In this document: positions 1-64,000 of the stretch, piece by piece
Layout: each line of letters opens with the position of its first letter
How positions within the stretch are numbered: position 1 is the first letter of the stretch
Assembly: GCA_964017065.1 (NCBI GenBank)
Contig: OZ024791.1
Span: forward strand, 4,082,547 to 4,146,546
DNA length: 64,000 bases
Source of the DNA: Haliclona indistincta
Taxonomy: Eukaryota > Porifera > Demospongiae > Haplosclerida > Chalinidae
Reading direction: 5' to 3'
Translations under genes and position numbers: made by a program
Notes under the pieces: model-generated
What the model was told of the DNA's origin: nothing
The model's input: the letters and a program-made list of their open reading frames with translations, nothing else
Databases searched by the model: none

Positions 1-140
1 CCGTGTTTTCACCCACCCACAAACAGAATTACATCAAAAGGTGAAATATAAAATATGTCCGAAAAAAACACCACATTCACCATGAGTCTAAGCAACAATT
101 TGCACTTAACAAAACCACTGTCACATCCTAAAGCACTTAG

Positions 141-295
141 CCTCTGGCGGCAATTTTAACTATGCATATGGTGGTGAAATACGGGAAGGCGATTCACCAC
201 CCATGCATTATCAAAATCACCACTGGGGACGAGACTACAAAGCACCTAATTATGGCAAAATTGATGAGGTATGGATTTTACCCACTAGAAAGTAA
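141..295 (+). CDS. possible terminal exon of an unidentified plus-strand gene
   Basis: After an AG acceptor-like site (139-140) an open frame of 50 codons runs to a TAA at 293-295. It is rich in Asn, His, Tyr and Gly (it includes the stretch MHYQNHHWGRDYKAPNYGK). The composition looks protein-like, but I do not recognise a family. An internal GT at the GAGGTATGG position could instead be a donor, so it may be an internal exon. It lies where the downstream exons of the minus-strand eIF2A gene would be expected, so it would be a gene inside an eIF2A intron, a retrocopy, or chance. Confidence is low. Confidence 0.25.
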
Positions 296-354
296 GATCA
301 AGATCTATAGCAAGAGATAGCATCTACAAGGTTAACAAACTAAAGGATCACAGA

Positions 355-825
355 TAGGCTTGCGCCGATTATGCTTTTAATTTTGCCTATTATGCTTTTC
401 AGCAATGCTTTAATTTTTCTCCTATTATGCTTCAATTGTTTCCTATTATGCTACGTAATGCCAGGTGCCTATATTGATTATAATGACCCAGTTCAGAAGC
501 TGTGGGCGCTCTCAGACTATCTAGTATCGATACCGAAGTGCTGGAAGTGCCACTACTAGTGCCTGTTCCTTCATTCACCGAAACTGCCACTCCACCCTCG
601 GCCAAGTAGCCAAGTTCGTCGTCATCGCTAATGTCTGCAGAGTCTACTAGATCCTACACTCGTGCTCGAGCAGTCGAGCTTGCCGCCATTTTAGCATACG
701 CCTACCACCACGCCCATTGTATGACGTCATTTAGGAGAAATTGTACCTATTATGCTAGCATTATGCTCAATTCTTTACCATACCGAAAATGCCAAAAATT
801 ATGCTAGCATATCGGCTCAAGCCTA
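355..825. mobile_element. non-autonomous hAT-like element (MITE) with perfect 8-bp target duplication
   Basis: The 471-bp element begins TAGGCTTGCGCCGAT and ends with the inverted, slightly diverged copy (TAGGCTTGAGCCGAT on the minus strand). It is flanked on both sides by ATCACAGA (347-354 and 826-833), an exact 8-bp duplication. The inner ends carry several copies of a CCTATTATGCT motif in direct and inverted orientation. No transposase frame is present. An 8-bp duplication with TAG-type termini is typical of the hAT superfamily. It lies in an eIF2A intron or just beyond the last visible exon. Confidence 0.8.
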
Positions 826-923
826 ATCACAGACCCACAATGATGTTTTGTAAACACACTAAGGTAATGAGAAGACCAGCAATTAACTTGCAGTATTTAC
901 TTTGGCTCCAGTACTATACTAAC

Positions 924-3238
924 CCTTTATATTCCATTTGAGTTCAACATTATCAGCTTTATAAAAACTCTTGTTGGCAACCACAGCTCCAGGTCCTTCA
1001 ATACGAGGATATTGATACAACTGAACAAATGATGGAGCTCCCTAGTAACAAATAAATAATGCATTCTTTAAGTTTATAGCAATTTTGACAATAAAAATTT
1101 GAGCTAATCAAAACATATAAATAATTTGTTTGAAGCGGAACTTGCTTTGAAGCACATAATTGACAGTTCTTCAGAAGTAAAGAGTAAGCAGCAGACATGG
1201 CATGCCATCTGGCAATGTAGAAACATGCAAGCATTTTGTTTCAAGTGGTTAGACAGCAGCCAACAAAGCAGCAGTTACTGGCAAACTGATTACTACTCTT
1301 TTGGGCCCAGCTCTGGACTTCATAATGTTAAAAACTTAAAATACCAGTAACCATTATAGATACAGCTAGTAGATATGCAATTTTGATGAAAGAGTACCCA
1401 GGATTGAAACAGGATCATGATCATGTGAACAACTGAGCACATTGTAACAAGACATACACTCCGTGTCCAAACTATACACTTTTGTCATGCAAATAAAGAC
1501 ATGGCCACACAGTCGCATCATCAGGCGAATTCTATTGAGAACTTGTCTCTCTAGTGACTAGTTCACTGTTGCAGGTAGCTTTTCAGCCGATTAGCAAAAG
1601 TGTGACTTAACTTGCACAAAACAACTTTTTGAGCAACAAAAGTTGCTTATATAAGTGCCAATGTGTGCCTATGTGTTCAAAAGTCATAAAATTAATCTCT
1701 ATCAAAGTGTTAGGTTGCTGTACTTCGTGAGACTGTTATTGTAAAAAAATTCCTAAATTGCTGTCTTGTGCTGGTAGAAACGAGAAAGAGAAGTGCAGTC
1801 AGATGGGACAGCAGTATTTGCTTCTACCTATATTGGCAGGTCTTGAGTTCCACTGTAGTTGCCAATGTACGCCATACGTAAGCAAATTGTGAGGTTGGGA
1901 CAGATCTCAGTACAAATAATAATCTGTGCTGTCGCCATGTCCACTATAACCTCCATCATTATGAGTAAGTGTGTTTGACAATAGATAGTTTACCTTTCTT
2001 CCTGGAGTATACACAGCGACATGATAAGGAGGACAACCAGGCGAGAGAGCAAAGCAAGCTAATCCTTCTTGCTTTAGCTTCCTTGTAATAGTTGATCCTA
2101 ACAGGAATCAAAATTGCACAATACATGCAAATTACATAATACCAGGTGATCCTCCTTCATAGAAGTGAATCTCATTAGTGACGTTTCTGGCACATAACTG
2201 CTCATCATCACTCCATTGAGGACACCTGAATGGTACAGTTGAAAGTTACAAAGTTGTAAGATAGATTAGCAGAAACCATTCTTGGTGCTTCTTTTGATAG
2301 AGCTCAGCAACAAGTTCACTAGTCCAAACTTGTAGATTAGGAGATCCTCCTCGTGTTCCACCATCACTGCCTTTGATTACTAACATCAAACTGACTTCAA
2401 ACTATCTCATCATAATGGACGTACTACATACCAGCATATGGCTCCCACACTGCAATATATGTGCCACCAGGTGAGAACTGAATTAAACGAGTTTTTGGTT
2501 TAGGAATATGACACCTTTCAATTCCAGACAAAAAGTTCAGTACATGAACACTATAATGAAGAGAAAATAGTCAAAACCATTTCACAAAATAAATCATAGC
2601 TACATAACCAGGATTGGAAACGAGACAATGTCAGCACAGGTTGGGCTGTAATATCGCGTACGAGCGAAAAGCTCGCATACATGCCAGACGAGTTTGCTTC
2701 AGCACTTCTTAGTTAGGAAAAATTATCTACAATGAATCATGCTTCGTCTCCATAGGGCGAACTCATCGCTTCACGATGGCTAACGAATACCAAGTTGCTG
2801 AAATTTGCTCTATTTAATGCCTAATGCTAAGGCAAGCGAACGGCACATACCAACTTTGTCTGCACAAATTCTTATTATAGAGCTACTTGCAAAGTCATGA
2901 ATTGTGGTCATGCAGTCTCCACTTTGTTCATGCGTCAACCTACCCTGTTTTATCAACAAAACCTAATTGAGTTCCATCTTTTGTAAACTGCATTACTCTG
3001 CAGTCTGAAGAGTTTCTGGGTGAAGAAAACAGAAGCAATATTCTTAAGTTCTCGCTTTAATTAATCAAAATTAATTACCTCAAACTATTGTGTGGAACCA
3101 ACTTGTTATCCTCCTGTAGTTCCCACAAATGGAGCCCCTCGCTTCCACGACCTATTAAATATAACACTTAACGAATATATCAATTTAAGCCATTAGCTTA
3201 CTTGCTAGAATAAGTGATGTAGCCTTCAATGTGGCCAT
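924..3238 (-). CDS. EIF2A: eukaryotic translation initiation factor 2A (eIF2A), 5' part
   Basis: eIF2A is a WD-repeat beta-propeller protein that can deliver initiator tRNA in specialised translation initiation. Eight exons read on the minus strand: about 3202-3238 (start ATG 3238), 3079-3151, 2944-3016, 2432-2551, 2278-2367, 2145-2226, 1995-2101 and 924-1041. They give continuous protein with phases that join. Recognisable blocks are RGSEGLHLW near the N-terminus, LIQFSPGG, WEPYAG, CPQWSDDEQLCARNV, then LSPGCPPYHVAVYTPG and GAPSFVQLYQYPRIEGPGA. About 270 residues are present where the family has about 580. The C-terminal half is not found between 1 and 923, so it lies beyond the left edge or is lost. 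The intron from 1042 to 1994 is unusually long for this gene. The start sits only 56 bp from the MRPL36 start. Confidence 0.9.
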
Positions 3239-3294
3239 TTTGGAGAACCGCTCCACGAGACTAAAATGTGGGCAGGGCTTGTCCTTTAAATAAA
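3239..3294. promoter_or_regulatory. head-to-head promoter region of EIF2A and MRPL36
   Basis: Only 56 bp separate the two divergent start codons, so both transcription start sites and 5' leaders must be squeezed into, or overlap across, this interval. I see no TATA box. The alternative upstream ATG of MRPL36 (3268) lies inside it. Shared bidirectional promoters between translation-related genes are common in compact animal genomes. The promoter role is inferred from spacing only. Confidence 0.6.
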
Positions 3295-3582
3295 ATGGCG
3301 TCGCTACTTGGTTGGTGTAATAGAGCTGTTCATTCATGGCGCCCCCTCCCGTTCTTCTATAAATTGTTCACAGCTACTACAAGCAGGAAAAACATTTCAA
3401 TGTATAAATTGGGTCCACCTCTGCAAGTTTTTGGTTCAGAAGCCATGATGATGCAGCTCAGAGGATATAAAGTAAAATCTTCGCTAAAGCTGAGGTGTCC
3501 TGGCTGTCGGTTCGTGACGAGGAAGAGAAAATTACGAGTAGTGTGTTCAAAGAAACCTCGTCACAAGCAGAGACAAGGATAG
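3295..3582 (+). CDS. MRPL36: mitochondrial large ribosomal subunit protein bL36m
   Basis: Single-exon gene of 95 codons. It encodes the mitochondrial form of the small zinc-ribbon protein bL36 of the large ribosomal subunit. The C-terminal 38 residues match bL36: YKVKSSLKLRCPGCRF, then KLRVVCSKKPRHKQRQG. All four zinc ligands are visible (CPGC pair, later Cys, then the His of PRHKQ). The N-terminal 55 or so residues are basic and hydroxylated with few acids, fitting a mitochondrial targeting peptide. I chose the ATG at 3295 (MASLLGWC) because the upstream in-frame ATG at 3268 adds nine residues overlapping the promoter; 3268 remains possible. It is divergent from eIF2A and followed in tandem by a related gene at 4175. 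Confidence 0.93.
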   Translation: MASLLGWCNRAVHSWRPLPFFYKLFTATTSRKNISMYKLGPPLQVFGSEAMMMQLRGYKVKSSLKLRCPGCRFVTRKRKLRVVCSKKPRHKQRQG

Positions 3583-4174
3583 TCAATCAAACAATTGATC
3601 ACAGTTATTCATCGTGCACTGTTTGTGAAAATTTAATCATTGTCGTTTCAATTTGACTTGCTCAAGTGGCATATGCAGTTTACTTGAAATTATTTCCTAG
3701 AGTGCACATACATGTACATGTGTACATAAAGATTTTTACTGCTAGCTAGAGGCTGGATCACAGATGGGGCAGTGGCAGCTAGAGCCGTTTATTTTTGCAG
3801 AAACTAAGATTGGTCCCGTTAAATTGATCATTCATTCTCACCTTTTGACACTTGGTATGCAAGTAACATGCAGCTAGCTAGCGAAAAGACCTAGTATAGA
3901 CATGAATTAGGCTGTTGAAATCAGAAATCAGTTGAAACTAGTATGTTTCAAGCATAATTAAGCTTACGGATGAGATAATTATGTGCAAGCTGGTCTTGCC
4001 GGTAAAGCTCTACAATTTTGGTAACAAGAACAGTCATAATTTATTTATAATAATTCTCAGTGCAAGATCATGAAGATTTTGTTAGTTTGTCTTCGCATAA
4101 TTATAACGCAAGAACCGGGCCGCCGCATCTGCCGCTTTGCTGCAGTACCGCCCACTGGGCGGTGCTTTGTCCAC
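3583..4174. other. spacer between the two bL36-like genes
   Basis: About 590 bp without a supported gene. It is AT-rich and holds the 3' end of MRPL36 and presumably the promoter of the downstream gene. An in-frame extension upstream of 4175 reaches an ATG at 4070, giving an optional 35-residue N-terminal extension. No repeats with clear ends were found here. Confidence 0.4.
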
Positions 4175-4459
4175 ATGGCTTTACTTCAACATTTGAGGAG
4201 GAATCTCTTTCCTTTGTCAAGAATTGGATTCTCAGCTCCTGCTAATATACGATGCTACTGCTACATAAAGGCATACTTTCCTAAATCTTCTAAACGTTTT
4301 AAGCTGCCCGGGTGTCGTTTTTTGGAAGTGGAGGAGGGAAAATTGAAGGTGGTATCTACCAAAAGAATACCTCGTCGATTCTACAAGAAATTTCGCGATA
4401 AGATCGCCAAGGAAAAAGCCGAAGAACGTAAACTTTCGGTCATAAACAGTAATCCGTAA
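4175..4459 (+). CDS. probable diverged bL36m-like protein lacking most zinc ligands
   Basis: Single-exon frame of 94 residues starting MALLQHLRRN, in tandem 0.6 kb downstream of MRPL36. The first 30 residues are Arg-rich and free of acids, like a mitochondrial presequence. The core reads KLPGCRFLEVEEGKLKVVS then KRIPRRF. It aligns with the MRPL36 core through shared PGCRF, KL-x-VV, K and PR positions. Only one of the four zinc-binding residues of bL36 remains: the first Cys is Leu, the third is Ser and the His is replaced. A charged tail rich in Lys and Glu follows (RDKIAKEKAEERK). Interpretation: a duplicated bL36m that has lost zinc binding. It could instead be an unrelated small basic mitochondrial protein, since the shared stretch is short. 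Confidence 0.5.
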   Translation: MALLQHLRRNLFPLSRIGFSAPANIRCYCYIKAYFPKSSKRFKLPGCRFLEVEEGKLKVVSTKRIPRRFYKKFRDKIAKEKAEERKLSVINSNP

Positions 4460-4645
4460 GCTAATTAAATATGTAGAGTGACAGAATCCATTAACTCTGC
4501 ATAATTATTAATAAAATATAAAACTCATGAATAATAATCTTATTGTGGTCATAAAGTGAATTGCATTGATACTGTCGGCTACAGCAGCAGGCGTTCTGTA
4601 TGTTATAATACACGAGAGGTACACAGCACAAACATTGTACATTAA

Positions 4646-7600
4646 CTATCTTTTCTTTCGAATTTTCTTCTTCTCTCCTGGTGATGATGCAAAACTTTCT
4701 AGTCTTTGACTTGGTTGAGCACCAACTGACTCAGTCACCCAGTCTAGAAGAAATCACAATAAAATTAATTGCAGTAGTGACCAAGTATACACCTATATTA
4801 ACCCTTGGCAGCTATAACCACCTATACCAGGTACTGTAAAGGTGGTGGGTACCTGAAGTGAGGCGGCGTAGTCTGCTGGAGATGATTAAAGTTAATATTC
4901 AGTTTTTCTATCTCAAATCAATGTATCTGCTAACGGATTACATGGTACTTACCTCTGCGTAAGAGAAATAGCATTGCAGTTATTGTGCTTTTAAATCTAC
5001 AACAAAAAAGCGTTTGGTACATCTCATTTCTGCACGCTTCATGCGATCTACAGCTAGATTGGCTCCACTTGTTCTCTTTTCATCACATGCACAGCCAATT
5101 TCTTGAATTCTGTCTGGAAGTAGCAAAACCTGAGGAAACGCTTTCCCACACATGCACTGAACACTTTCAGTAAGCGAAATCTTAAAAAAGCCGCTGAATG
5201 CTCGTAAAACGCACAACAATTTCGCCGTACTTTTATGAAAACACCTGCAAAAATTTGTATGCCTGTCTGACATTTGCCGACTCAAATGATTGTATAAATA
5301 ACTAGAGTTCAGTGAACACATACCCTGGTCACTGTAGCACGCATTTAATTATACGTGTTCGCTCAGTCTCACAATTGTGGCACACCCACTTACCGGAATG
5401 TTCTAATCGACAATGTTGCTAATAGGAATACATGGCCATAGCACGTGACAGAAGACTTTCTCGACTTTGCAGGCGTCTTTCAAAGAATATATATTCAACA
5501 ACCAAGCTATTGAGACCTATTTCATGACAATCTTCGAGCAGTAAGGCAGTAAACAGCTCCGTTTTTGTACACACACATAAATTACAAACATACATACAGA
5601 CGAACCCAAACATTTAACCCTCCGGCGCCTACGTGCCCAGGGTAATAATGAAGACCCACCACCTAACATTTACTGATACACAACAATAACCATTCTCTAA
5701 CCACTTTTTCTCATTAGTGTGTGTACATTCCTCTGTGGCACACTGTCACAATTAAGAGCTGCTGCTGATTGCTTCATTTTTTTAGTAACTACAAAACCTA
5801 AAGTGAGCATATAAATAATTATTGGCTTGAGTTCAAATAATTAACCTGTCTTCTCGTCCTCTGCAACTCTTGCTCTCTCCTTTTGAAAGGCTAACATCCA
5901 TGCTGTTTTCTCCTCTGCTGATTTGGTATATAGAATATACCATTTTTCTTTGTCAACATTTCTCATTTTCCAAGCATTTCTTACTCCACTGACATTATGA
6001 GATACTGTATGCAAAACAGAAATATTCTTATTTTAAGTGAAATCAGGAGTGCATAATAAGAGTGAGCACCTTCCTAACAGGCTCACTCACTCACATTATC
6101 AAAATCATACATGTGCAAAATTAGTAAATCAAATTTGCAATCGATTTTCTATTACCTTCTCCATCAGATAAATCTTTCACAATGCACTTATCCATGTTTA
6201 CTCTGCCTTTGTGAGACAATCTTCCTCCAATTGTGTCCTTTACAAAAGAAAAATATTAGTTATTACTCGGAAAAGAACCATGAATAATTAGGGTGCATTA
6301 AATTCAATGCAGTGCTACACAATTTTGCCAATTTAAATCTGCACTTTTGAATGTGTGTGGCAACACTATTGCAGTCTAGCAACTAGCCTAGGAATTAATT
6401 GCGGAATCTCAATAAAGGTGTAAAGAGAGTCTAGCAAAACTTGCAAGTGAATGAGACTGATTCACGATCAGTTGTTTGCGGTTATCAATGCATTTTGCAT
6501 TGCGTTACATGTTGCAATTTTTGTAGCCAAAAATAAGGAAGAAATTTAGAGAAAGCCATTTGGTCTCCCAACTAAAGAAAGGCCTTTCGGAGGAGTGTGA
6601 CAGCTCTCTTCGTCTCCAAGCTAAGCGAGAATGCGTATACATCGATTTGGCATTCGATGCGCCATTTTAAGCTAGTTTATCGCTTCAGGAAAAAGCAAAT
6701 CAAAAACAATCCCTCCGTACTGTCGCTGTGTAGCTCCAAGCGCAAATTTGTCAACCTAGCGATCATTCAAAGAGAGATTTCTTTTCTTTATCTATTGCTT
6801 TTGAAGAATTTTAGTACATAGAGCTAGCTTCTTGCTGACAGTACAAGGAAACACAGGCCACACCCATCGTATCAGTACCCGAGGAGAAAGGCATACAGTG
6901 GAACCTCTCTAAGGCGGACACCATTGGGACCAACAAAATTGTCCATTATAGAGAGGGTGTCCTCTGGAGAGGGGTGTCCACTAAGAGCTGTTCCACTGTA
7001 GTTATTTCATCGCTATTTTACCATACCGGAGGAAAGCCAACAGGCAAAGCTTACCACTGGCATAGTTGTCTTGATGGCAACAGAAACACTCAGGTAAGTC
7101 TTTATTAATAATTGTAAAACAAAAAAAGATTGTGTTTTGCTCAATCGTTGCATACTACACTTCGTGAAGTGACAAAATAAAAAAATAATGTCCTTGTCAG
7201 TTCTAATGCTCCCTGCAAAGTCAATGATAGGATTTTGATCAAAGTGTTAGCAGAGATTTAATCTTGAGACAAGATAATTATGACTAGAATTGAGAGGTTT
7301 GTGGCAGTGTGCTTTGTGAGCTTAACATTTTGTAGGCTAGCTAATGGAAGGTATTAAATGAAGAGGCAAGTACCTCTTCTGCCTCCCTGATAGGTTATAG
7401 GATGGCTGGAAACCATCGCTGCGTTGAAGTAATTAGGGCAAGCCATCTACCTACATGGCAAAAGTTTGGCACTTGACATACATATTCACTTCTTCTTTAT
7501 CCAACAAATATTATGCGTACCATAATCTTGCTCCCAAACTCTATTTATTGCTGCATGTGTTTGTTGGTCATTGCTAACCTTTTTGCAATACACTAGCTGA

Positions 7601-10600
7601 TGATCAAACAGAAAGAAGTGTCTCTCCTGTGAGTGTCCTTTGGAAATTTTGTGAAGTTCTCCAGAATGAATGAATTCAGTGCTCCTCTCAATCATATCTT
7701 CTCCCTAGCATAGAAACATAACAATAATATTAAAGTTCATAGTTAAATCATTACCTTCCAGTTATCAATAGTGTTTTGCCAAGCAACAACTTTTGCAATA
7801 TTCTCTACTCTCCTTTTTCTTTCATTAACTAACAAAGCCACGTCTTTCATAGCTTCCTGTGCTGCAAACACATCATGGTAATCTGGATGATCTTCTGGAG
7901 TGTACTTCAATAGTTCCTAAACATGAAGAGTGATTAGAACTCAGAGAATACATCATTTACTTTGGTTTTTTTTTTAATTTAAACAAATACATGTACTTCA
8001 CTTTTCAGTAATCCAGCCGTGTATTTACAGTGGAACCTCTCTAATCCGGACAACTTAAGGACCCACATAATTTTCTGTTTAGAAAGTGTTCAGGTTGATA
8101 AACACACAGTGTTAATATTATTTGGGATCACAAGCAGACAGTGGGTGTCCTCATTTGAGAGTTCCAATGTATACACTACAATACAATTTTTATTGTAATT
8201 TTATACTGTTGTATATTATGGCATATTTAACCCTTCACAAGCGGCAGGCGACTATAGTCGCCCAGCAAGTTTGACGTCACCGGAAGTGGGCGTTAAAATT
8301 CGAAGATAGTTTATTTCACCTATAGACCAAATACAGCCAAGCAGAGCTATGGCGGGATTACCTAGCACCACTGGGTCTCCAGGGGCTTCTTGACATAAAA
8401 AGCAGCCATACATGCACTAACTTTGTCTCACACGTGCTGTTTTGACCAAACAAGCGGCGTTTTTTGCTCCAGTGAGAGTGATTCTAGCACACGACAGTTG
8501 GTAGATCGTCAAGTGGGCGTGGTTAACTGCAATTGCCATTGACAACAAGTCCGCACGTTGTGCAAGTTGATTTTGCATATTAACAGTGATCACAGCGCTA
8601 GTTTGTCTGTCTAATGGTTTCAAAGGTTAGTGAAATTCACAAAATAGAGGCTAGAATTGCTGTCCGCACTTGGTGGCAGGTTACTTTTGCCCACACCTTA
8701 TGAACAAGCTACAGAGAGTGTGGGGCTCACAGTACTACACATACACACAATACATGGCAATGGCGGAGACCAAGTTCACAAGATTTTGATTCTGTGCAGA
8801 GAACTGTGTTCACTGACTAGAAGATAAACAATTTGTGGAGGGATTGACACAGCATTTTGAAAAATTCACCCTTGGGAAATTTTATGAAGCATTATTATGC
8901 AGGCCGCTAATGCACTCTCTCTGCTTTATTGGCGACAACTCATGATTCAAGAAAGGAGCTGCAAGAGCTATAGACTACACCACTACTAATGCACTACCGT
9001 GTTTCTTCAGAAAGACAGTAGGAAAAGGCTGCATCAATCACTCGAGAACGTAAACAAGACGGTTTTCATTGATTACACATTGCATTATCTTGTGAGAAAA
9101 TTTGTACAACATTCGTGGGGTTGAGTGTACTTAGTGCTTTGCAGATTTCAACGAGAGTCGTTGGCTATGCGAGGACGCACATTATGATGCTTCACAGCAA
9201 GTTTTGTGCCGTTCAGCAGGCTCTTTTGAACGATACAGAAAAACAATTTTGCTTAAGGTGGCAGTGCGCCAATTTAATGAGATTCATAACTTTCCAAGTA
9301 GCTTTATTTTCTGTACAATGGTATTTTGTACAGGCGTGCTCCAGTATGCATTTTGTTTTGCCTATCGATAAACATCGATTATAGCAAGTTTCAGTCACGA
9401 AGTATTTGACTAACGTGGAGCAGTGAGCTCGTCCAGTAAAGACCGGTCTGTGGCTGTTATCTCCAGTTCGGCTTGCTTGCTCTGGAAAGAACTTCGTTTA
9501 CAGCTTTAAAATTCCAGCACGCACAGACGTATAGAGCGATTTTTCGATACTCCCTTGCTAACCCTGCAAAACAGCAAACCTAGACCAGAAAAAATTCTTT
9601 AAAAAAAGTTCTGGATCGTATTACAGAAATTCGCTCTATACGTCTGTGGGCAAGATGCTGCTACATGCTGCTGCGTTTGAAGCGCGTCGATCTATTGCTC
9701 GACAGTCGAGATAGCAGCCACAGACGCTTCATGTATTATTTCCCCATACTGTTATGTAAATCGCTGTAGTTATAAAGTCTAGTTATTAATAAAACGCACA
9801 TTGCGTGGGTGTTGAATATTAAGTAAGTGCACCGCCACCTTAAGTAACTTCAATGTGCATCGAATGTATAGTCATGTTCATAAGCATCAAATGATGTAGT
9901 TTATGATGTGGATAGAACCAACCTGCGAGAGCGATATCCTAAGTCATTTGAATCAATGCACATGCTCAAATGATGTGGCTGCTAGCTAACTCGCACATAA
10001 ACAATAAATGCTGTGTTTCCAATGTGCATTCAACTCAACATTACTAGTGAATGTTTGCCAATACGCATCATCACTGAAGGCGTGTTCACATGGAATCCAC
10101 TTTTGATGCACATTCAATCCCCAAACTCGCCAAAGCGAATTGGAAGCGAATTCAATGCGCATCGCGAGCGTTCACATGTAGCGAATTGGATGCGAATTAC
10201 GCGGCTATTCAATTTTTCAAAGTCTACATCACGCTCTTCTTAGCCTTCAACGATGCTTTTGTAGCTTTAAACGTCCATTACAAAGTGTTTAGTCCACCAA
10301 GCGCCTTGTATCTACTAGCGTCCGCCCACGCACTAAACGCAATTCGCTTCCAATCCACTTTCAATCCACCTCCAGAGGTGGATTGAACGCAATGCGCATT
10401 GAATTTGCATCGAGCAGAAGCGGATTCATGTGAACGCTAGCGAACCGGATTGAATGCGCATTCAATCCACTTGTCAGGGTCCATGTGAACGTGCCTTTAT
10501 AATTATTTCACTCACTGCTAATTGAAGAGGATACTTGCAGATTTTCTGAACAGGAGTAAGTAAAAATCCATCCAGTGATATGCCTGTGAGATTTCTTAAC

Positions 10601-13600
10601 AATCTGCAGCTCTAAAACAAAAATTAATGCAAGCTCTTTTGTACAAGCTAAATCTTACTTCAAAGAAGAAAGCGTACTGGCTGTCCTGTTGCAAAATATT
10701 CATCTCATTGACAGCATGTGGATGATTACTGCAGTAGTCAGAGTAGGTAGCAAAGTGCTTTTGCTGCATAGAGAAAGGGACAAAAGAGATCAAGTGTCAA
10801 ATACTTATTCTATCACTGCGTACTACTATGTGTACAAATGAGTGCAAAACTAAGGTTGAAGTAGTATCTACTTTTCCACAGGTGGATCGAAATGGACAGA
10901 TAAATCAGTTGCACAATTCACTTAGCAGCCTAGGCTACACTAAAACCTTCATATTTGACATTTGATACTAAATGAGTATATACCTTACATGTACATAAAA
11001 GGTTAATGTAGTGCATTTTCACTTACCCATCTCATAAAAACCTGTCCTATTAGTGAGTCTTCCATTTTATGTAACACAACTTTAGCCTCTAACTCTGACA
11101 AGAACTTGACCTGAAGCTGGTATATATCCTCAATATTGGAGAATATGGTTTCCGTTTGTTCAGCAGTAAACAATTTGTTGTGCTGCTGGCAAGGGTGAAG
11201 ATATCCCTGGGAAAAGAGAGCTCAGCGTGATGTTACTATCTTGTCTATAGACTATAGTAGCAGTACAGTCATAGTTTAATTTGTTTACCCTTGTTATGAA
11301 ACATACAAATTCAAGAAGACCTGAAATGCTAAATGTAACAAACCACAATAAGTTGTAAGTACAGTGTACTTCATCACTATACTCTCGTATTACACCCAAC
11401 CATGAGGTCTTTGCAAAAGTGTAATTTCATCAAATTTTTTAAAACATACTTTAGACCACAGCTAAGCGATGTTGACTAACCAGGTTGCGTAGCTGCGGGT
11501 CTATAAATGGAATCCGCCCACTGCCGCGACCTAATAATGGAATCCCACCACATGGCGCAGATTACACTACTGAAAATGTTTACAACGCTCATGTGTCCTT
11601 GCTCGTCGTTCGTGTCATTTCTGTTTGCTGTTGCTATGGTCTAAATCAGTTAGACAGCGCATCCAATCGGATCTACACGATTTAGGAACCCTCACGCCAT
11701 TACCATAGCGCCCTCGCTACGCTCGGACGCTATATAGCAACGGCTCTCAGGCTTCCAAATCGTGTAGATCCTTAGATATGCTGTCTAAATATTATATATA
11801 TAATGGAAAGTTGGGGGGGATTTGGCAAATGGCCCATTTTGATGAATTTAATTTCGGCATCCAGCACATGGTTAATGTAACGGAAATAAAACCAAATTTT
11901 GGCAAAGCTCAACCATTTTCTCCTGCCAAAATTATCTACTATACGTTTATGCATGGTGTTTCTTTAGATTATACCTCTATGATGTCTCGAAGATGTTGCA
12001 CATACTGTTTCTCAGTCGTAAGTATTTCTTGGACACATCTAGCTCGCACTTCAGTAGAAGACAACTTCCGTGGGTGCTCATGTAAAGTGGCACGGCGGGT
12101 GATAGTCATTCTGCGGCTGCCTTTTCTACAATGACCCTGTGACTGTTGAAATGACTTTGCTGTTAGTTGTGAAATTGTCTCTTCTCTTGTCTCTTCTTTA
12201 CTACTGCTCTCCATTACACCATTTGTACCAACAGATGTTTGATCAGGAGAATCATCACTGTTCACCTCTTGCACAGTTTGTTCTTGTTCTTTAACTGATT
12301 CATTCTTACAAATTTTTTGTTCTCTTCCATCGTCTTGCGCCTCTTCTGATGAACTGTCATCAGTGTCTTGTCCAATACGCAACTGATCATAAGAGGAAAC
12401 ACAAAGAGCTTTCTTAAACAATAAAGTTAACAACGTATACAGAAACCAAAACAGTAGCATCAAGCAAACAACCTATAATACTATTATTATGACCAAGGCC
12501 CACACAATACAGATACTTACCCGGACCCATGAGGCAGGAAACCACCCTGTCTTGTCGTTAACCATCCCCTGCCACCAGTCATCATCAGTCATGTCCAGTA
12601 CAGCTATCACATCATTGACAGCAAAGCCCAGTTCCTCGTGCTCAATGGATGTTCGATCCATTACAGCATCAGCAAGAACAAGTGGAACCACAATGCAGTC
12701 TTCAACCTATAATTATTAGACATAATAGACAGTGAACATTATCAAAGTCTAAACTACTTCAAACAATTCATTGATAAATCAAACAATTTATTTACAGTAG
12801 ACAATCAAAAAGCTATGGATCTTCTGAGAATAATAATACTCAGTTCTAAAGAGTAAACAGCCACATCTGTTTCTACATGTATAATGTATAATTATAATAG
12901 GTCTATAAAAAGTCCGTCATGTCTTTATGGTCGTCATTATATTCACGCAGCGCAGCAGTAAGCTAGTCTATTTTACTGGGTCATGCCTACATGTGAGTGC
13001 CAAGCAGCACAGCACACCAACTACATTTTTAGCACTATACAATGTACTTGTATATCCAATATGTACATGTGTACCTACTTGTCAGACATCAAAAATCACA
13101 AGAAAATTTGGCAGGGAACGAGGCTACTAGCGTACGTGTCGTGTATAGCTGCAGGCGCGTGTTATAGTAAGACAAAAAGGTAGGTAGGGAAAGAAATTAC
13201 TACAGCAGTGCATCATGCATGATCAGATCACGCCTGCTTACAAGGCCATGGCCGCAAATCGTTCACATAGTTACACGTTACAGTTAGCACACGATCGATT
13301 CTCCGAGGTTTAGCCTGTATTCACGGACTAACCTTCATCTCATTCTGAACGTCGTCTTGTTGCCAGCCATCGAGTTCATTGGCCAGCATCGCCAGGTCGT
13401 CAGCTCGTCTTATACGGGTATACCGTCACACCTTGTGAAGCCACACTGACCAACTGACTAGTGATTTTTGATTACTCATGTAAACGCAGCTTAGCGCCAA
13501 CGCAAAGTCAATTTTGTACGAATTGTTTTGACAACACCGATAATAGAGTTAGCTCACCTTATCTGGAAGAAAAGAGCACAAACTCAACCAACATTGGAAT

Positions 13601-16600
13601 TGGACTTAATATTTGTATACAAAAACGATGTAGTTAACTCCCAAGCCATTTGAACATGCATGATCTCTTTGCACTGACAGTATCAGTCAAACATGCGCGT
13701 GTACAGTACATGCATGTACACAAAAATGTAAACAAAATTAATAAGGTTGCTCACACTGTGAATATGCCAGAACAGAGTTTGTGGCATGGAACAACTAACC
13801 TCTGACTTATCAATTGAACTTCCTCTTCTTCTTGCGTGTGCTAAAAGCTGCTCCTTTTGTACAGATCCACTAAGTTTCTCTGGAGAAGCACTCTTGTATC
13901 GTTTACCTGCCACAGGTGACAGCCAGAATCGCTCCCCTCTTGACGAGTCCAAGCTAATACTGTCTGGGTCGCTGTCTGTAGCAAGATCAGTTAATCTGGT
14001 GAGGCTTCCAGTAGGACTTGAATTGTCTTTCAGCTCGAAGGATGGATGCATCTTCGCTCTATTAGAAATCATCAGCTTGTGAATAGAGTGATCACTGGTG
14101 CTTGTAGGAATACCTTCACAAAAACCAGAGCTGTTGCTACTACTGACAGATAGCTTCGTAATGCGTGGTGGAGTAAGAAGGTCTCGAGTAAGCTTTTTAG
14201 TGCTGTGTGTAGGAGACAATTCTGGATAAAATCCTGAATCAGGGGTTTGTGATAAAACACGAGTGCCAATGCGAGGAAGAGAACTAGTTTTTACTTTAAC
14301 ATTTCTTGGCATATTTTTTGTAGAGGTAATAGAACATATACTGCTGTCATCTTCAGAATCTTCAGACTCAGATGTTTGAGTAGGTGAGATATAGTGCTGA
14401 GTAGGCACAAGGTTGTACCTTTCCACATTGGTTAGAGGTAGACTGTTGCTATTTCTGCTTACATTAGCATAGTCATTGGCTGCACATACTGTAAGTAGAG
14501 GAGAATTGAGTACCTCGTATTCAGTCACAGAAGAAAAATGAGCTGCACTTAGTTGAGGTTTGTCGAGTATCCTCAGTCTACTATCCTTACAACAAGGCTC
14601 GGTTTTAGATCGTGAGAAGAATCCTTGCAGTCGGCTTTTCTTTCTAATTGTTTGTTTGCTGTCATCTGTTCCAGAGGTGAACGTTTTCTTTTCTAGTTCT
14701 GCTTGTGTCATTAATGTGAGAGAACGTTTGATATTCTTTCGCTTCTTCTTTTGAACAGAAAAGATAGGCTCATATTGCTCTGTTACTGCCTCTACTTCAA
14801 GTGATTCACAAAGAACTGGAGATGAATGTTGATCAAACTGTGACTTCATTTCAACATAACTTTCGAAAGGTGCATTGAAGGACACAGAAAGATCGGTACT
14901 ATCTTTTTTTCTGAGGCTGTCAGGTCGAGGAGGGAGAGCTGGTGGTTCTTCTTCTTTGTTGAAACCATCTTGAATGATGAAGTGAGAGCTTTTTTTGTAC
15001 TGTTCAATCGACTCATAAATGTTTTCTGCAAGCTCTGGATTCTGTTGTACAAGTTGTGTCACAGCATGACCGAATTCTTTCTCCCCCATTTCACCTTGCT
15101 GATGTGGAATAGAGACATATTCTGACCCAATTGTAGCTGTGATTGAAGCAAGCATTTCATCATAAAATGACCCCGTGACATTAGAGAGTCGTCTATAAAA
15201 TTCTCCTTCGCTGTCAGGACTAGAATGCTCTCTGTCATAAGGACTTGCTCTACTTGTTGCTGTTGGTTCTTCAAAAGGCAATGGAGTTAGTCTTGTTTTA
15301 GCTACATCATATTCTGGAATAGATTCAAGTCCATGGTGTGCAGCCTCTGTATCACTCACAGCAGGTTCTTGGGAAACTACTAGAGGATGGAATTCAACTG
15401 TTTCGTAGCCTTCGTTTGGTAAAGTGGCAGCTGATTGACAAGGAAAAGAAGTTTCAAGCTGCTGAACTTCAAAATCTTGTTCATTTTCAGCAACTTGTGT
15501 GACTGGTGGATTGGCATGTTCTGATACCATAGTTGAAACATTCCCAGCATCATCAGCAGATGAAATATCAGGATCCTGTACTGGTTGCTCTTGTTCAATC
15601 GAGTCTTGGACTGATTTACTGACTTCTGTTTTGCTGTCAGAAGAGAATAGTTTAATCTTAATTGCGCTATCTCCCCCTTGACTTCTACACGAGACAATTT
15701 TGATACCAGACACAATTGGTTCGTCTTCACTGCTATGCTGACTCTGTAAAATGTTCTCTTGCTCACATGTTACAACAACTTCAGTGACTGGTAACCGGTC
15801 AGGAATAGAGGAACATGAAGCAGGCTCTGGGAGTAAATCTTGATCCTTTGCAATTGATGTTGTATTCACAGAAGCGTTCTTGGCTGCTACACTCTCCTTG
15901 AACTTCGCCTTACTAACTTCTTTGTGACTTTCAGGTTTTGCTTCTTGTTGTATATTCTTGAACATAGCGATTCTTGACTTTACACTGATTACTGTTCCTT
16001 CAGAAGTCGAGTTGCTTAATCGAGTACAATCTTCTTCACGTTTCTGTCTTGCTGTACTTTCTTGTGGCTCCTGTTGAACTTTTCTTTGTCTTATTGGTGA
16101 AAGTGAAAGGACTTTGGGTGGAGGAAGATGACGTCTGTTTTGCTGTTTGCAAGACATGCTAAGCACTTTTGGAGGAGGGACAGCTTGAACAGGACTCTTT
16201 GTATTTTTGACAGAAACCTCAGTACTAATTGGTTCTTGCATTTTTGTCGCATTGCCTTTACTTTTCATGTGGCGTGCAGTATTTTCACTATCTTCTTTTT
16301 GAGAATGCTTCCTGTTAAAAGGAGGTAGATAACATTCTCTTGGACTTCGAAACAAAGAAGATGAGAGAGCTTTAGATCTTGACCTAGGTATGCTGGATTC
16401 ATGCTGATGTGAAAATACTGATTTGTTACCATAGAATTGTTTTGAAGTGGATGAGAGAGCATGAGTGGATTGACTCTTGGCTATATTCGATGAACCACTG
16501 TTTCCTGTCAAGAAAGACTGAGGTGATGGTGTTCTTTTTCGACTACCAGGGGTAGATCGCCTTCTTGTAATTTTTCTACCTGATGGCTCACTAGCAAGAG

Positions 16601-17426
16601 GAGATGTTGGTTCTTTTGGCTGTTTAATAGTGCAGGCTTTAAGTGAAGGCGATTCAGTAGTACTACTGCTACCTGTGCTTGGAGAACGAGAAGGAGTATA
16701 AGCACCATGAGAGCTTGACTGTTTGCCATTCTGGGAAGATATGTTTGAGTCTGTCGTTGATGAACACAAGGACAATGATGGTGATGGTTGATTTGTGTCG
16801 CTATGACAACCATCTGAATTGTTTACATTGGGACAATCTACAGCAGACACTTCATCATCTGAACCATCTGTGTGTGTGCATGGAATCACACTAGTTGAAT
16901 CTGTTCTTGTAGTGTCTTCAACACATGGCTGGATCTTAGTGCTGGTTATAGTAATCTTCACCGGACCTGCTTTTTTATTGACAGTAGTACCACTAGAAGG
17001 CGAATCTACAGGCAGAGGACTATGCTTTTGAGTCTTTTCAGTTGCCTCATCAGAAAGATTGTTACGCACTTGTCTCCCCGTCCTTCCCTTGTTGAAAAAT
17101 TCCAAAGTTCTTTGAATGCGAGGATCTCTTTTGTCAGTATATAATCCTCCATCAACTGAAGAACCGATTTTCACCTTGTTGTGAGGCACAGCATGTCTTT
17201 GTGAAGTTAGTTTATCACTGTTCTGGCGATTCGATTTTCCTCTAGGTGAACAAGAGGGAAATGATGCTGAGTCCGTTGAGCTCTTCACGTTTGAAGATGC
17301 AGTGTCAAACACAGACACCATATTAGCAACATGGCAACCTTTTCGACCACCACTTGCTTGATCTTTAGCTGTGGATGGTCTCGCCAGTACTTCTTGAGGT
17401 GTGTTAGCAATATGCTTGAGTGACAT
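4646..17426 (-). CDS. collybistin/ASEF-type Rho guanine nucleotide exchange factor (SH3-DH-PH), long isoform
   Basis: Activates Rho-family GTPases (CDC42/RAC type in the ARHGEF4/ARHGEF9/SPATA13 family). The first coding exon (13800-17426, ATG 17426) encodes 1209 mostly disordered Ser/Thr-rich residues with Pro-rich SH3-ligand motifs such as PPALPPRP. Next come the SH3 exon (12521-12706; [16 protein letters not shown] core, GWFPASWVR), the DH start (11975-12382; [16 protein letters not shown]) and DH exons near 11029-11204 (NIEDIYQLQ), 10661-10766 (YSDYCSNHP) and 10515-10612 ([15 protein letters not shown]). The exons near 7754-7917 ([10 protein letters not shown]), 7577-7706 ([17 protein letters not shown]), 6155-6240 and about 5846-5980 follow. 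The last exon is near 4646-4743. How the exons between 4744 and 5840 join is unclear. The 10515 to 7917 intron (2.6 kb) holds several small transposons. An alternative first exon lies at 13333-13389. Confidence 0.88.
6896..6998. mobile_element. 103-bp Tc1/mariner-like MITE in a RhoGEF intron
   Basis: Starts CAGTGGAACCTCTCTAAGG and ends with a matching inverted end (…GTTCCACTG). It is flanked by TA on both sides (6894-6895 and 6999-7000). The interior is itself nearly palindromic (GGCGGACACC... GGTGTCC). No coding capacity. TA duplication with CAG termini fits the Tc1/mariner (pogo-like) group. Confidence 0.75.
8028..8169. mobile_element. second copy of the CAGTGGAACCTCTCTAA MITE family
   Basis: Begins CAGTGGAACCTCTCTAATCC and ends with a more decayed inverted end (GAGAGTTCCAATG). 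TA occurs on both sides (8026-8027, 8170-8171). Same family as 6896-6998 but about 40 bp longer and more diverged, so probably older. Lies in the large intron between the DH and PH exons. Confidence 0.65.
8172..9521. other. RhoGEF intron sequence, no gene recognised
   Basis: Part of the 2.6-kb DH-PH intron. Several short open frames exist on both strands, but none resembles a known protein or has splice context. It contains TTAACCC-type and GACGTCACCGG segments that look like decayed repeats. I cannot assign it further. Confidence 0.35.
9522..9648. mobile_element. 127-bp MITE with 18-bp perfect terminal inverted repeats
   Basis: CACAGACGTATAGAGCGA at 9522-9539 is repeated exactly in inverted orientation at 9631-9648. 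The interior is A/T-rich with a smaller inverted repeat. No target duplication is obvious, so the superfamily is undetermined. Located in the RhoGEF DH-PH intron. Confidence 0.6.
10077..10497. mobile_element. inverted-repeat element rich in GAATGCGCATTCAAT motifs
   Basis: The ends AAGGCGTGTTCACATGGA and (inverted) AAGGCACGTTCACATGGA define a 421-bp unit. Inside, many imperfect copies of a short motif around TTGAATGCGCATTCAATCC occur in both orientations, so the strand can fold extensively. No transposase is encoded. No clean target duplication was found. Two long overlapping open frames here are by-products of the repeat. Confidence 0.55.
11648..11788. mobile_element. hairpin MITE between RhoGEF DH exons
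   Basis: GGATCTACACGATTTAGGA (about 11669) pairs with its inverted copy ending GTGTAGATCC (about 11769). Pairing extends outward through TTAGACAGC on the left and GCTGTCTAA on the right. The loop is GC-richer (GCCCTCGCTACGCTCGG) than the surrounding intron. It lies between the DH exons 11029-11204 and 11975-12382. Confidence 0.5.
13333..13389 (-). CDS. alternative first coding exon of the RhoGEF (short isoform)
   Basis: An ATG at 13389 opens exactly 19 codons (starting [13 protein letters not shown]) and ends AAG before a GTTAGT donor. It is phase 0, so it splices in frame to the SH3 exon at 12706 (VEDCIVVP...). The big exon 13800-17426 ends in the same phase (SE before GTTAGT). Two starts therefore feed the same SH3-DH-PH body, one with and one without the 1209-residue N-terminus. 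Vertebrate relatives also use alternative N-termini. Transcription evidence is needed for the second promoter. Confidence 0.6.
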
Positions 17427-19705
17427 TTTGCTTCGAGGAAACAAAAGCAGAAGCAGTGATTAAAGATCGAACTACGTGCTGTTGCTTGCTGAAGTTAGTA
17501 TACATGTGTTGGAATCACAACATCAGAATGGAAAATACCTGTAACCAAGATAAAATAATTATTATAATGTTGTTTATACATAATATTGCATACATTAGTA
17601 ATTATGGTACAGAATACCATATGTTGCCAGCTGCATTACTACAAAATACATATTGTGACTTATTGTGATACAATAGCATGATATTGTATTGAAAACAGTA
17701 ACTTCCGATTACAAAGTGAAACCATTTGGAAAGATTGTTGATGATAACAAATTAATCTGCCATAACAACAAACAATTAAAGGTAAGAGTTAATGGGTTAT
17801 GCACAGTGAAGACACACTAGACAGTTGATAGGCCTGCAGGACAGACAGACATCGGCTGCAAATCGGTTATAGTTAATACACGGATCTGAATAAAATGTTT
17901 ACATGCAGCCACCAGGGTGAGCACTGTTCAGTAAGCGTAAAGTGTAAACAACTATCAGGATTCACTGTATGACCAATGCTGCAGGAAAATGCCTAACATG
18001 AGCAATATTCCTTCTCAATTTACCTATCCAATCGGTTAGGTGGTACCCTAGTGAGCCTTGTCCTAAATAGGTTACCCATATTAAAAACAACATTCCCAGT
18101 ATGTCGACCTATGAGAGAGTCAGCACTCTCAGAATACCACTGCACGGGGTATGCCATCCACTATGCCAAAAATTATTAAAATTTTGAGTAGTAATATTAT
18201 GTCACCAGTTATGTTGAGTGCAGGCAAGTCCACTGGAATACAATGTATCATTTGATGTAAGCTAAATAAAAGCCAATAAATTTTTTATAGACAAATTTTC
18301 TGAATCTACACCTAATTCACACAAGCAGTACCAAGCAAGTTATGAGAATATGCCACAGTTAATTAAAGTGGAATGTGAGTTGTGATTGCCAATCATTCAT
18401 AACCCAGATACCAAATACCAATACCAGGTGGAGAATAATCTGTCATTTTATATCTTGTTGACATAAAGAGTGTTGTTGAACATTTAGGACTGAAACTGAA
18501 CCTATGATGTTGTATAATCAGTTTTGTAGATCAACATGCAGTGTGTGACTATTTTTGTCATAATTATTATAACACTAGTAATAGTGTAGTGATTCTTTTT
18601 GTCCACATCAAATCGCAACAGAATAAATGTGTATACGTAGTAGTGAATCCAGCTAACATGCAGCTACATAGTCTACTACTAAAAGCAGTGAACTAGCAAA
18701 ATCTAATGAGCTGGCTAGCTTATTCTTAAACAGCTGAGAATGTTAAACTATTATTGAATAACAAGATTCGTTAGTGAGAGTATTTCTATGGTGATAAAGA
18801 GCTTTTTAATGTGGGAACAATAATAGCTCCAAACATGGGTCTGTAATTGTTATAGATGTGGTTATAATTATGTTACCACAACAGCTAAAAGCTAGTACTT
18901 TCACTCCTCCATGTTATAACAAACTATAAACATCTTGTATCACAAATTTCTGTTGGTTGCAGGCATCATCATGGTTCAACCCGTACCGCTCGGCAATGAC
19001 ATGTAGGGGTTACATGCTGCAGGTTAGTGCATTGCACTCATGTCCCATTCCAAAAATAGTGAGTACACAACTGTGGGTGTCATACAACTTTAACATACAC
19101 CCACACTATTAACAGATTCACAACAGACTAGTGCACAGCAATATTTGCCATAAAGGTACATGTAGGTCCGTTCTACGCCCGAGTATAATGTAAGCCAGTC
19201 TAAAGCTTCTGTAATTTCACCTGAACAGGGCGCTCCGGTCCTAGTAAGACCGATTGCTAAATTCTATGCATAATAATTCCGCGGACGACTCAGAAAACTG
19301 AACATAAAGTTATAATCACCAACTGTTGTTGTGTCATAACACAGTGTAATTATACGTAGACAATAACTCTAGCTATTAGATTAACTCACCACTGAAAGAT
19401 TCTGCACTTGAACTCTGTAGAAGAACCAAAGAGCCACAAGTACGCACCTTCGTTTTAGTGCGACCGAGTGGAAACCCTTGGAGCGAAGTGTTCCTAATAA
19501 TTGCTTTTCTGAACAGGGTCTTCCTTAGTACATTGTACTACGCGGAAGCATGCATGACGTGACCATGTATGAGTAAAAATGCGTGTACAGAGACACATTT
19601 TTTATTTACAATAACAGAAAATAGAACAGACTAAGCCAGTTAACTACTTCATGATAATTCAGTGCAAAATTTTTATTTAGCATGTGCACTGTAATTAGAG
19701 CAGGC
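17427..19705. other. spacer upstream of the RhoGEF and downstream of SEC24
   Basis: About 2.3 kb without a recognised coding exon. The minus strand near 19391-19540 ends in a good donor (CAGTG before GTGAGT), and an AG lies just before the RhoGEF ATG (…CGAAG/CAAAATG). A non-coding 5' leader exon near 19.4-19.5 kb is therefore plausible for the long RhoGEF isoform. The rest is AT-rich with short simple repeats. SEC24 transcripts, also minus, terminate in this spacer. Confidence 0.35.
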
Positions 19706-22700
19706 TCATGACATGATCTCTTTAATTTCGCGATGAAGTTGACACAAGTAGTCCACATAGGACGTTCCTTCCCATGGTCCAGTTCCCTTGTCTTCTTTGA
19801 GCATGCGACGAAATAGCACCTCAGACTTATCCCGCTGCTTTGTGATAAAGACCTATACAAAAACAGAAACAAAACAATTATTGACTTTTCAACGGCACCC
19901 AGTGTCAACATTCACATTTCCGGTGTTAGCCAACAGCCACATTGGTGCTCACATTTGGTCAATCGATAACCACTACAGTTTGCCCTTAGTGCACTTAATA
20001 CTGATTATGTTACCTACAACCAATAATTACAATGTACACTATTGTTACTATGTCAGCAACATCAAAGGCACTTCCTGTCCATATTTTCAAAGCATCCGTA
20101 CAGCACAGGCAAGGCCAAAACAACTTACCTGAACACTTCACAAGTTTCATATTCCCCACAAGACACAAAATCATCTAATGTCAGTGAGATGAAGCGACTT
20201 ATCTTGCCTAAAACTATATAAGTAGTGGGCTAGCTAGCTTAGGAGGCTCTGATTCCAATTGCTATATAAATCTGCTTCTTGCGATGTTAGCTGTAAATGA
20301 GATCCCTTACTACCAGTACCACAATATTGTTCTCAGATGATGTAATCCATTTGTTTTAAAATAAGCAGGTTTAGTAACTGTTTTGTATTTATTGTTACAT
20401 ATAAGTGTCTTTGTATTACATCTTAGCATTATAGTATCTATTGTTCGCGTACATAATATTCTTTCAGCCATTGCTTGTACACTACTAAACTAAGCTTACA
20501 GTTAATCTCGCGTGAACATGCTCAACAGCTCTTCAACTGAGCTTGATCATATCAATTTACTGTCCTATTTCAGTTATTATTGCCAAGTGCCTCAGTGTGA
20601 TGCAATTAATCATGACAGTGTTGATGGCAATCTCAACTAGCATTTGTATAACAGTCACACACTGGAATAACCTGAGGGTCGTTACTACAACAACAACAGT
20701 GAGGCTGCTCATACGATGAACTTAGCTGCTAAGAGATGCCAGATGCCAGATGCACCTGTACACAGTAGCTAAAGAGACTACTGAGCTAGCAATCACCACG
20801 AAGCCCTATCAGATGAAGGATCATAGCAAATCAGTGGCTATGCCAGGAGATTATTTGCAACTTCATTGTAACCCAGCGACCGACTTAAGAGACTTTTCTT
20901 TAGTCCACGTCCAGCAACGATTTCCACGCTATGCTAAGAGAGGGGCATGACCATCATTACATTCACGTGCTACTTGCGCACGGTAATTAGTTAATTTCCT
21001 ACCAGGAGCATATTTTACTATCATGTGTCATCACCATCTATAAACTAAAGTTTGTACAAAACAATGCACACAAAATACCTTCATTCTACAAGAACTGTTC
21101 TTGTGGAGCTGTGATAATACTCCTCTTACTCTGAATGATAATTTGTTGTCCAGTGCTGGTAGAGAGTGCTGGATAAAAGCAGTACATAATCTAAGAGCTA
21201 TAAATAATGTAAATACTTGACAGAGTACACAGGTATGCACATAACATGTCTAGAGCTGGTACATAACTTGTAGCTCTATTTCATGCTTCATTAACAAGAA
21301 TAGAAAGTGAACTGGTCAGTACAACAATCCATACTTTGATCGTTAGATCATTATTAAAATGTTTAATAAAAACAATTCACAAGCAACAATTAGATTGTAG
21401 TTTTACAAAACTATGGTTGTTCAACTAGTCCTAGATATGTAGTCAATAGTAATGGTAACAACTAAAGATTATGATATCAACTATCAACCAACTCAATTAT
21501 GGACATACCATATTAGTATCAATCTGAGCAAAAGAAGAAACTCCAAACACATTCGTAATAAACTCTGGAGAGAGATGCTGGCCAGCCCACAAAACCATAA
21601 TGAGTCCATTCTCTACAAAATATTAAAAGGAGGTTAAATAATAGGGACCAATAATAATATTATTACATGTATGTGCAGAGCAAATTATTAATGATTAATG
21701 GATTTGGAAATTGTCTAGTTGTCAGCAGTGCAGACTGTCAGCCAATGTGCTGTTGGAGTATTCTGCTCCTCCTGACTGAAAAATTGTGGCGCCAAGCCTA
21801 TATTTCTGCCCTTGAAAGGAATGTACTAGGTACAAGATCAAAGCATTTTCCTCTCAAGCAGTGCATAACCTTAACATAGCCACACAACAGCTAATCCTGC
21901 ATACCAGTCACAGTCAAACATACCAATTATGGTATAAGCCTGCCTGTTGTGGTTTATTTCACATCCATTTAAATTTAGCAAAACAGAACAATTTACGAAA
22001 ATAAAATTAATTTTGTATTCAATGTAGCATTGTCATTGCCCAGGCAGGCGGAGTGAGGCTACTAACTGTGGGAGCATGGAGCATCGTGCGTATCTCAGAA
22101 ATGTCAACAATGTATGTATGTACAATGTTTTATGTCACGCTTAGGAAGCGATTAATGCTGCCCCACATGGACCAGGCACACTGCACGCTTTGCGTAACTA
22201 CTAAGGACTATCCACCACAAACTGCTAGCCACAAACTGCTGGTGGCTAGTCCTTAGTATGGCTCTTCATACTAAGGAAAGAAGAGTCATCAATATAAAGC
22301 TTTTGTAAAACCTTGCTCCACCTTCAACAGGATGTGTACATCTAGACACTATTTCGGCACTTTACAGCTAGTTTTTTACCAAGAGTAAATAATAGAAGAG
22401 AGAGTATCCAACTCCAATATACCCGTCAGGGACACTCTCGGGAAAGTAACGTGACCAGCACGCGAGCAAATTGACGTAATCTGACGTACATGTGGCAGTG
22501 GAAATCTTGCCTTCGTAGCTTGTTGTCGCGCCCCGCCTACACCTTGAAGCTATATATACATTTGTAAACAGCTCGATAAACAGCAAGCGACTCCGCTCCA
22601 CAGGCAAAGCGAGCAGCCACTCGTTCACCAGATAGTTTTATTTCTGCCTTAAACACTGCTGGGGAAAAACGGCGGCTTAAATTTCGTGTGGGACGCACCG

Positions 22701-25700
22701 TGACCAAATAAGCCATCTTCTGGTGGACTTCAAACTGTGGTACTGGCATCCACCTGCAAGGCTCTATATCACGCATCCGACTTGAAAATGCTAGCCTTGA
22801 CTTTCAAGTGCTGTTGCAATCGTGATCGCGGGCGCGCATACTAAGTCATGACGTCACACAATGAATAATTAATACCGATAAACGTCATCTGCTCGCGTGC
22901 TGGTCACGTTACTTTCCCGAGAGAGTCCTTGACGGGTATATTAGAGTTGGATACTCTCTCTTCTATTATTTACTCTTGTTTTTACTTCAGGAAAATTTTT
23001 GTCAATCCTTCCGTTTTGTGGATGCATCTTCTTTATCAATGCTGTTCAACGAGAAATTTTGGGCCACCCTCAGCACACAGTTTTGTTGTCACAAATGCCC
23101 ATTATTTTAACCTATGTACCAAAGACACCACATGCATGCGGTGTCACACACCAGGTTATTATAGTTATACAGCACTTGCCTACAACATAAGCTCCATTAT
23201 CAGATAGTTTCTGTCCTGTACAGCGCAGCTCTGGAGGGAGACTATCCGTACTCTCATCCATGGAATGCTGAGTAAATTTAGAGATAAGAAACAAGTATCA
23301 TTTCTTGCTGTATAATGAAGTCAATGGGTTTAGCTAAGATTTAGGTGTTAGAGAGCTAATGTTTAGAGAGCATTACCAGTTGTAGCAGTCGTGGATATAG
23401 AAAAGATACAGATTGAGCCAAATTCATAGACATCATACAATTCATCAGCCAGCACTTTTCATCCAGAGTTACAACAGGAGCTGTAATGGGTAGACAATGT
23501 TGCATTCATTGTGTCCACAGAGATTAGGGATGGTCAATATTGAAGTGACAACATGATATTGCATTAAATACTGACCAACTGTCAACACACAACAGTCTTA
23601 TATCTTTTAATCTCTGTTTTTGCCATCATCATCACAGAACTGTGATAAGCTTGGCTGTATTCTATACACATACAGTAGGTCAGATGAAGAGTTCATAATT
23701 ATAGCTAATAATTATGGTTAGATTTTCACAATGTACTTGTAGGCTAAAACATGAGTGAATGATTAACTCAAAATTACTGGCAATAACAGCTTACAACTGT
23801 GATCTGTGGCAGACATTTGCACACTATGATGTGTACAATGTTAGTGAAAAGTCAACTTTTTATGAGAGCAACTCACGAGAGAGAAGTGCATCTGACTTGA
23901 GGAGACAGTTGGCATACATTGGAAGCAACTTGAGGCTGTCAGGAAGAATAAGCTGGCCTTGAGGAGACTGACTAGAACACTGCTTGCGATAACATGCCAA
24001 AGCAACTGCACACTGATGAGTAAAGTTTTCTCTAATAGTCTTGTATGGCATAGAAAATGCTGCATTGCATACTAAGGAAGGAAGAGAAATCATGTACAAT
24101 GACAAGAATTTTTTGCAGATATGTTACTTACTGCTTTTAGAGAAAAAGTTGACAATAGTGTCCACCTCACAGCTACGATAGATATCAGAAAACTTGGTAG
24201 AACAATTGAGAGAAAGATTATGAATCCTGAGGCGACGTTGGCCATACACATTAGTGTATAGTAGGGCAGCCTACCAAACCAAACACAATGTACAGTGAGT
24301 GATACAGTCAACTATACCTGTACAAAGGCAAGTTCTTCTTCGGGTATTTTGTCATCATGTTTTATCTCCACACCAATGGCTTTATCAGAGTCAATATTTC
24401 CTAGTTCTATGTCAGTAGTGTTGGCCATGTAAAATCCACCGTAGAAATTAACAGCTCTAAGGCCTAAGGTACAACAAAACAACATGAGCATTATGAAATT
24501 AGAGCTCTTCTGAACACACATGTAGTGCATACACTGTGTGTTTTGTAAATGAACAAACGTTTCCTCAGTCTCGTTGGAGAAGCAGAATTTTGTGTTTCAC
24601 TCTTAGTCACCCAAGCAAACTACAAGTATGCCTGAATGCCTTTTCTCAACACAATCCCAATATCTCAACACAATCCCAATAAGGGTTTGCAGGTTTTATT
24701 GCAAAGCACATGCTCACTGTTCAATGCTGGTCTAAAATTCCATACATAAAATCATTATTTGTTGTGGTATAGCGGTAAAGAATAAAAACTTAACCTCTAT
24801 GATTAAAAACTTACAGTGTGACGTATAATCTAAGGCCTTGTTTACACGACGTTTCTTGCAAATACGACCCGGAGTGTTTTGGTCAGTTTACACATATTAT
24901 ATGTTTTCACAATAAAAATTCTTGAAACTTACATGTGTAATTAGACTCAAAGAATGTGGACGTGGCATTTTAAGAAGCCTGCGATGACCTAAAATAAATA
25001 TTTTACGTTTCAAAAATAATGTACAGCACATTCCACGCTCATGCTGATTATGTGCTATTCAACAGAGGCAGTTGGACTATTGCGACAATCGATGAGTCGT
25101 GTGTTGCTAACCATGATAAGTCGCAACCGTAAACAAAGTCTGCAAGCAAAATCAGGTGCTAGAGTTTTGCTGGTACCATACGTGAGAAGGCGCGGATTAA
25201 AACAATGAATGTCATAATGTTGTTTTGCTGGTCCATGAAGACCTGTGCTACTAATCTTGATAACGGTGCTGTGTTTTGACTTGCTGATGCATAAACACGG
25301 ACTCTCTTTCATAACATGCTGCCACACATAAGGTACCAGTTGGTGATATACCATACTCACGTACAGTAGATTACCTTCTGCTAATACATACCTGAACTAC
25401 AACGCACTCTCATGACACAATCAAATCCAGTATTCCTAGAAACACTCCTTTTCAGATCATCAATGACTCTATCTCCATCAATGGCAGGCTGAATTAAGAA
25501 GTACAAATAAAATATAGACTTTGCACTGAATTTCATAACACTCACACTGTACAAGGCCTTGCATAATTATATGCTACCAATAAGGGCATGTTCTGTTAAT
25601 GCTCATCTAAATATTATGCATGTAAATGCTTACATAAATAGTTACCCGAGAACCATTGCTATGTCATAGCAGTAAAGTAACTTATTGTTGACTGCTTTGT

Positions 25701-28700
25701 ACAACAAACCATGGAGTAGGGACTATGATAAACTAAATTCAAGCCTAGTTTGACAAATGCCTATCAGCTAGTGAATAAAAATTTACTACAATGATCATCC
25801 AGGGTGACAGTCGGAGGTGACAACACCACCTGGACTCTAATCTCAGTACTTCACGAGCGTAATATTGAATGCTCAATAACTCTCATACAGCCCGACCGCC
25901 ACCAACATGAGTTACTCAGGCACTCCACAAGCTTGATGTCGCCCACGAAGCAACAATTATGATAAATCATTTCCTATTGGTGGGTCGTCCAGAGCTACAT
26001 GAATATAAGAACCAACCATTGTAGCATGCAGCGGGATCGTATACATATTCCTTGGTCAATCATTAAAATGGCACTTAACAGTGAGTCTGACTGTCAACTA
26101 ATCAAATTTGAAATAGGAGATAAGCTTGTATGCATCATACACACCTGAAAGTTGGTATAATAGTGTATTTCTCCTCCAGTGGTGCTAACAAAGTTTCCTA
26201 ATGTTGCTAGATCACAGTAGTCAGTGGGAAAGAGGAAAAGTTCTACACCAACTCCATGTTTGACGCATTCTTGAGCCAGGGTCTGATAAGAGGTACCCAA
26301 AGGCTGCAACAGCATCTGGAGGAAAGACAACATGTATGCACAATCAATAACTGCTGTATAGCATATGGCTGTATGTGTAGTTATCAAGCTATAGTCTGCA
26401 ATGTCTGATGTCAAAAAGGTTGTAACAAGATGAATAAAGCTACATGGATAATAATTATGTTACCTCCTTTTAAAAATTGTGCACATCTGTGCAAATAATG
26501 CAAATTGGCATGATAAATGGAGATTCACTCCAAGAGTGTACAATAATGATTGGTACTGCTTTAACCTTCTCTTTGTCTGTACCAAGTAGTTTCACATCAA
26601 CTCTCTTTTTTAGCTGGCCTGGTCCAGGAGCAGTAGGTAAGTTGGAATGAAAAATAAACAAACGTCCATTACTACCAGCAGCCTAATAATAGAAAGCCAA
26701 GGACATTAGAACAGGGCCAGGTAAACTAGTGACCTTGATAGCCTCCATACCAGCTCTGACAACTGGTTCTAGTACAACCTCATGAGCACGAGATGAGGTA
26801 AACATATCCGGTAACATAGCCATCAGACTGAGCATAAGAAAAGAAGAAGCAAGTTTAAGGTGTATATAATGACATTTTTCTTACTTTTCAATTACAGTCC
26901 TTGACTCAGCAAAATCAACTAAGAATCCATCAACAATTGGAACAAACACATCATTAATATCAGTCAACACCATCATCTGAGGCTGTACCAAATTCTCCTG
27001 AATAATTGTAGAATGTGATACACGATAAATCGACATCCATACTTACTAACCTTGACATTGTAGAAATGCAGCACTCTATCATAAGTTACAAATCCTACAC
27101 GGATAGCAGAGTGACCAGACTCCATCCTATCAGTAAGAGTGTAATTGTTAGACATGTACGATGGTTAAAACATACCCAGTAAGAGAGTCTAACACTGATG
27201 ACATAGTCTGCATTAGGAAGGACACAAATCCAGACTGCTGGTTAGTTACAGAAACATCAATCATAAATATATAAGCTGGAGGATTCGGCAGTTTGCCTTC
27301 CTATAAAAAAAGACGTGCATGTACAAAAAAATGTCAGTTAAGACAAAACTATAGAAGTATAATTACATGTAGATGCATGTACTGTAAGTTATTGTACCTT
27401 ACAGTAGTCCTTGGTAGCAGCATACTCTACTGTACCATACATTAGTTCAGGTCGCTGCAACACATCAGTTCTCCTACCAGTATGATCGATGTGAGAAAAA
27501 TATTCAGGAGGAACTGAAGATGAAGAATATTAACTCAATGTAGTTGCAGTACATGTGTCATAATTAATAGGCACATCATGGCCAGTTGGCCAGTGGCCTC
27601 CTTAAGTAGGTAGGGGTCGATGGCCAAAAACAAAAGGCTGCACAATTAAAACCTCTTGTGATCATGCCAAGACAATTGGATCTACATGTACTCTGCAGTG
27701 CTGGCCCAAGCCGCCCACCTCTATAGTTTGCTTGAAAACCTCAAAGCAATGAAAATCAAGTTTTGTCATCTTTTTCCAGCTAGCCTATGCAAGCAGTGAC
27801 TAGGATGAAACACACCATAAATTCCCTATCTAAACACAGTTTTTAGCAAAACAGCAATACTAATTTTTACATTATCACAATCCAATCTGTCGTCAGCTAT
27901 CTGCTTTCAGAAACTAAGATTTACAATCATTAGAGACACTCTACATGTACTTTGGGTAGAATACAAAATATGACTACATTAACACTAATAAAACTATTTC
28001 ACCTGATGGTGAAGTTAACACATCTCAAAAGTCACTTAGATCACTACCCAACTAGTACTGAGATTGCTTCAAAATTGCATTCACTTTGCATAAAGTGCCT
28101 TTGACAATTTAAGCATCACATGACCGCTTCAGACTCCATACCATAAATTCTGCTCAAACTATGTTACACTTACTCGCGCACGCCCGTGTATGTAATTATT
28201 CTACTACAAGTGCACCATAGTACAAATTGCTTGGAACGCAAGTGCTGCTGCCACTAGCAGTGTTCACAGCAAACAACGAGCAAATCTTCACTGTTACTTG
28301 TCTGCTCAGGCTTGTAAGAATGTTAGTAGCTCAAGCTTAGCTAATGTTGCATGGTACGTGTTGCATGCATGCAGTGCCGATTGAGTGCATGCAGCTAGTG
28401 CAATGGAACAGTTCTATTTCAAATTGTCTTTACACTGTATTAGCATAAATGCCAACCAAGTTATTATTTAAAAATTTAATAAAAAAAGAAAACAAACAAA
28501 AATGCAAGAGATTTAGGGTTGGTATATGTATCAAAAAAGTATGGAAACAAGATTGTGAACAAGGTAAGTAAACAAGAGTTGAAATAAAAAGGATTGTAAC
28601 AATAGCCGTGTAATGCTACCTCCCTAAAATTAACCGCTTTCAATAGTTGTGGTTAAAGGTAGCATTACACTGCTATTGTTACAATCCTTCTTACTTACCT

Positions 28701-29617
28701 TATTCACAATCTTGTTTCCATACTTTTTCGATACAAGTACCAACCCTAAATCTCTTGCATTATTTTTCGTTTTTATTACTTGTATCAATATGGCTACACC
28801 CATAAAGAATGGTAACAACAAATTGCACTCGCAAAAAAATATTTTTAAAGGATATAAAGATTACTGACAAGAATATCAATATTAATACCCTACATGAGCA
28901 TATAACGTACAACCTGCAAGCCAGCATTGTTGCACAGAAGCCATTGATGTATGGATGCATGGTCTTATGTTACCTCCCTGGTGACAGAGCTATTTGTATC
29001 ATTTGTACATTATCTTGACAAAAATTGATGACAAAATATTACCACCACTGTAACAATACTACTAACCTTCATTGGTACACTGGCAGATGGGGCATATGTA
29101 TTGACGACCACCATCAACAAACCGACAGTTTGGGTTCATGTAAGTTTTGCATCTATTGCAACGAATAGGACCCCCAGCTCCATGGTCAACAACTTGAACA
29201 TTGTCCTGTACAAGAACGTGAGAGGTTAGTAGTAGCAATATTAGTAGTAACCTCATTAAGTGGAACTTCAGCTAATGGTTGAATCACTAATCCCAGTGGT
29301 ATTCTGCACTGATTAAGAAGATCCTTTGAACAAGGAACAGTATAAAGGGTAGAACGCATGTAACGAGGACTACAGCTCCCTATCAAACATACAGCATAAA
29401 AAATGAACATGTAGACGTAATAGAAATGGTTTATTACCTTGATCCACAACTGGAAATGTAGTTGAAACTAGTGGAGGAGCAACACCTTTAATGGAAGTGA
29501 GGTAAGGAGTATTGCCCCGCTGTTCTTGATCTGCCTTTACAACTGCAATCTGAGTAAACAAATACATGTACAGCATTCTGGTATCACACACACACATACA
29601 TGTACACACATTGAAAT

Positions 29618-29672
<55 letters not shown>

Positions 29673-31488
29673 CTGTGCATATAATAAGCCCCAGTGGTTT
29701 CTACCCAAAGAGGAGATAGTAAGCATGCATCTGTGACATGTTCTTTGTAAGCAGCAGAAACAATCATGCAAGAGTGTTCAGCGGTTGCTAATACACCAGT
29801 ACTAATTGCCTGAGCGAACCCCATATTCATCGATGATATTGTTTTAAATCACCATAATACGATGGATTTGAGGTATGCAAGGGGCTTAGGAATTCAATGT
29901 TAATATCTATCTGTGCTCAAGAATAGGAAAGTCGCCAGAATCAAGTCAAGTGACAAGTACATTTTGAAAGACAGCAATGCACTCTCACGTCCATTTTAAC
30001 AATACCTATGGTAAAACTGTAGTGAAACCATTGGTATACTAAGTGATGGACCAATCAGGTTGTACAATTGCACTTATCTATTGTATAAAAACTTAAAAGA
30101 CCATAGTCCATGGTAACAACTTTAGTTTGAGAAAATCTTCTAATTGAAGGCATCGACATATTATGCTCACTCATCCAACGTTTCAAAGCGTTTTGAAGGA
30201 GAACTAGTTCAACAACCAACTAGTTTCCATTTGTACAGCCATCTACAAATGCAGACGTGCAAACTTGTTAATTCACCAACTATAATATTACTATGGTGAT
30301 TGGTAAGACAAATACTAGGATACACGGTCAATACTGGCATAGAAGAAAAAAATATTTAAAGGATTTTCCAGTAACAATTCGCTGTGTAGTGTATTTCAAT
30401 GATTTAGGTATGCTGATTTTGCACGACAAGCAAATAAATTTATATGTATTGTGACATGGATATTAAAAGCTTACAGGGTTTGGCATAAGGTCTGGATCAA
30501 TCCGCGCTGATTGTGGTCTAGGTTGAGACTGAACAGGTCCTGCCATTGAAGGAGTTGCCATTCCCGGTGCTGACTGCATGGGTCCTCTTGGAGGAGCATG
30601 CTGACCAGAAAACTGCTGATTAGGGTAACTCATACCAGGTGGAGAAGAATAGCTGCTGCCTCCTGGTTGGCCAGGCATAGGATTCGTAGCTGTATGTGGT
30701 CCCAATGAGACCCCGCTGTTCATTGGAGGAGGACCAACAGACATCCCACTGCTCATTGGAGGAGGACCTACAGACATCCCACTGCTCATTGGAGGAGGAC
30801 CTACAGACATGCCACTGCTCATTGGAGGAGGACCTACAGACATGCCACTGCTCATTGGAGGAGGACCAACAGACATCCCACTGCTCATTGGAGGAGGACC
30901 AAACGAAGGACCACTGTTCATTGGAGGAGGAGCACCAACAGACATGCCACTGCTCATTGGAGGAGGAGGACCAACAGACATCCCACTGCTCATTGGAGGA
31001 CCAAATGAAGCACCACTGTTCATTGGAGGAGGACCCAATGCAGCACCACCGTTCATTGGAGGAGGAGCACCAACGTTCATTGGAGGAGGAGCACCAACAG
31101 ACATACCACTGCTCATTGGAGGAGGACCCAATGCTGCACCACTGTGAGGAGGAGGAGCAACATTATAGAAAGAAGCATGCTGTTGACCACTTGACGGACC
31201 ACCCATTGGCAATTTAGACTGAGAAGGTAGTGGCTGGTATTGGTTAGCAAACAAAGAACCTTGCGAAATGTTTGGTTGAATGCCGGGCTGTGGAACAGCA
31301 CCAGGCTGATAGTGTGCTTGCTGTTGGGGTCTTCCTGTGAGAAACTGAGAGGGCCCGTTAGAGTGGTTGTCAGTGTTTTGAGTGCTTATCGACATATTGC
31401 CCATTTGCTGAGTAGGAAGAGGCTGATGTTGGTATGGTTGGCCTGGTCTCGAAGAAGCCCCATACTGCTGTTGGTTGTAAAACGACAT
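19706..31488 (-). CDS. SEC24C: COPII coat cargo adaptor SEC24 (SEC24C/D type)
   Basis: SEC24 pairs with SEC23 in the inner COPII coat and captures cargo at ER exit sites. Start ATG is 31488; stop is 19706-19708. About 20 exons read. 30475-31488 gives the Pro/Gln/Met-rich N-terminus with tandem 11-residue repeats. About 29434-29553 holds [12 protein letters not shown] and about 29267-29384 holds [14 protein letters not shown]. About 29068-29207 carries the zinc finger (CNRCKTYM … CPICQC) and 27400-27513 holds [17 protein letters not shown]. Trunk exons run from 27.3 to 26.1 kb; beta-barrel and helical exons from 25.5 to 23.2 kb ([30 protein letters not shown]). The gelsolin-like exons are near 21.5 and 21.1 kb, and the last exon (19706-19853) ends [18 protein letters not shown]. 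That last motif favours SEC24C/D over SEC24A/B. Introns contain a 599-bp MITE, a fold-back element and an (AC)n tract. Confidence 0.93.
22380..22978. mobile_element. 599-bp MITE with ~90-bp terminal inverted repeats in a SEC24 intron
   Basis: The left end CAAGAGTAAATAATAGAAGA runs about 90 bp and recurs inverted at the right end, ending 22978, with only a few mismatches. The arms include CGGGAAAGTAACGTGACCAG. A 7-bp direct repeat TTTTTAC lies on both sides (22373-22379 and 22979-22985). The interior has CpG-rich segments and a TGACGTCA palindrome. No transposase is encoded. The superfamily is not assignable from a 7-bp duplication alone. Confidence 0.75.
28502..28760. repeat. fold-back inverted repeat in a SEC24 intron
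   Basis: The left arm (28502 to about 28624, starting ATGCAAGAGATTTAGGGTTG) matches the right arm (about 28654-28760) inverted at roughly nine positions in ten. The left arm has a 17-bp insertion absent from the right arm. The loop is about 30 bp. Transcribed as part of the SEC24 pre-mRNA it would form a hairpin of about 105 bp. It lies between the zinc-finger exon and the exon at 27400-27513. Confidence 0.7.
29619..29670. repeat. (AC)n microsatellite
   Basis: Uninterrupted AC dinucleotide run of 26 units in the first SEC24 intron, preceded by shorter CA/CATA runs at 29585-29610. It creates apparent poly-Cys-Val frames on the minus strand that are not genes. Confidence 0.97.
30710..31105 (-). 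repeat. in-frame 33-bp coding minisatellite in SEC24
   Basis: About a dozen copies of an 11-codon unit encode [11 protein letters not shown] and close variants (PPPMNSG…) in the disordered N-terminal region. Five near-identical units stand in a row (about 30720-30900), followed by more variable ones. Unit length is a multiple of three, so copy number can change without breaking the frame. The opposite strand is also open through this region, but this is a by-product. Confidence 0.9.
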
Positions 31489-31745
31489 GTTCTGATGTTG
31501 CAGTTGATTTCACATAAAATGTTGTTTGCGCTTGATAACTTGCTGAGCAATGATTAAAATAATCGTAAAAGTTTCTATCACATTCTTACCTATAAGAATA
31601 GTCTTGGAGAAAGAGACTGATAATAGATAATGCCACAGATAGACAAAGGACTGACTGCCATAAGTGACGTCACCCTTCTAACGTCATAGAATTCTAAATA
31701 ATGCATGCCTTTACATGACATTTTAATTAATGCGCACCAAACTCA
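31489..31745. promoter_or_regulatory. head-to-head promoter of SEC24 and SPRYD7 with CRE palindrome
   Basis: 257 bp separate the two divergent ATGs. A perfect cAMP/ATF-type palindrome TGACGTCA lies at 31665-31672, followed by a second half-site (AACGTCAT) at about 31680. bZIP factors of the CREB/ATF/CREB3 classes bind this motif, and COPII genes in animals are known targets of CREB3-like factors. A role here is inferred. Confidence 0.55.
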
Positions 31746-34700
31746 ATGGCGTGCTTCTGCTCTTGCATATGGGGTAATCCAGATCCTGGACCTATCCGAC
31801 TGAAGGATGTACAGCAGGTTGTGTTGGATACAAGTAGAATGGGTGAGCAGATAATTTATTAAGGCTTATTTAAAGTACATTCATTCATGATTATGCATTA
31901 TTATTATGTATTTTTTTATTATAATTATACAGGTGTAGATTGTGTCGTAGTCAAGTGTGGCCGTAGGATATGTGGTACAGGAGGTGCTCTTGCAAATGCT
32001 CCTATTGTACAAGATAAGAGCTACTTTGAAGTTAAAATACAGTGTGGAGGTTGGTTGAAAAAATATCCCAATAGATTTTGATACAATAATTTATTATTAT
32101 ATATACCTCAGTATTTTGATTGGCCAAATTGCTTTGCAGACGTCAAACAGACAATCAGCATAACCTAGATAAGTTTGTTTATTTAGCTGTGTAGCTGTTT
32201 GAGACAGCAAAGCCCTAACAGTGCTATACATGTGAACTCACACCTCATTTCGCAGCTGCTGTATTTTTACTTATATTTACATACTAGGCAATGTACTTGG
32301 AGTACTTGATGTTATTTGTATAAGCTTATACTGATTACATTTATCTACAATTCCCTTGATAACAGTCTCCAAAACCCAAGGAAACAAGAATTATATCATT
32401 GTTAGAATATTTTTATCGGGTACCTTTCTGAATTCTTATAAAAAGCTTGGAAACCTCAGTACATGTACTTACAAGAAATTAAAAAGATTTCTATCGAAAT
32501 CAAAAGGATGTAGTGATGAAGAAATCTCCACTGGTTCACAATGTAAACCAACAAGGAACAAGCATAGAATGGTAACACGATTGACTTGCTAACAGACCAT
32601 AGATCCCTACATCAGTGGCTGCTGTGGCCAGACTATAGCTAGTTAAGCTATTTACTGTTGACTGACACTTTGAATTGAATTCAGCTTGTGACAAAATATT
32701 GATCTTATGTACAGCCACTGATGTAGGGATCTATGGTCTGTTAGCAAGTCAATCGTGTTACCATTCTATGCTTGTTCCTTGTTGGTTTACATTGTGAACC
32801 AGTGGAGATTTCTTCATCACTACATCCTTTTGATTTCGATAGAAATCTTTTTAATTTCTTGTTTGTGTCCTTTTTTCTTTTTAGTGAAGTGCAGTTCAAT
32901 ATCATGCATGTACGAAGAAGTCTTTGTTTCCACCGACAAGCTAATTTAATATGACGTATAGACACGCCCACTACAAGGGAATGTAGGAATGGAATGTAAG
33001 TAGAATAGTTTAAACAGTTTGCCATCGCGCTATAGTACATGATATCGAGCTCAAGTGTGCATTGTTTACACTCCAGGTCAAGGCAAGTAATATTCCAGAA
33101 CAATCTACTGAAAAATGAAAATAGCTGAAACAAGATTTCTGCTGTTACAGTGATTGGACAACATTTTGTGCGTATTGCAGCCAGAGTTTGTGCGCCACAG
33201 CCGAAATTTCTTTACATTATTAACCGAATGATGCTCTAGAATGATAGCAATGCTGTTTTGATCACGTTGGTGCTTTCTTGGGTGAATAATTTTGCCAACC
33301 AATTCTTTATCTTCAGCTCTCTGTACTGCAAAAACTAAAAGAGGTACGGGTGGGGTACGGTAGCGTAAACGAAAGGTCTTGGGCAGTAGAATCCATTTAG
33401 CAACTTACTTACCTGTCAAATTGTCCTCTAAAGGCGTAGCAGACCAGGAAAGACGCAATGTATTCTGGTTTACTAAATCATTGAGGCTACGTGACGCAAC
33501 GTCAGCATTACGTCAGAATAAATTAGCTTGATCGTACCCCCCCTGCATGCTTGCAGTGCATACGAGCCCCGCCCACACTTGTTTGTAGACGGTTATAATT
33601 ATCTGGCAAGTGCAGAATGGCGATCCTACACGAGCTTACCGTTCTTCGAAGACTCCAGACAAATGCCGGGTGTGTGTTCTCCGTGATAGTGATCCACACG
33701 GCGCAGCGATACTTTAGCTGCTTTTACCCATTGCTTGGTCACGTGCGTATTGCGCAATCACAATAATGGCGTCTAACACTAAGCTGACAATGGATCACGA
33801 TCGAGAAATCGCGAAACTTAGATCGCCGTTACGCTAAAAACAAAGCTCAAAAGGCACATGCCAGGAGAATTTCACGACTGTTCGTGGATGTTTTGGTCTC
33901 GGCACTGCTCGCGTAAAGGCGCTAGGCGAGTGGAAGAAAGAAAGAAAGAAAGAAAACGAAGATGACGAAACTCGATTTTCACCGTTTCCAGGTTCGTCAC
34001 TTTAGTAACAATTTCGAGCAATCTCCTTGCTACTGTAAGATGGGGCAACGCCAGAGAGCAGATCTAAGTGTCTAAAGACGTATAAAATTCAACACCAGGC
34101 GAAATATCAGCGTTTGAACGCTAATACATTGTATGTAGCCGCCATCTTGTTTTCTCGTTCATCCCTACATAGGGAGTCACTACCGTGCCTCCCTAATATT
34201 TAAGTACAAACCTCAGTACATGTAAATCCATTGGCAACATGGTTGTATTTTCTGAAAGTACTCGTACTTTACAAAATGTACTTAAGTACACTTGTTAGTA
34301 CCATACAAGACAAGTCTGTGAAGGTTAACTGTTTGGTCATGTCGCTGCTGCTGACACTCAGAAGCCTGCTTGAATTTGTGTACCAAACGTGAACTTTAAC
34401 AGCCCTGAGACAGCAGCAAACAGCACAGTAAGCAAGAAGCTGGTCACCATAGATTTGTCTTGGATAGCACTAACAAGGTTATGCTATTGGCGCTGCTTTG
34501 CTGGGGACTCAGGCCTGTACTGCTTTGCTGGGGGTTCAGGCCTGTGCTGCTTTGCTGGGGGCTCAGGCCTGTGTTGGAGCCATTGTCAATCATGAAGTTC
34601 TTGGCTGCCAAGGGGTGTAACCTCATAATGTGAGCTTGAAATAAAAATGGACGAATCTTTTGGCATTTTAATTGATTCTGAATGAGATGAGAGTTCACAC

Positions 34701-37700
34701 CGAAGGCATATAATAGCTAAATAGTTGCATGTGCATGGTTAGCTTGTACAAAGCATTTCGTTTTATCACTATGATCACAGGGTTGATGGCATATTATCAG
34801 TAATCAGCTGCTCTCAGCCCTGAGATTTTGCATAGCATTGTTATTGAACTATCTTTTATTGATATCATTAGGTATTTGGGGTGTAGGAGTAGCCACGCCA
34901 ACAGTGCAAGTGGACACTGTTCCATTAGGTGGAGACAGCAACAGTTGGGTACTTACTTCTGAAGGAACTGGTCTGCATAACGGACAAGTTGTCTCAAGAG
35001 TCAGGCAAGGACAGCAACTTCCAGTTGAGGGAGACATTATTGTGAGCACAGTTTACTCTGATTCTAATGACCTGCTACCATTCCTTGTTCTATTTTCTGT
35101 TAATTTGTTTACCATTTTAGTTGTTGCTACTCTTTTTTTTGAGCCTGCCATAATATTGTAGTGGGAAGTTTGCAAGAGAAAAGTTTTACAAATGCGCAAA
35201 ATAGAGTCAGAGCATACCACTAGACCTCCAGCCAATCGGATCGCTCAAAACGTGTTACCTGCCAGCGCATTATTGAGTGTTTATAGTGCAATTATTGTTT
35301 TCCATTATCAACATCACACTCACTCCAAGTGGTGTGTCCCGGGCAACGTATACTAATGCGGCTAACATACCAGCAATCTCAATCGTATCTAAGAGAGACT
35401 GTCGAAAGCTATAAACCTGTCAGCGGATAGTAGCAACTGAGAGAAAGCCAGCGTTCTAAAAGAACCCTGTTGTAGAAGCAGAATCAAATGGTGTACGGCC
35501 CTTGATGCTGTGCTGTTACTTACTAGAGATAAGAGCCGGGAAAGTTGTGTGCGGGGCGGGGCTATGGGAAGCGGATGATGCCTGTGACGCCAAAAACGTT
35601 GGGGCCCTGGCCAGTCAGTATAATAAGATAGTTGGGACTGAAGTGATGGCGAAAGCCACCAAAGTGATGCAACAAACTGAGCCTACCAATGGCCAACCCG
35701 AAATAATCATTACCAGTGAGCCTCAAGATCCTGAACTGATGGAAACCTCAGTGGAGAACAGTACTTCCCAGTACTTTCTCATACTGGGAAACAGACTCTC
35801 TCGAGGCTAAACTGCCTAGTGTACGCTGGAGAGCTGAAGAAATTCCCTGGAAGGCAAAGCCAAAGACAGAGTACGAAGAAAGGGAAGCTGAGATCAGGCA
35901 ATTAAGGAAAACAGTGGGGTGAATACAATCTGACTTAGCTAAGTGGAAGTCAGGTGGAAGACTTACCTCCAAACAAAAGAAGATAAGGTGTGTGATATCT
36001 AAGCTGGACGGCTCAAAGTCAAGGCAACATCTGAAAGTGTTCCTGCAAACACTGAGGGACTTGCTGAGAGTGAGAGTCAACAGGCAAGAAGACACAAGGC
36101 TGCGATAAGGCGTAAAGATATCAATGCCAGGTATAGGCGAGATGGCACTAAGGTGCTAGGAGGAAATGCAAAGCAAGAAGGAGGAAATACAAACCCCACT
36201 GAAGCTGAGGTAAAGAGTACTGGGGGACTGTTAGAAGTCCCAGAGAGGTATAATGTAGACGACCAGGCCATCCAGCCAGGACAAAGAGGACGGCCCGCTG
36301 TGGTATGAGATCTTTGATGTTGTGAGAAAAAGAGCGAAGAACTGAAAGGCTGCCCGGAAAGTGTTCCCTAGATCAGCACACAACCAGTGGCAGATGATCA
36401 AACTGATGATCAAGGGAAAGAAAATTCCATAGTGGCTAGTGAAAGAAAGGACAATCTTAATCCCTAAAGAAGGGTGCAAAAGGAAGCCTGACTGGTACCA
36501 ACCGAGCACAGTGCTGAACACTGCGTATAAGTTGTTCACTGGGTCCTCACGGTAGTGCTGCAGCAGCACGTGATGGAAAAAGACATCCTCCCAGTGGAGC
36601 AGAAGGCCCTGAGAAAGGGGCGCAGAGGATGCTATGACGCTCTTATGGTGGACGCCATGGTCATGGAGTATGCACAGGACAATCATTTCGATCTCTCTGT
36701 GGCCTCTTCTGATCTCTTTGTCGACAGGACATCAGAGACAACGGGCATGACAATGGGATTGAGGAAGTGTGCAGTAGTGCATATGCGAAAAGGAAAGAGC
36801 CGAGGTGGTGTGGATCTCAGCTCTCAGGGGACATAGAAGTAACGTGCCTAGAGAGTGAAGAGTGATATAGATACCTGGGGGTGATGTAGTTCTTTGACCT
36901 GAAGTTGAAGGTGGTGAAGAAACAGTTGAGGGAAGAATATTTGAGACTTGTTGGGGAATTGTGGTCCTCTGAGCTGAGCACTAGGTGAATGCAACAAACT
37001 CTTGGGCAGTAGCACTGTTTTGCTATTTTTACGATGGTATCGGAGGCAGCTAATGATCCTACATAGAGACACACGCGTGCTACACTGACGGAGCCAGCGA
37101 GCGTGTCCTTCGCCGAAAGGTACGGGTAATCTTGGCAGCCTCCGTTGTGCTGGGGATAGATGGTTGCAATTATTGATCTTGAACGAGGAATTCCTAGTAA
37201 GCGCGAGTCACTAGCTCGCATTGATTACGTCCCTGCCCTTTGTACATACCGCCCGTCGCTACTACCGATTGGATGGCTTATTGAGATCTCTGCCGGCGCA
37301 GTCTTCACGGTCTGCGTTGGATGGGGAGAAGTCGCTCTAAATAAGCTCTCTAGAGGAAGTAAAAGTCTTGGGGAAGGGATAGTTGGTTACCTTCAAGTGG
37401 TCTTCCCCGGGCAACGGTTACCTGAGCGATAAGGTAGGTGGCAGAAACCAACTCAATGAATTGTGGTTAATAATTGTTCAGATTTGTCTGTAGGGTGAAT
37501 GTGAAAAGTTGAGCACGGAAAGTGCATTACTAGTGACTAGTTGGCGAGTTACTGAGTACTAAATGGATCATTGAAAGAAAGTTGTCAGGCTGATATTGGT
37601 GCCATATCAGCAATCTAAGGTATATAAAGTGAGCAAAAGCAATAAACCTGTCAGTCGGACAGTTGCAAGACAAGGGAGCAAGCGTTCTAATAGAACACTC

Positions 37701-40700
37701 ACTTGAGGAGGCATTGACTGAAACAAGTGAGCTATCAAGGGCAGTGAAGTAGAGTCTTACTCTATCTATAAACTCCCTTGAATCTAATCCCAAGTCCAAC
37801 AGAATGTCGCAAGACAAAGACTACTAGGGGATTAGACTGAGTTGTGGACACACCGAGAGCGGAGGCAGAATCAAATGGTGTACAGCCCTTGATGCTGTGC
37901 TGATACAAGCGAGAGACAAGAGCCGGGAAAGCTGTGCTATGGGGTATGGGAAGCGGTGGGTGGACCACTGGAACAGGATGATGCCCGAGACACCCAAAAC
38001 GCTAGGGGCCCTGGCCAGTAGGTATAGGAAGATAATAGGGACAGAACTGATGGTGAAAGCCACAAGGCCGTTAGAGAAACCTGAACCATCCAATGTCCCC
38101 CAAGAAACTGCTATAAGTGAGGCTCAAGACCCAGAACAGACAGAAGCCTTGGTGGAGAGTATCAAAGATGAGTTAAGAGAACAGTTCCTCTCGGTGCTCA
38201 GGAGACTCTGAGTTCTGAGTTTGGTGAATTCTCCGAGAGGGTGAGACCATACCTGAAAGGGAAACTGGTGAGCCAAAAAAAAACTACAAGCTATTGATGA
38301 ACTGGTCACAGAAGAGTATAGTGTTGGAAACAGTCACTCTGGAGACTCAACTGCCTTGTGTACACAGGAGCAGTGATAATGGCTGGAGAGGTAAGTTCCC
38401 TGGAAGGCAAAGCAAGAGTAAGAGTATGGAGAAGAGGGAGGCCGAGATCAGACAGATAAGAAAAAAGGTGGGGTGGATACAATCCGAACTAGCTAAGCAG
38501 AAGTCAAGCGGGAGACTAACACCCAAGCAAAGGAAGATAAGACATATTGTGTGTAAACTGTGTGGCTCAAAGTCAGGACGACGTCTGAAAGTGTTTCTCC
38601 AAACACAGAAATACATATTGAGAGTGAAGGTTGAACAGGTAAGGAGACACAAGACAGTTGAAGGTGTAAAGAGATCAGATGGTGTTAAGGTGCTTGGGAA
38701 AAAAGCGAAGCTGGTAGGAGGGAATACAAACCCCACTGAAACAGAGATAAAAGAGTACTGGGGGACTGTTAGAAGTCCCTGGGAGCTATAATGAAAATGA
38801 CCAGGCAGTCCAGGATTGGATGGAAAGTCTACAATACCTGGACCAAGACACAGGAGAATATCTGCTGGGAGATGAGATCTTTGAAGTAAGGAGGAAAAAA
38901 GCAAAAAAGCTGGAAGGCAGCTGGTAGAGATGGCATATGTGCATATTGGTGGAAAGTCTTCCCTAGAGCAGCACACAAATTGTGGGAAAAGATCAAGCAA
39001 ATGATGGGAAGAAAATTCCGGAGTGGCTAGTGAAAGGGAGGACAGTCCTAATTCCCAAAGAAGGGTGCAAGGGGAAACCTGACCAGTACCGACCTATCAC
39101 AGTGCTGAACACTGCGTACAGCTGTTCACGAGAGTCCTCACTGTTGTACTGCAGCAACATGTGATGGAGAATAATATCCTCCCAGTAGAACAAAAAGCAC
39201 TGCGGAAAGGACGCAGGGGATGTTATGACGCTCTTATGGTGGACGCCATGATCACTGAGTATGCCAGAGACAAGCAATTAACTCTCAGTGGCATTGATAG
39301 ACTATCAGAAAGCCTATGACCGGGCCCCTCACGGTTGGCTACAACTGGTCACTGGTCTTGGAGAAAATCCGAGCACCAAGGAGCGTTCAGAAGTGCATCC
39401 GCCGGTTGAACGAAAGTGGAAAACGGATTTTAGTGCTGGTGACAAGAAGGTAGTCGGAGTGGACCTCACCCTGAAAAGAGGACTTGTTTCATTGGGACCA
39501 CCTCTGCTGTTCTGCCTAAGTATACTACCCTTATCGCATGCACTAAGAGAGAATGGAGAGGGATTCAAAGAGTATGGGCTAGAAATACCTATTACTCATC
39601 TACTCTTCATGGATGACCTCAAGGTGTATGCAAAGGGTAAAGCAGACCTCTCCAAAGTGGTGAGGCTGGTGGACAGAACATCGGAGGAAATGGGCATGAC
39701 GATGGGATTGAGGAAGTGTGCTGTTGCGCATATGCGGAATGGAAAAAGCCAAACAGGGCTAGATCTCATGCTCCCAGGGGACAGGCAAGCCTGGACAGTG
39801 AAGATACCTGGATCATATAGATACCTGGGGGTGATGCAGCTCTTTGATCCGAAACTGAGGACAGTGAAGAAACAATTGAAAGAGGAATATCTGAGACGTG
39901 TAGGGGAAGTGTGGTCCACTGAGCTGAGCTCTAGGCATAAGGTGAACGCAACGGACACCTTGGCTGTAGCACTGTTCCGCTACTTCTTTCCATGTATAAG
40001 GTGGTATAGGAGGCCGCTAATGATCCTAGATAGAGACACACACGATCAGTATTGAGGGGCTTTAAGTGCCAACATAGAAATGCAGCCCTAGAGAGAGTGT
40101 ATCTGCCAAGAAAAGAAGGAGGACAAGGACTCCATAGACTGACCCACATGTGGGAGAGAGAAGTGGTGTCAGCAGCGTTGTATTTGGTAAGGATGGCAGA
40201 AATGGATGGGCACCTTAGGGCAGTGCATGAACACCAACTAGAAATGAAAGCCCAAAGGGAATACACAGTACTAGGAGAAACGGGGAAAATACTGGAAGAA
40301 CACAAGGTGGAGACAGTGCTCAGTCCACAGGTAGAGCATAAACAGGTAATAAACTGGCTGAAAGAGGTCCGAATGGATGGAATGAGGAAAAGCCTAGAGC
40401 AAAAATCCCGACACAGTAAGTACTGGAAATGGAGCCTGAGACGAGAGATGGACACAGAAATGTGCCACCTGTGGCTAAGGAATGGTAGGCTCCAAGCAGA
40501 GACTGAGGCCTTCATAATAGCTATGCAGGATGGCGTACTGTACACTAGAGAATAGAATACAGGGCCAATATCCTGCACAAGTCCTGGACGAAGGTTTGTA
40601 GACTTTGTGAGGTGAAGATAGAATCAACAAAACACATCCTATCTCACTGTCCCAACCTAATGTGAACAAGTTACAAGGAGCGCCACAACCGGGTGGCAAC

Positions 40701-43219
40701 ACACCTAATGAAAACTCCGGCTAAGAAATTTGAAATCCCAGTGCCTGATAAGCCCATGCTGGGTGGACAAGCAAAGACTCTAATAATGGAGAACCAAAAG
40801 GCAAAAATCCTAGTAGACTATATAGTACCTACTGATGGGAAGATAGACTATCGCAGACCAGATGTAACAGTCTACATAAAAAGCCATAGAAGGGTTGAGG
40901 TGTTTGAAGTTGCAGTTGCATGGGATGAAGGATTGTGTGACAGGGAAAAGCAAAAGAAGCAGAAGTATCTCCCGTTGTGTGCAGATCTAAGCTGCCAGAA
41001 TAGGGGGTGGAAAGTCAGCACGAGACCAATAGTTATCGGGTGTATGGGCTCAATTGCAAGGGCAAGAGAGATGCTCAGAGATACAAAAATCTTTACCGAA
41101 CAAGAGGTAAACAGCCTCATAAGGGAGATGCAAATGGAGGCCCTGGTCTCAGCTGTCAGAATAATGAGACATCAGCTATACATTTGAGGGGAACGAGGCC
41201 AGGAGAGTATGGGGTGTATGGGCTCAATTGCAAGGGCAGGAGAGAATCTCCGCTACTTCCGCTACTTTTTTCCAAGTATGCGGTGGTACAGGAGACCATT
41301 AATGATCCTAGACTGAGATACACGGTCTGTGTTGAGGGGCTTTCCACTAGACTTCCAGCCAATCAGATCACTCAAAACAAGTTACCTGTCAGCGCATTAT
41401 ATCGCATAATGCACACTTTTCTGCACACTTTTCTAAATAATAATTTTAGCTGATCTTAAATTTCGTGATTTGAACGAGCATAGTACAAGCTGATTTATTT
41501 TTTTCTGCTATAGAAATTGCAAGGGTTGAAAGCTACTCATTTCATGACCAAATGCTCTAATAGATTTCTATGCAGGCCGTCCATGTTCATATTATTAACG
41601 CCTTGGTCATCATTGCTATTTCTATCAAAATGGCACTCAATAACCATATCGACACAATCATTTTTATTGCTTTGGCCATGCATTCAATCATAGATACAGT
41701 ATCCCTTAAACTGATTCATAAAGGCGCCGCCAGTGGTCTAAATGTCATAGAGCGCACTCGTCATTTCATAGAGCACTGGAGGCGGGGCCACGGGCAGCAA
41801 TTGTTCGTGTAGCGATCGACTGCGGGGTAGTTTCTGGAAGGTCACACTTTAAACCCGTTAAAGCACTGCATCTCGTGCTCTATGGCGTATGATTGCACTC
41901 GGGACATGTCTCGACGACAAATAGAGCACTCGCCTTTGGCTCATGCTCTATTTGCCTCTCACCACGCCCCTCGTGCAATTATACGCCATAGAACACTCGA
42001 CACTGTGCTTTAACTAGTACAGAATACTGTTTCAATTGTGCTGGAGACTTCTACACAGCAGAATTAACCAGTTACCAATTTGGTATGTGACTTAGAAGTC
42101 TCTTAGGAAGATAACTGCTACCTGGGTAACAACACTAGCTTGTGGCATTGTTATAGCTGCAATATTAGCCGCAGTTTGGGCGTGTTATTTTATAGCACAG
42201 CTAACTTTGTACATCATTTCTATGACAGTAACCATTTTAAATTTGGCCGATTTATGGTGTTAGCGACATAAGAACTTACCTGTTGCATGGTGTGTGTATG
42301 TATGTTAGCTGAATCAACTACAGCATTGAGTGAAGGTCAAAGAAGCAGTGTGGTGTGGTGTTTCAGAAAAAGAGACAATAAGCTTGAAGCGATCTTATCA
42401 TCTACATTATGTTGCATGTATTGTGTCACATGTTTGATAGAACTACTACATTGTATTATGTTATAGTATGTAGTATAAACCAGCAATGCTACAGGTGTGC
42501 TCTCTCAAGAGAAGTAACACCAATCAATTGTAATTGTATAACAAAAGAATTGTAACCAGCAGTAGACTTGATGGTGTAGTAATATTGTTTTAGACACATT
42601 AGTGTATTGATAACTAGCATCTGTTCTCTCTCCATTCTAGGGCATCAGCTATGATCATGTAGACCTTAACTTTTTTCTGAATGGAAGTCACTAGATTGCC
42701 CAATAACAGGCGTCAGAGGGACAGTATATCCAGTTTTTTATGGTAAGTTTCTATCAAGCTTTTTATACAGTACCTCTAATGCGCCTATCAATGTCACGCC
42801 CCATCGCCCCAACACGGGGGTGAGGTGGGGCAATGTGGGGATCTGCACTTGTGGTTTTACAAATGTCCCAGGGGTGGGGAGCAACTGGCTTGCAAATCCC
42901 CTACATATCCCCCACTTGGCCCTACTGGTGCACAGTACAAACAGGAACACTGCTACATGTCCGGATTTTGTATGTTTACTGAAAAATATGAACGTGTCAA
43001 ATGCCCCACCCCTCGGGCAGCAAACGGCTGGCATTTCCCCATGTAACCCCCACCCTACCCTAAGGTGGGGCATGACATTGATAGGCACATAATGTTAAAG
43101 TATGAACCTCTATCGCACGCTGGTAGTATTAGAAGCACACACAGGTTTTTGCACAATAGGAATTAAATTTTAATTTCTTCTCTTTCAATAGTGATGACTG
43201 GTGCATATTCTTGATGTAC
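31746..43219 (+). CDS. SPRYD7: SPRY-domain protein SPRYD7, 3' part frame-disrupted and cut by gap
   Basis: Small cytosolic single-SPRY protein of unknown biochemical role. Exon 1 is 31746-31842 (MACFCSCIWGNPDPGPIRLK), exon 2 31933-32049 (VVVKCGRRICGTGGALANAP), exon 3 34872-35041 (GIWGVGVATPTVQVDTVPLG) and exon 4 42641-42742 (GISYDHVDLNFFLNG). Phases join, but exon 4 hits TAG just after FLNGSH. The adjacent frame resumes the expected LDCPITGVRGTVYPVFY, so one base appears to be missing near 42684. Exon 5 starts at 43192 and also does not read in one frame before the N run at 43220. Intron 2 carries a perfect 151-bp inverted repeat; intron 3 is enlarged to 7.6 kb by LINE/18S material. Sequencing error beside a gap and real decay are both possible. 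Confidence 0.85.
32471..32862. repeat. perfect 151-bp inverted repeat with 90-bp loop
   Basis: The left arm 32471-32621 (starting ACAAGAAATTAAAAAGATTT) and the right arm 32712-32862 are exact reverse complements by eye. The 90-bp spacer is unrelated sequence. It lies in SPRYD7 intron 2. No target duplication or transposase was found. The perfect match implies a very recent origin or active homogenisation. A transcript crossing it would form a 151-bp duplex. Confidence 0.9.
32863..34492. other. SPRYD7 intron 2 sequence, no gene recognised
   Basis: About 1.6 kb with a locally higher GC content around 33330-34190. It includes a GAAA simple repeat at about 33934-33955. Short frames beginning MAILHELTVLRR (33618) and MASNTKLTMD (33766) have no recognised homology and no splice context. 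I cannot assign a function. Confidence 0.35.
34493..34573. repeat. 27-bp tandem repeat, three copies
   Basis: Three consecutive copies of a unit beginning CTGCTTTGCTGGGG and ending CAGGCCTGT, differing at two or three positions. Located in SPRYD7 intron 2, about 300 bp before exon 3. The unit length is a multiple of three, which opens frames on both strands. Confidence 0.85.
35217..35273 (+). repeat. 57-bp direct repeat, left copy flanking the LINE block
   Basis: Begins CCACTAGACCTCCAGCCAAT and ends AGCGCATTAT. The right copy at 41344-41400 has the same length and orientation and differs at six positions, five of them transitions, with CpG-to-TpG/CpA changes in the right copy. The pair brackets the LINE/18S composite. 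Confidence 0.8.
35330..37071 (+). mobile_element. LINE copy A (restriction-like endonuclease class), internally deleted
   Basis: Matches copy B from its 5' leader (shared CCCGGGCAACG, ATAAACCTGTCAG, GCGTTCTAA) through the N-terminal coding region to the RT thumb. The catalytic RT core is missing: the text jumps from the CTCTTATGGTGGACGCCATG segment (about 36642) to the region after the FMDD motif (about 36720). Several stops and frame changes are present. It ends at about 37071, at GATCCTACATAGAGACACA, where 18S rRNA sequence begins abruptly. Non-functional. Confidence 0.8.
37072..37367 (+). rRNA. 18S rRNA 3'-region fragment (pseudo), embedded between LINE copies
   Basis: Starts within the universally conserved CTACACTGACGGAGCCA segment and includes GTGCTGGGGATAGA, GAACGAGGAATTCCTAG, the TTGATTACGTCCCTGCCC block and the CCGCCCGTCGCTACTACCG decoding-site sequence. 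It stops at GAGGAAGTAAAAGTC, just before the GTAACAAGG that normally follows in 18S. About 296 nt are colinear with the 18S 3' domain, with scattered substitutions (for example TTGTACATACC). It is not a functional rRNA gene: both ends are truncated and joined to LINE sequence. Confidence 0.93.
38920..40070 (+). pseudogene. LINE reverse transcriptase, decayed
   Basis: Contains a finger block (PEWLVKGRTVLIPKEGCKGK, then DQYRPITVLNTAY), IDYQKAYDRAPHGWL at the first catalytic Asp region and LLFMDDLKVYAKG at the FMDD catalytic pair. GMTMGLRKCAVAHM and YRYLGVMQLFDP follow. The stretch that should hold the QGD-type motif is degenerate and the frame changes at least twice (near 39000 and 39130-39290), so it cannot be made as one protein. 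Confidence 0.85.
40693..41187 (+). CDS. LINE C-terminal restriction-like (PD-(D/E)XK) endonuclease domain, open fragment
   Basis: A 164-codon open stretch. The hallmark is RRPDVTVY followed about ten residues later by VEVFEVAV, giving the PD … E-x-A/V core of the R2-type endonuclease fold. A Lys-rich helix (DREKQKKQKYLPL) and the family's VIGCMGSI-like block follow. It nicks target DNA to prime reverse transcription in active elements. It has no start of its own: it is the downstream part of the LINE polyprotein, separated from the RT part by stops near 40550 and 40665. It would not be expressed as a normal gene. Confidence 0.75.
   Translation: MATHLMKTPAKKFEIPVPDKPMLGGQAKTLIMENQKAKILVDYIVPTDGKIDYRRPDVTVYIKSHRRVEVFEVAVAWDEGLCDREKQKKQKYLPLCADLSCQNRGWKVSTRPIVIGCMGSIARAREMLRDTKIFTEQEVNSLIREMQMEALVSAVRIMRHQLYI
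41259..41343 (+). mobile_element. LINE fragment C (repeat of the RT-thumb segment)
   Basis: About 85 bp matching 39978-40065 of copy B (CGCTACTT…CCAAGTATGCGGTGGTA…AATGATCCTAGA…TGAGGGGCTTT). It stands directly before the right 57-bp direct repeat. Copy A is cut within the same segment. It indicates template switching or rearrangement at this spot. Confidence 0.75.
41344..41400 (+). repeat. 57-bp direct repeat, right copy
   Basis: Starts CCACTAGACTTCCAGCCAAT and ends AGCGCATTAT. Equal in length and orientation to 35217-35273, with six differences. It immediately follows LINE fragment C. Confidence 0.8.
41401..42640. other. SPRYD7 intron 3, right part
   Basis: About 1.2 kb between the LINE composite and exon 4. 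It contains one hairpin element (41857-42015). Upstream of it are CATAGAGC-type motifs (41744-41780) resembling decayed copies of the same element. No exon is recognised. A polypyrimidine tract and AG precede exon 4 at 42641. Confidence 0.4.
41857..42015. mobile_element. 159-bp hairpin MITE in SPRYD7 intron 3
   Basis: GTTAAAGCACTG at the left pairs with the inverted right end (…GTGCTTTAAC). The arms continue through CGTG-CTCTATGGCGTAT with few mismatches. A small central loop contains AAATAGAGCACTCG and its inverse. No coding capacity. Confidence 0.65.
42780..43089. mobile_element. 310-bp PIF/Harbinger-like MITE
   Basis: The termini TGCGCCTATCAATGTCACGC and (inverted) TGTGCCTATCAATGTCATGC extend about 25 bp. 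TAA flanks both sides (42777-42779 and 43090-43092), the 3-bp TWA duplication expected of PIF/Harbinger elements. The interior is GC-rich with CCCCAC runs on both strands, which open spurious frames. It sits between SPRYD7 exons 4 and 5. Confidence 0.8.
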
Positions 43220-43419
43220 NNNNNNNNNNNNNNNNNNNNNNNNNNNNNNNNNNNNNNNNNNNNNNNNNNNNNNNNNNNNNNNNNNNNNNNNNNNNNNNNN
43301 NNNNNNNNNNNNNNNNNNNNNNNNNNNNNNNNNNNNNNNNNNNNNNNNNNNNNNNNNNNNNNNNNNNNNNNNNNNNNNNNNNNNNNNNNNNNNNNNNNNN
43401 NNNNNNNNNNNNNNNNNNN
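43220..43419. other. assembly gap (200 N)
   Basis: Exactly 200 N, probably a fixed-size scaffold gap. The true distance is unknown. The end of SPRYD7 exon 5 should fall in or just after it. Confidence 0.99.
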
Positions 43420-43550
43420 GTTATAGTGAAAATCGCTGTTTATATTTTATGTACCATTACTAATTATTTTAATGCGGTATTACACCAAAAATTTCATTGT
43501 ACATAATATGAACATCCATAATTATTTATTAGTTAAGCAAGTTTTCAGTA

Positions 43551-46365
43551 TTATGGTAGAAGAACTACTTTAATAGACTTGCTGCTATTGTTGACCATGT
43601 CCAGACCTTTCACAACATCTTCCATCTTTAACTTGTGAGTGATCATTTCCTGTCAAATAGAAAGCCAAATGTACATGAAGATGCAAGTGCCTGCCCAAGA
43701 CTAGAAGGAGCATCCAATGGTACTTCCTACACAAAACTAGTGCCATGTGCTGTAGCACCCAGCACATGTGTTAAGGACTCTTGTCCAGTTTCATTAGGAA
43801 CAGCTGTAACCATATTGTGTGGCCTTATCTATAAAATGATTTCCTACTTCATCATAGGTTAGGATGCTCCTTCTAGTCAGTGTCCAAGTTATAAGTATAG
43901 GTGAGAACTGTATGTTTTGACATGTGTGAATAATAACCTCAAGTGGTAATTGGTTGTTTTCGATCATCCTAATAGCTTGTGGGTAAGTGTAAGGACCTAT
44001 AGTAGACCACCAGTACATAGGTTAGTCTCACCAATATCACACCTGGTAACTCACTACAATGGCCTCCACGTATAGTAAGCTCTGCATAAAAATGGCATCA
44101 ACTGATAGTATTATAATGTCATGGAGCTCACCTTTGGCGTCTGAAATGAAAGTCCAGTCAGCAGATGTTTCTTTTCCAAACACACTGTACTCAACAAATG
44201 TGCCTTGCCTTGCAATCATCTGTAATCTGATTATTTAGAACAATAATTTATGTCGTATGGCAGTAATTATTGCCAGGTAGAGTTGGGACAAGCTTCAAAA
44301 AAATAAAATTTCAGATTCTTGGATTTAATGACGATGTGGATGTGGTTACTACGTGATGTGCATACACGATAACGAAATAATTAACCCACTATTAATTGAG
44401 TTTTGCTCACCCCTGGTTGACAGACACAGGGCTTCCGGTGGCTTCAATGTATACATCACACCCGTATCCTTCTGAGAGTTTCTTAACTTCATCAACTACC
44501 TTGCATTTAGTTGGATTGAGTACAACTTGTGCTCCACATTTGCGAGCAATATCTAGCTGAGATAATGCATTATTTCAAAGTTTTGAAAGATGTTGATATA
44601 AATACCTTCCATTCATAAAGATCCAGTGCAATTAGTAGTTTGGGGTTCTTAAGTTTAGCTGCTGCTACCATTCCTAATCCAAGAGGCCCACAGCCTGACA
44701 CGACTACAACATCATTGAACTGAATATTTCCTAGTTCAACGGAATGAATTGAGCAAGCCAAAGGCTCTATGAATGCTGCCTTCCAAGGAGGAATACTCTT
44801 AGGAACCTGTGTATATATGTATTATGCATAATTGAGGCACGTTAGCTATAAAGACTTTATGGTTGATAGCATTTCTTGGGTAGATCATATACTCAGCCAT
44901 GGCACCTACACACATTTGAACTTAGCTATACAGTAAACTGAATTAACTTACCATGCGAACTCTGATGAAATCCATACACGTCATGTGGAATACCTACAAA
45001 ACAAGGTTATCTCATGGGAATACTACACGTTACTAATAATTCCTAATTGATTTGTGTGTGTGTGCGTGTGTGTGTGTGTGTGTGTGTAGTAGTATTAGCA
45101 TTACAAACAGACAATGAAGATGAATCTCACACATGTTATAGTCTCCTCTCTTGCAATAACGACAGTCCCAACATGGAACTATATTCTCTGAGATAGCATG
45201 GTCACCGATTTCCAATTTGTATTTTTCACCAGCACCTATTATCATTAAGGTTTTATTTTGCTCCTTGCACAACATGGCATGGTAGAATGCTATCATACAT
45301 TGAAATATTATAGGCCTACCAGGTCTTCCTATAAAATAAGAAATCTCACACATTAGAGGCTTGCCACTAATTGATATGGTTTAACATTTCAAAAACTGAC
45401 AGTTTAGTGGCTGCCCTAGATGTGTGATTGTCAGAGGGTTTGGATTTGTTGGTCGGTCGGTATGTGCCTGTGCTTTCAAAAGCTTACCACTCTAAAACCA
45501 CCTCGAAATAGCTGTAATTTCTATTCCCCAAAGGCACCCGGTCTGTCAAATGCTATGGCTATGCTTTTCCAACAGGTTCACTGCTGATAAGATCATTACA
45601 GTAACTGGTTGTAGCCATTGCAAGCCAGACTGAGTACACTTGCACTACAGACTCTCTGCCTGCTGCTACCATTATACTGCCCATTCTACTGTCTGTAGCT
45701 ACTGTTGCTACTCAGTACTAATGTTGGTGCAGCAAGCAATCCTCCTGTTCTAGTGCAACTACTTCTACGCTTTGTTGCAACTACTGATCCTGCTTTGCTG
45801 CAACAAGTACTGCTCTACTGCCTCCTGCTCTACTCAGACTCTTTCCAGGCTCTAGCATTGTTTCTGAATTTGCAACAGCGACCAGGGACTGATGGTATGT
45901 GTTCCACCCTAGCAATTCTTATTTGATTGATTTTACCCGAGATCTTACTCGCTGAGATGCTGACCTTTCCCCAATTTAACAACTTCCCCAACAAACTCAT
46001 GTCCTGGGATTACAGGAGGCTGCACATATCTAGACCACACCTCGCTACCTGCAGAGTGTGTCAACAGTGAACATGGGTGTGTATATAAAGTTTGCAAATC
46101 ACTAACCCCAAAAGTATGGAGCACCGGCATAACACTTAGCGTCTCCGGCACAAACACCAACAGCGAGTACTTTTACGAGCACTTCACCATCACCAACATC
46201 TGGAACGGGGCGTGTCTCGGCACGATAGTCTTCTGTTCACGTTCAACACAACAAAATGTAAACTCAGCAGCTCTTACCAGCCTTGTACAATCACTTACGA
46301 GGAGCATGACATACAATACATTTCATCTCAGACGGCAAGCAGCACTCTCTGGGAACTGTGGCCAT
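43551..46365 (-). CDS. zinc-dependent medium-chain dehydrogenase, polyol (sorbitol/erythritol-type) dehydrogenase-like
   Basis: Oxidises a polyol or secondary alcohol with NAD(P)+; the exact substrate is not readable. Exons: 46299-46365 (ATG 46365, MKCIVCHAP), 46107-46232 (VGVCAGD: catalytic-zinc Cys), 45965-46048 (PGHEFVGEVVKLG: zinc His-Glu), 45131-45235 (CWDCRYCKRGDYNMC: four structural-zinc Cys) and 44952-44993. A small exon near 44871-44913 comes next. About 44603-44812 holds EPLACSIHSVELG and the Rossmann GCGPLGLGMV. Further exons lie at about 44412-44555, 44135-44220, 44010-44080 and 43939-43997. The last (43551-43649) reads ITHKLKMEDVVKGLDMV and ends KSIKVVLLP before TAA at 43551. About 350 residues, the normal family length. 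The minus-strand glypican lies 186 bp upstream. The last intron holds a MITE (43699-43878); another intron holds a (GT)n tract. Confidence 0.88.
43699..43878. mobile_element. 180-bp MITE with 17-bp perfect inverted ends
   Basis: GACTAGAAGGAGCATCC at 43699-43715 recurs inverted at 43862-43878. The interior includes a second small palindrome (GCACATG…). It lies in the intron between the last two dehydrogenase exons. No target duplication is evident. Confidence 0.6.
45053..45087. repeat. (GT)n microsatellite
   Basis: About 17 GT units with one GC interruption, in the intron after the structural-zinc exon of the dehydrogenase. Confidence 0.95.
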
Positions 46366-46551
46366 TTTGCGTTAAAAAAATAAACACTACCGTAATAATA
46401 ATTATTATTAATTTTTATGGGCGATAAAAATTCTTGAAAACATTGCTGTACAACAGAACAAAATAATAACCATATGCAACTGAACAGATGACGTCCTATA
46501 ATGCCAAACAGTATAAAATGCAGTTGTGAATGTATTATATAGAATGGAATT

Positions 46552-48974
46552 TCAGGATGAGAAGCATAAAGTCAATATACAGCTCAAGATCAAAAGACAA
46601 GAAGGCAACATGGAAGTAGCACCACCAGATGGAGTTGGTCGTAAGTCATAAACGTGATGATCAGATTTATTTGAACTTGTAGTCTGATGTGCTGTCTCTC
46701 CAGCATCATAATCAATATCTTCTTCATCAGCAGTATTGTGTTGCAGTGTGTTTACCACATCTTCATCGTCTGGTAAGACCTGAGGATCAGTTGTTGTTGG
46801 TTGCAATCTTGTAGTTGGTGGTTCAGTCCCGCTTGGATTTCCAAACTGGTTTTGTTTCAAATCACTAACAATTCTTATAACAATGTGCTTTTTTCTGTTA
46901 TGTGCATTCTCTGCATCTGCATGTGGTGAATAACCACTGCCGGCAAAATTCATCTGTTCGCCGCTTCCACTTCCTTCACCACTACTTTCTGGAATATCGG
47001 TAGGAAGTACACTTATAGGTTTGGGTCGAACTGAACATGTTAGTTCTGTCCTATATTGACAATCTTCATCATCTGATTCTAAACATTCATATAGTGACAG
47101 AAGAGAGCTAACTGCTTGTGTTAGTCGCTTGATCTTGTTTCTTGGTCTTCTGTATTGGCCTGTGCCTAGAAACCTTTTGCTTTTAAAAGCAGGGTTGCTT
47201 GCTTGGTCAGCTTCAAAGCGTCCCACAAGAGAATGTTTATAGCTTCAAATAATCAAATTAAGAAGAATAAATGAGATCAGTGTAGAGTAGGCACTGATTG
47301 AATTAGGTGTGGTTAGAAGCACTCTTAGCAACAGATGCACTTTGAAACAACTTTACTATAATTACTACAATACATCATGCACCACATGCAGACAAGTATG
47401 GTATACTACTGTGTGATGAATGCATTATTGTACCTTCCCAATGCAGTTCCATTCCAACAATCTCGATTTCTTATGTATTTTAGCAGTTGAGGATTTACAG
47501 AGCAAAACATTTCTGGGATTTCTTTTATCAGCGTTCCAAGAATCGAAAAGTGGTTGATCTCTTTTTCTGTTGCTTGAGCGATAGTAGTATGATCTTTTTG
47601 TGCCGTATGTGTTGATATAGCTGCTGAATACAGTGAAAATCGGTCTTGATCAAGTGCAGTGCTGCTATATGGTGATACTGTACTATAGCTTTCAGTGCCA
47701 ATAACCTGAGGTGAAATTATGCCATTAAGGAACACTTACAAACATACTTACCAAGTTTGATAGAGTAGTATTAATATGTTTTGTTAAACTGAAGAAGATG
47801 CTCAATACATTCGATGTTAGCAGGACTGGGCTCATCTGATGTGAGATGAATCTTGAGAAATCCTTAACCTTACTGGAAAGCATTTTAAGGCCTGGTGTGA
47901 GCTCAACTGCCTCTGCCATGCAGCCTCTCATTACATTCAAACAATGTCCATCACAGGAAACTGTTCTTTGGTATCCACTACAGGCAGCACATCTTTGAAT
48001 TGTAAACAAACCACGCAAACAGCTGTCTGAGAACTTGTTTCTTAGTAGAGTCAGAGAGACAGCATTAATAGCTTCAAACGATTCTGCTATCATCTTAATG
48101 TTGTTGAGTGTTGGTGCCAGCTGTTGAAGAACGGGCTGATACCACAGCTGAACTATAGCTTCTTCAATCTCCATACGCCTTGTGGAGTTAATAGTCATAT
48201 TAACTTCACTTTTTTGCCAGTGTCTGTCAAATATCATTCTAATAGTAAGGTTGACAGTACGTGGCAAGAAACACAGATCTTTAGTGTGAACGAGCTTGTA
48301 AATGTGATCAAACAGATCATTAAAGATGGCATCTGTAGCAACTTGCGGTTCATTCATTGCTTTAGCAATTTCAGCTACCAACAGGCCTTTGGAGCTATTG
48401 AAAATGCTAAATACAGCACCTGCAGAAAAGCGGTCTAATGGTAACAAAATTCATAGCGGTGACAGGTGCTTAGATAAGTAGAAGCCCTTCTCTAAAGGAG
48501 GTGCTAGTCATCTGTGGTTTCTACATGTTTTGCTGCATGTCGCAACGCAGATTCATGCATGTCGCTTACTGTTAAGTGTTCGTCCAGAGGAAAACAAAGG
48601 AGGGTTCACATTTTCTATCCTCTTTTGAAGTGCAGTGAGATAACGGCGGTCGTAATCTTTTTCCATCGCTCGCAGCAATTCAGGTTCTACCGAGGTTTTA
48701 CAGCATGTGCCCTTCATTCCAGCGCAAAGGGATTTACTGGAAACTGGAGAAAAGACAGATTAAAATAATACATGTACTGTAGATTCCGATTACCTCCAAC
48801 TGGCTTGCTTGTTTCTAAACCATTCACCAAGACAGTGATATTGATCGAGGCATCATCCAAGAAAAACTGGGCCATCCTAAAACAGACCGTATTTTCATCG
48901 ATAAAAGCGCTCGAGACATTTAGTAAAACGAGCACGGACAGAAGAGTCGTTACTAGAGACGTTAGGAGCAGCAT
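46552..48974 (-). CDS. glypican, GPI-anchored heparan sulfate proteoglycan core protein
   Basis: Cell-surface core protein that modulates growth factor and Wnt/Hedgehog-type signalling in animals. Exon 1 (about 48795-48974) starts with a hydrophobic signal peptide (MLLLTSLVTTLLSVLVLL). Exon 2 (about 48580-48744) has CAGMKGTCCKTSVEPELL, the conserved CxxxxxTCC cluster. Exon 3 (about 47752-48424) holds the helical core with CSGYQRTVSCDGHCLNVMRG, the glypican signature. Exon 4 is about 47441-47708 and ends CWNGTALG; exon 5 (46552 to about 47245) continues YKHSLVGRFEADQASNPAF. Glycosaminoglycan sites appear as SGEGSGSG and GSGYS next to acidic residues. The C-terminus ends in a hydrophobic GPI-type tail (SCLLILSCILTLCFSS). 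Length is about 540 residues, as in the family. Assignment to GPC1/2/4/6 or GPC3/5 is not attempted. Confidence 0.93.
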
Positions 48975-50395
48975 CTTGTTTCGACTCGCTGCGAGCTATG
49001 CTGCGGTTGTACAGGCAACATTGATTTTAATAGGGACGGATATTGTTATCTAACCTACATCACTTCCTTTTCCACGGACCTGACTTTCTCCGACTTCTCT
49101 AAATTAATGTTTCACGTTTGACAGTGATACTATGGACTATGGAGTCTGTGGGTTATAATTATGTTACATGTAGTACATGTAGTTTGTGAACAGTCACTTG
49201 CACAACTAGTCTGGATCAGCATCGCTTTGGGGTGAAATACCATTCATCAAAAAATGCATAATAATATAATACCAGTGATAAATGAGAAATGAGCTAGTCT
49301 AGCCTAGGTTAACCATGGAGCTTGGCAAGGCAAAACAAAACAAAAATAAATAAGTAAACTCTTAAATAAAATAAAATAAGTAATAACAATAATTATAAAG
49401 GTCTATTCTTCGTCCACACCGTTGAGTCTCTGGCATTGAATATACGATACGAACAGGCAATGGATACACCTTCCCTCTGGTGTTAGGTTATGTTGTGTAC
49501 ACTTAATAAGTGCTAACTAATGTAGCTAGTCCCATTATTGTTAAGTCATTGAAAAGGACTAGTATCTTACTCATTTATATTATTTGATTTTATTCTATTC
49601 TTCTATTGCTGCTTTTCTAATAAAGTCTTTCTAACTATCGAACCCCCGAACGCTACAGTACATTCCTCCACTCAATTCAGCTCATAAATGATCTTTGTCT
49701 TTCTATTCATTCTCTCATGGTCTAAACTAAACTGTTTCTTCTAAACTGTTTCTTCTAATGCATTAGCGATGGAACCCTAGGTGACTGCCTTGAACCGCTC
49801 CAATCATATCGTCTCAATACATGTCAGTCAAAAAATTATTCTACATGTAAAACTTAATTATCTCCTCTTTGGCCGAGTGACAGATTCCAAATGCTTATAA
49901 TGCTTTGATGCTCACTTACTATCCCTAAGCTAAGTTTTGCTGTTGTCTGTGAATGTGACAATGTTGTTTTAATCACTGTGGTCTTTGATCTGGAAAACTG
50001 TTCTCTCAGCTCAGTGACAATGCCACTTCTTTCTCCAATGCATCATTCCTTCGATCAGCCTCTATCACAGCTGATCGATGAAGAAAGCGCCAAAAACCTC
50101 GTTCTTGAATAATTATTCTCTTTTTTGTCCGTTCCTAAGAATAATTGAGTCACTCGATTCTCTTAAGAACCTTGGTTAACATAATCATGCATTAATTAAT
50201 GATTTAACATCTAAATGTATTTTATCTTCTGATCGCTGTAGCTGTCTAAACTCATTCCATCAACTAATTATCATAATTATTTATTATAAGTGAACAACAG
50301 CACAAGAAAAAAGACAAGAAAAACTACGAGAACCAAACAGGTTTGTTGGTAGCCATGCAGAGTATTATGAAAAAAGTCTTGGCATAGCAACAGAA
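48975..50395. other. spacer between MPI 3' end and glypican start
   Basis: 1.4 kb without a recognised gene. It holds an A/T-rich simple stretch (49326-49400), a tandem AAACTGTTTCTTCT doublet (about 49729-49757) and poly-pyrimidine sequences. No inverted ends or target duplications are evident. The glypican promoter must lie at its left end and MPI 3' processing signals at its right end. Confidence 0.4.
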
Positions 50396-53300
50396 TCAGA
50401 TCTCACAGTAAGCTTGATAAAGAGTAGGATGCATCCCATGCTGATAAAGTATGAAAACCTGACATCCTGCAGGAAGAAAGAGCACGTCTCCTTTACTGCA
50501 CTCTTGCTCATCGATCAACTTATTTTCAACAGTCAGTCTTATTTTACATACACCATCCATTAAAATAATAATGCTTGGTCCTTTTACAACAGGAACTTTC
50601 AGTTCGCCATCGCCATCAGATGAGGGACATTGAATATGTGCAACTGTAAACTCAGGAGCTGGTGGGTCGTACACAGAAATGTTTTCATTCATTGGGTGTG
50701 GCTTAGGATAGAATATGTTTTCAGCTGCTGACTTGGTAGAATAAGTCAACATGTTGCAAAGAGTGTCTTTGTCACGAAACTTTGGAGTAAGTCCAGCACG
50801 TACGACATTGTCCCCACATGCCATGCATTCCAAACATTCTACAGTAAAAAAAACAATAATAGTTAGTAGTACATGTACATGTAAACATGACTAGTATACT
50901 GGAGCAGACATTGAATATTGGCCATTGATTAGGATATTCGTACATGTAGTTAATGACTAATTTAGGTACAGATATAATATGCTACTTTTGTGTTGTCAAA
51001 AATTAATGTCTGAACACTATTGAGCTTCTTGTTTTCATGACTGTTACATGGCCCACTTCTGACTCGAATAAGCGAAAATAAAACCACCTACAGTTACGAC
51101 AAATTTTAATGATACATGCACACCATCAAGTGGCTTAGTACATTTAATACTATTCTAGAGAATTTTCTCATTGACTTTAAAAGCTGCTACTGTCAATTTT
51201 ACTGCCTTCCTTAGTCTGCCAGTGACTGTGTCTAGTGTGTCTACTGGTTGCAATGAAGCATACCAGCGCCATTCCTTGCTACTATAATCAGATACACTGT
51301 ATTAATCGTTTTAACAAATTCCATCAAATAATGACCACACAAAGTACTACTACCATTGCTGGCTATGAAACAGCATCGCTGATTTGCCAGTGACTTTCAG
51401 TAAAATCTACAAAGTGCAAAGGTAATCTCAGGAACGTTGTGTACCAGGTTTCCCATTCTCAATGTGCAAGTCTAGATCCAAATGAGCTCCAGTTTCACCA
51501 CCAAAGCAGCTTCATTGTAAAACAACAGCACTTGTTGTTGACGAATATTGGAGGTATGATTAATGAGTTCTTAGATTGTAGTTTTTACGGGGAGACTTAA
51601 TTATTATGGATTTCGCTACAAACAGTTACACACTCTTTCAGCCAATGTGTTCCTGGTATCAATACAAAATCCTCTTTTCTCATTAGTTACAGTATAGACA
51701 CCTTGCAGTGCCCAATCAACAACAAGCGTTAAAGGTACTGACAAGCACTCTCGGCACATTGTACCATAATCACTATAATCAGCTCACCTCCGAAAATGTA
51801 TGCATGTGGTTCATTGGGAGCAAGGTATAAGGCTTGACCAGGTTCTAACTGAAGGAAATTCAGAAAGAATACACACAAACACCCAACATCACCAGGGAAC
51901 CAGTTATACAGTTTTAGCAGCAATTCTGTGTCTTGAGTAGGCACATCTAAATAAAAAACAATAAAAGATACATTCTCTGTGATAACTAGTACATTCATGG
52001 AATGGCAGGGGCGAGCCTTTTTGTGCTATAATGTTAATATTAATTTTAACAGCGCTAATGGGTTTGTTGATGGTGAATAGTTTAGTTATGTTCAGATTAT
52101 GGTGCACTTTCTCCAGCTATCTCTTGCTGAGTGTGTTCCTTGCCTAGGCGTCATGGGAACAATGTACCTGGAACAACTGAAAGATGTGATGAGTAGGGTT
52201 CCTCGGTCTCCTCACTCACTGCAGGCTCTACTGCTAACACACACGAGCTCATTAGACGTACCTAAGTTACTGTTTGCTCTGTTGCAGCTACTGCTTTCCG
52301 CCGGCGTCTCCGGTAGGCCCTTTTGATATTCCTTTTGTCGCTCCAGTCGTCCGCTTTCACGTTGATAGGGTGACTCTGCCTCTCGTCGTCGCTTTCTGGT
52401 AGCGGCCTTGTCGTGTAAAGTTGTTGCTTTTCAGGTGTCTCTGATCTCTGTTGTTGTCGTCCCTGAGTCATCTGCATCATTGCCAGAATGCCAGGTATCT
52501 TGTTTGAAACCAAGCGCCAATTATAATGTGCGCACGTGCTAAAAGGGCGTTTCCTACTTCTCGGGAACATTGAAAAGGACAAACGCTACCCCATGACAGA
52601 TAGATTGATAGATACATACATTCCCCGCCGCATGGGCCATTGTGCCAATCAATGTGGGGCTCGCTCAGGCTCGCCCCAATAAGTACAGTCACCCGATCCG
52701 TTTGGCATTACAGTGTTTAGTTCTCGTTTATACAGTTGTAACTTTCTTCACGAACATTGGATCGACTTGGAACTTTAATCGATCGATTCTAGCGCCTATC
52801 TCTCACCTAGATCTTCAGATTTTGAATTGGTAAGTTGAGTAATTTTTTCACATCAACCGTTCTAATTCTTCGCAGGGCTGTTTCGGCCGCTGAATTCTGG
52901 CCGTTGAATTCTGGCACCATTTCTCGATCTCTACAGCGACGCTCTTACTTGTGGCTGCTTGAAGACTTGTAGTGTTGTAAAGAGATTGTCTGCTGAACAC
53001 GTTAGTTCTTGTTCAAATCAAGTGCGTGCTACCGTTTTTATTCTATAAGCGAAAAGAGAAAGTAAGGCTAGAGGGGCTATTTCAACAATTGAAATCACGT
53101 TCCAATTGGATTTGTACGTGGAGTCGGAATAGCTCCGGGTGACTGTAGTGATGGACTCAAACTATAGGTGAAACAGGAGTGTATAACGGGAAGGAGCATC
53201 CAACTCGGTAAAATAATAGCGAGCCACAAAGCACAAAGAAAGGGCTTAGTTCCCAACTTTAGTTTGGTTATTACCATACGGGATACGAGAGTTAGACGCT

Positions 53301-54907
53301 TCTTCTCCTTATACACTCCTGGCGAAAGAAAGTCACTCAATACTTCACCACCTCACACATGATGCAAGCTGCTGCTGTAGGGATACACTTCAGCATTACT
53401 ACTTGTTTATGAATGAGGTGTTCAAAACCTTCGGCTATTCTCACTTGTCAGAAAACATAAAATATGGCATCACACTAACATTATAGCTAAGCAGCTACTC
53501 TTTCACACAACAATGCACTATGTTAAAATGTCTAATTACATTTTTCTTACTTATTAGTGCTCCTGAATTCACCTTCTCTACTAATTTTTTAAGCTCGCTT
53601 TTCATGTTTTCCTCGTCATGAGTCATAAGCGCAGAGAAGCATTGCTTTAGTGCTGCCTTTATTTGTGTTTCACTGACATCATCTTTTGGCAAAGACAAAA
53701 GTTGTTCAACGGTTTCAACTCCTATGTATAATTAAGAAAAGATATGTAAAATAGTTAATAAGTCGCATATCTATAAAACAGAGGTGAATACATGTAGGTC
53801 ATGTGAACTCTCAGTCCAATCAAAGTTGTTATTTATACAGAGATTTACTGTAGAGGATCTAGATACTATATAAACAGTCATTTCGAATTTGTACTGCCTA
53901 TTCTGGAAAAATTAACTGTCTTGACAGGAGCAGAATATGAAACATTTTTTGATACTTATTAGCGAATGTGGCTAAACAATGTCCACTCTTAGGAAATACT
54001 AGTGGTATAGGCAGCAAAGATCAGAGAATAACATCTTAATGTATAAGAGAATCTTATTTGCAACTGAGCCAGCATGATTAAATACAATAATTATTATATA
54101 TGTATTATCAGCAGCTTATCAAACCAAGGAGCATACAAATTCTGCCACCCGGCGCATTGCACAAGGTCATACATGTACGTAAATGTAAGCTCTACTAGGG
54201 CCTGTATAATTCTCGCACACAATAGTGGTGCATTTATTTTCAGATATTCTGCTCCTTGGAATGATAAGCTCCTGTGAGAGTTACAATGGTCAATCATTAT
54301 CTTGGACACTTCAATAATCAAGTGCTAACCAATAAGTCGCTGTAGCTCAGGAATATTAGAAATATATTTGGTAATCTCAGATATTGGTCTAAATCCACAC
54401 AATCCTTGAAAGTCCTTCAGAGCAATGGCCATTTCAGGCTTATGGTTAGCATCAGGATAATGCTGTGGATCTGCAATATGGAGCTGCGCAGCATGCTCTT
54501 TTGAAGGGTGGGCTTGAATGGACAGAGATTTGTTGATAGAAAGAACCTTGAATAGAAATGGCAACTTGTTGTTAAAAACTTGTGCTACTTCTGAACCAAG
54601 TGCCAGTGGGTTGGATTCCAACCAGCTTTGGAGTGACTGGCCTGACAGAGATGGTGGGTATGAAATAAATGAAGGACATTTGGAATGAATTCCCATCCAT
54701 AGCTATATATAAGCCATAACATAAAATTAATTATTTATAATACACAACTGCTGTGAATATATATACCTCAGCATAGGGTGACTCTGCCTGAAGTACAAAC
54801 TTGGGGTCTTTTTGCTTCAGACGAGCTACTTCACTGTCCAACCCAATTTTTCCCCATGCATAAGTCTGCACACTACACGATAGCTTTAAAATACTGCACA
54901 AAGACAT
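50396..54907 (-). CDS. MPI: mannose-6-phosphate isomerase (phosphomannose isomerase)
   Basis: Zinc-dependent cytosolic enzyme that interconverts fructose-6-phosphate and mannose-6-phosphate, supplying GDP-mannose for glycosylation. Five exons join in frame: 54767-54907 (ATG 54907; SVQTYAWGKIG), 54330-54702, 53551-53721, 51788-51946 and 50396-50838, totalling 1287 bp or 428 residues, the normal size. Exon 2 has LSIQAHPSKEHA (zinc-binding Gln and His) and HKPEMAIAL (zinc Glu). Exon 4 has APNEPHAYI (zinc His). Exon 5 has ECMACGDNVVRAGLTPKF, the conserved active-site block. I chose ATG 54907 over an upstream in-frame ATG at 54928 because MSLCSILKLSC fits the family N-terminus. Intron 3 (1.6 kb) is the longest. 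A retrotransposon ends about 220 bp upstream of the start. Confidence 0.96.
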
Positions 54908-54961
54908 GTCACGTTGCCAATATTGCAAGCGGCTGGAAGCTCTGGACTAGGAGTTTGTAAA

Positions 54962-55030
54962 GTGATCTCCGGATAACCAAGAATCCGGCTGCAAGTCACA
55001 CCTGGGCTTCTTGGTTATACGGAGATCATG
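54962..55030. mobile_element. ~70-bp hairpin element just upstream of MPI
   Basis: TGATCTCCGGATAACCAAGAA pairs with TTCTTGGTTATACGGAGATCA across a loop of about 25 bp, with one bulge. It lies 55 bp upstream of the MPI start codon, so it falls in the promoter or 5' leader. It may be a tiny MITE; no target duplication is clear. Confidence 0.5.
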
Positions 55031-55124
55031 AGTAACAAAAACGGCGGTATCCAATGTGTAGACTGCAGTGCTTCTCTAACAGAAAAATTAATGCGAGTGA
55101 ACCTGGAGTGAACAAACCTTTTTA

Positions 55125-55237
55125 CTCCCGCCATGCAACTAAGCATGCACACACCCAACATGCACCCAGGACATGCACTTCACTCATAGTGTGTCAGGGC
55201 TGCTGTGCACGCCACTGTAACGCATATAATCATCACA
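55125..55237 (-). repeat. split direct repeat B2 (113 bp)
   Basis: Identical by eye to B1 at 55780-55892. Begins CTCCCGCCATGCAACTAAGC on the plus strand and ends ATAATCATCACA. It forms the 3' end of the element. Confidence 0.9.
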
Positions 55238-55625
55238 ACACTTTACAACCAACCACACAATCACAACGACACCAATGAGCTGGGGCCACCTAAACGCACA
55301 AATTAAATTTATGATTAGCGCGGCCCAACGCTAATCAAGGGAAAAACCCAGAGAGACCTAAAGCTTTTTGAGAAAAACTCTGGGAAAACCCATTACTGAT
55401 GTCAGCTCAAGAAAAACACAACTGAACTACTCTACTAGTTCAAGATTCTCTTTGTTGCTTCTCTGGAACCAATCTGGATATAGATATAGAGAACATTTTG
55501 GACAACAAACACCAACACTAGTACACTACAGTACTACTACAAAACATCCGTTCTCAGTTTCTTGATCCTGGAACGATCTGATAAATAGCCGAGGTAATAA
55601 CTTCAGAAGGGGGCGGGTGGGTGGG

Positions 55626-55779
55626 AATTAACAGAGTGGCGAAATGCACAACCCTAGAATGACTGCATTAACTAATCCACACCTTAAATACCCTACCACA
55701 CCATGACATCATGCTACGTCATGCATTGTCGGGAGCATATTTTCCGTCTAATTACTTCGTAAAACGACACAAAATATAT
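55626..55779 (-). repeat. split direct repeat A2 (154 bp)
   Basis: Identical by eye to A1 at 60351-60504. Begins AATTAACAGAGTGGCGAAAT on the plus strand. It abuts B1 with no intervening base, recreating the A-B circle junction expected of a circular intermediate. Confidence 0.92.
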
Positions 55780-55892
55780 CTCCCGCCATGCAACTAAGCA
55801 TGCACACACCCAACATGCACCCAGGACATGCACTTCACTCATAGTGTGTCAGGGCTGCTGTGCACGCCACTGTAACGCATATAATCATCACA
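55780..55892 (-). repeat. split direct repeat B1 (113 bp)
   Basis: Directly adjacent to A2. Same sequence as B2 at 55125-55237. Confidence 0.92.
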
Positions 55893-55929
55893 CTAGAGTC
55901 TAACAAAGAGCGGGTTTGTAACAATTTAA

Positions 55930-56622
55930 GACCTTTGGACACTGCATGCTAGGCGTGCTCCAACTGAGTCCTCCACCTAGCCCAGTTCCGGCTGAGCAGT
56001 CTCCGATTTCCACCTGCCGTGGCACTTACTTAGCCTGTCCGGAACACCCGCTGCAGCTGCAGCAGTAGCTCCCCGTGCTCTCAGGCTATGTAGCCCGAAC
56101 TGGCTACGGTCGTAACCAAGCTGGTCTAGTTTAGCGAGGAAACCTCGCGCATTCGGGTGTAGTAGACCGCCTGAGGGACGTAGGCGTTCCCCTTTTCCAG
56201 AGTGGTCACACCCCTAAAGATGTGGAGCTCGGACGAGCTCGGAGGACTGTTTGCAGCAGTCACATATTTCTCTAGCATAGCCACTGGACAAGTGTCGTTA
56301 CTTTTCCTAGCGACTAGAACGGTGTCTCCTTGTCTGTACTGGTCCATTTTACTCGATACATTGTGGACGGACATGGCTGATTCCGTGAATCGACCATGTC
56401 GCAGGCAGCATCTCAGCTTAGCTAATTCGTCGATGCGGAGGAATGCTGCAAAAGCCAGCAACGCGCTCGCTGCCAAACGGATATCAGACAGTTAGGGGAG
56501 GACCCTAAGCTTTCTACCATGCTTTTCAGCATCTCCACGGTCATTGGCTCTTTTCGAACTTTTGGGCGAGCTAGCATTGTCTCCCATACTCCTGGCCCTG
56601 ACAATATATCTGAAAAAGGCAT
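55930..56622 (-). pseudogene. tyrosine recombinase of the DIRS/PAT/Ngaro-like element, broken
   Basis: Would integrate the circular DNA form. Visible parts: RKEPMTVEMLKSMVESLG (56622-56500 region), then in another frame AASALLAFAAFLRIDELAKL, with the first catalytic Arg in RIDEL (about 56430). After a second frame change near 56140 comes LHSLRARGATAAAAAGVPDR, with the H-x-x-R box (His codon 56090-56088), then HGRWKSETA. Where the family has its nucleophilic tyrosine shortly after this block the codon is TAG (55979-55977), and the same frame continues with VEDS-type sequence. The N-terminal DNA-binding part is missing or replaced by the minisatellite. Inactive as it stands. Confidence 0.85.
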
Positions 56623-56764
56623 TACTGCTCCATTACATATACATTTTGCTTGCTAAGATAACTGTACACACTTTACCCGATACTATACTCGACTCTAGCT
56701 GCATTACAACTCTGATTAGTCAGCCTATACATCGGAATGTTAGATAGGACCCATATACCCATGT

Positions 56765-57175
56765 TACGGCCATCAGATGGCTACACTCCAGCCACTGGGT
56801 GGCTACGTACAAGCCATTGGATGGCTACCACCAGCCATCAGATGGCTACAGCTACACACCAGCCATCGGATGGCTATACAGTATACACAAGCCATCAGAT
56901 GGCTACAGCTACACACCAGCCACCAGATGGCTACAGCTACACACCAGCCACAAGATGGCTACAGCTACACACCAGCCATCGGATGGCTATACAGTATACA
57001 CAAGCCATCAGATGGCTACGCACCAGCCACCAGATGGCTACAGCTACACACCAGCCATCGGATGGCTACAGCTACACACCAGCCATCGGATGGCTATATA
57101 GCATACACAAGCCATCAGATGGCTACGTACCAGCCATCGGATGGCTACACACTAGTCATCGAATGACTATAATAC
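56765..57175. repeat. palindromic minisatellite (AGCCATC-R-GATGGCT units)
   Basis: About fifteen units, each centred on the near-perfect palindrome AGCCATCRGATGGCT. They are separated by short spacers of two kinds: ACAGCTACACACC, and ATACAGTATACACA which is itself palindromic. Units alternate in a higher-order pattern. Because the units contain no stop codons, all three plus-strand frames stay open over several hundred bases. It lies between the RT and recombinase regions of the retrotransposon. Confidence 0.92.
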
Positions 57176-57305
57176 ATAGCTAAGATCATGCATGATTGCA
57201 GTCCAATCATCTGCTAGCTACCCAATGAACACCCACCAACTACCATGTGCTTATTTATTTTGATTTATAGTGTTGCAACAAACTGCCCATGCATACTGGT
57301 GCTGC

Positions 57306-60302
57306 CTAGGAAGAAAAATTGCACCGCAAAGCAAGCACTGGAGTATTAGGCAACTCCCCATTAAACAATACTGCCCCCGACAATCCTGGTAAAAATAGAT
57401 GCTGAATTCTAGGTAGCTCCCAAACATCAACTACAAAGTCTGCGAAAAAATTGCTATCTGGACATAACATGGGCCAAAATGGAGCTGAGAACCAGCATGG
57501 GACTACCAGTGTGCCTATAGCACCACACGCCTGAGCATGTCTAATTACTCTTGGAACCAGTGAGATAGGTGGGCACCACCAGTTATTCTCGCCACCCCAG
57601 TGGGATGTGAATGCATCTATTGCTTCTGTGCTCGGGCTCCAATGTCGACTATTAAAACGAGGAAGCTGGGTGTTGTTACAACTAGCAAATCGGTCTACTG
57701 TATGTGGTCCCCACACTTGTTGTAACACACTAAAAACTGCTGGGTTAAGTTTCCAATCATCATAATCTAGAATTCTACTTAAGTAATCGGCTCGCTCATT
57801 GAGCTCTCGTGGAATCCACTCTGGCTCTAAGTGGATATGGTTGATCATAGACAGAGAAAACACCTCTAGAGCCACCTTCTGAAGGTGCTCCTTTCTACTA
57901 CCCACCTGCAGTATACGCACCACATTTTGGTTGTCTGTAAACCATCTTACACGTGAATCACGCAACTTAGCTGCCATCGAGTGCAGCACTCGATAAACAG
58001 CAGTCAGCTCACGCCAGGTTGAGCTCTGTGCCGCTTCCTCTGGCGACCATTGCCCGAACGCTGTGCTTGGACCATGCTCTACCACGTACCCACCAAAACC
58101 TGTGTCGCTAGCATCAGAGTACACTACTCTAACAGCAGATGGAGCTCTCCAAAATGGATGAGCATTAAAGTCAGATACTCTTTTCTCCCAAAAATTGAGC
58201 TCATACTCTGCTTGAGGGGAGAGCTGTAAACGATCACACCAACTACACCTGGCTTCGATCGTTGCATACAAGCTGCGAGTCATGAAGCGAGTCAGAGGAC
58301 CAATCGCCAAGCCCATAGCTATTATTTTACCCACCACACTAGCTAGCAATCTAGCTGGGACCCATCTCATGCCAATGGTCTGTTTCAACTGGCGTTTTAA
58401 CAAAGTTATCTTCTCAGCAGGGACCTCGAGGTGCCCTACTGATGTATCAATCACAAATCCTAACCACGACAACCTCTGTACAGGTGACCACTGCGATTTA
58501 ACAGGATGGGTAACAAACCCTGCACTGCTAAGGGTCTTGCGAACAAAATCGCTAGCTGTGAGTGCTGAATGCTTATCAGCAGCGACTGCTAGGCCGTCAT
58601 CCAAATAGAGAACAATTCTAATGCCACTAGCACGCCAATATCGAACCAAAGGACGCAATAGCTTAGTAAAAACATAGCAAGCAGTTGACAACCCAAAGGG
58701 CAACACAGTGAACATATAATAAGCCCCACCCCATTCAATGCCAAGAAACCTTTGGTGGGCTTCTGCTACATCCACATGATGATACCCTGACTTTAAGTCA
58801 AACGAAAACATGTAATCATTACGTTCCAACAGTAACATAGCTGTTCGTAGATCCTCATATTTGAATTTTTGCTTCCACAAATATTTGTTCAGAAACCGGA
58901 GATTGACCACTAACCTCAGCTTACCAGAGCTATTCTCTACCACAGACAGAGGACTACATATGTGAGGCTTTAGCTCTATTTGCTTGATGCACCCACCTAC
59001 CAGCAATTCCTCTATACTAGTTTGGACAAATTCAGATCTGAAATAAGCCGACGGCTGATTTTTCTGCGATCGCACTGGTGGTTCCGATTTCAGCGGCAAC
59101 ACATAACCTGACTCAATGATAGATAAAACTGACTGCGGTGCAACAAGCTCTTCCTTCCAAAATGAAATATGCTCTTTAAGTCTACCTTTCACTGTAGGTA
59201 TTACATTACTAACAGCCTCAGAGGTCACCTCTGCTGCACACATAATGTCATGTGACAGCAAAGTTACCTCCTCTAGGTCACCCTCAGCAGCAACAACAAC
59301 ACTGTCAACAATATTGCTATCAACACCAATATCAGCTGCACACCCATCTGACAACACTTGTTTACAACTACCAGGCACACCGACCATTCCTCCATGTATC
59401 CCTTGTACATGTGTACCATGTTGGTGAGATAACCCAGCGGCTGCACCAAGTGTCTGATCACAAGGGCTCAATACATATGACTCCCCTTCACTATGAACCT
59501 CTGAAGGTGCCTCTGACTCATCTACTGCAGATGTACCTGCATTCTCACTACTACCTGTACACACATTGTCTACATGCTCTGACTCCATACCACACACAAA
59601 CCCAGTATCACTATGGACCTTCAGGGGGGGATACCAGACAGTCTTACTGCTGGAGGCTTGTGTCTTTGGGCAGTAGTTCTCCATCTGTCCGCAAGTGAAA
59701 CACGGTCCCGGCATCTTGGGCGTGGATGGCTGAGCTGGAGCACGCCTCACGAAGGGCAGCGCTGACGGGTGTGGCTGAAAGGTCTCCATAGCACTGGCTG
59801 AGCGCTTCGACGCCTTGCTCTTCTCGGCAGGTGCCTTCCTTTTGCGAGCAGCCTTTCGCTCCGCAGCCTTCTCCGCCTTCTCCATTCTTTTCTCATCATC
59901 GGAGTTATCGGCTAACTCGTCAGCCGTATATTCGTTCACGACAGTCCAGCCTAGCTCTGACCGATCCGCGATCTTAATGAGCTTTTGACGGTCGGCTATA
60001 ACTTCTCTACCTTTCTTTAGAGACTCCAGCGCTGACTTGATGTTACTTGCTGATGGTATAGTGGCGCTGGAGCCTCCAGACTGCAACTCGACTTCAGCTT
60101 CTCGCATTGCGTCGTCTACATTCTCATTGACCTTACTCTGCTCCTCGTGGGACTTCTTTTTAAATGCGTACCTAGGCTCCTGCCGAGCTCTTCTAGCCGC
60201 TGTTGCAGCCACCTTATCCTGACCTTCTCGCAACTCTTTCCTGAATTCCTCCAATTTCTCATCTAGCTTCTGCATCATCTTTTGTATTGCCTCCGACATC
60301 AT
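57306..60302 (-). CDS. Gag-like plus reverse transcriptase-RNase H polyprotein of the DIRS/PAT/Ngaro-like element
   Basis: Intact frame of 998 residues from ATG 60302 (MMSEAIQKMMQKLDEK). It begins with a coiled-coil-like Glu/Lys-rich segment, then a basic stretch and a reduced zinc knuckle (CFTCGQMENYCPK). After an acidic Ser-rich linker comes the reverse transcriptase (about residues 440-660): LRLVVNLRFLNKYL, FDLKSGYHHVDV, LPFGLSTACYVF and the YLDD catalytic pair in VLYLDDGLAVA. RNase H follows (YSDASDTGFGG, WRELTAVYRVL, WFTDNQNVV). The C-terminal domain contains VDRFASCNNTQLPRFNSR and ENNWWCPPISLVPRVIRHA, resembling the methyltransferase-like region of DIRS/PAT elements. I placed the start at 60302 because the in-frame sequence upstream lies in the A1 repeat. 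No internal stop was seen. Confidence 0.92.
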   Translation of the reverse strand: MMSEAIQKMMQKLDEKLEEFRKELREGQDKVAATAARRARQEPRYAFKKKSHEEQSKVNENVDDAMREAEVELQSGGSSATIPSASNIKSALESLKKGREVIADRQKLIKIADRSELGWTVVNEYTADELADNSDDEKRMEKAEKAAERKAARKRKAPAEKSKASKRSASAMETFQPHPSALPFVRRAPAQPSTPKMPGPCFTCGQMENYCPKTQASSSKTVWYPPLKVHSDTGFVCGMESEHVDNVCTGSSENAGTSAVDESEAPSEVHSEGESYVLSPCDQTLGAAAGLSHQHGTHVQGIHGGMVGVPGSCKQVLSDGCAADIGVDSNIVDSVVVAAEGDLEEVTLLSHDIMCAAEVTSEAVSNVIPTVKGRLKEHISFWKEELVAPQSVLSIIESGYVLPLKSEPPVRSQKNQPSAYFRSEFVQTSIEELLVGGCIKQIELKPHICSPLSVVENSSGKLRLVVNLRFLNKYLWKQKFKYEDLRTAMLLLERNDYMFSFDLKSGYHHVDVAEAHQRFLGIEWGGAYYMFTVLPFGLSTACYVFTKLLRPLVRYWRASGIRIVLYLDDGLAVAADKHSALTASDFVRKTLSSAGFVTHPVKSQWSPVQRLSWLGFVIDTSVGHLEVPAEKITLLKRQLKQTIGMRWVPARLLASVVGKIIAMGLAIGPLTRFMTRSLYATIEARCSWCDRLQLSPQAEYELNFWEKRVSDFNAHPFWRAPSAVRVVYSDASDTGFGGYVVEHGPSTAFGQWSPEEAAQSSTWRELTAVYRVLHSMAAKLRDSRVRWFTDNQNVVRILQVGSRKEHLQKVALEVFSLSMINHIHLEPEWIPRELNERADYLSRILDYDDWKLNPAVFSVLQQVWGPHTVDRFASCNNTQLPRFNSRHWSPSTEAIDAFTSHWGGENNWWCPPISLVPRVIRHAQACGAIGTLVVPCWFSAPFWPMLCPDSNFFADFVVDVWELPRIQHLFLPGLSGAVLFNGELPNTPVLALRCNFSS

Positions 60303-60350
60303 GAAAATGAAGTAGTACTCGACAAAATCGTATAAGTGAATTTGCAGATA

Positions 60351-60504
60351 AATTAACAGAGTGGCGAAATGCACAACCCTAGAATGACTGCATTAACTAA
60401 TCCACACCTTAAATACCCTACCACACCATGACATCATGCTACGTCATGCATTGTCGGGAGCATATTTTCCGTCTAATTACTTCGTAAAACGACACAAAAT
60501 ATAT
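60351..60504 (-). repeat. split direct repeat A1 (154 bp)
   Basis: 5' end of the retrotransposon. Identical by eye to A2. The Gag-RT start codon lies 49 bp inside. It may contain the element's promoter. Confidence 0.92.
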
Positions 60505-60805
60505 TATGCATGTATTATTATATTTATCATTACAAGACCCATTTTCTTGTTTTATGGTCATCTATCTTTTCCTTACTCTTATCTTTGTTTAGTGTTGCAT
60601 TCAGATAAACGGTGTTCCCCCCTGTAATTTACATTATACATAAATACCGCATAACGGAAATCATGAACGATTTTTAATCTGTGCCCAATTGATAGCAACA
60701 CAGGAGTACAGTACTGCATTTGAGTTCCAACTAGAAAACCATGTGATGCCGCTCAATGGAAGTATAATAATAGTAAATGTAATACTGTGTCTCTGAGCTA
60801 CTGCA
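60505..60805. other. spacer between the retrotransposon and the MCM7 stop
   Basis: About 300 bp of MCM7 3' flanking sequence, AT-rich, including the probable 3' untranslated region. The first base outside the element lies in TATGCATGTATT. No target duplication is expected for this class and none is seen. Confidence 0.5.

Positions 60806-64000
<3,195 letters not shown>

Follow-up and report, generated by a model that had tools for sequence, protein, structure and literature searches.

Does the 18S rRNA fragment that abuts a decayed LINE in the 64,000-nucleotide window analysed here (C9:4082547-4146546) mark the place where that element inserts, or did the two meet in some other way? The 3' part of an 18S gene lies at 37072..37369 on the plus strand (Rfam SSU, BLAST 94%), ending at the LINE insertion point. 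Eukaryotic SSU rRNA at 37036-37228 (E 3.6e-27) was the sole Rfam match above the gathering score, and neither Rfam nor BLAST found other rDNA in the window. Alignment to the host gene, proposed in the initial annotation, showed by BLAST 94% identity to the 18S genes of this genome, the match being colinear from 37072 up to where the 18S flank ends. Over 37072-37369 there are 11 substitutions, of which 8 are C>T or G>A, and a single deletion of 8 nt. The initial annotation had described a colinear 18S 3' fragment abutting the LINE and ending at 37367; the colinearity and the contact hold, and the endpoint moves 2 nt further, to 37369. The piece terminates in AAAAGTC-TT where the intact gene reads AAAAGTC-GT, the G of GTCGT having become T at 37368, and the first nucleotide of the LINE, copy B, is 37370, directly 3' of the 18S piece.

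Copy B (37370..41214, plus strand) is dead, with many stops and frameshifts and a missing 3' end. It is 67-69% identical in DNA to family I, one of two LINE families in the 18S genes described below, and pieces of its interrupted frame align with the family I protein over residues 3-1154. The longest open stretch, 257 codons in the middle of the reverse transcriptase, lies at 39282..40055 on the plus strand. A CCHC knuckle and restriction-like endonuclease residues (CRLC...H...C; RRPDV...FEVAVAWD...KQKY) follow at 40597..40968, plus strand, in a single frame with one stop. Retention of the CCHC and PD...E...K residues, a motif aligned in R2 structures, and the fact that R2 proteins are the closest solved structures bear out the earlier assignment of a restriction-like endonuclease. 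Two further stretches of the same LINE family flank this unit on the same strand: copy A (35321..37075), decayed and 79-88% identical to copy B in blocks, which meets the 18S piece over CACG and begins with a weak trace of the ribozyme (model E 1.3), and scraps C (41193..41343), 3' of copy B and 84.5% and 82% identical to parts of it. A target duplication around the whole A-18S-B-C unit was considered and rejected, the end of A and the start of C being only 73.5% identical over 68 columns. The similar flanks of the unit (about 35218-35275 and 41343-41400) proved to be a dispersed repeat, the core pattern of which has 35 genome matches with two or fewer mismatches against 0 for the control.

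Elsewhere the window holds one glypican match, which indicates an animal host, tandem 33-nt repeats within an open frame for a proline- and methionine-rich protein (30658-31167), and an inverted repeat with perfect 151-nt arms separated by 90 nt (32471-32862). A reverse transcriptase frame with a sub-threshold Dam methylase match (57306-60392) sits inside 55125-60504 among identical direct repeats (55626-55779/60351-60504 and 55125-55237/55780-55892), a layout reminiscent of DIRS/Ngaro-type elements.

The assembly (144 Mb, 46 contigs) was searched with a 1701-base 18S query at the DNA level, giving eight matches: six full ones on contig C9 (3.757-3.947 Mb), the piece in the window and one of 43 nt on C6. 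One of these six 18S genes (L007) runs into N near the site, and four of the five readable genes are interrupted there by a LINE of copy B's group, family II being present full-length twice and truncated once, and family I once. The full-length family I element lies in L037; L038 and L039 hold full-length family II copies that are 99.9% identical to each other; L040 holds a family II copy with parts missing and a different 5' joint; and L041 is empty. The open frames span 1156 codons in family I and 1178 in family II. The search for LINE ends joined to 18S, suggested at the outset for genome reads, recovered such joints in the assembled 18S genes of the array. The 18S tail TAACAAGG... has eight occurrences on C9, against 0 for the pattern control, one of them the empty gene and seven preceded by non-18S sequence; AAGTAAAAGTCG stands directly before the tail in six of these seven interrupted places, and a shorter form in the seventh (L030). 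Upstream 18S patterns with one mismatch are mostly chance (15 matches, control 13), and we used the four exact matches and those on C9. L035, at 4.068 Mb, holds a family-I-like copy and, after it, the tail of 18S, the 5.8S gene and the beginning of 28S. At L036 (C9:4309737) and L030 (C9:3809984) the 18S tails follow sequence unlike families I and II, with the duplication AAGTAAAAGTCG at L036; judged by sequence, both are probably further insertions at the same 18S site. A 5S rRNA gene was also noted near a C9 18S gene (L042:6236-6354), suggesting linkage of 5S to the array.

The three full-length insertions (L037, L038 and L039) define the target. Each is preceded by AAGTAAAAGTCGT and then GGGG, and each is followed by AAGTAAAAGTCGT again and then AACAAGG. 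The resulting duplication, (G)AAGTAAAAGTCGT, flanks all three copies and measures 13 bp in family I and 14 bp in family II, which places the site at AAAAGTCGT/AACAAGG. The T at the boundary can be assigned to either 18S or the element; a ribozyme start at the first G puts it in 18S. Insertion has recurred at one rDNA nucleotide, as reflected in the 5' boundary common to the three copies and in the six downstream joints with AAGTAAAAGTCG. The initial annotation had proposed that the family inserts in 18S at AAAAGTC/; insertion in 18S stands, with four of five readable genes interrupted, and the site itself is corrected by 2 nt. Its expectation that the 18S boundary would be alike between copies holds for L037, L038 and L039 and fails for L040, with its different 5' joint. 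Taken together, the sequence comparisons argue, at a probability of roughly 0.88, that the group of copy B is made up of LINEs which encode a restriction-like endonuclease and are specific for one site in 18S, AAAAGTCGT/AACAAGG. This 18S site may already be described in Repbase or in the original R8 and R4 papers.

The same boundaries bear on whether the joint in the window could be a product of chance or of assembly. The scrambling of copies A, B and C around the junction would fit such an accidental joining of an 18S fragment to a LINE, and the junction was read from the assembly. The identical upstream boundary at three full-length LINE insertions in C9 18S genes excludes a chance joint, unless the array itself is misassembled, and leaves an accidental joint extremely improbable. 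On comparison with these genes we regard the junction between 18S and copy B as native.

The first nucleotides of copy B (37370..37452, plus strand) can be drawn as an HDV-like ribozyme fold, with P1 GGGGAAG/CTTCCCC, P2 GTTGGT/ACCAAC, P3 ACC/GGT and a P4. The first 83-101 nt or so of copy B and of families I and II are all foldable as an HDV-like double pseudoknot; P1-P4 are present in copy B and family I, and P4 differs in family II. In all three, P1 begins 2 nt after AAAAGTC, that is, at the 18S boundary. The best Rfam match of the three stretches was an HDV ribozyme in each case (E 0.032 for copy B, to HDV-F-prausnitzii, 0.18 for family I and 0.87 for family II), all below the gathering score. 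An alignment of eight sequences, seven of them distinct (copy B, families I and II and copies from contig C4, in which P1 is decayed), pairs in 85.6% of cells, compared to 32-54% when the structure is slid, and 1 of 500 shuffles reaches 85.6%. Pairs changed on both sides are a weak measure here, reached by 52 of 500 shuffles, as is the covariation score of 0.145, surpassed in two slid versions. Copy B's 5' end has an unremarkable plain fold energy (23 of 200 shuffles do as well), and the ribozyme descriptor is common by itself, with 5-10 matches per 64 kb on six simulated strands and 12 and 14 on the strands of the window. What lends the fold weight is that three diverged elements all place it at the 18S boundary. 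With such a fold there, the element would be expected to be freed from a co-transcript with 18S, as R2 is. Another weak ribozyme-model match lies at 50708-50770 (E 0.19). Searches of viral contigs with the 18S-ribozyme pattern gave three matches, none with 18S around it, and these were set aside.

We propose that the 18S piece is the target flank upstream of a dead 18S-inserting LINE, and copy B the body of that element. The element would be transcribed together with the 18S gene, and the ribozyme would free its RNA exactly at the 18S boundary. The protein would nick the bottom strand immediately ahead of AAGTAAAAGTCGT or one base before that, priming reverse transcription there, and a nick in the top strand 13-14 bp further on would give the duplication. 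Copy B would later have come to lie outside the array.

To explain how copy B left the array, the initial annotation invoked co-transcription or 5' transduction; a remnant of the rDNA array, arising at the DNA level, accounts for the sequence no less well. Most likely, on slightly better than even odds, copy B outside the array is an orphaned, eroded piece of rDNA. This route is favoured since the array ends about 170 kb upstream of the copy B unit and a remnant rDNA unit that also holds a LINE is found on the same strand, about 51 kb upstream, and it is weakened by the failure of Rfam and BLAST to find other rDNA in the window. In 5' transduction, an uncut 18S-LINE co-transcript would have been reverse transcribed at a new site through copy B into about 300 nt of 18S, possibly with its end joined to copy A at CACG, a match of 4 nt; this reading concerns only the exit of copy B, not 18S targeting. 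It would explain a colinear 18S piece with the exact native joint at one end and a short match at the other. The 18S decay also resembles that of the back half of copy B (two stops over residues 773-1154, and the 257-codon open stretch), although a relic would show this as well. Against it, the predicted ribozyme should remove the 18S part, no duplication surrounds the unit (end of A against start of C, 73.5%), the 3' joint is unreadable with the 3' end of copy B missing, and an array and a same-strand remnant unit at such distances upstream would be unexpected for a random new site. We therefore treat 5' transduction as a tenable minority reading, and orphaned rDNA as somewhat likelier.

Copies of these LINEs extend beyond the array. 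A protein search of the assembly gave at least 50 matches, 40 of 343 candidates having been scored; most have stops and lie on C9, C4 and C3, with four distant ones on other contigs. Four partial family-I-like 5' ends on C4 (L083-L086) lack 18S on their upstream side, so some copies are not at 18S. A repeated segment on C4 (L008-L013) contains a scrap of LINE frame and about 27 nt resembling 18S, which a short spacer separates from a ribozyme-like stretch whose P1 is decayed. Family-II-like 3' ends on C3 and C4 adjoin about 22 nt of 18S-like sequence, and we counted them as one event because their flanks are also alike beyond the 18S stretch.

The proteins of families I and II carry the reverse transcriptase, CCHC knuckle and PD-(D/E)XK endonuclease within one ORF. 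A protein search returned 33 proteins: P0001 is 100% identical to family I over 83% of its length, P0002-P0024 are 27-49% identical to family I, and there is no named protein among P0001-P0024. A profile search also returned 33, 20 of them already in the close set or tail of the protein search and the rest mostly other reverse transcriptases. Relatives with 22-29% identity were found on four eukaryote-like contigs in bacterial bins; the contigs of L073, L074 and L075 contain 28S, and that of L076 has no rRNA match. L073 lies between copies of (A)GTGACGCGCATGA, a duplication of 13-14 bp; the L074 contig starts inside the (A)GTGACGCGCATGA stretch and shows no upstream copy, and L075 sits elsewhere in 28S than L073. 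An HDV-like 5' end in L073, seen by eye, was supported by neither Rfam nor the descriptor. The bins that hold L073-L075 are filed under an uncultured cyanobacterium and Mucilaginibacter, and the eukaryotic-type 28S genes in them indicate that these contigs are foreign to the bins. No relatives were confirmed among 65 stretches of viral contigs.

The reverse transcriptase tree called for in the initial annotation comprised 36 rows and 441 columns, leaving out P0001, P0029 and P0031-P0044; R2 is represented by two proteins, named R4 or R8 rows are absent, and L076 and P0030 form long branches. Families I and II and P0002 make one clade (100/100) inside a group of 20 rows (95/94, drawn open). L073-L075 form a clade (100/99) placed next to this group with weak support (82/56). 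The two R2 rows and P0030 fall outside all 29 rows that hold families I and II (97/99), so the two families are not R2 in this tree; with R2 sampled by two rows, the tree sets them apart from R2 and nearest, weakly, to the 28S-inserted L073-L075. As a guess from sequence, families I and II could be R4-like, on account of the 28S-inserted relatives and the target duplication. The R4 target duplication at 28S is 13 bp. One simple pattern for a CCHH zinc finger found no match in the first 380 residues of family I or II, and three confident helices at residues 42-104 of family I may be Myb-like.

In the available excerpts of the literature, R8 of Hydra is an 18S element of the restriction-like endonuclease type (PMC5035012, PMC3636483, PMC7650587), 18S targeting by this endonuclease type is reported for R8 alone (the same three sources), and the literature matches listed include no such element outside R2. 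The excerpts place R8 within R2, in the R2A clade (PMC5035012), and group it with elements that make target duplications (PMC3636483, where the start of the sentence is missing). An identity of families I and II with R8 (the Hydra 18S LINE of the R2 clade), or membership in its lineage, would agree with the position of R8 in 18S, with its grouping among duplication makers (PMC3636483, in the part available) and with R2 proteins as the closest solved structures. This identity is improbable given that the group of 29 rows holding families I and II excludes both R2 rows (97/99), R8 being judged through its R2 placement, and that the simple pattern finds no CCHH finger in the first 380 residues. 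We lean towards the reading that a LINE lineage outside R2/R8 independently took 18S as its home at AAAAGTCGT/AACAAGG, with a ribozyme that would cut at the boundary, and that it interrupts the majority of the assembled 18S genes of its animal host, whose ribosomes would then depend on few intact 18S copies. A second 18S group of separate descent, if true, would mean that the target was won more than once. If the assembly is right, four interrupted genes out of five readable ones raise the question of how the host produces its ribosomes. Families I and II are directly testable, with open frames, a defined site and duplication, and a predicted ribozyme cut.

Compared to known systems, the R4 clade and L073-L075 share with families I and II a single ORF and a restriction-like endonuclease, and L073 a duplication of 13-14 bp, whereas L073-L075 target 28S and not 18S and are only 27-29% identical. 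R4 elements make target duplications, according to the excerpt available (PMC3636483). R8 is likewise a restriction-like-endonuclease LINE in 18S, the sites being set side by side by target gene only, and it differs, as far as the excerpts go, in lying inside the R2A clade, families I and II being outside the two R2 rows. R2 offers the closest solved structures and an HDV-like fold at the 5' end, predicted in families I and II and cleaving in Drosophila, where the excerpt has the ribozyme cut at the exact joint (PMC3774820); R2 inserts in 28S, whereas families I and II, with no CCHH finger detectable in the first 380 residues, group elsewhere. NeSL-related elements have 28S and tRNA targets, and the term 18S is absent from the available text (PMC4640811). 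The sponge elements homologous to R2, with a predicted Myb domain and in a text whose available part lacks the term 18S (PMC13188248), are, like families I and II, animal LINEs of the same endonuclease type; they are classed there as non-site-specific, in contrast to the 18S site of families I and II.
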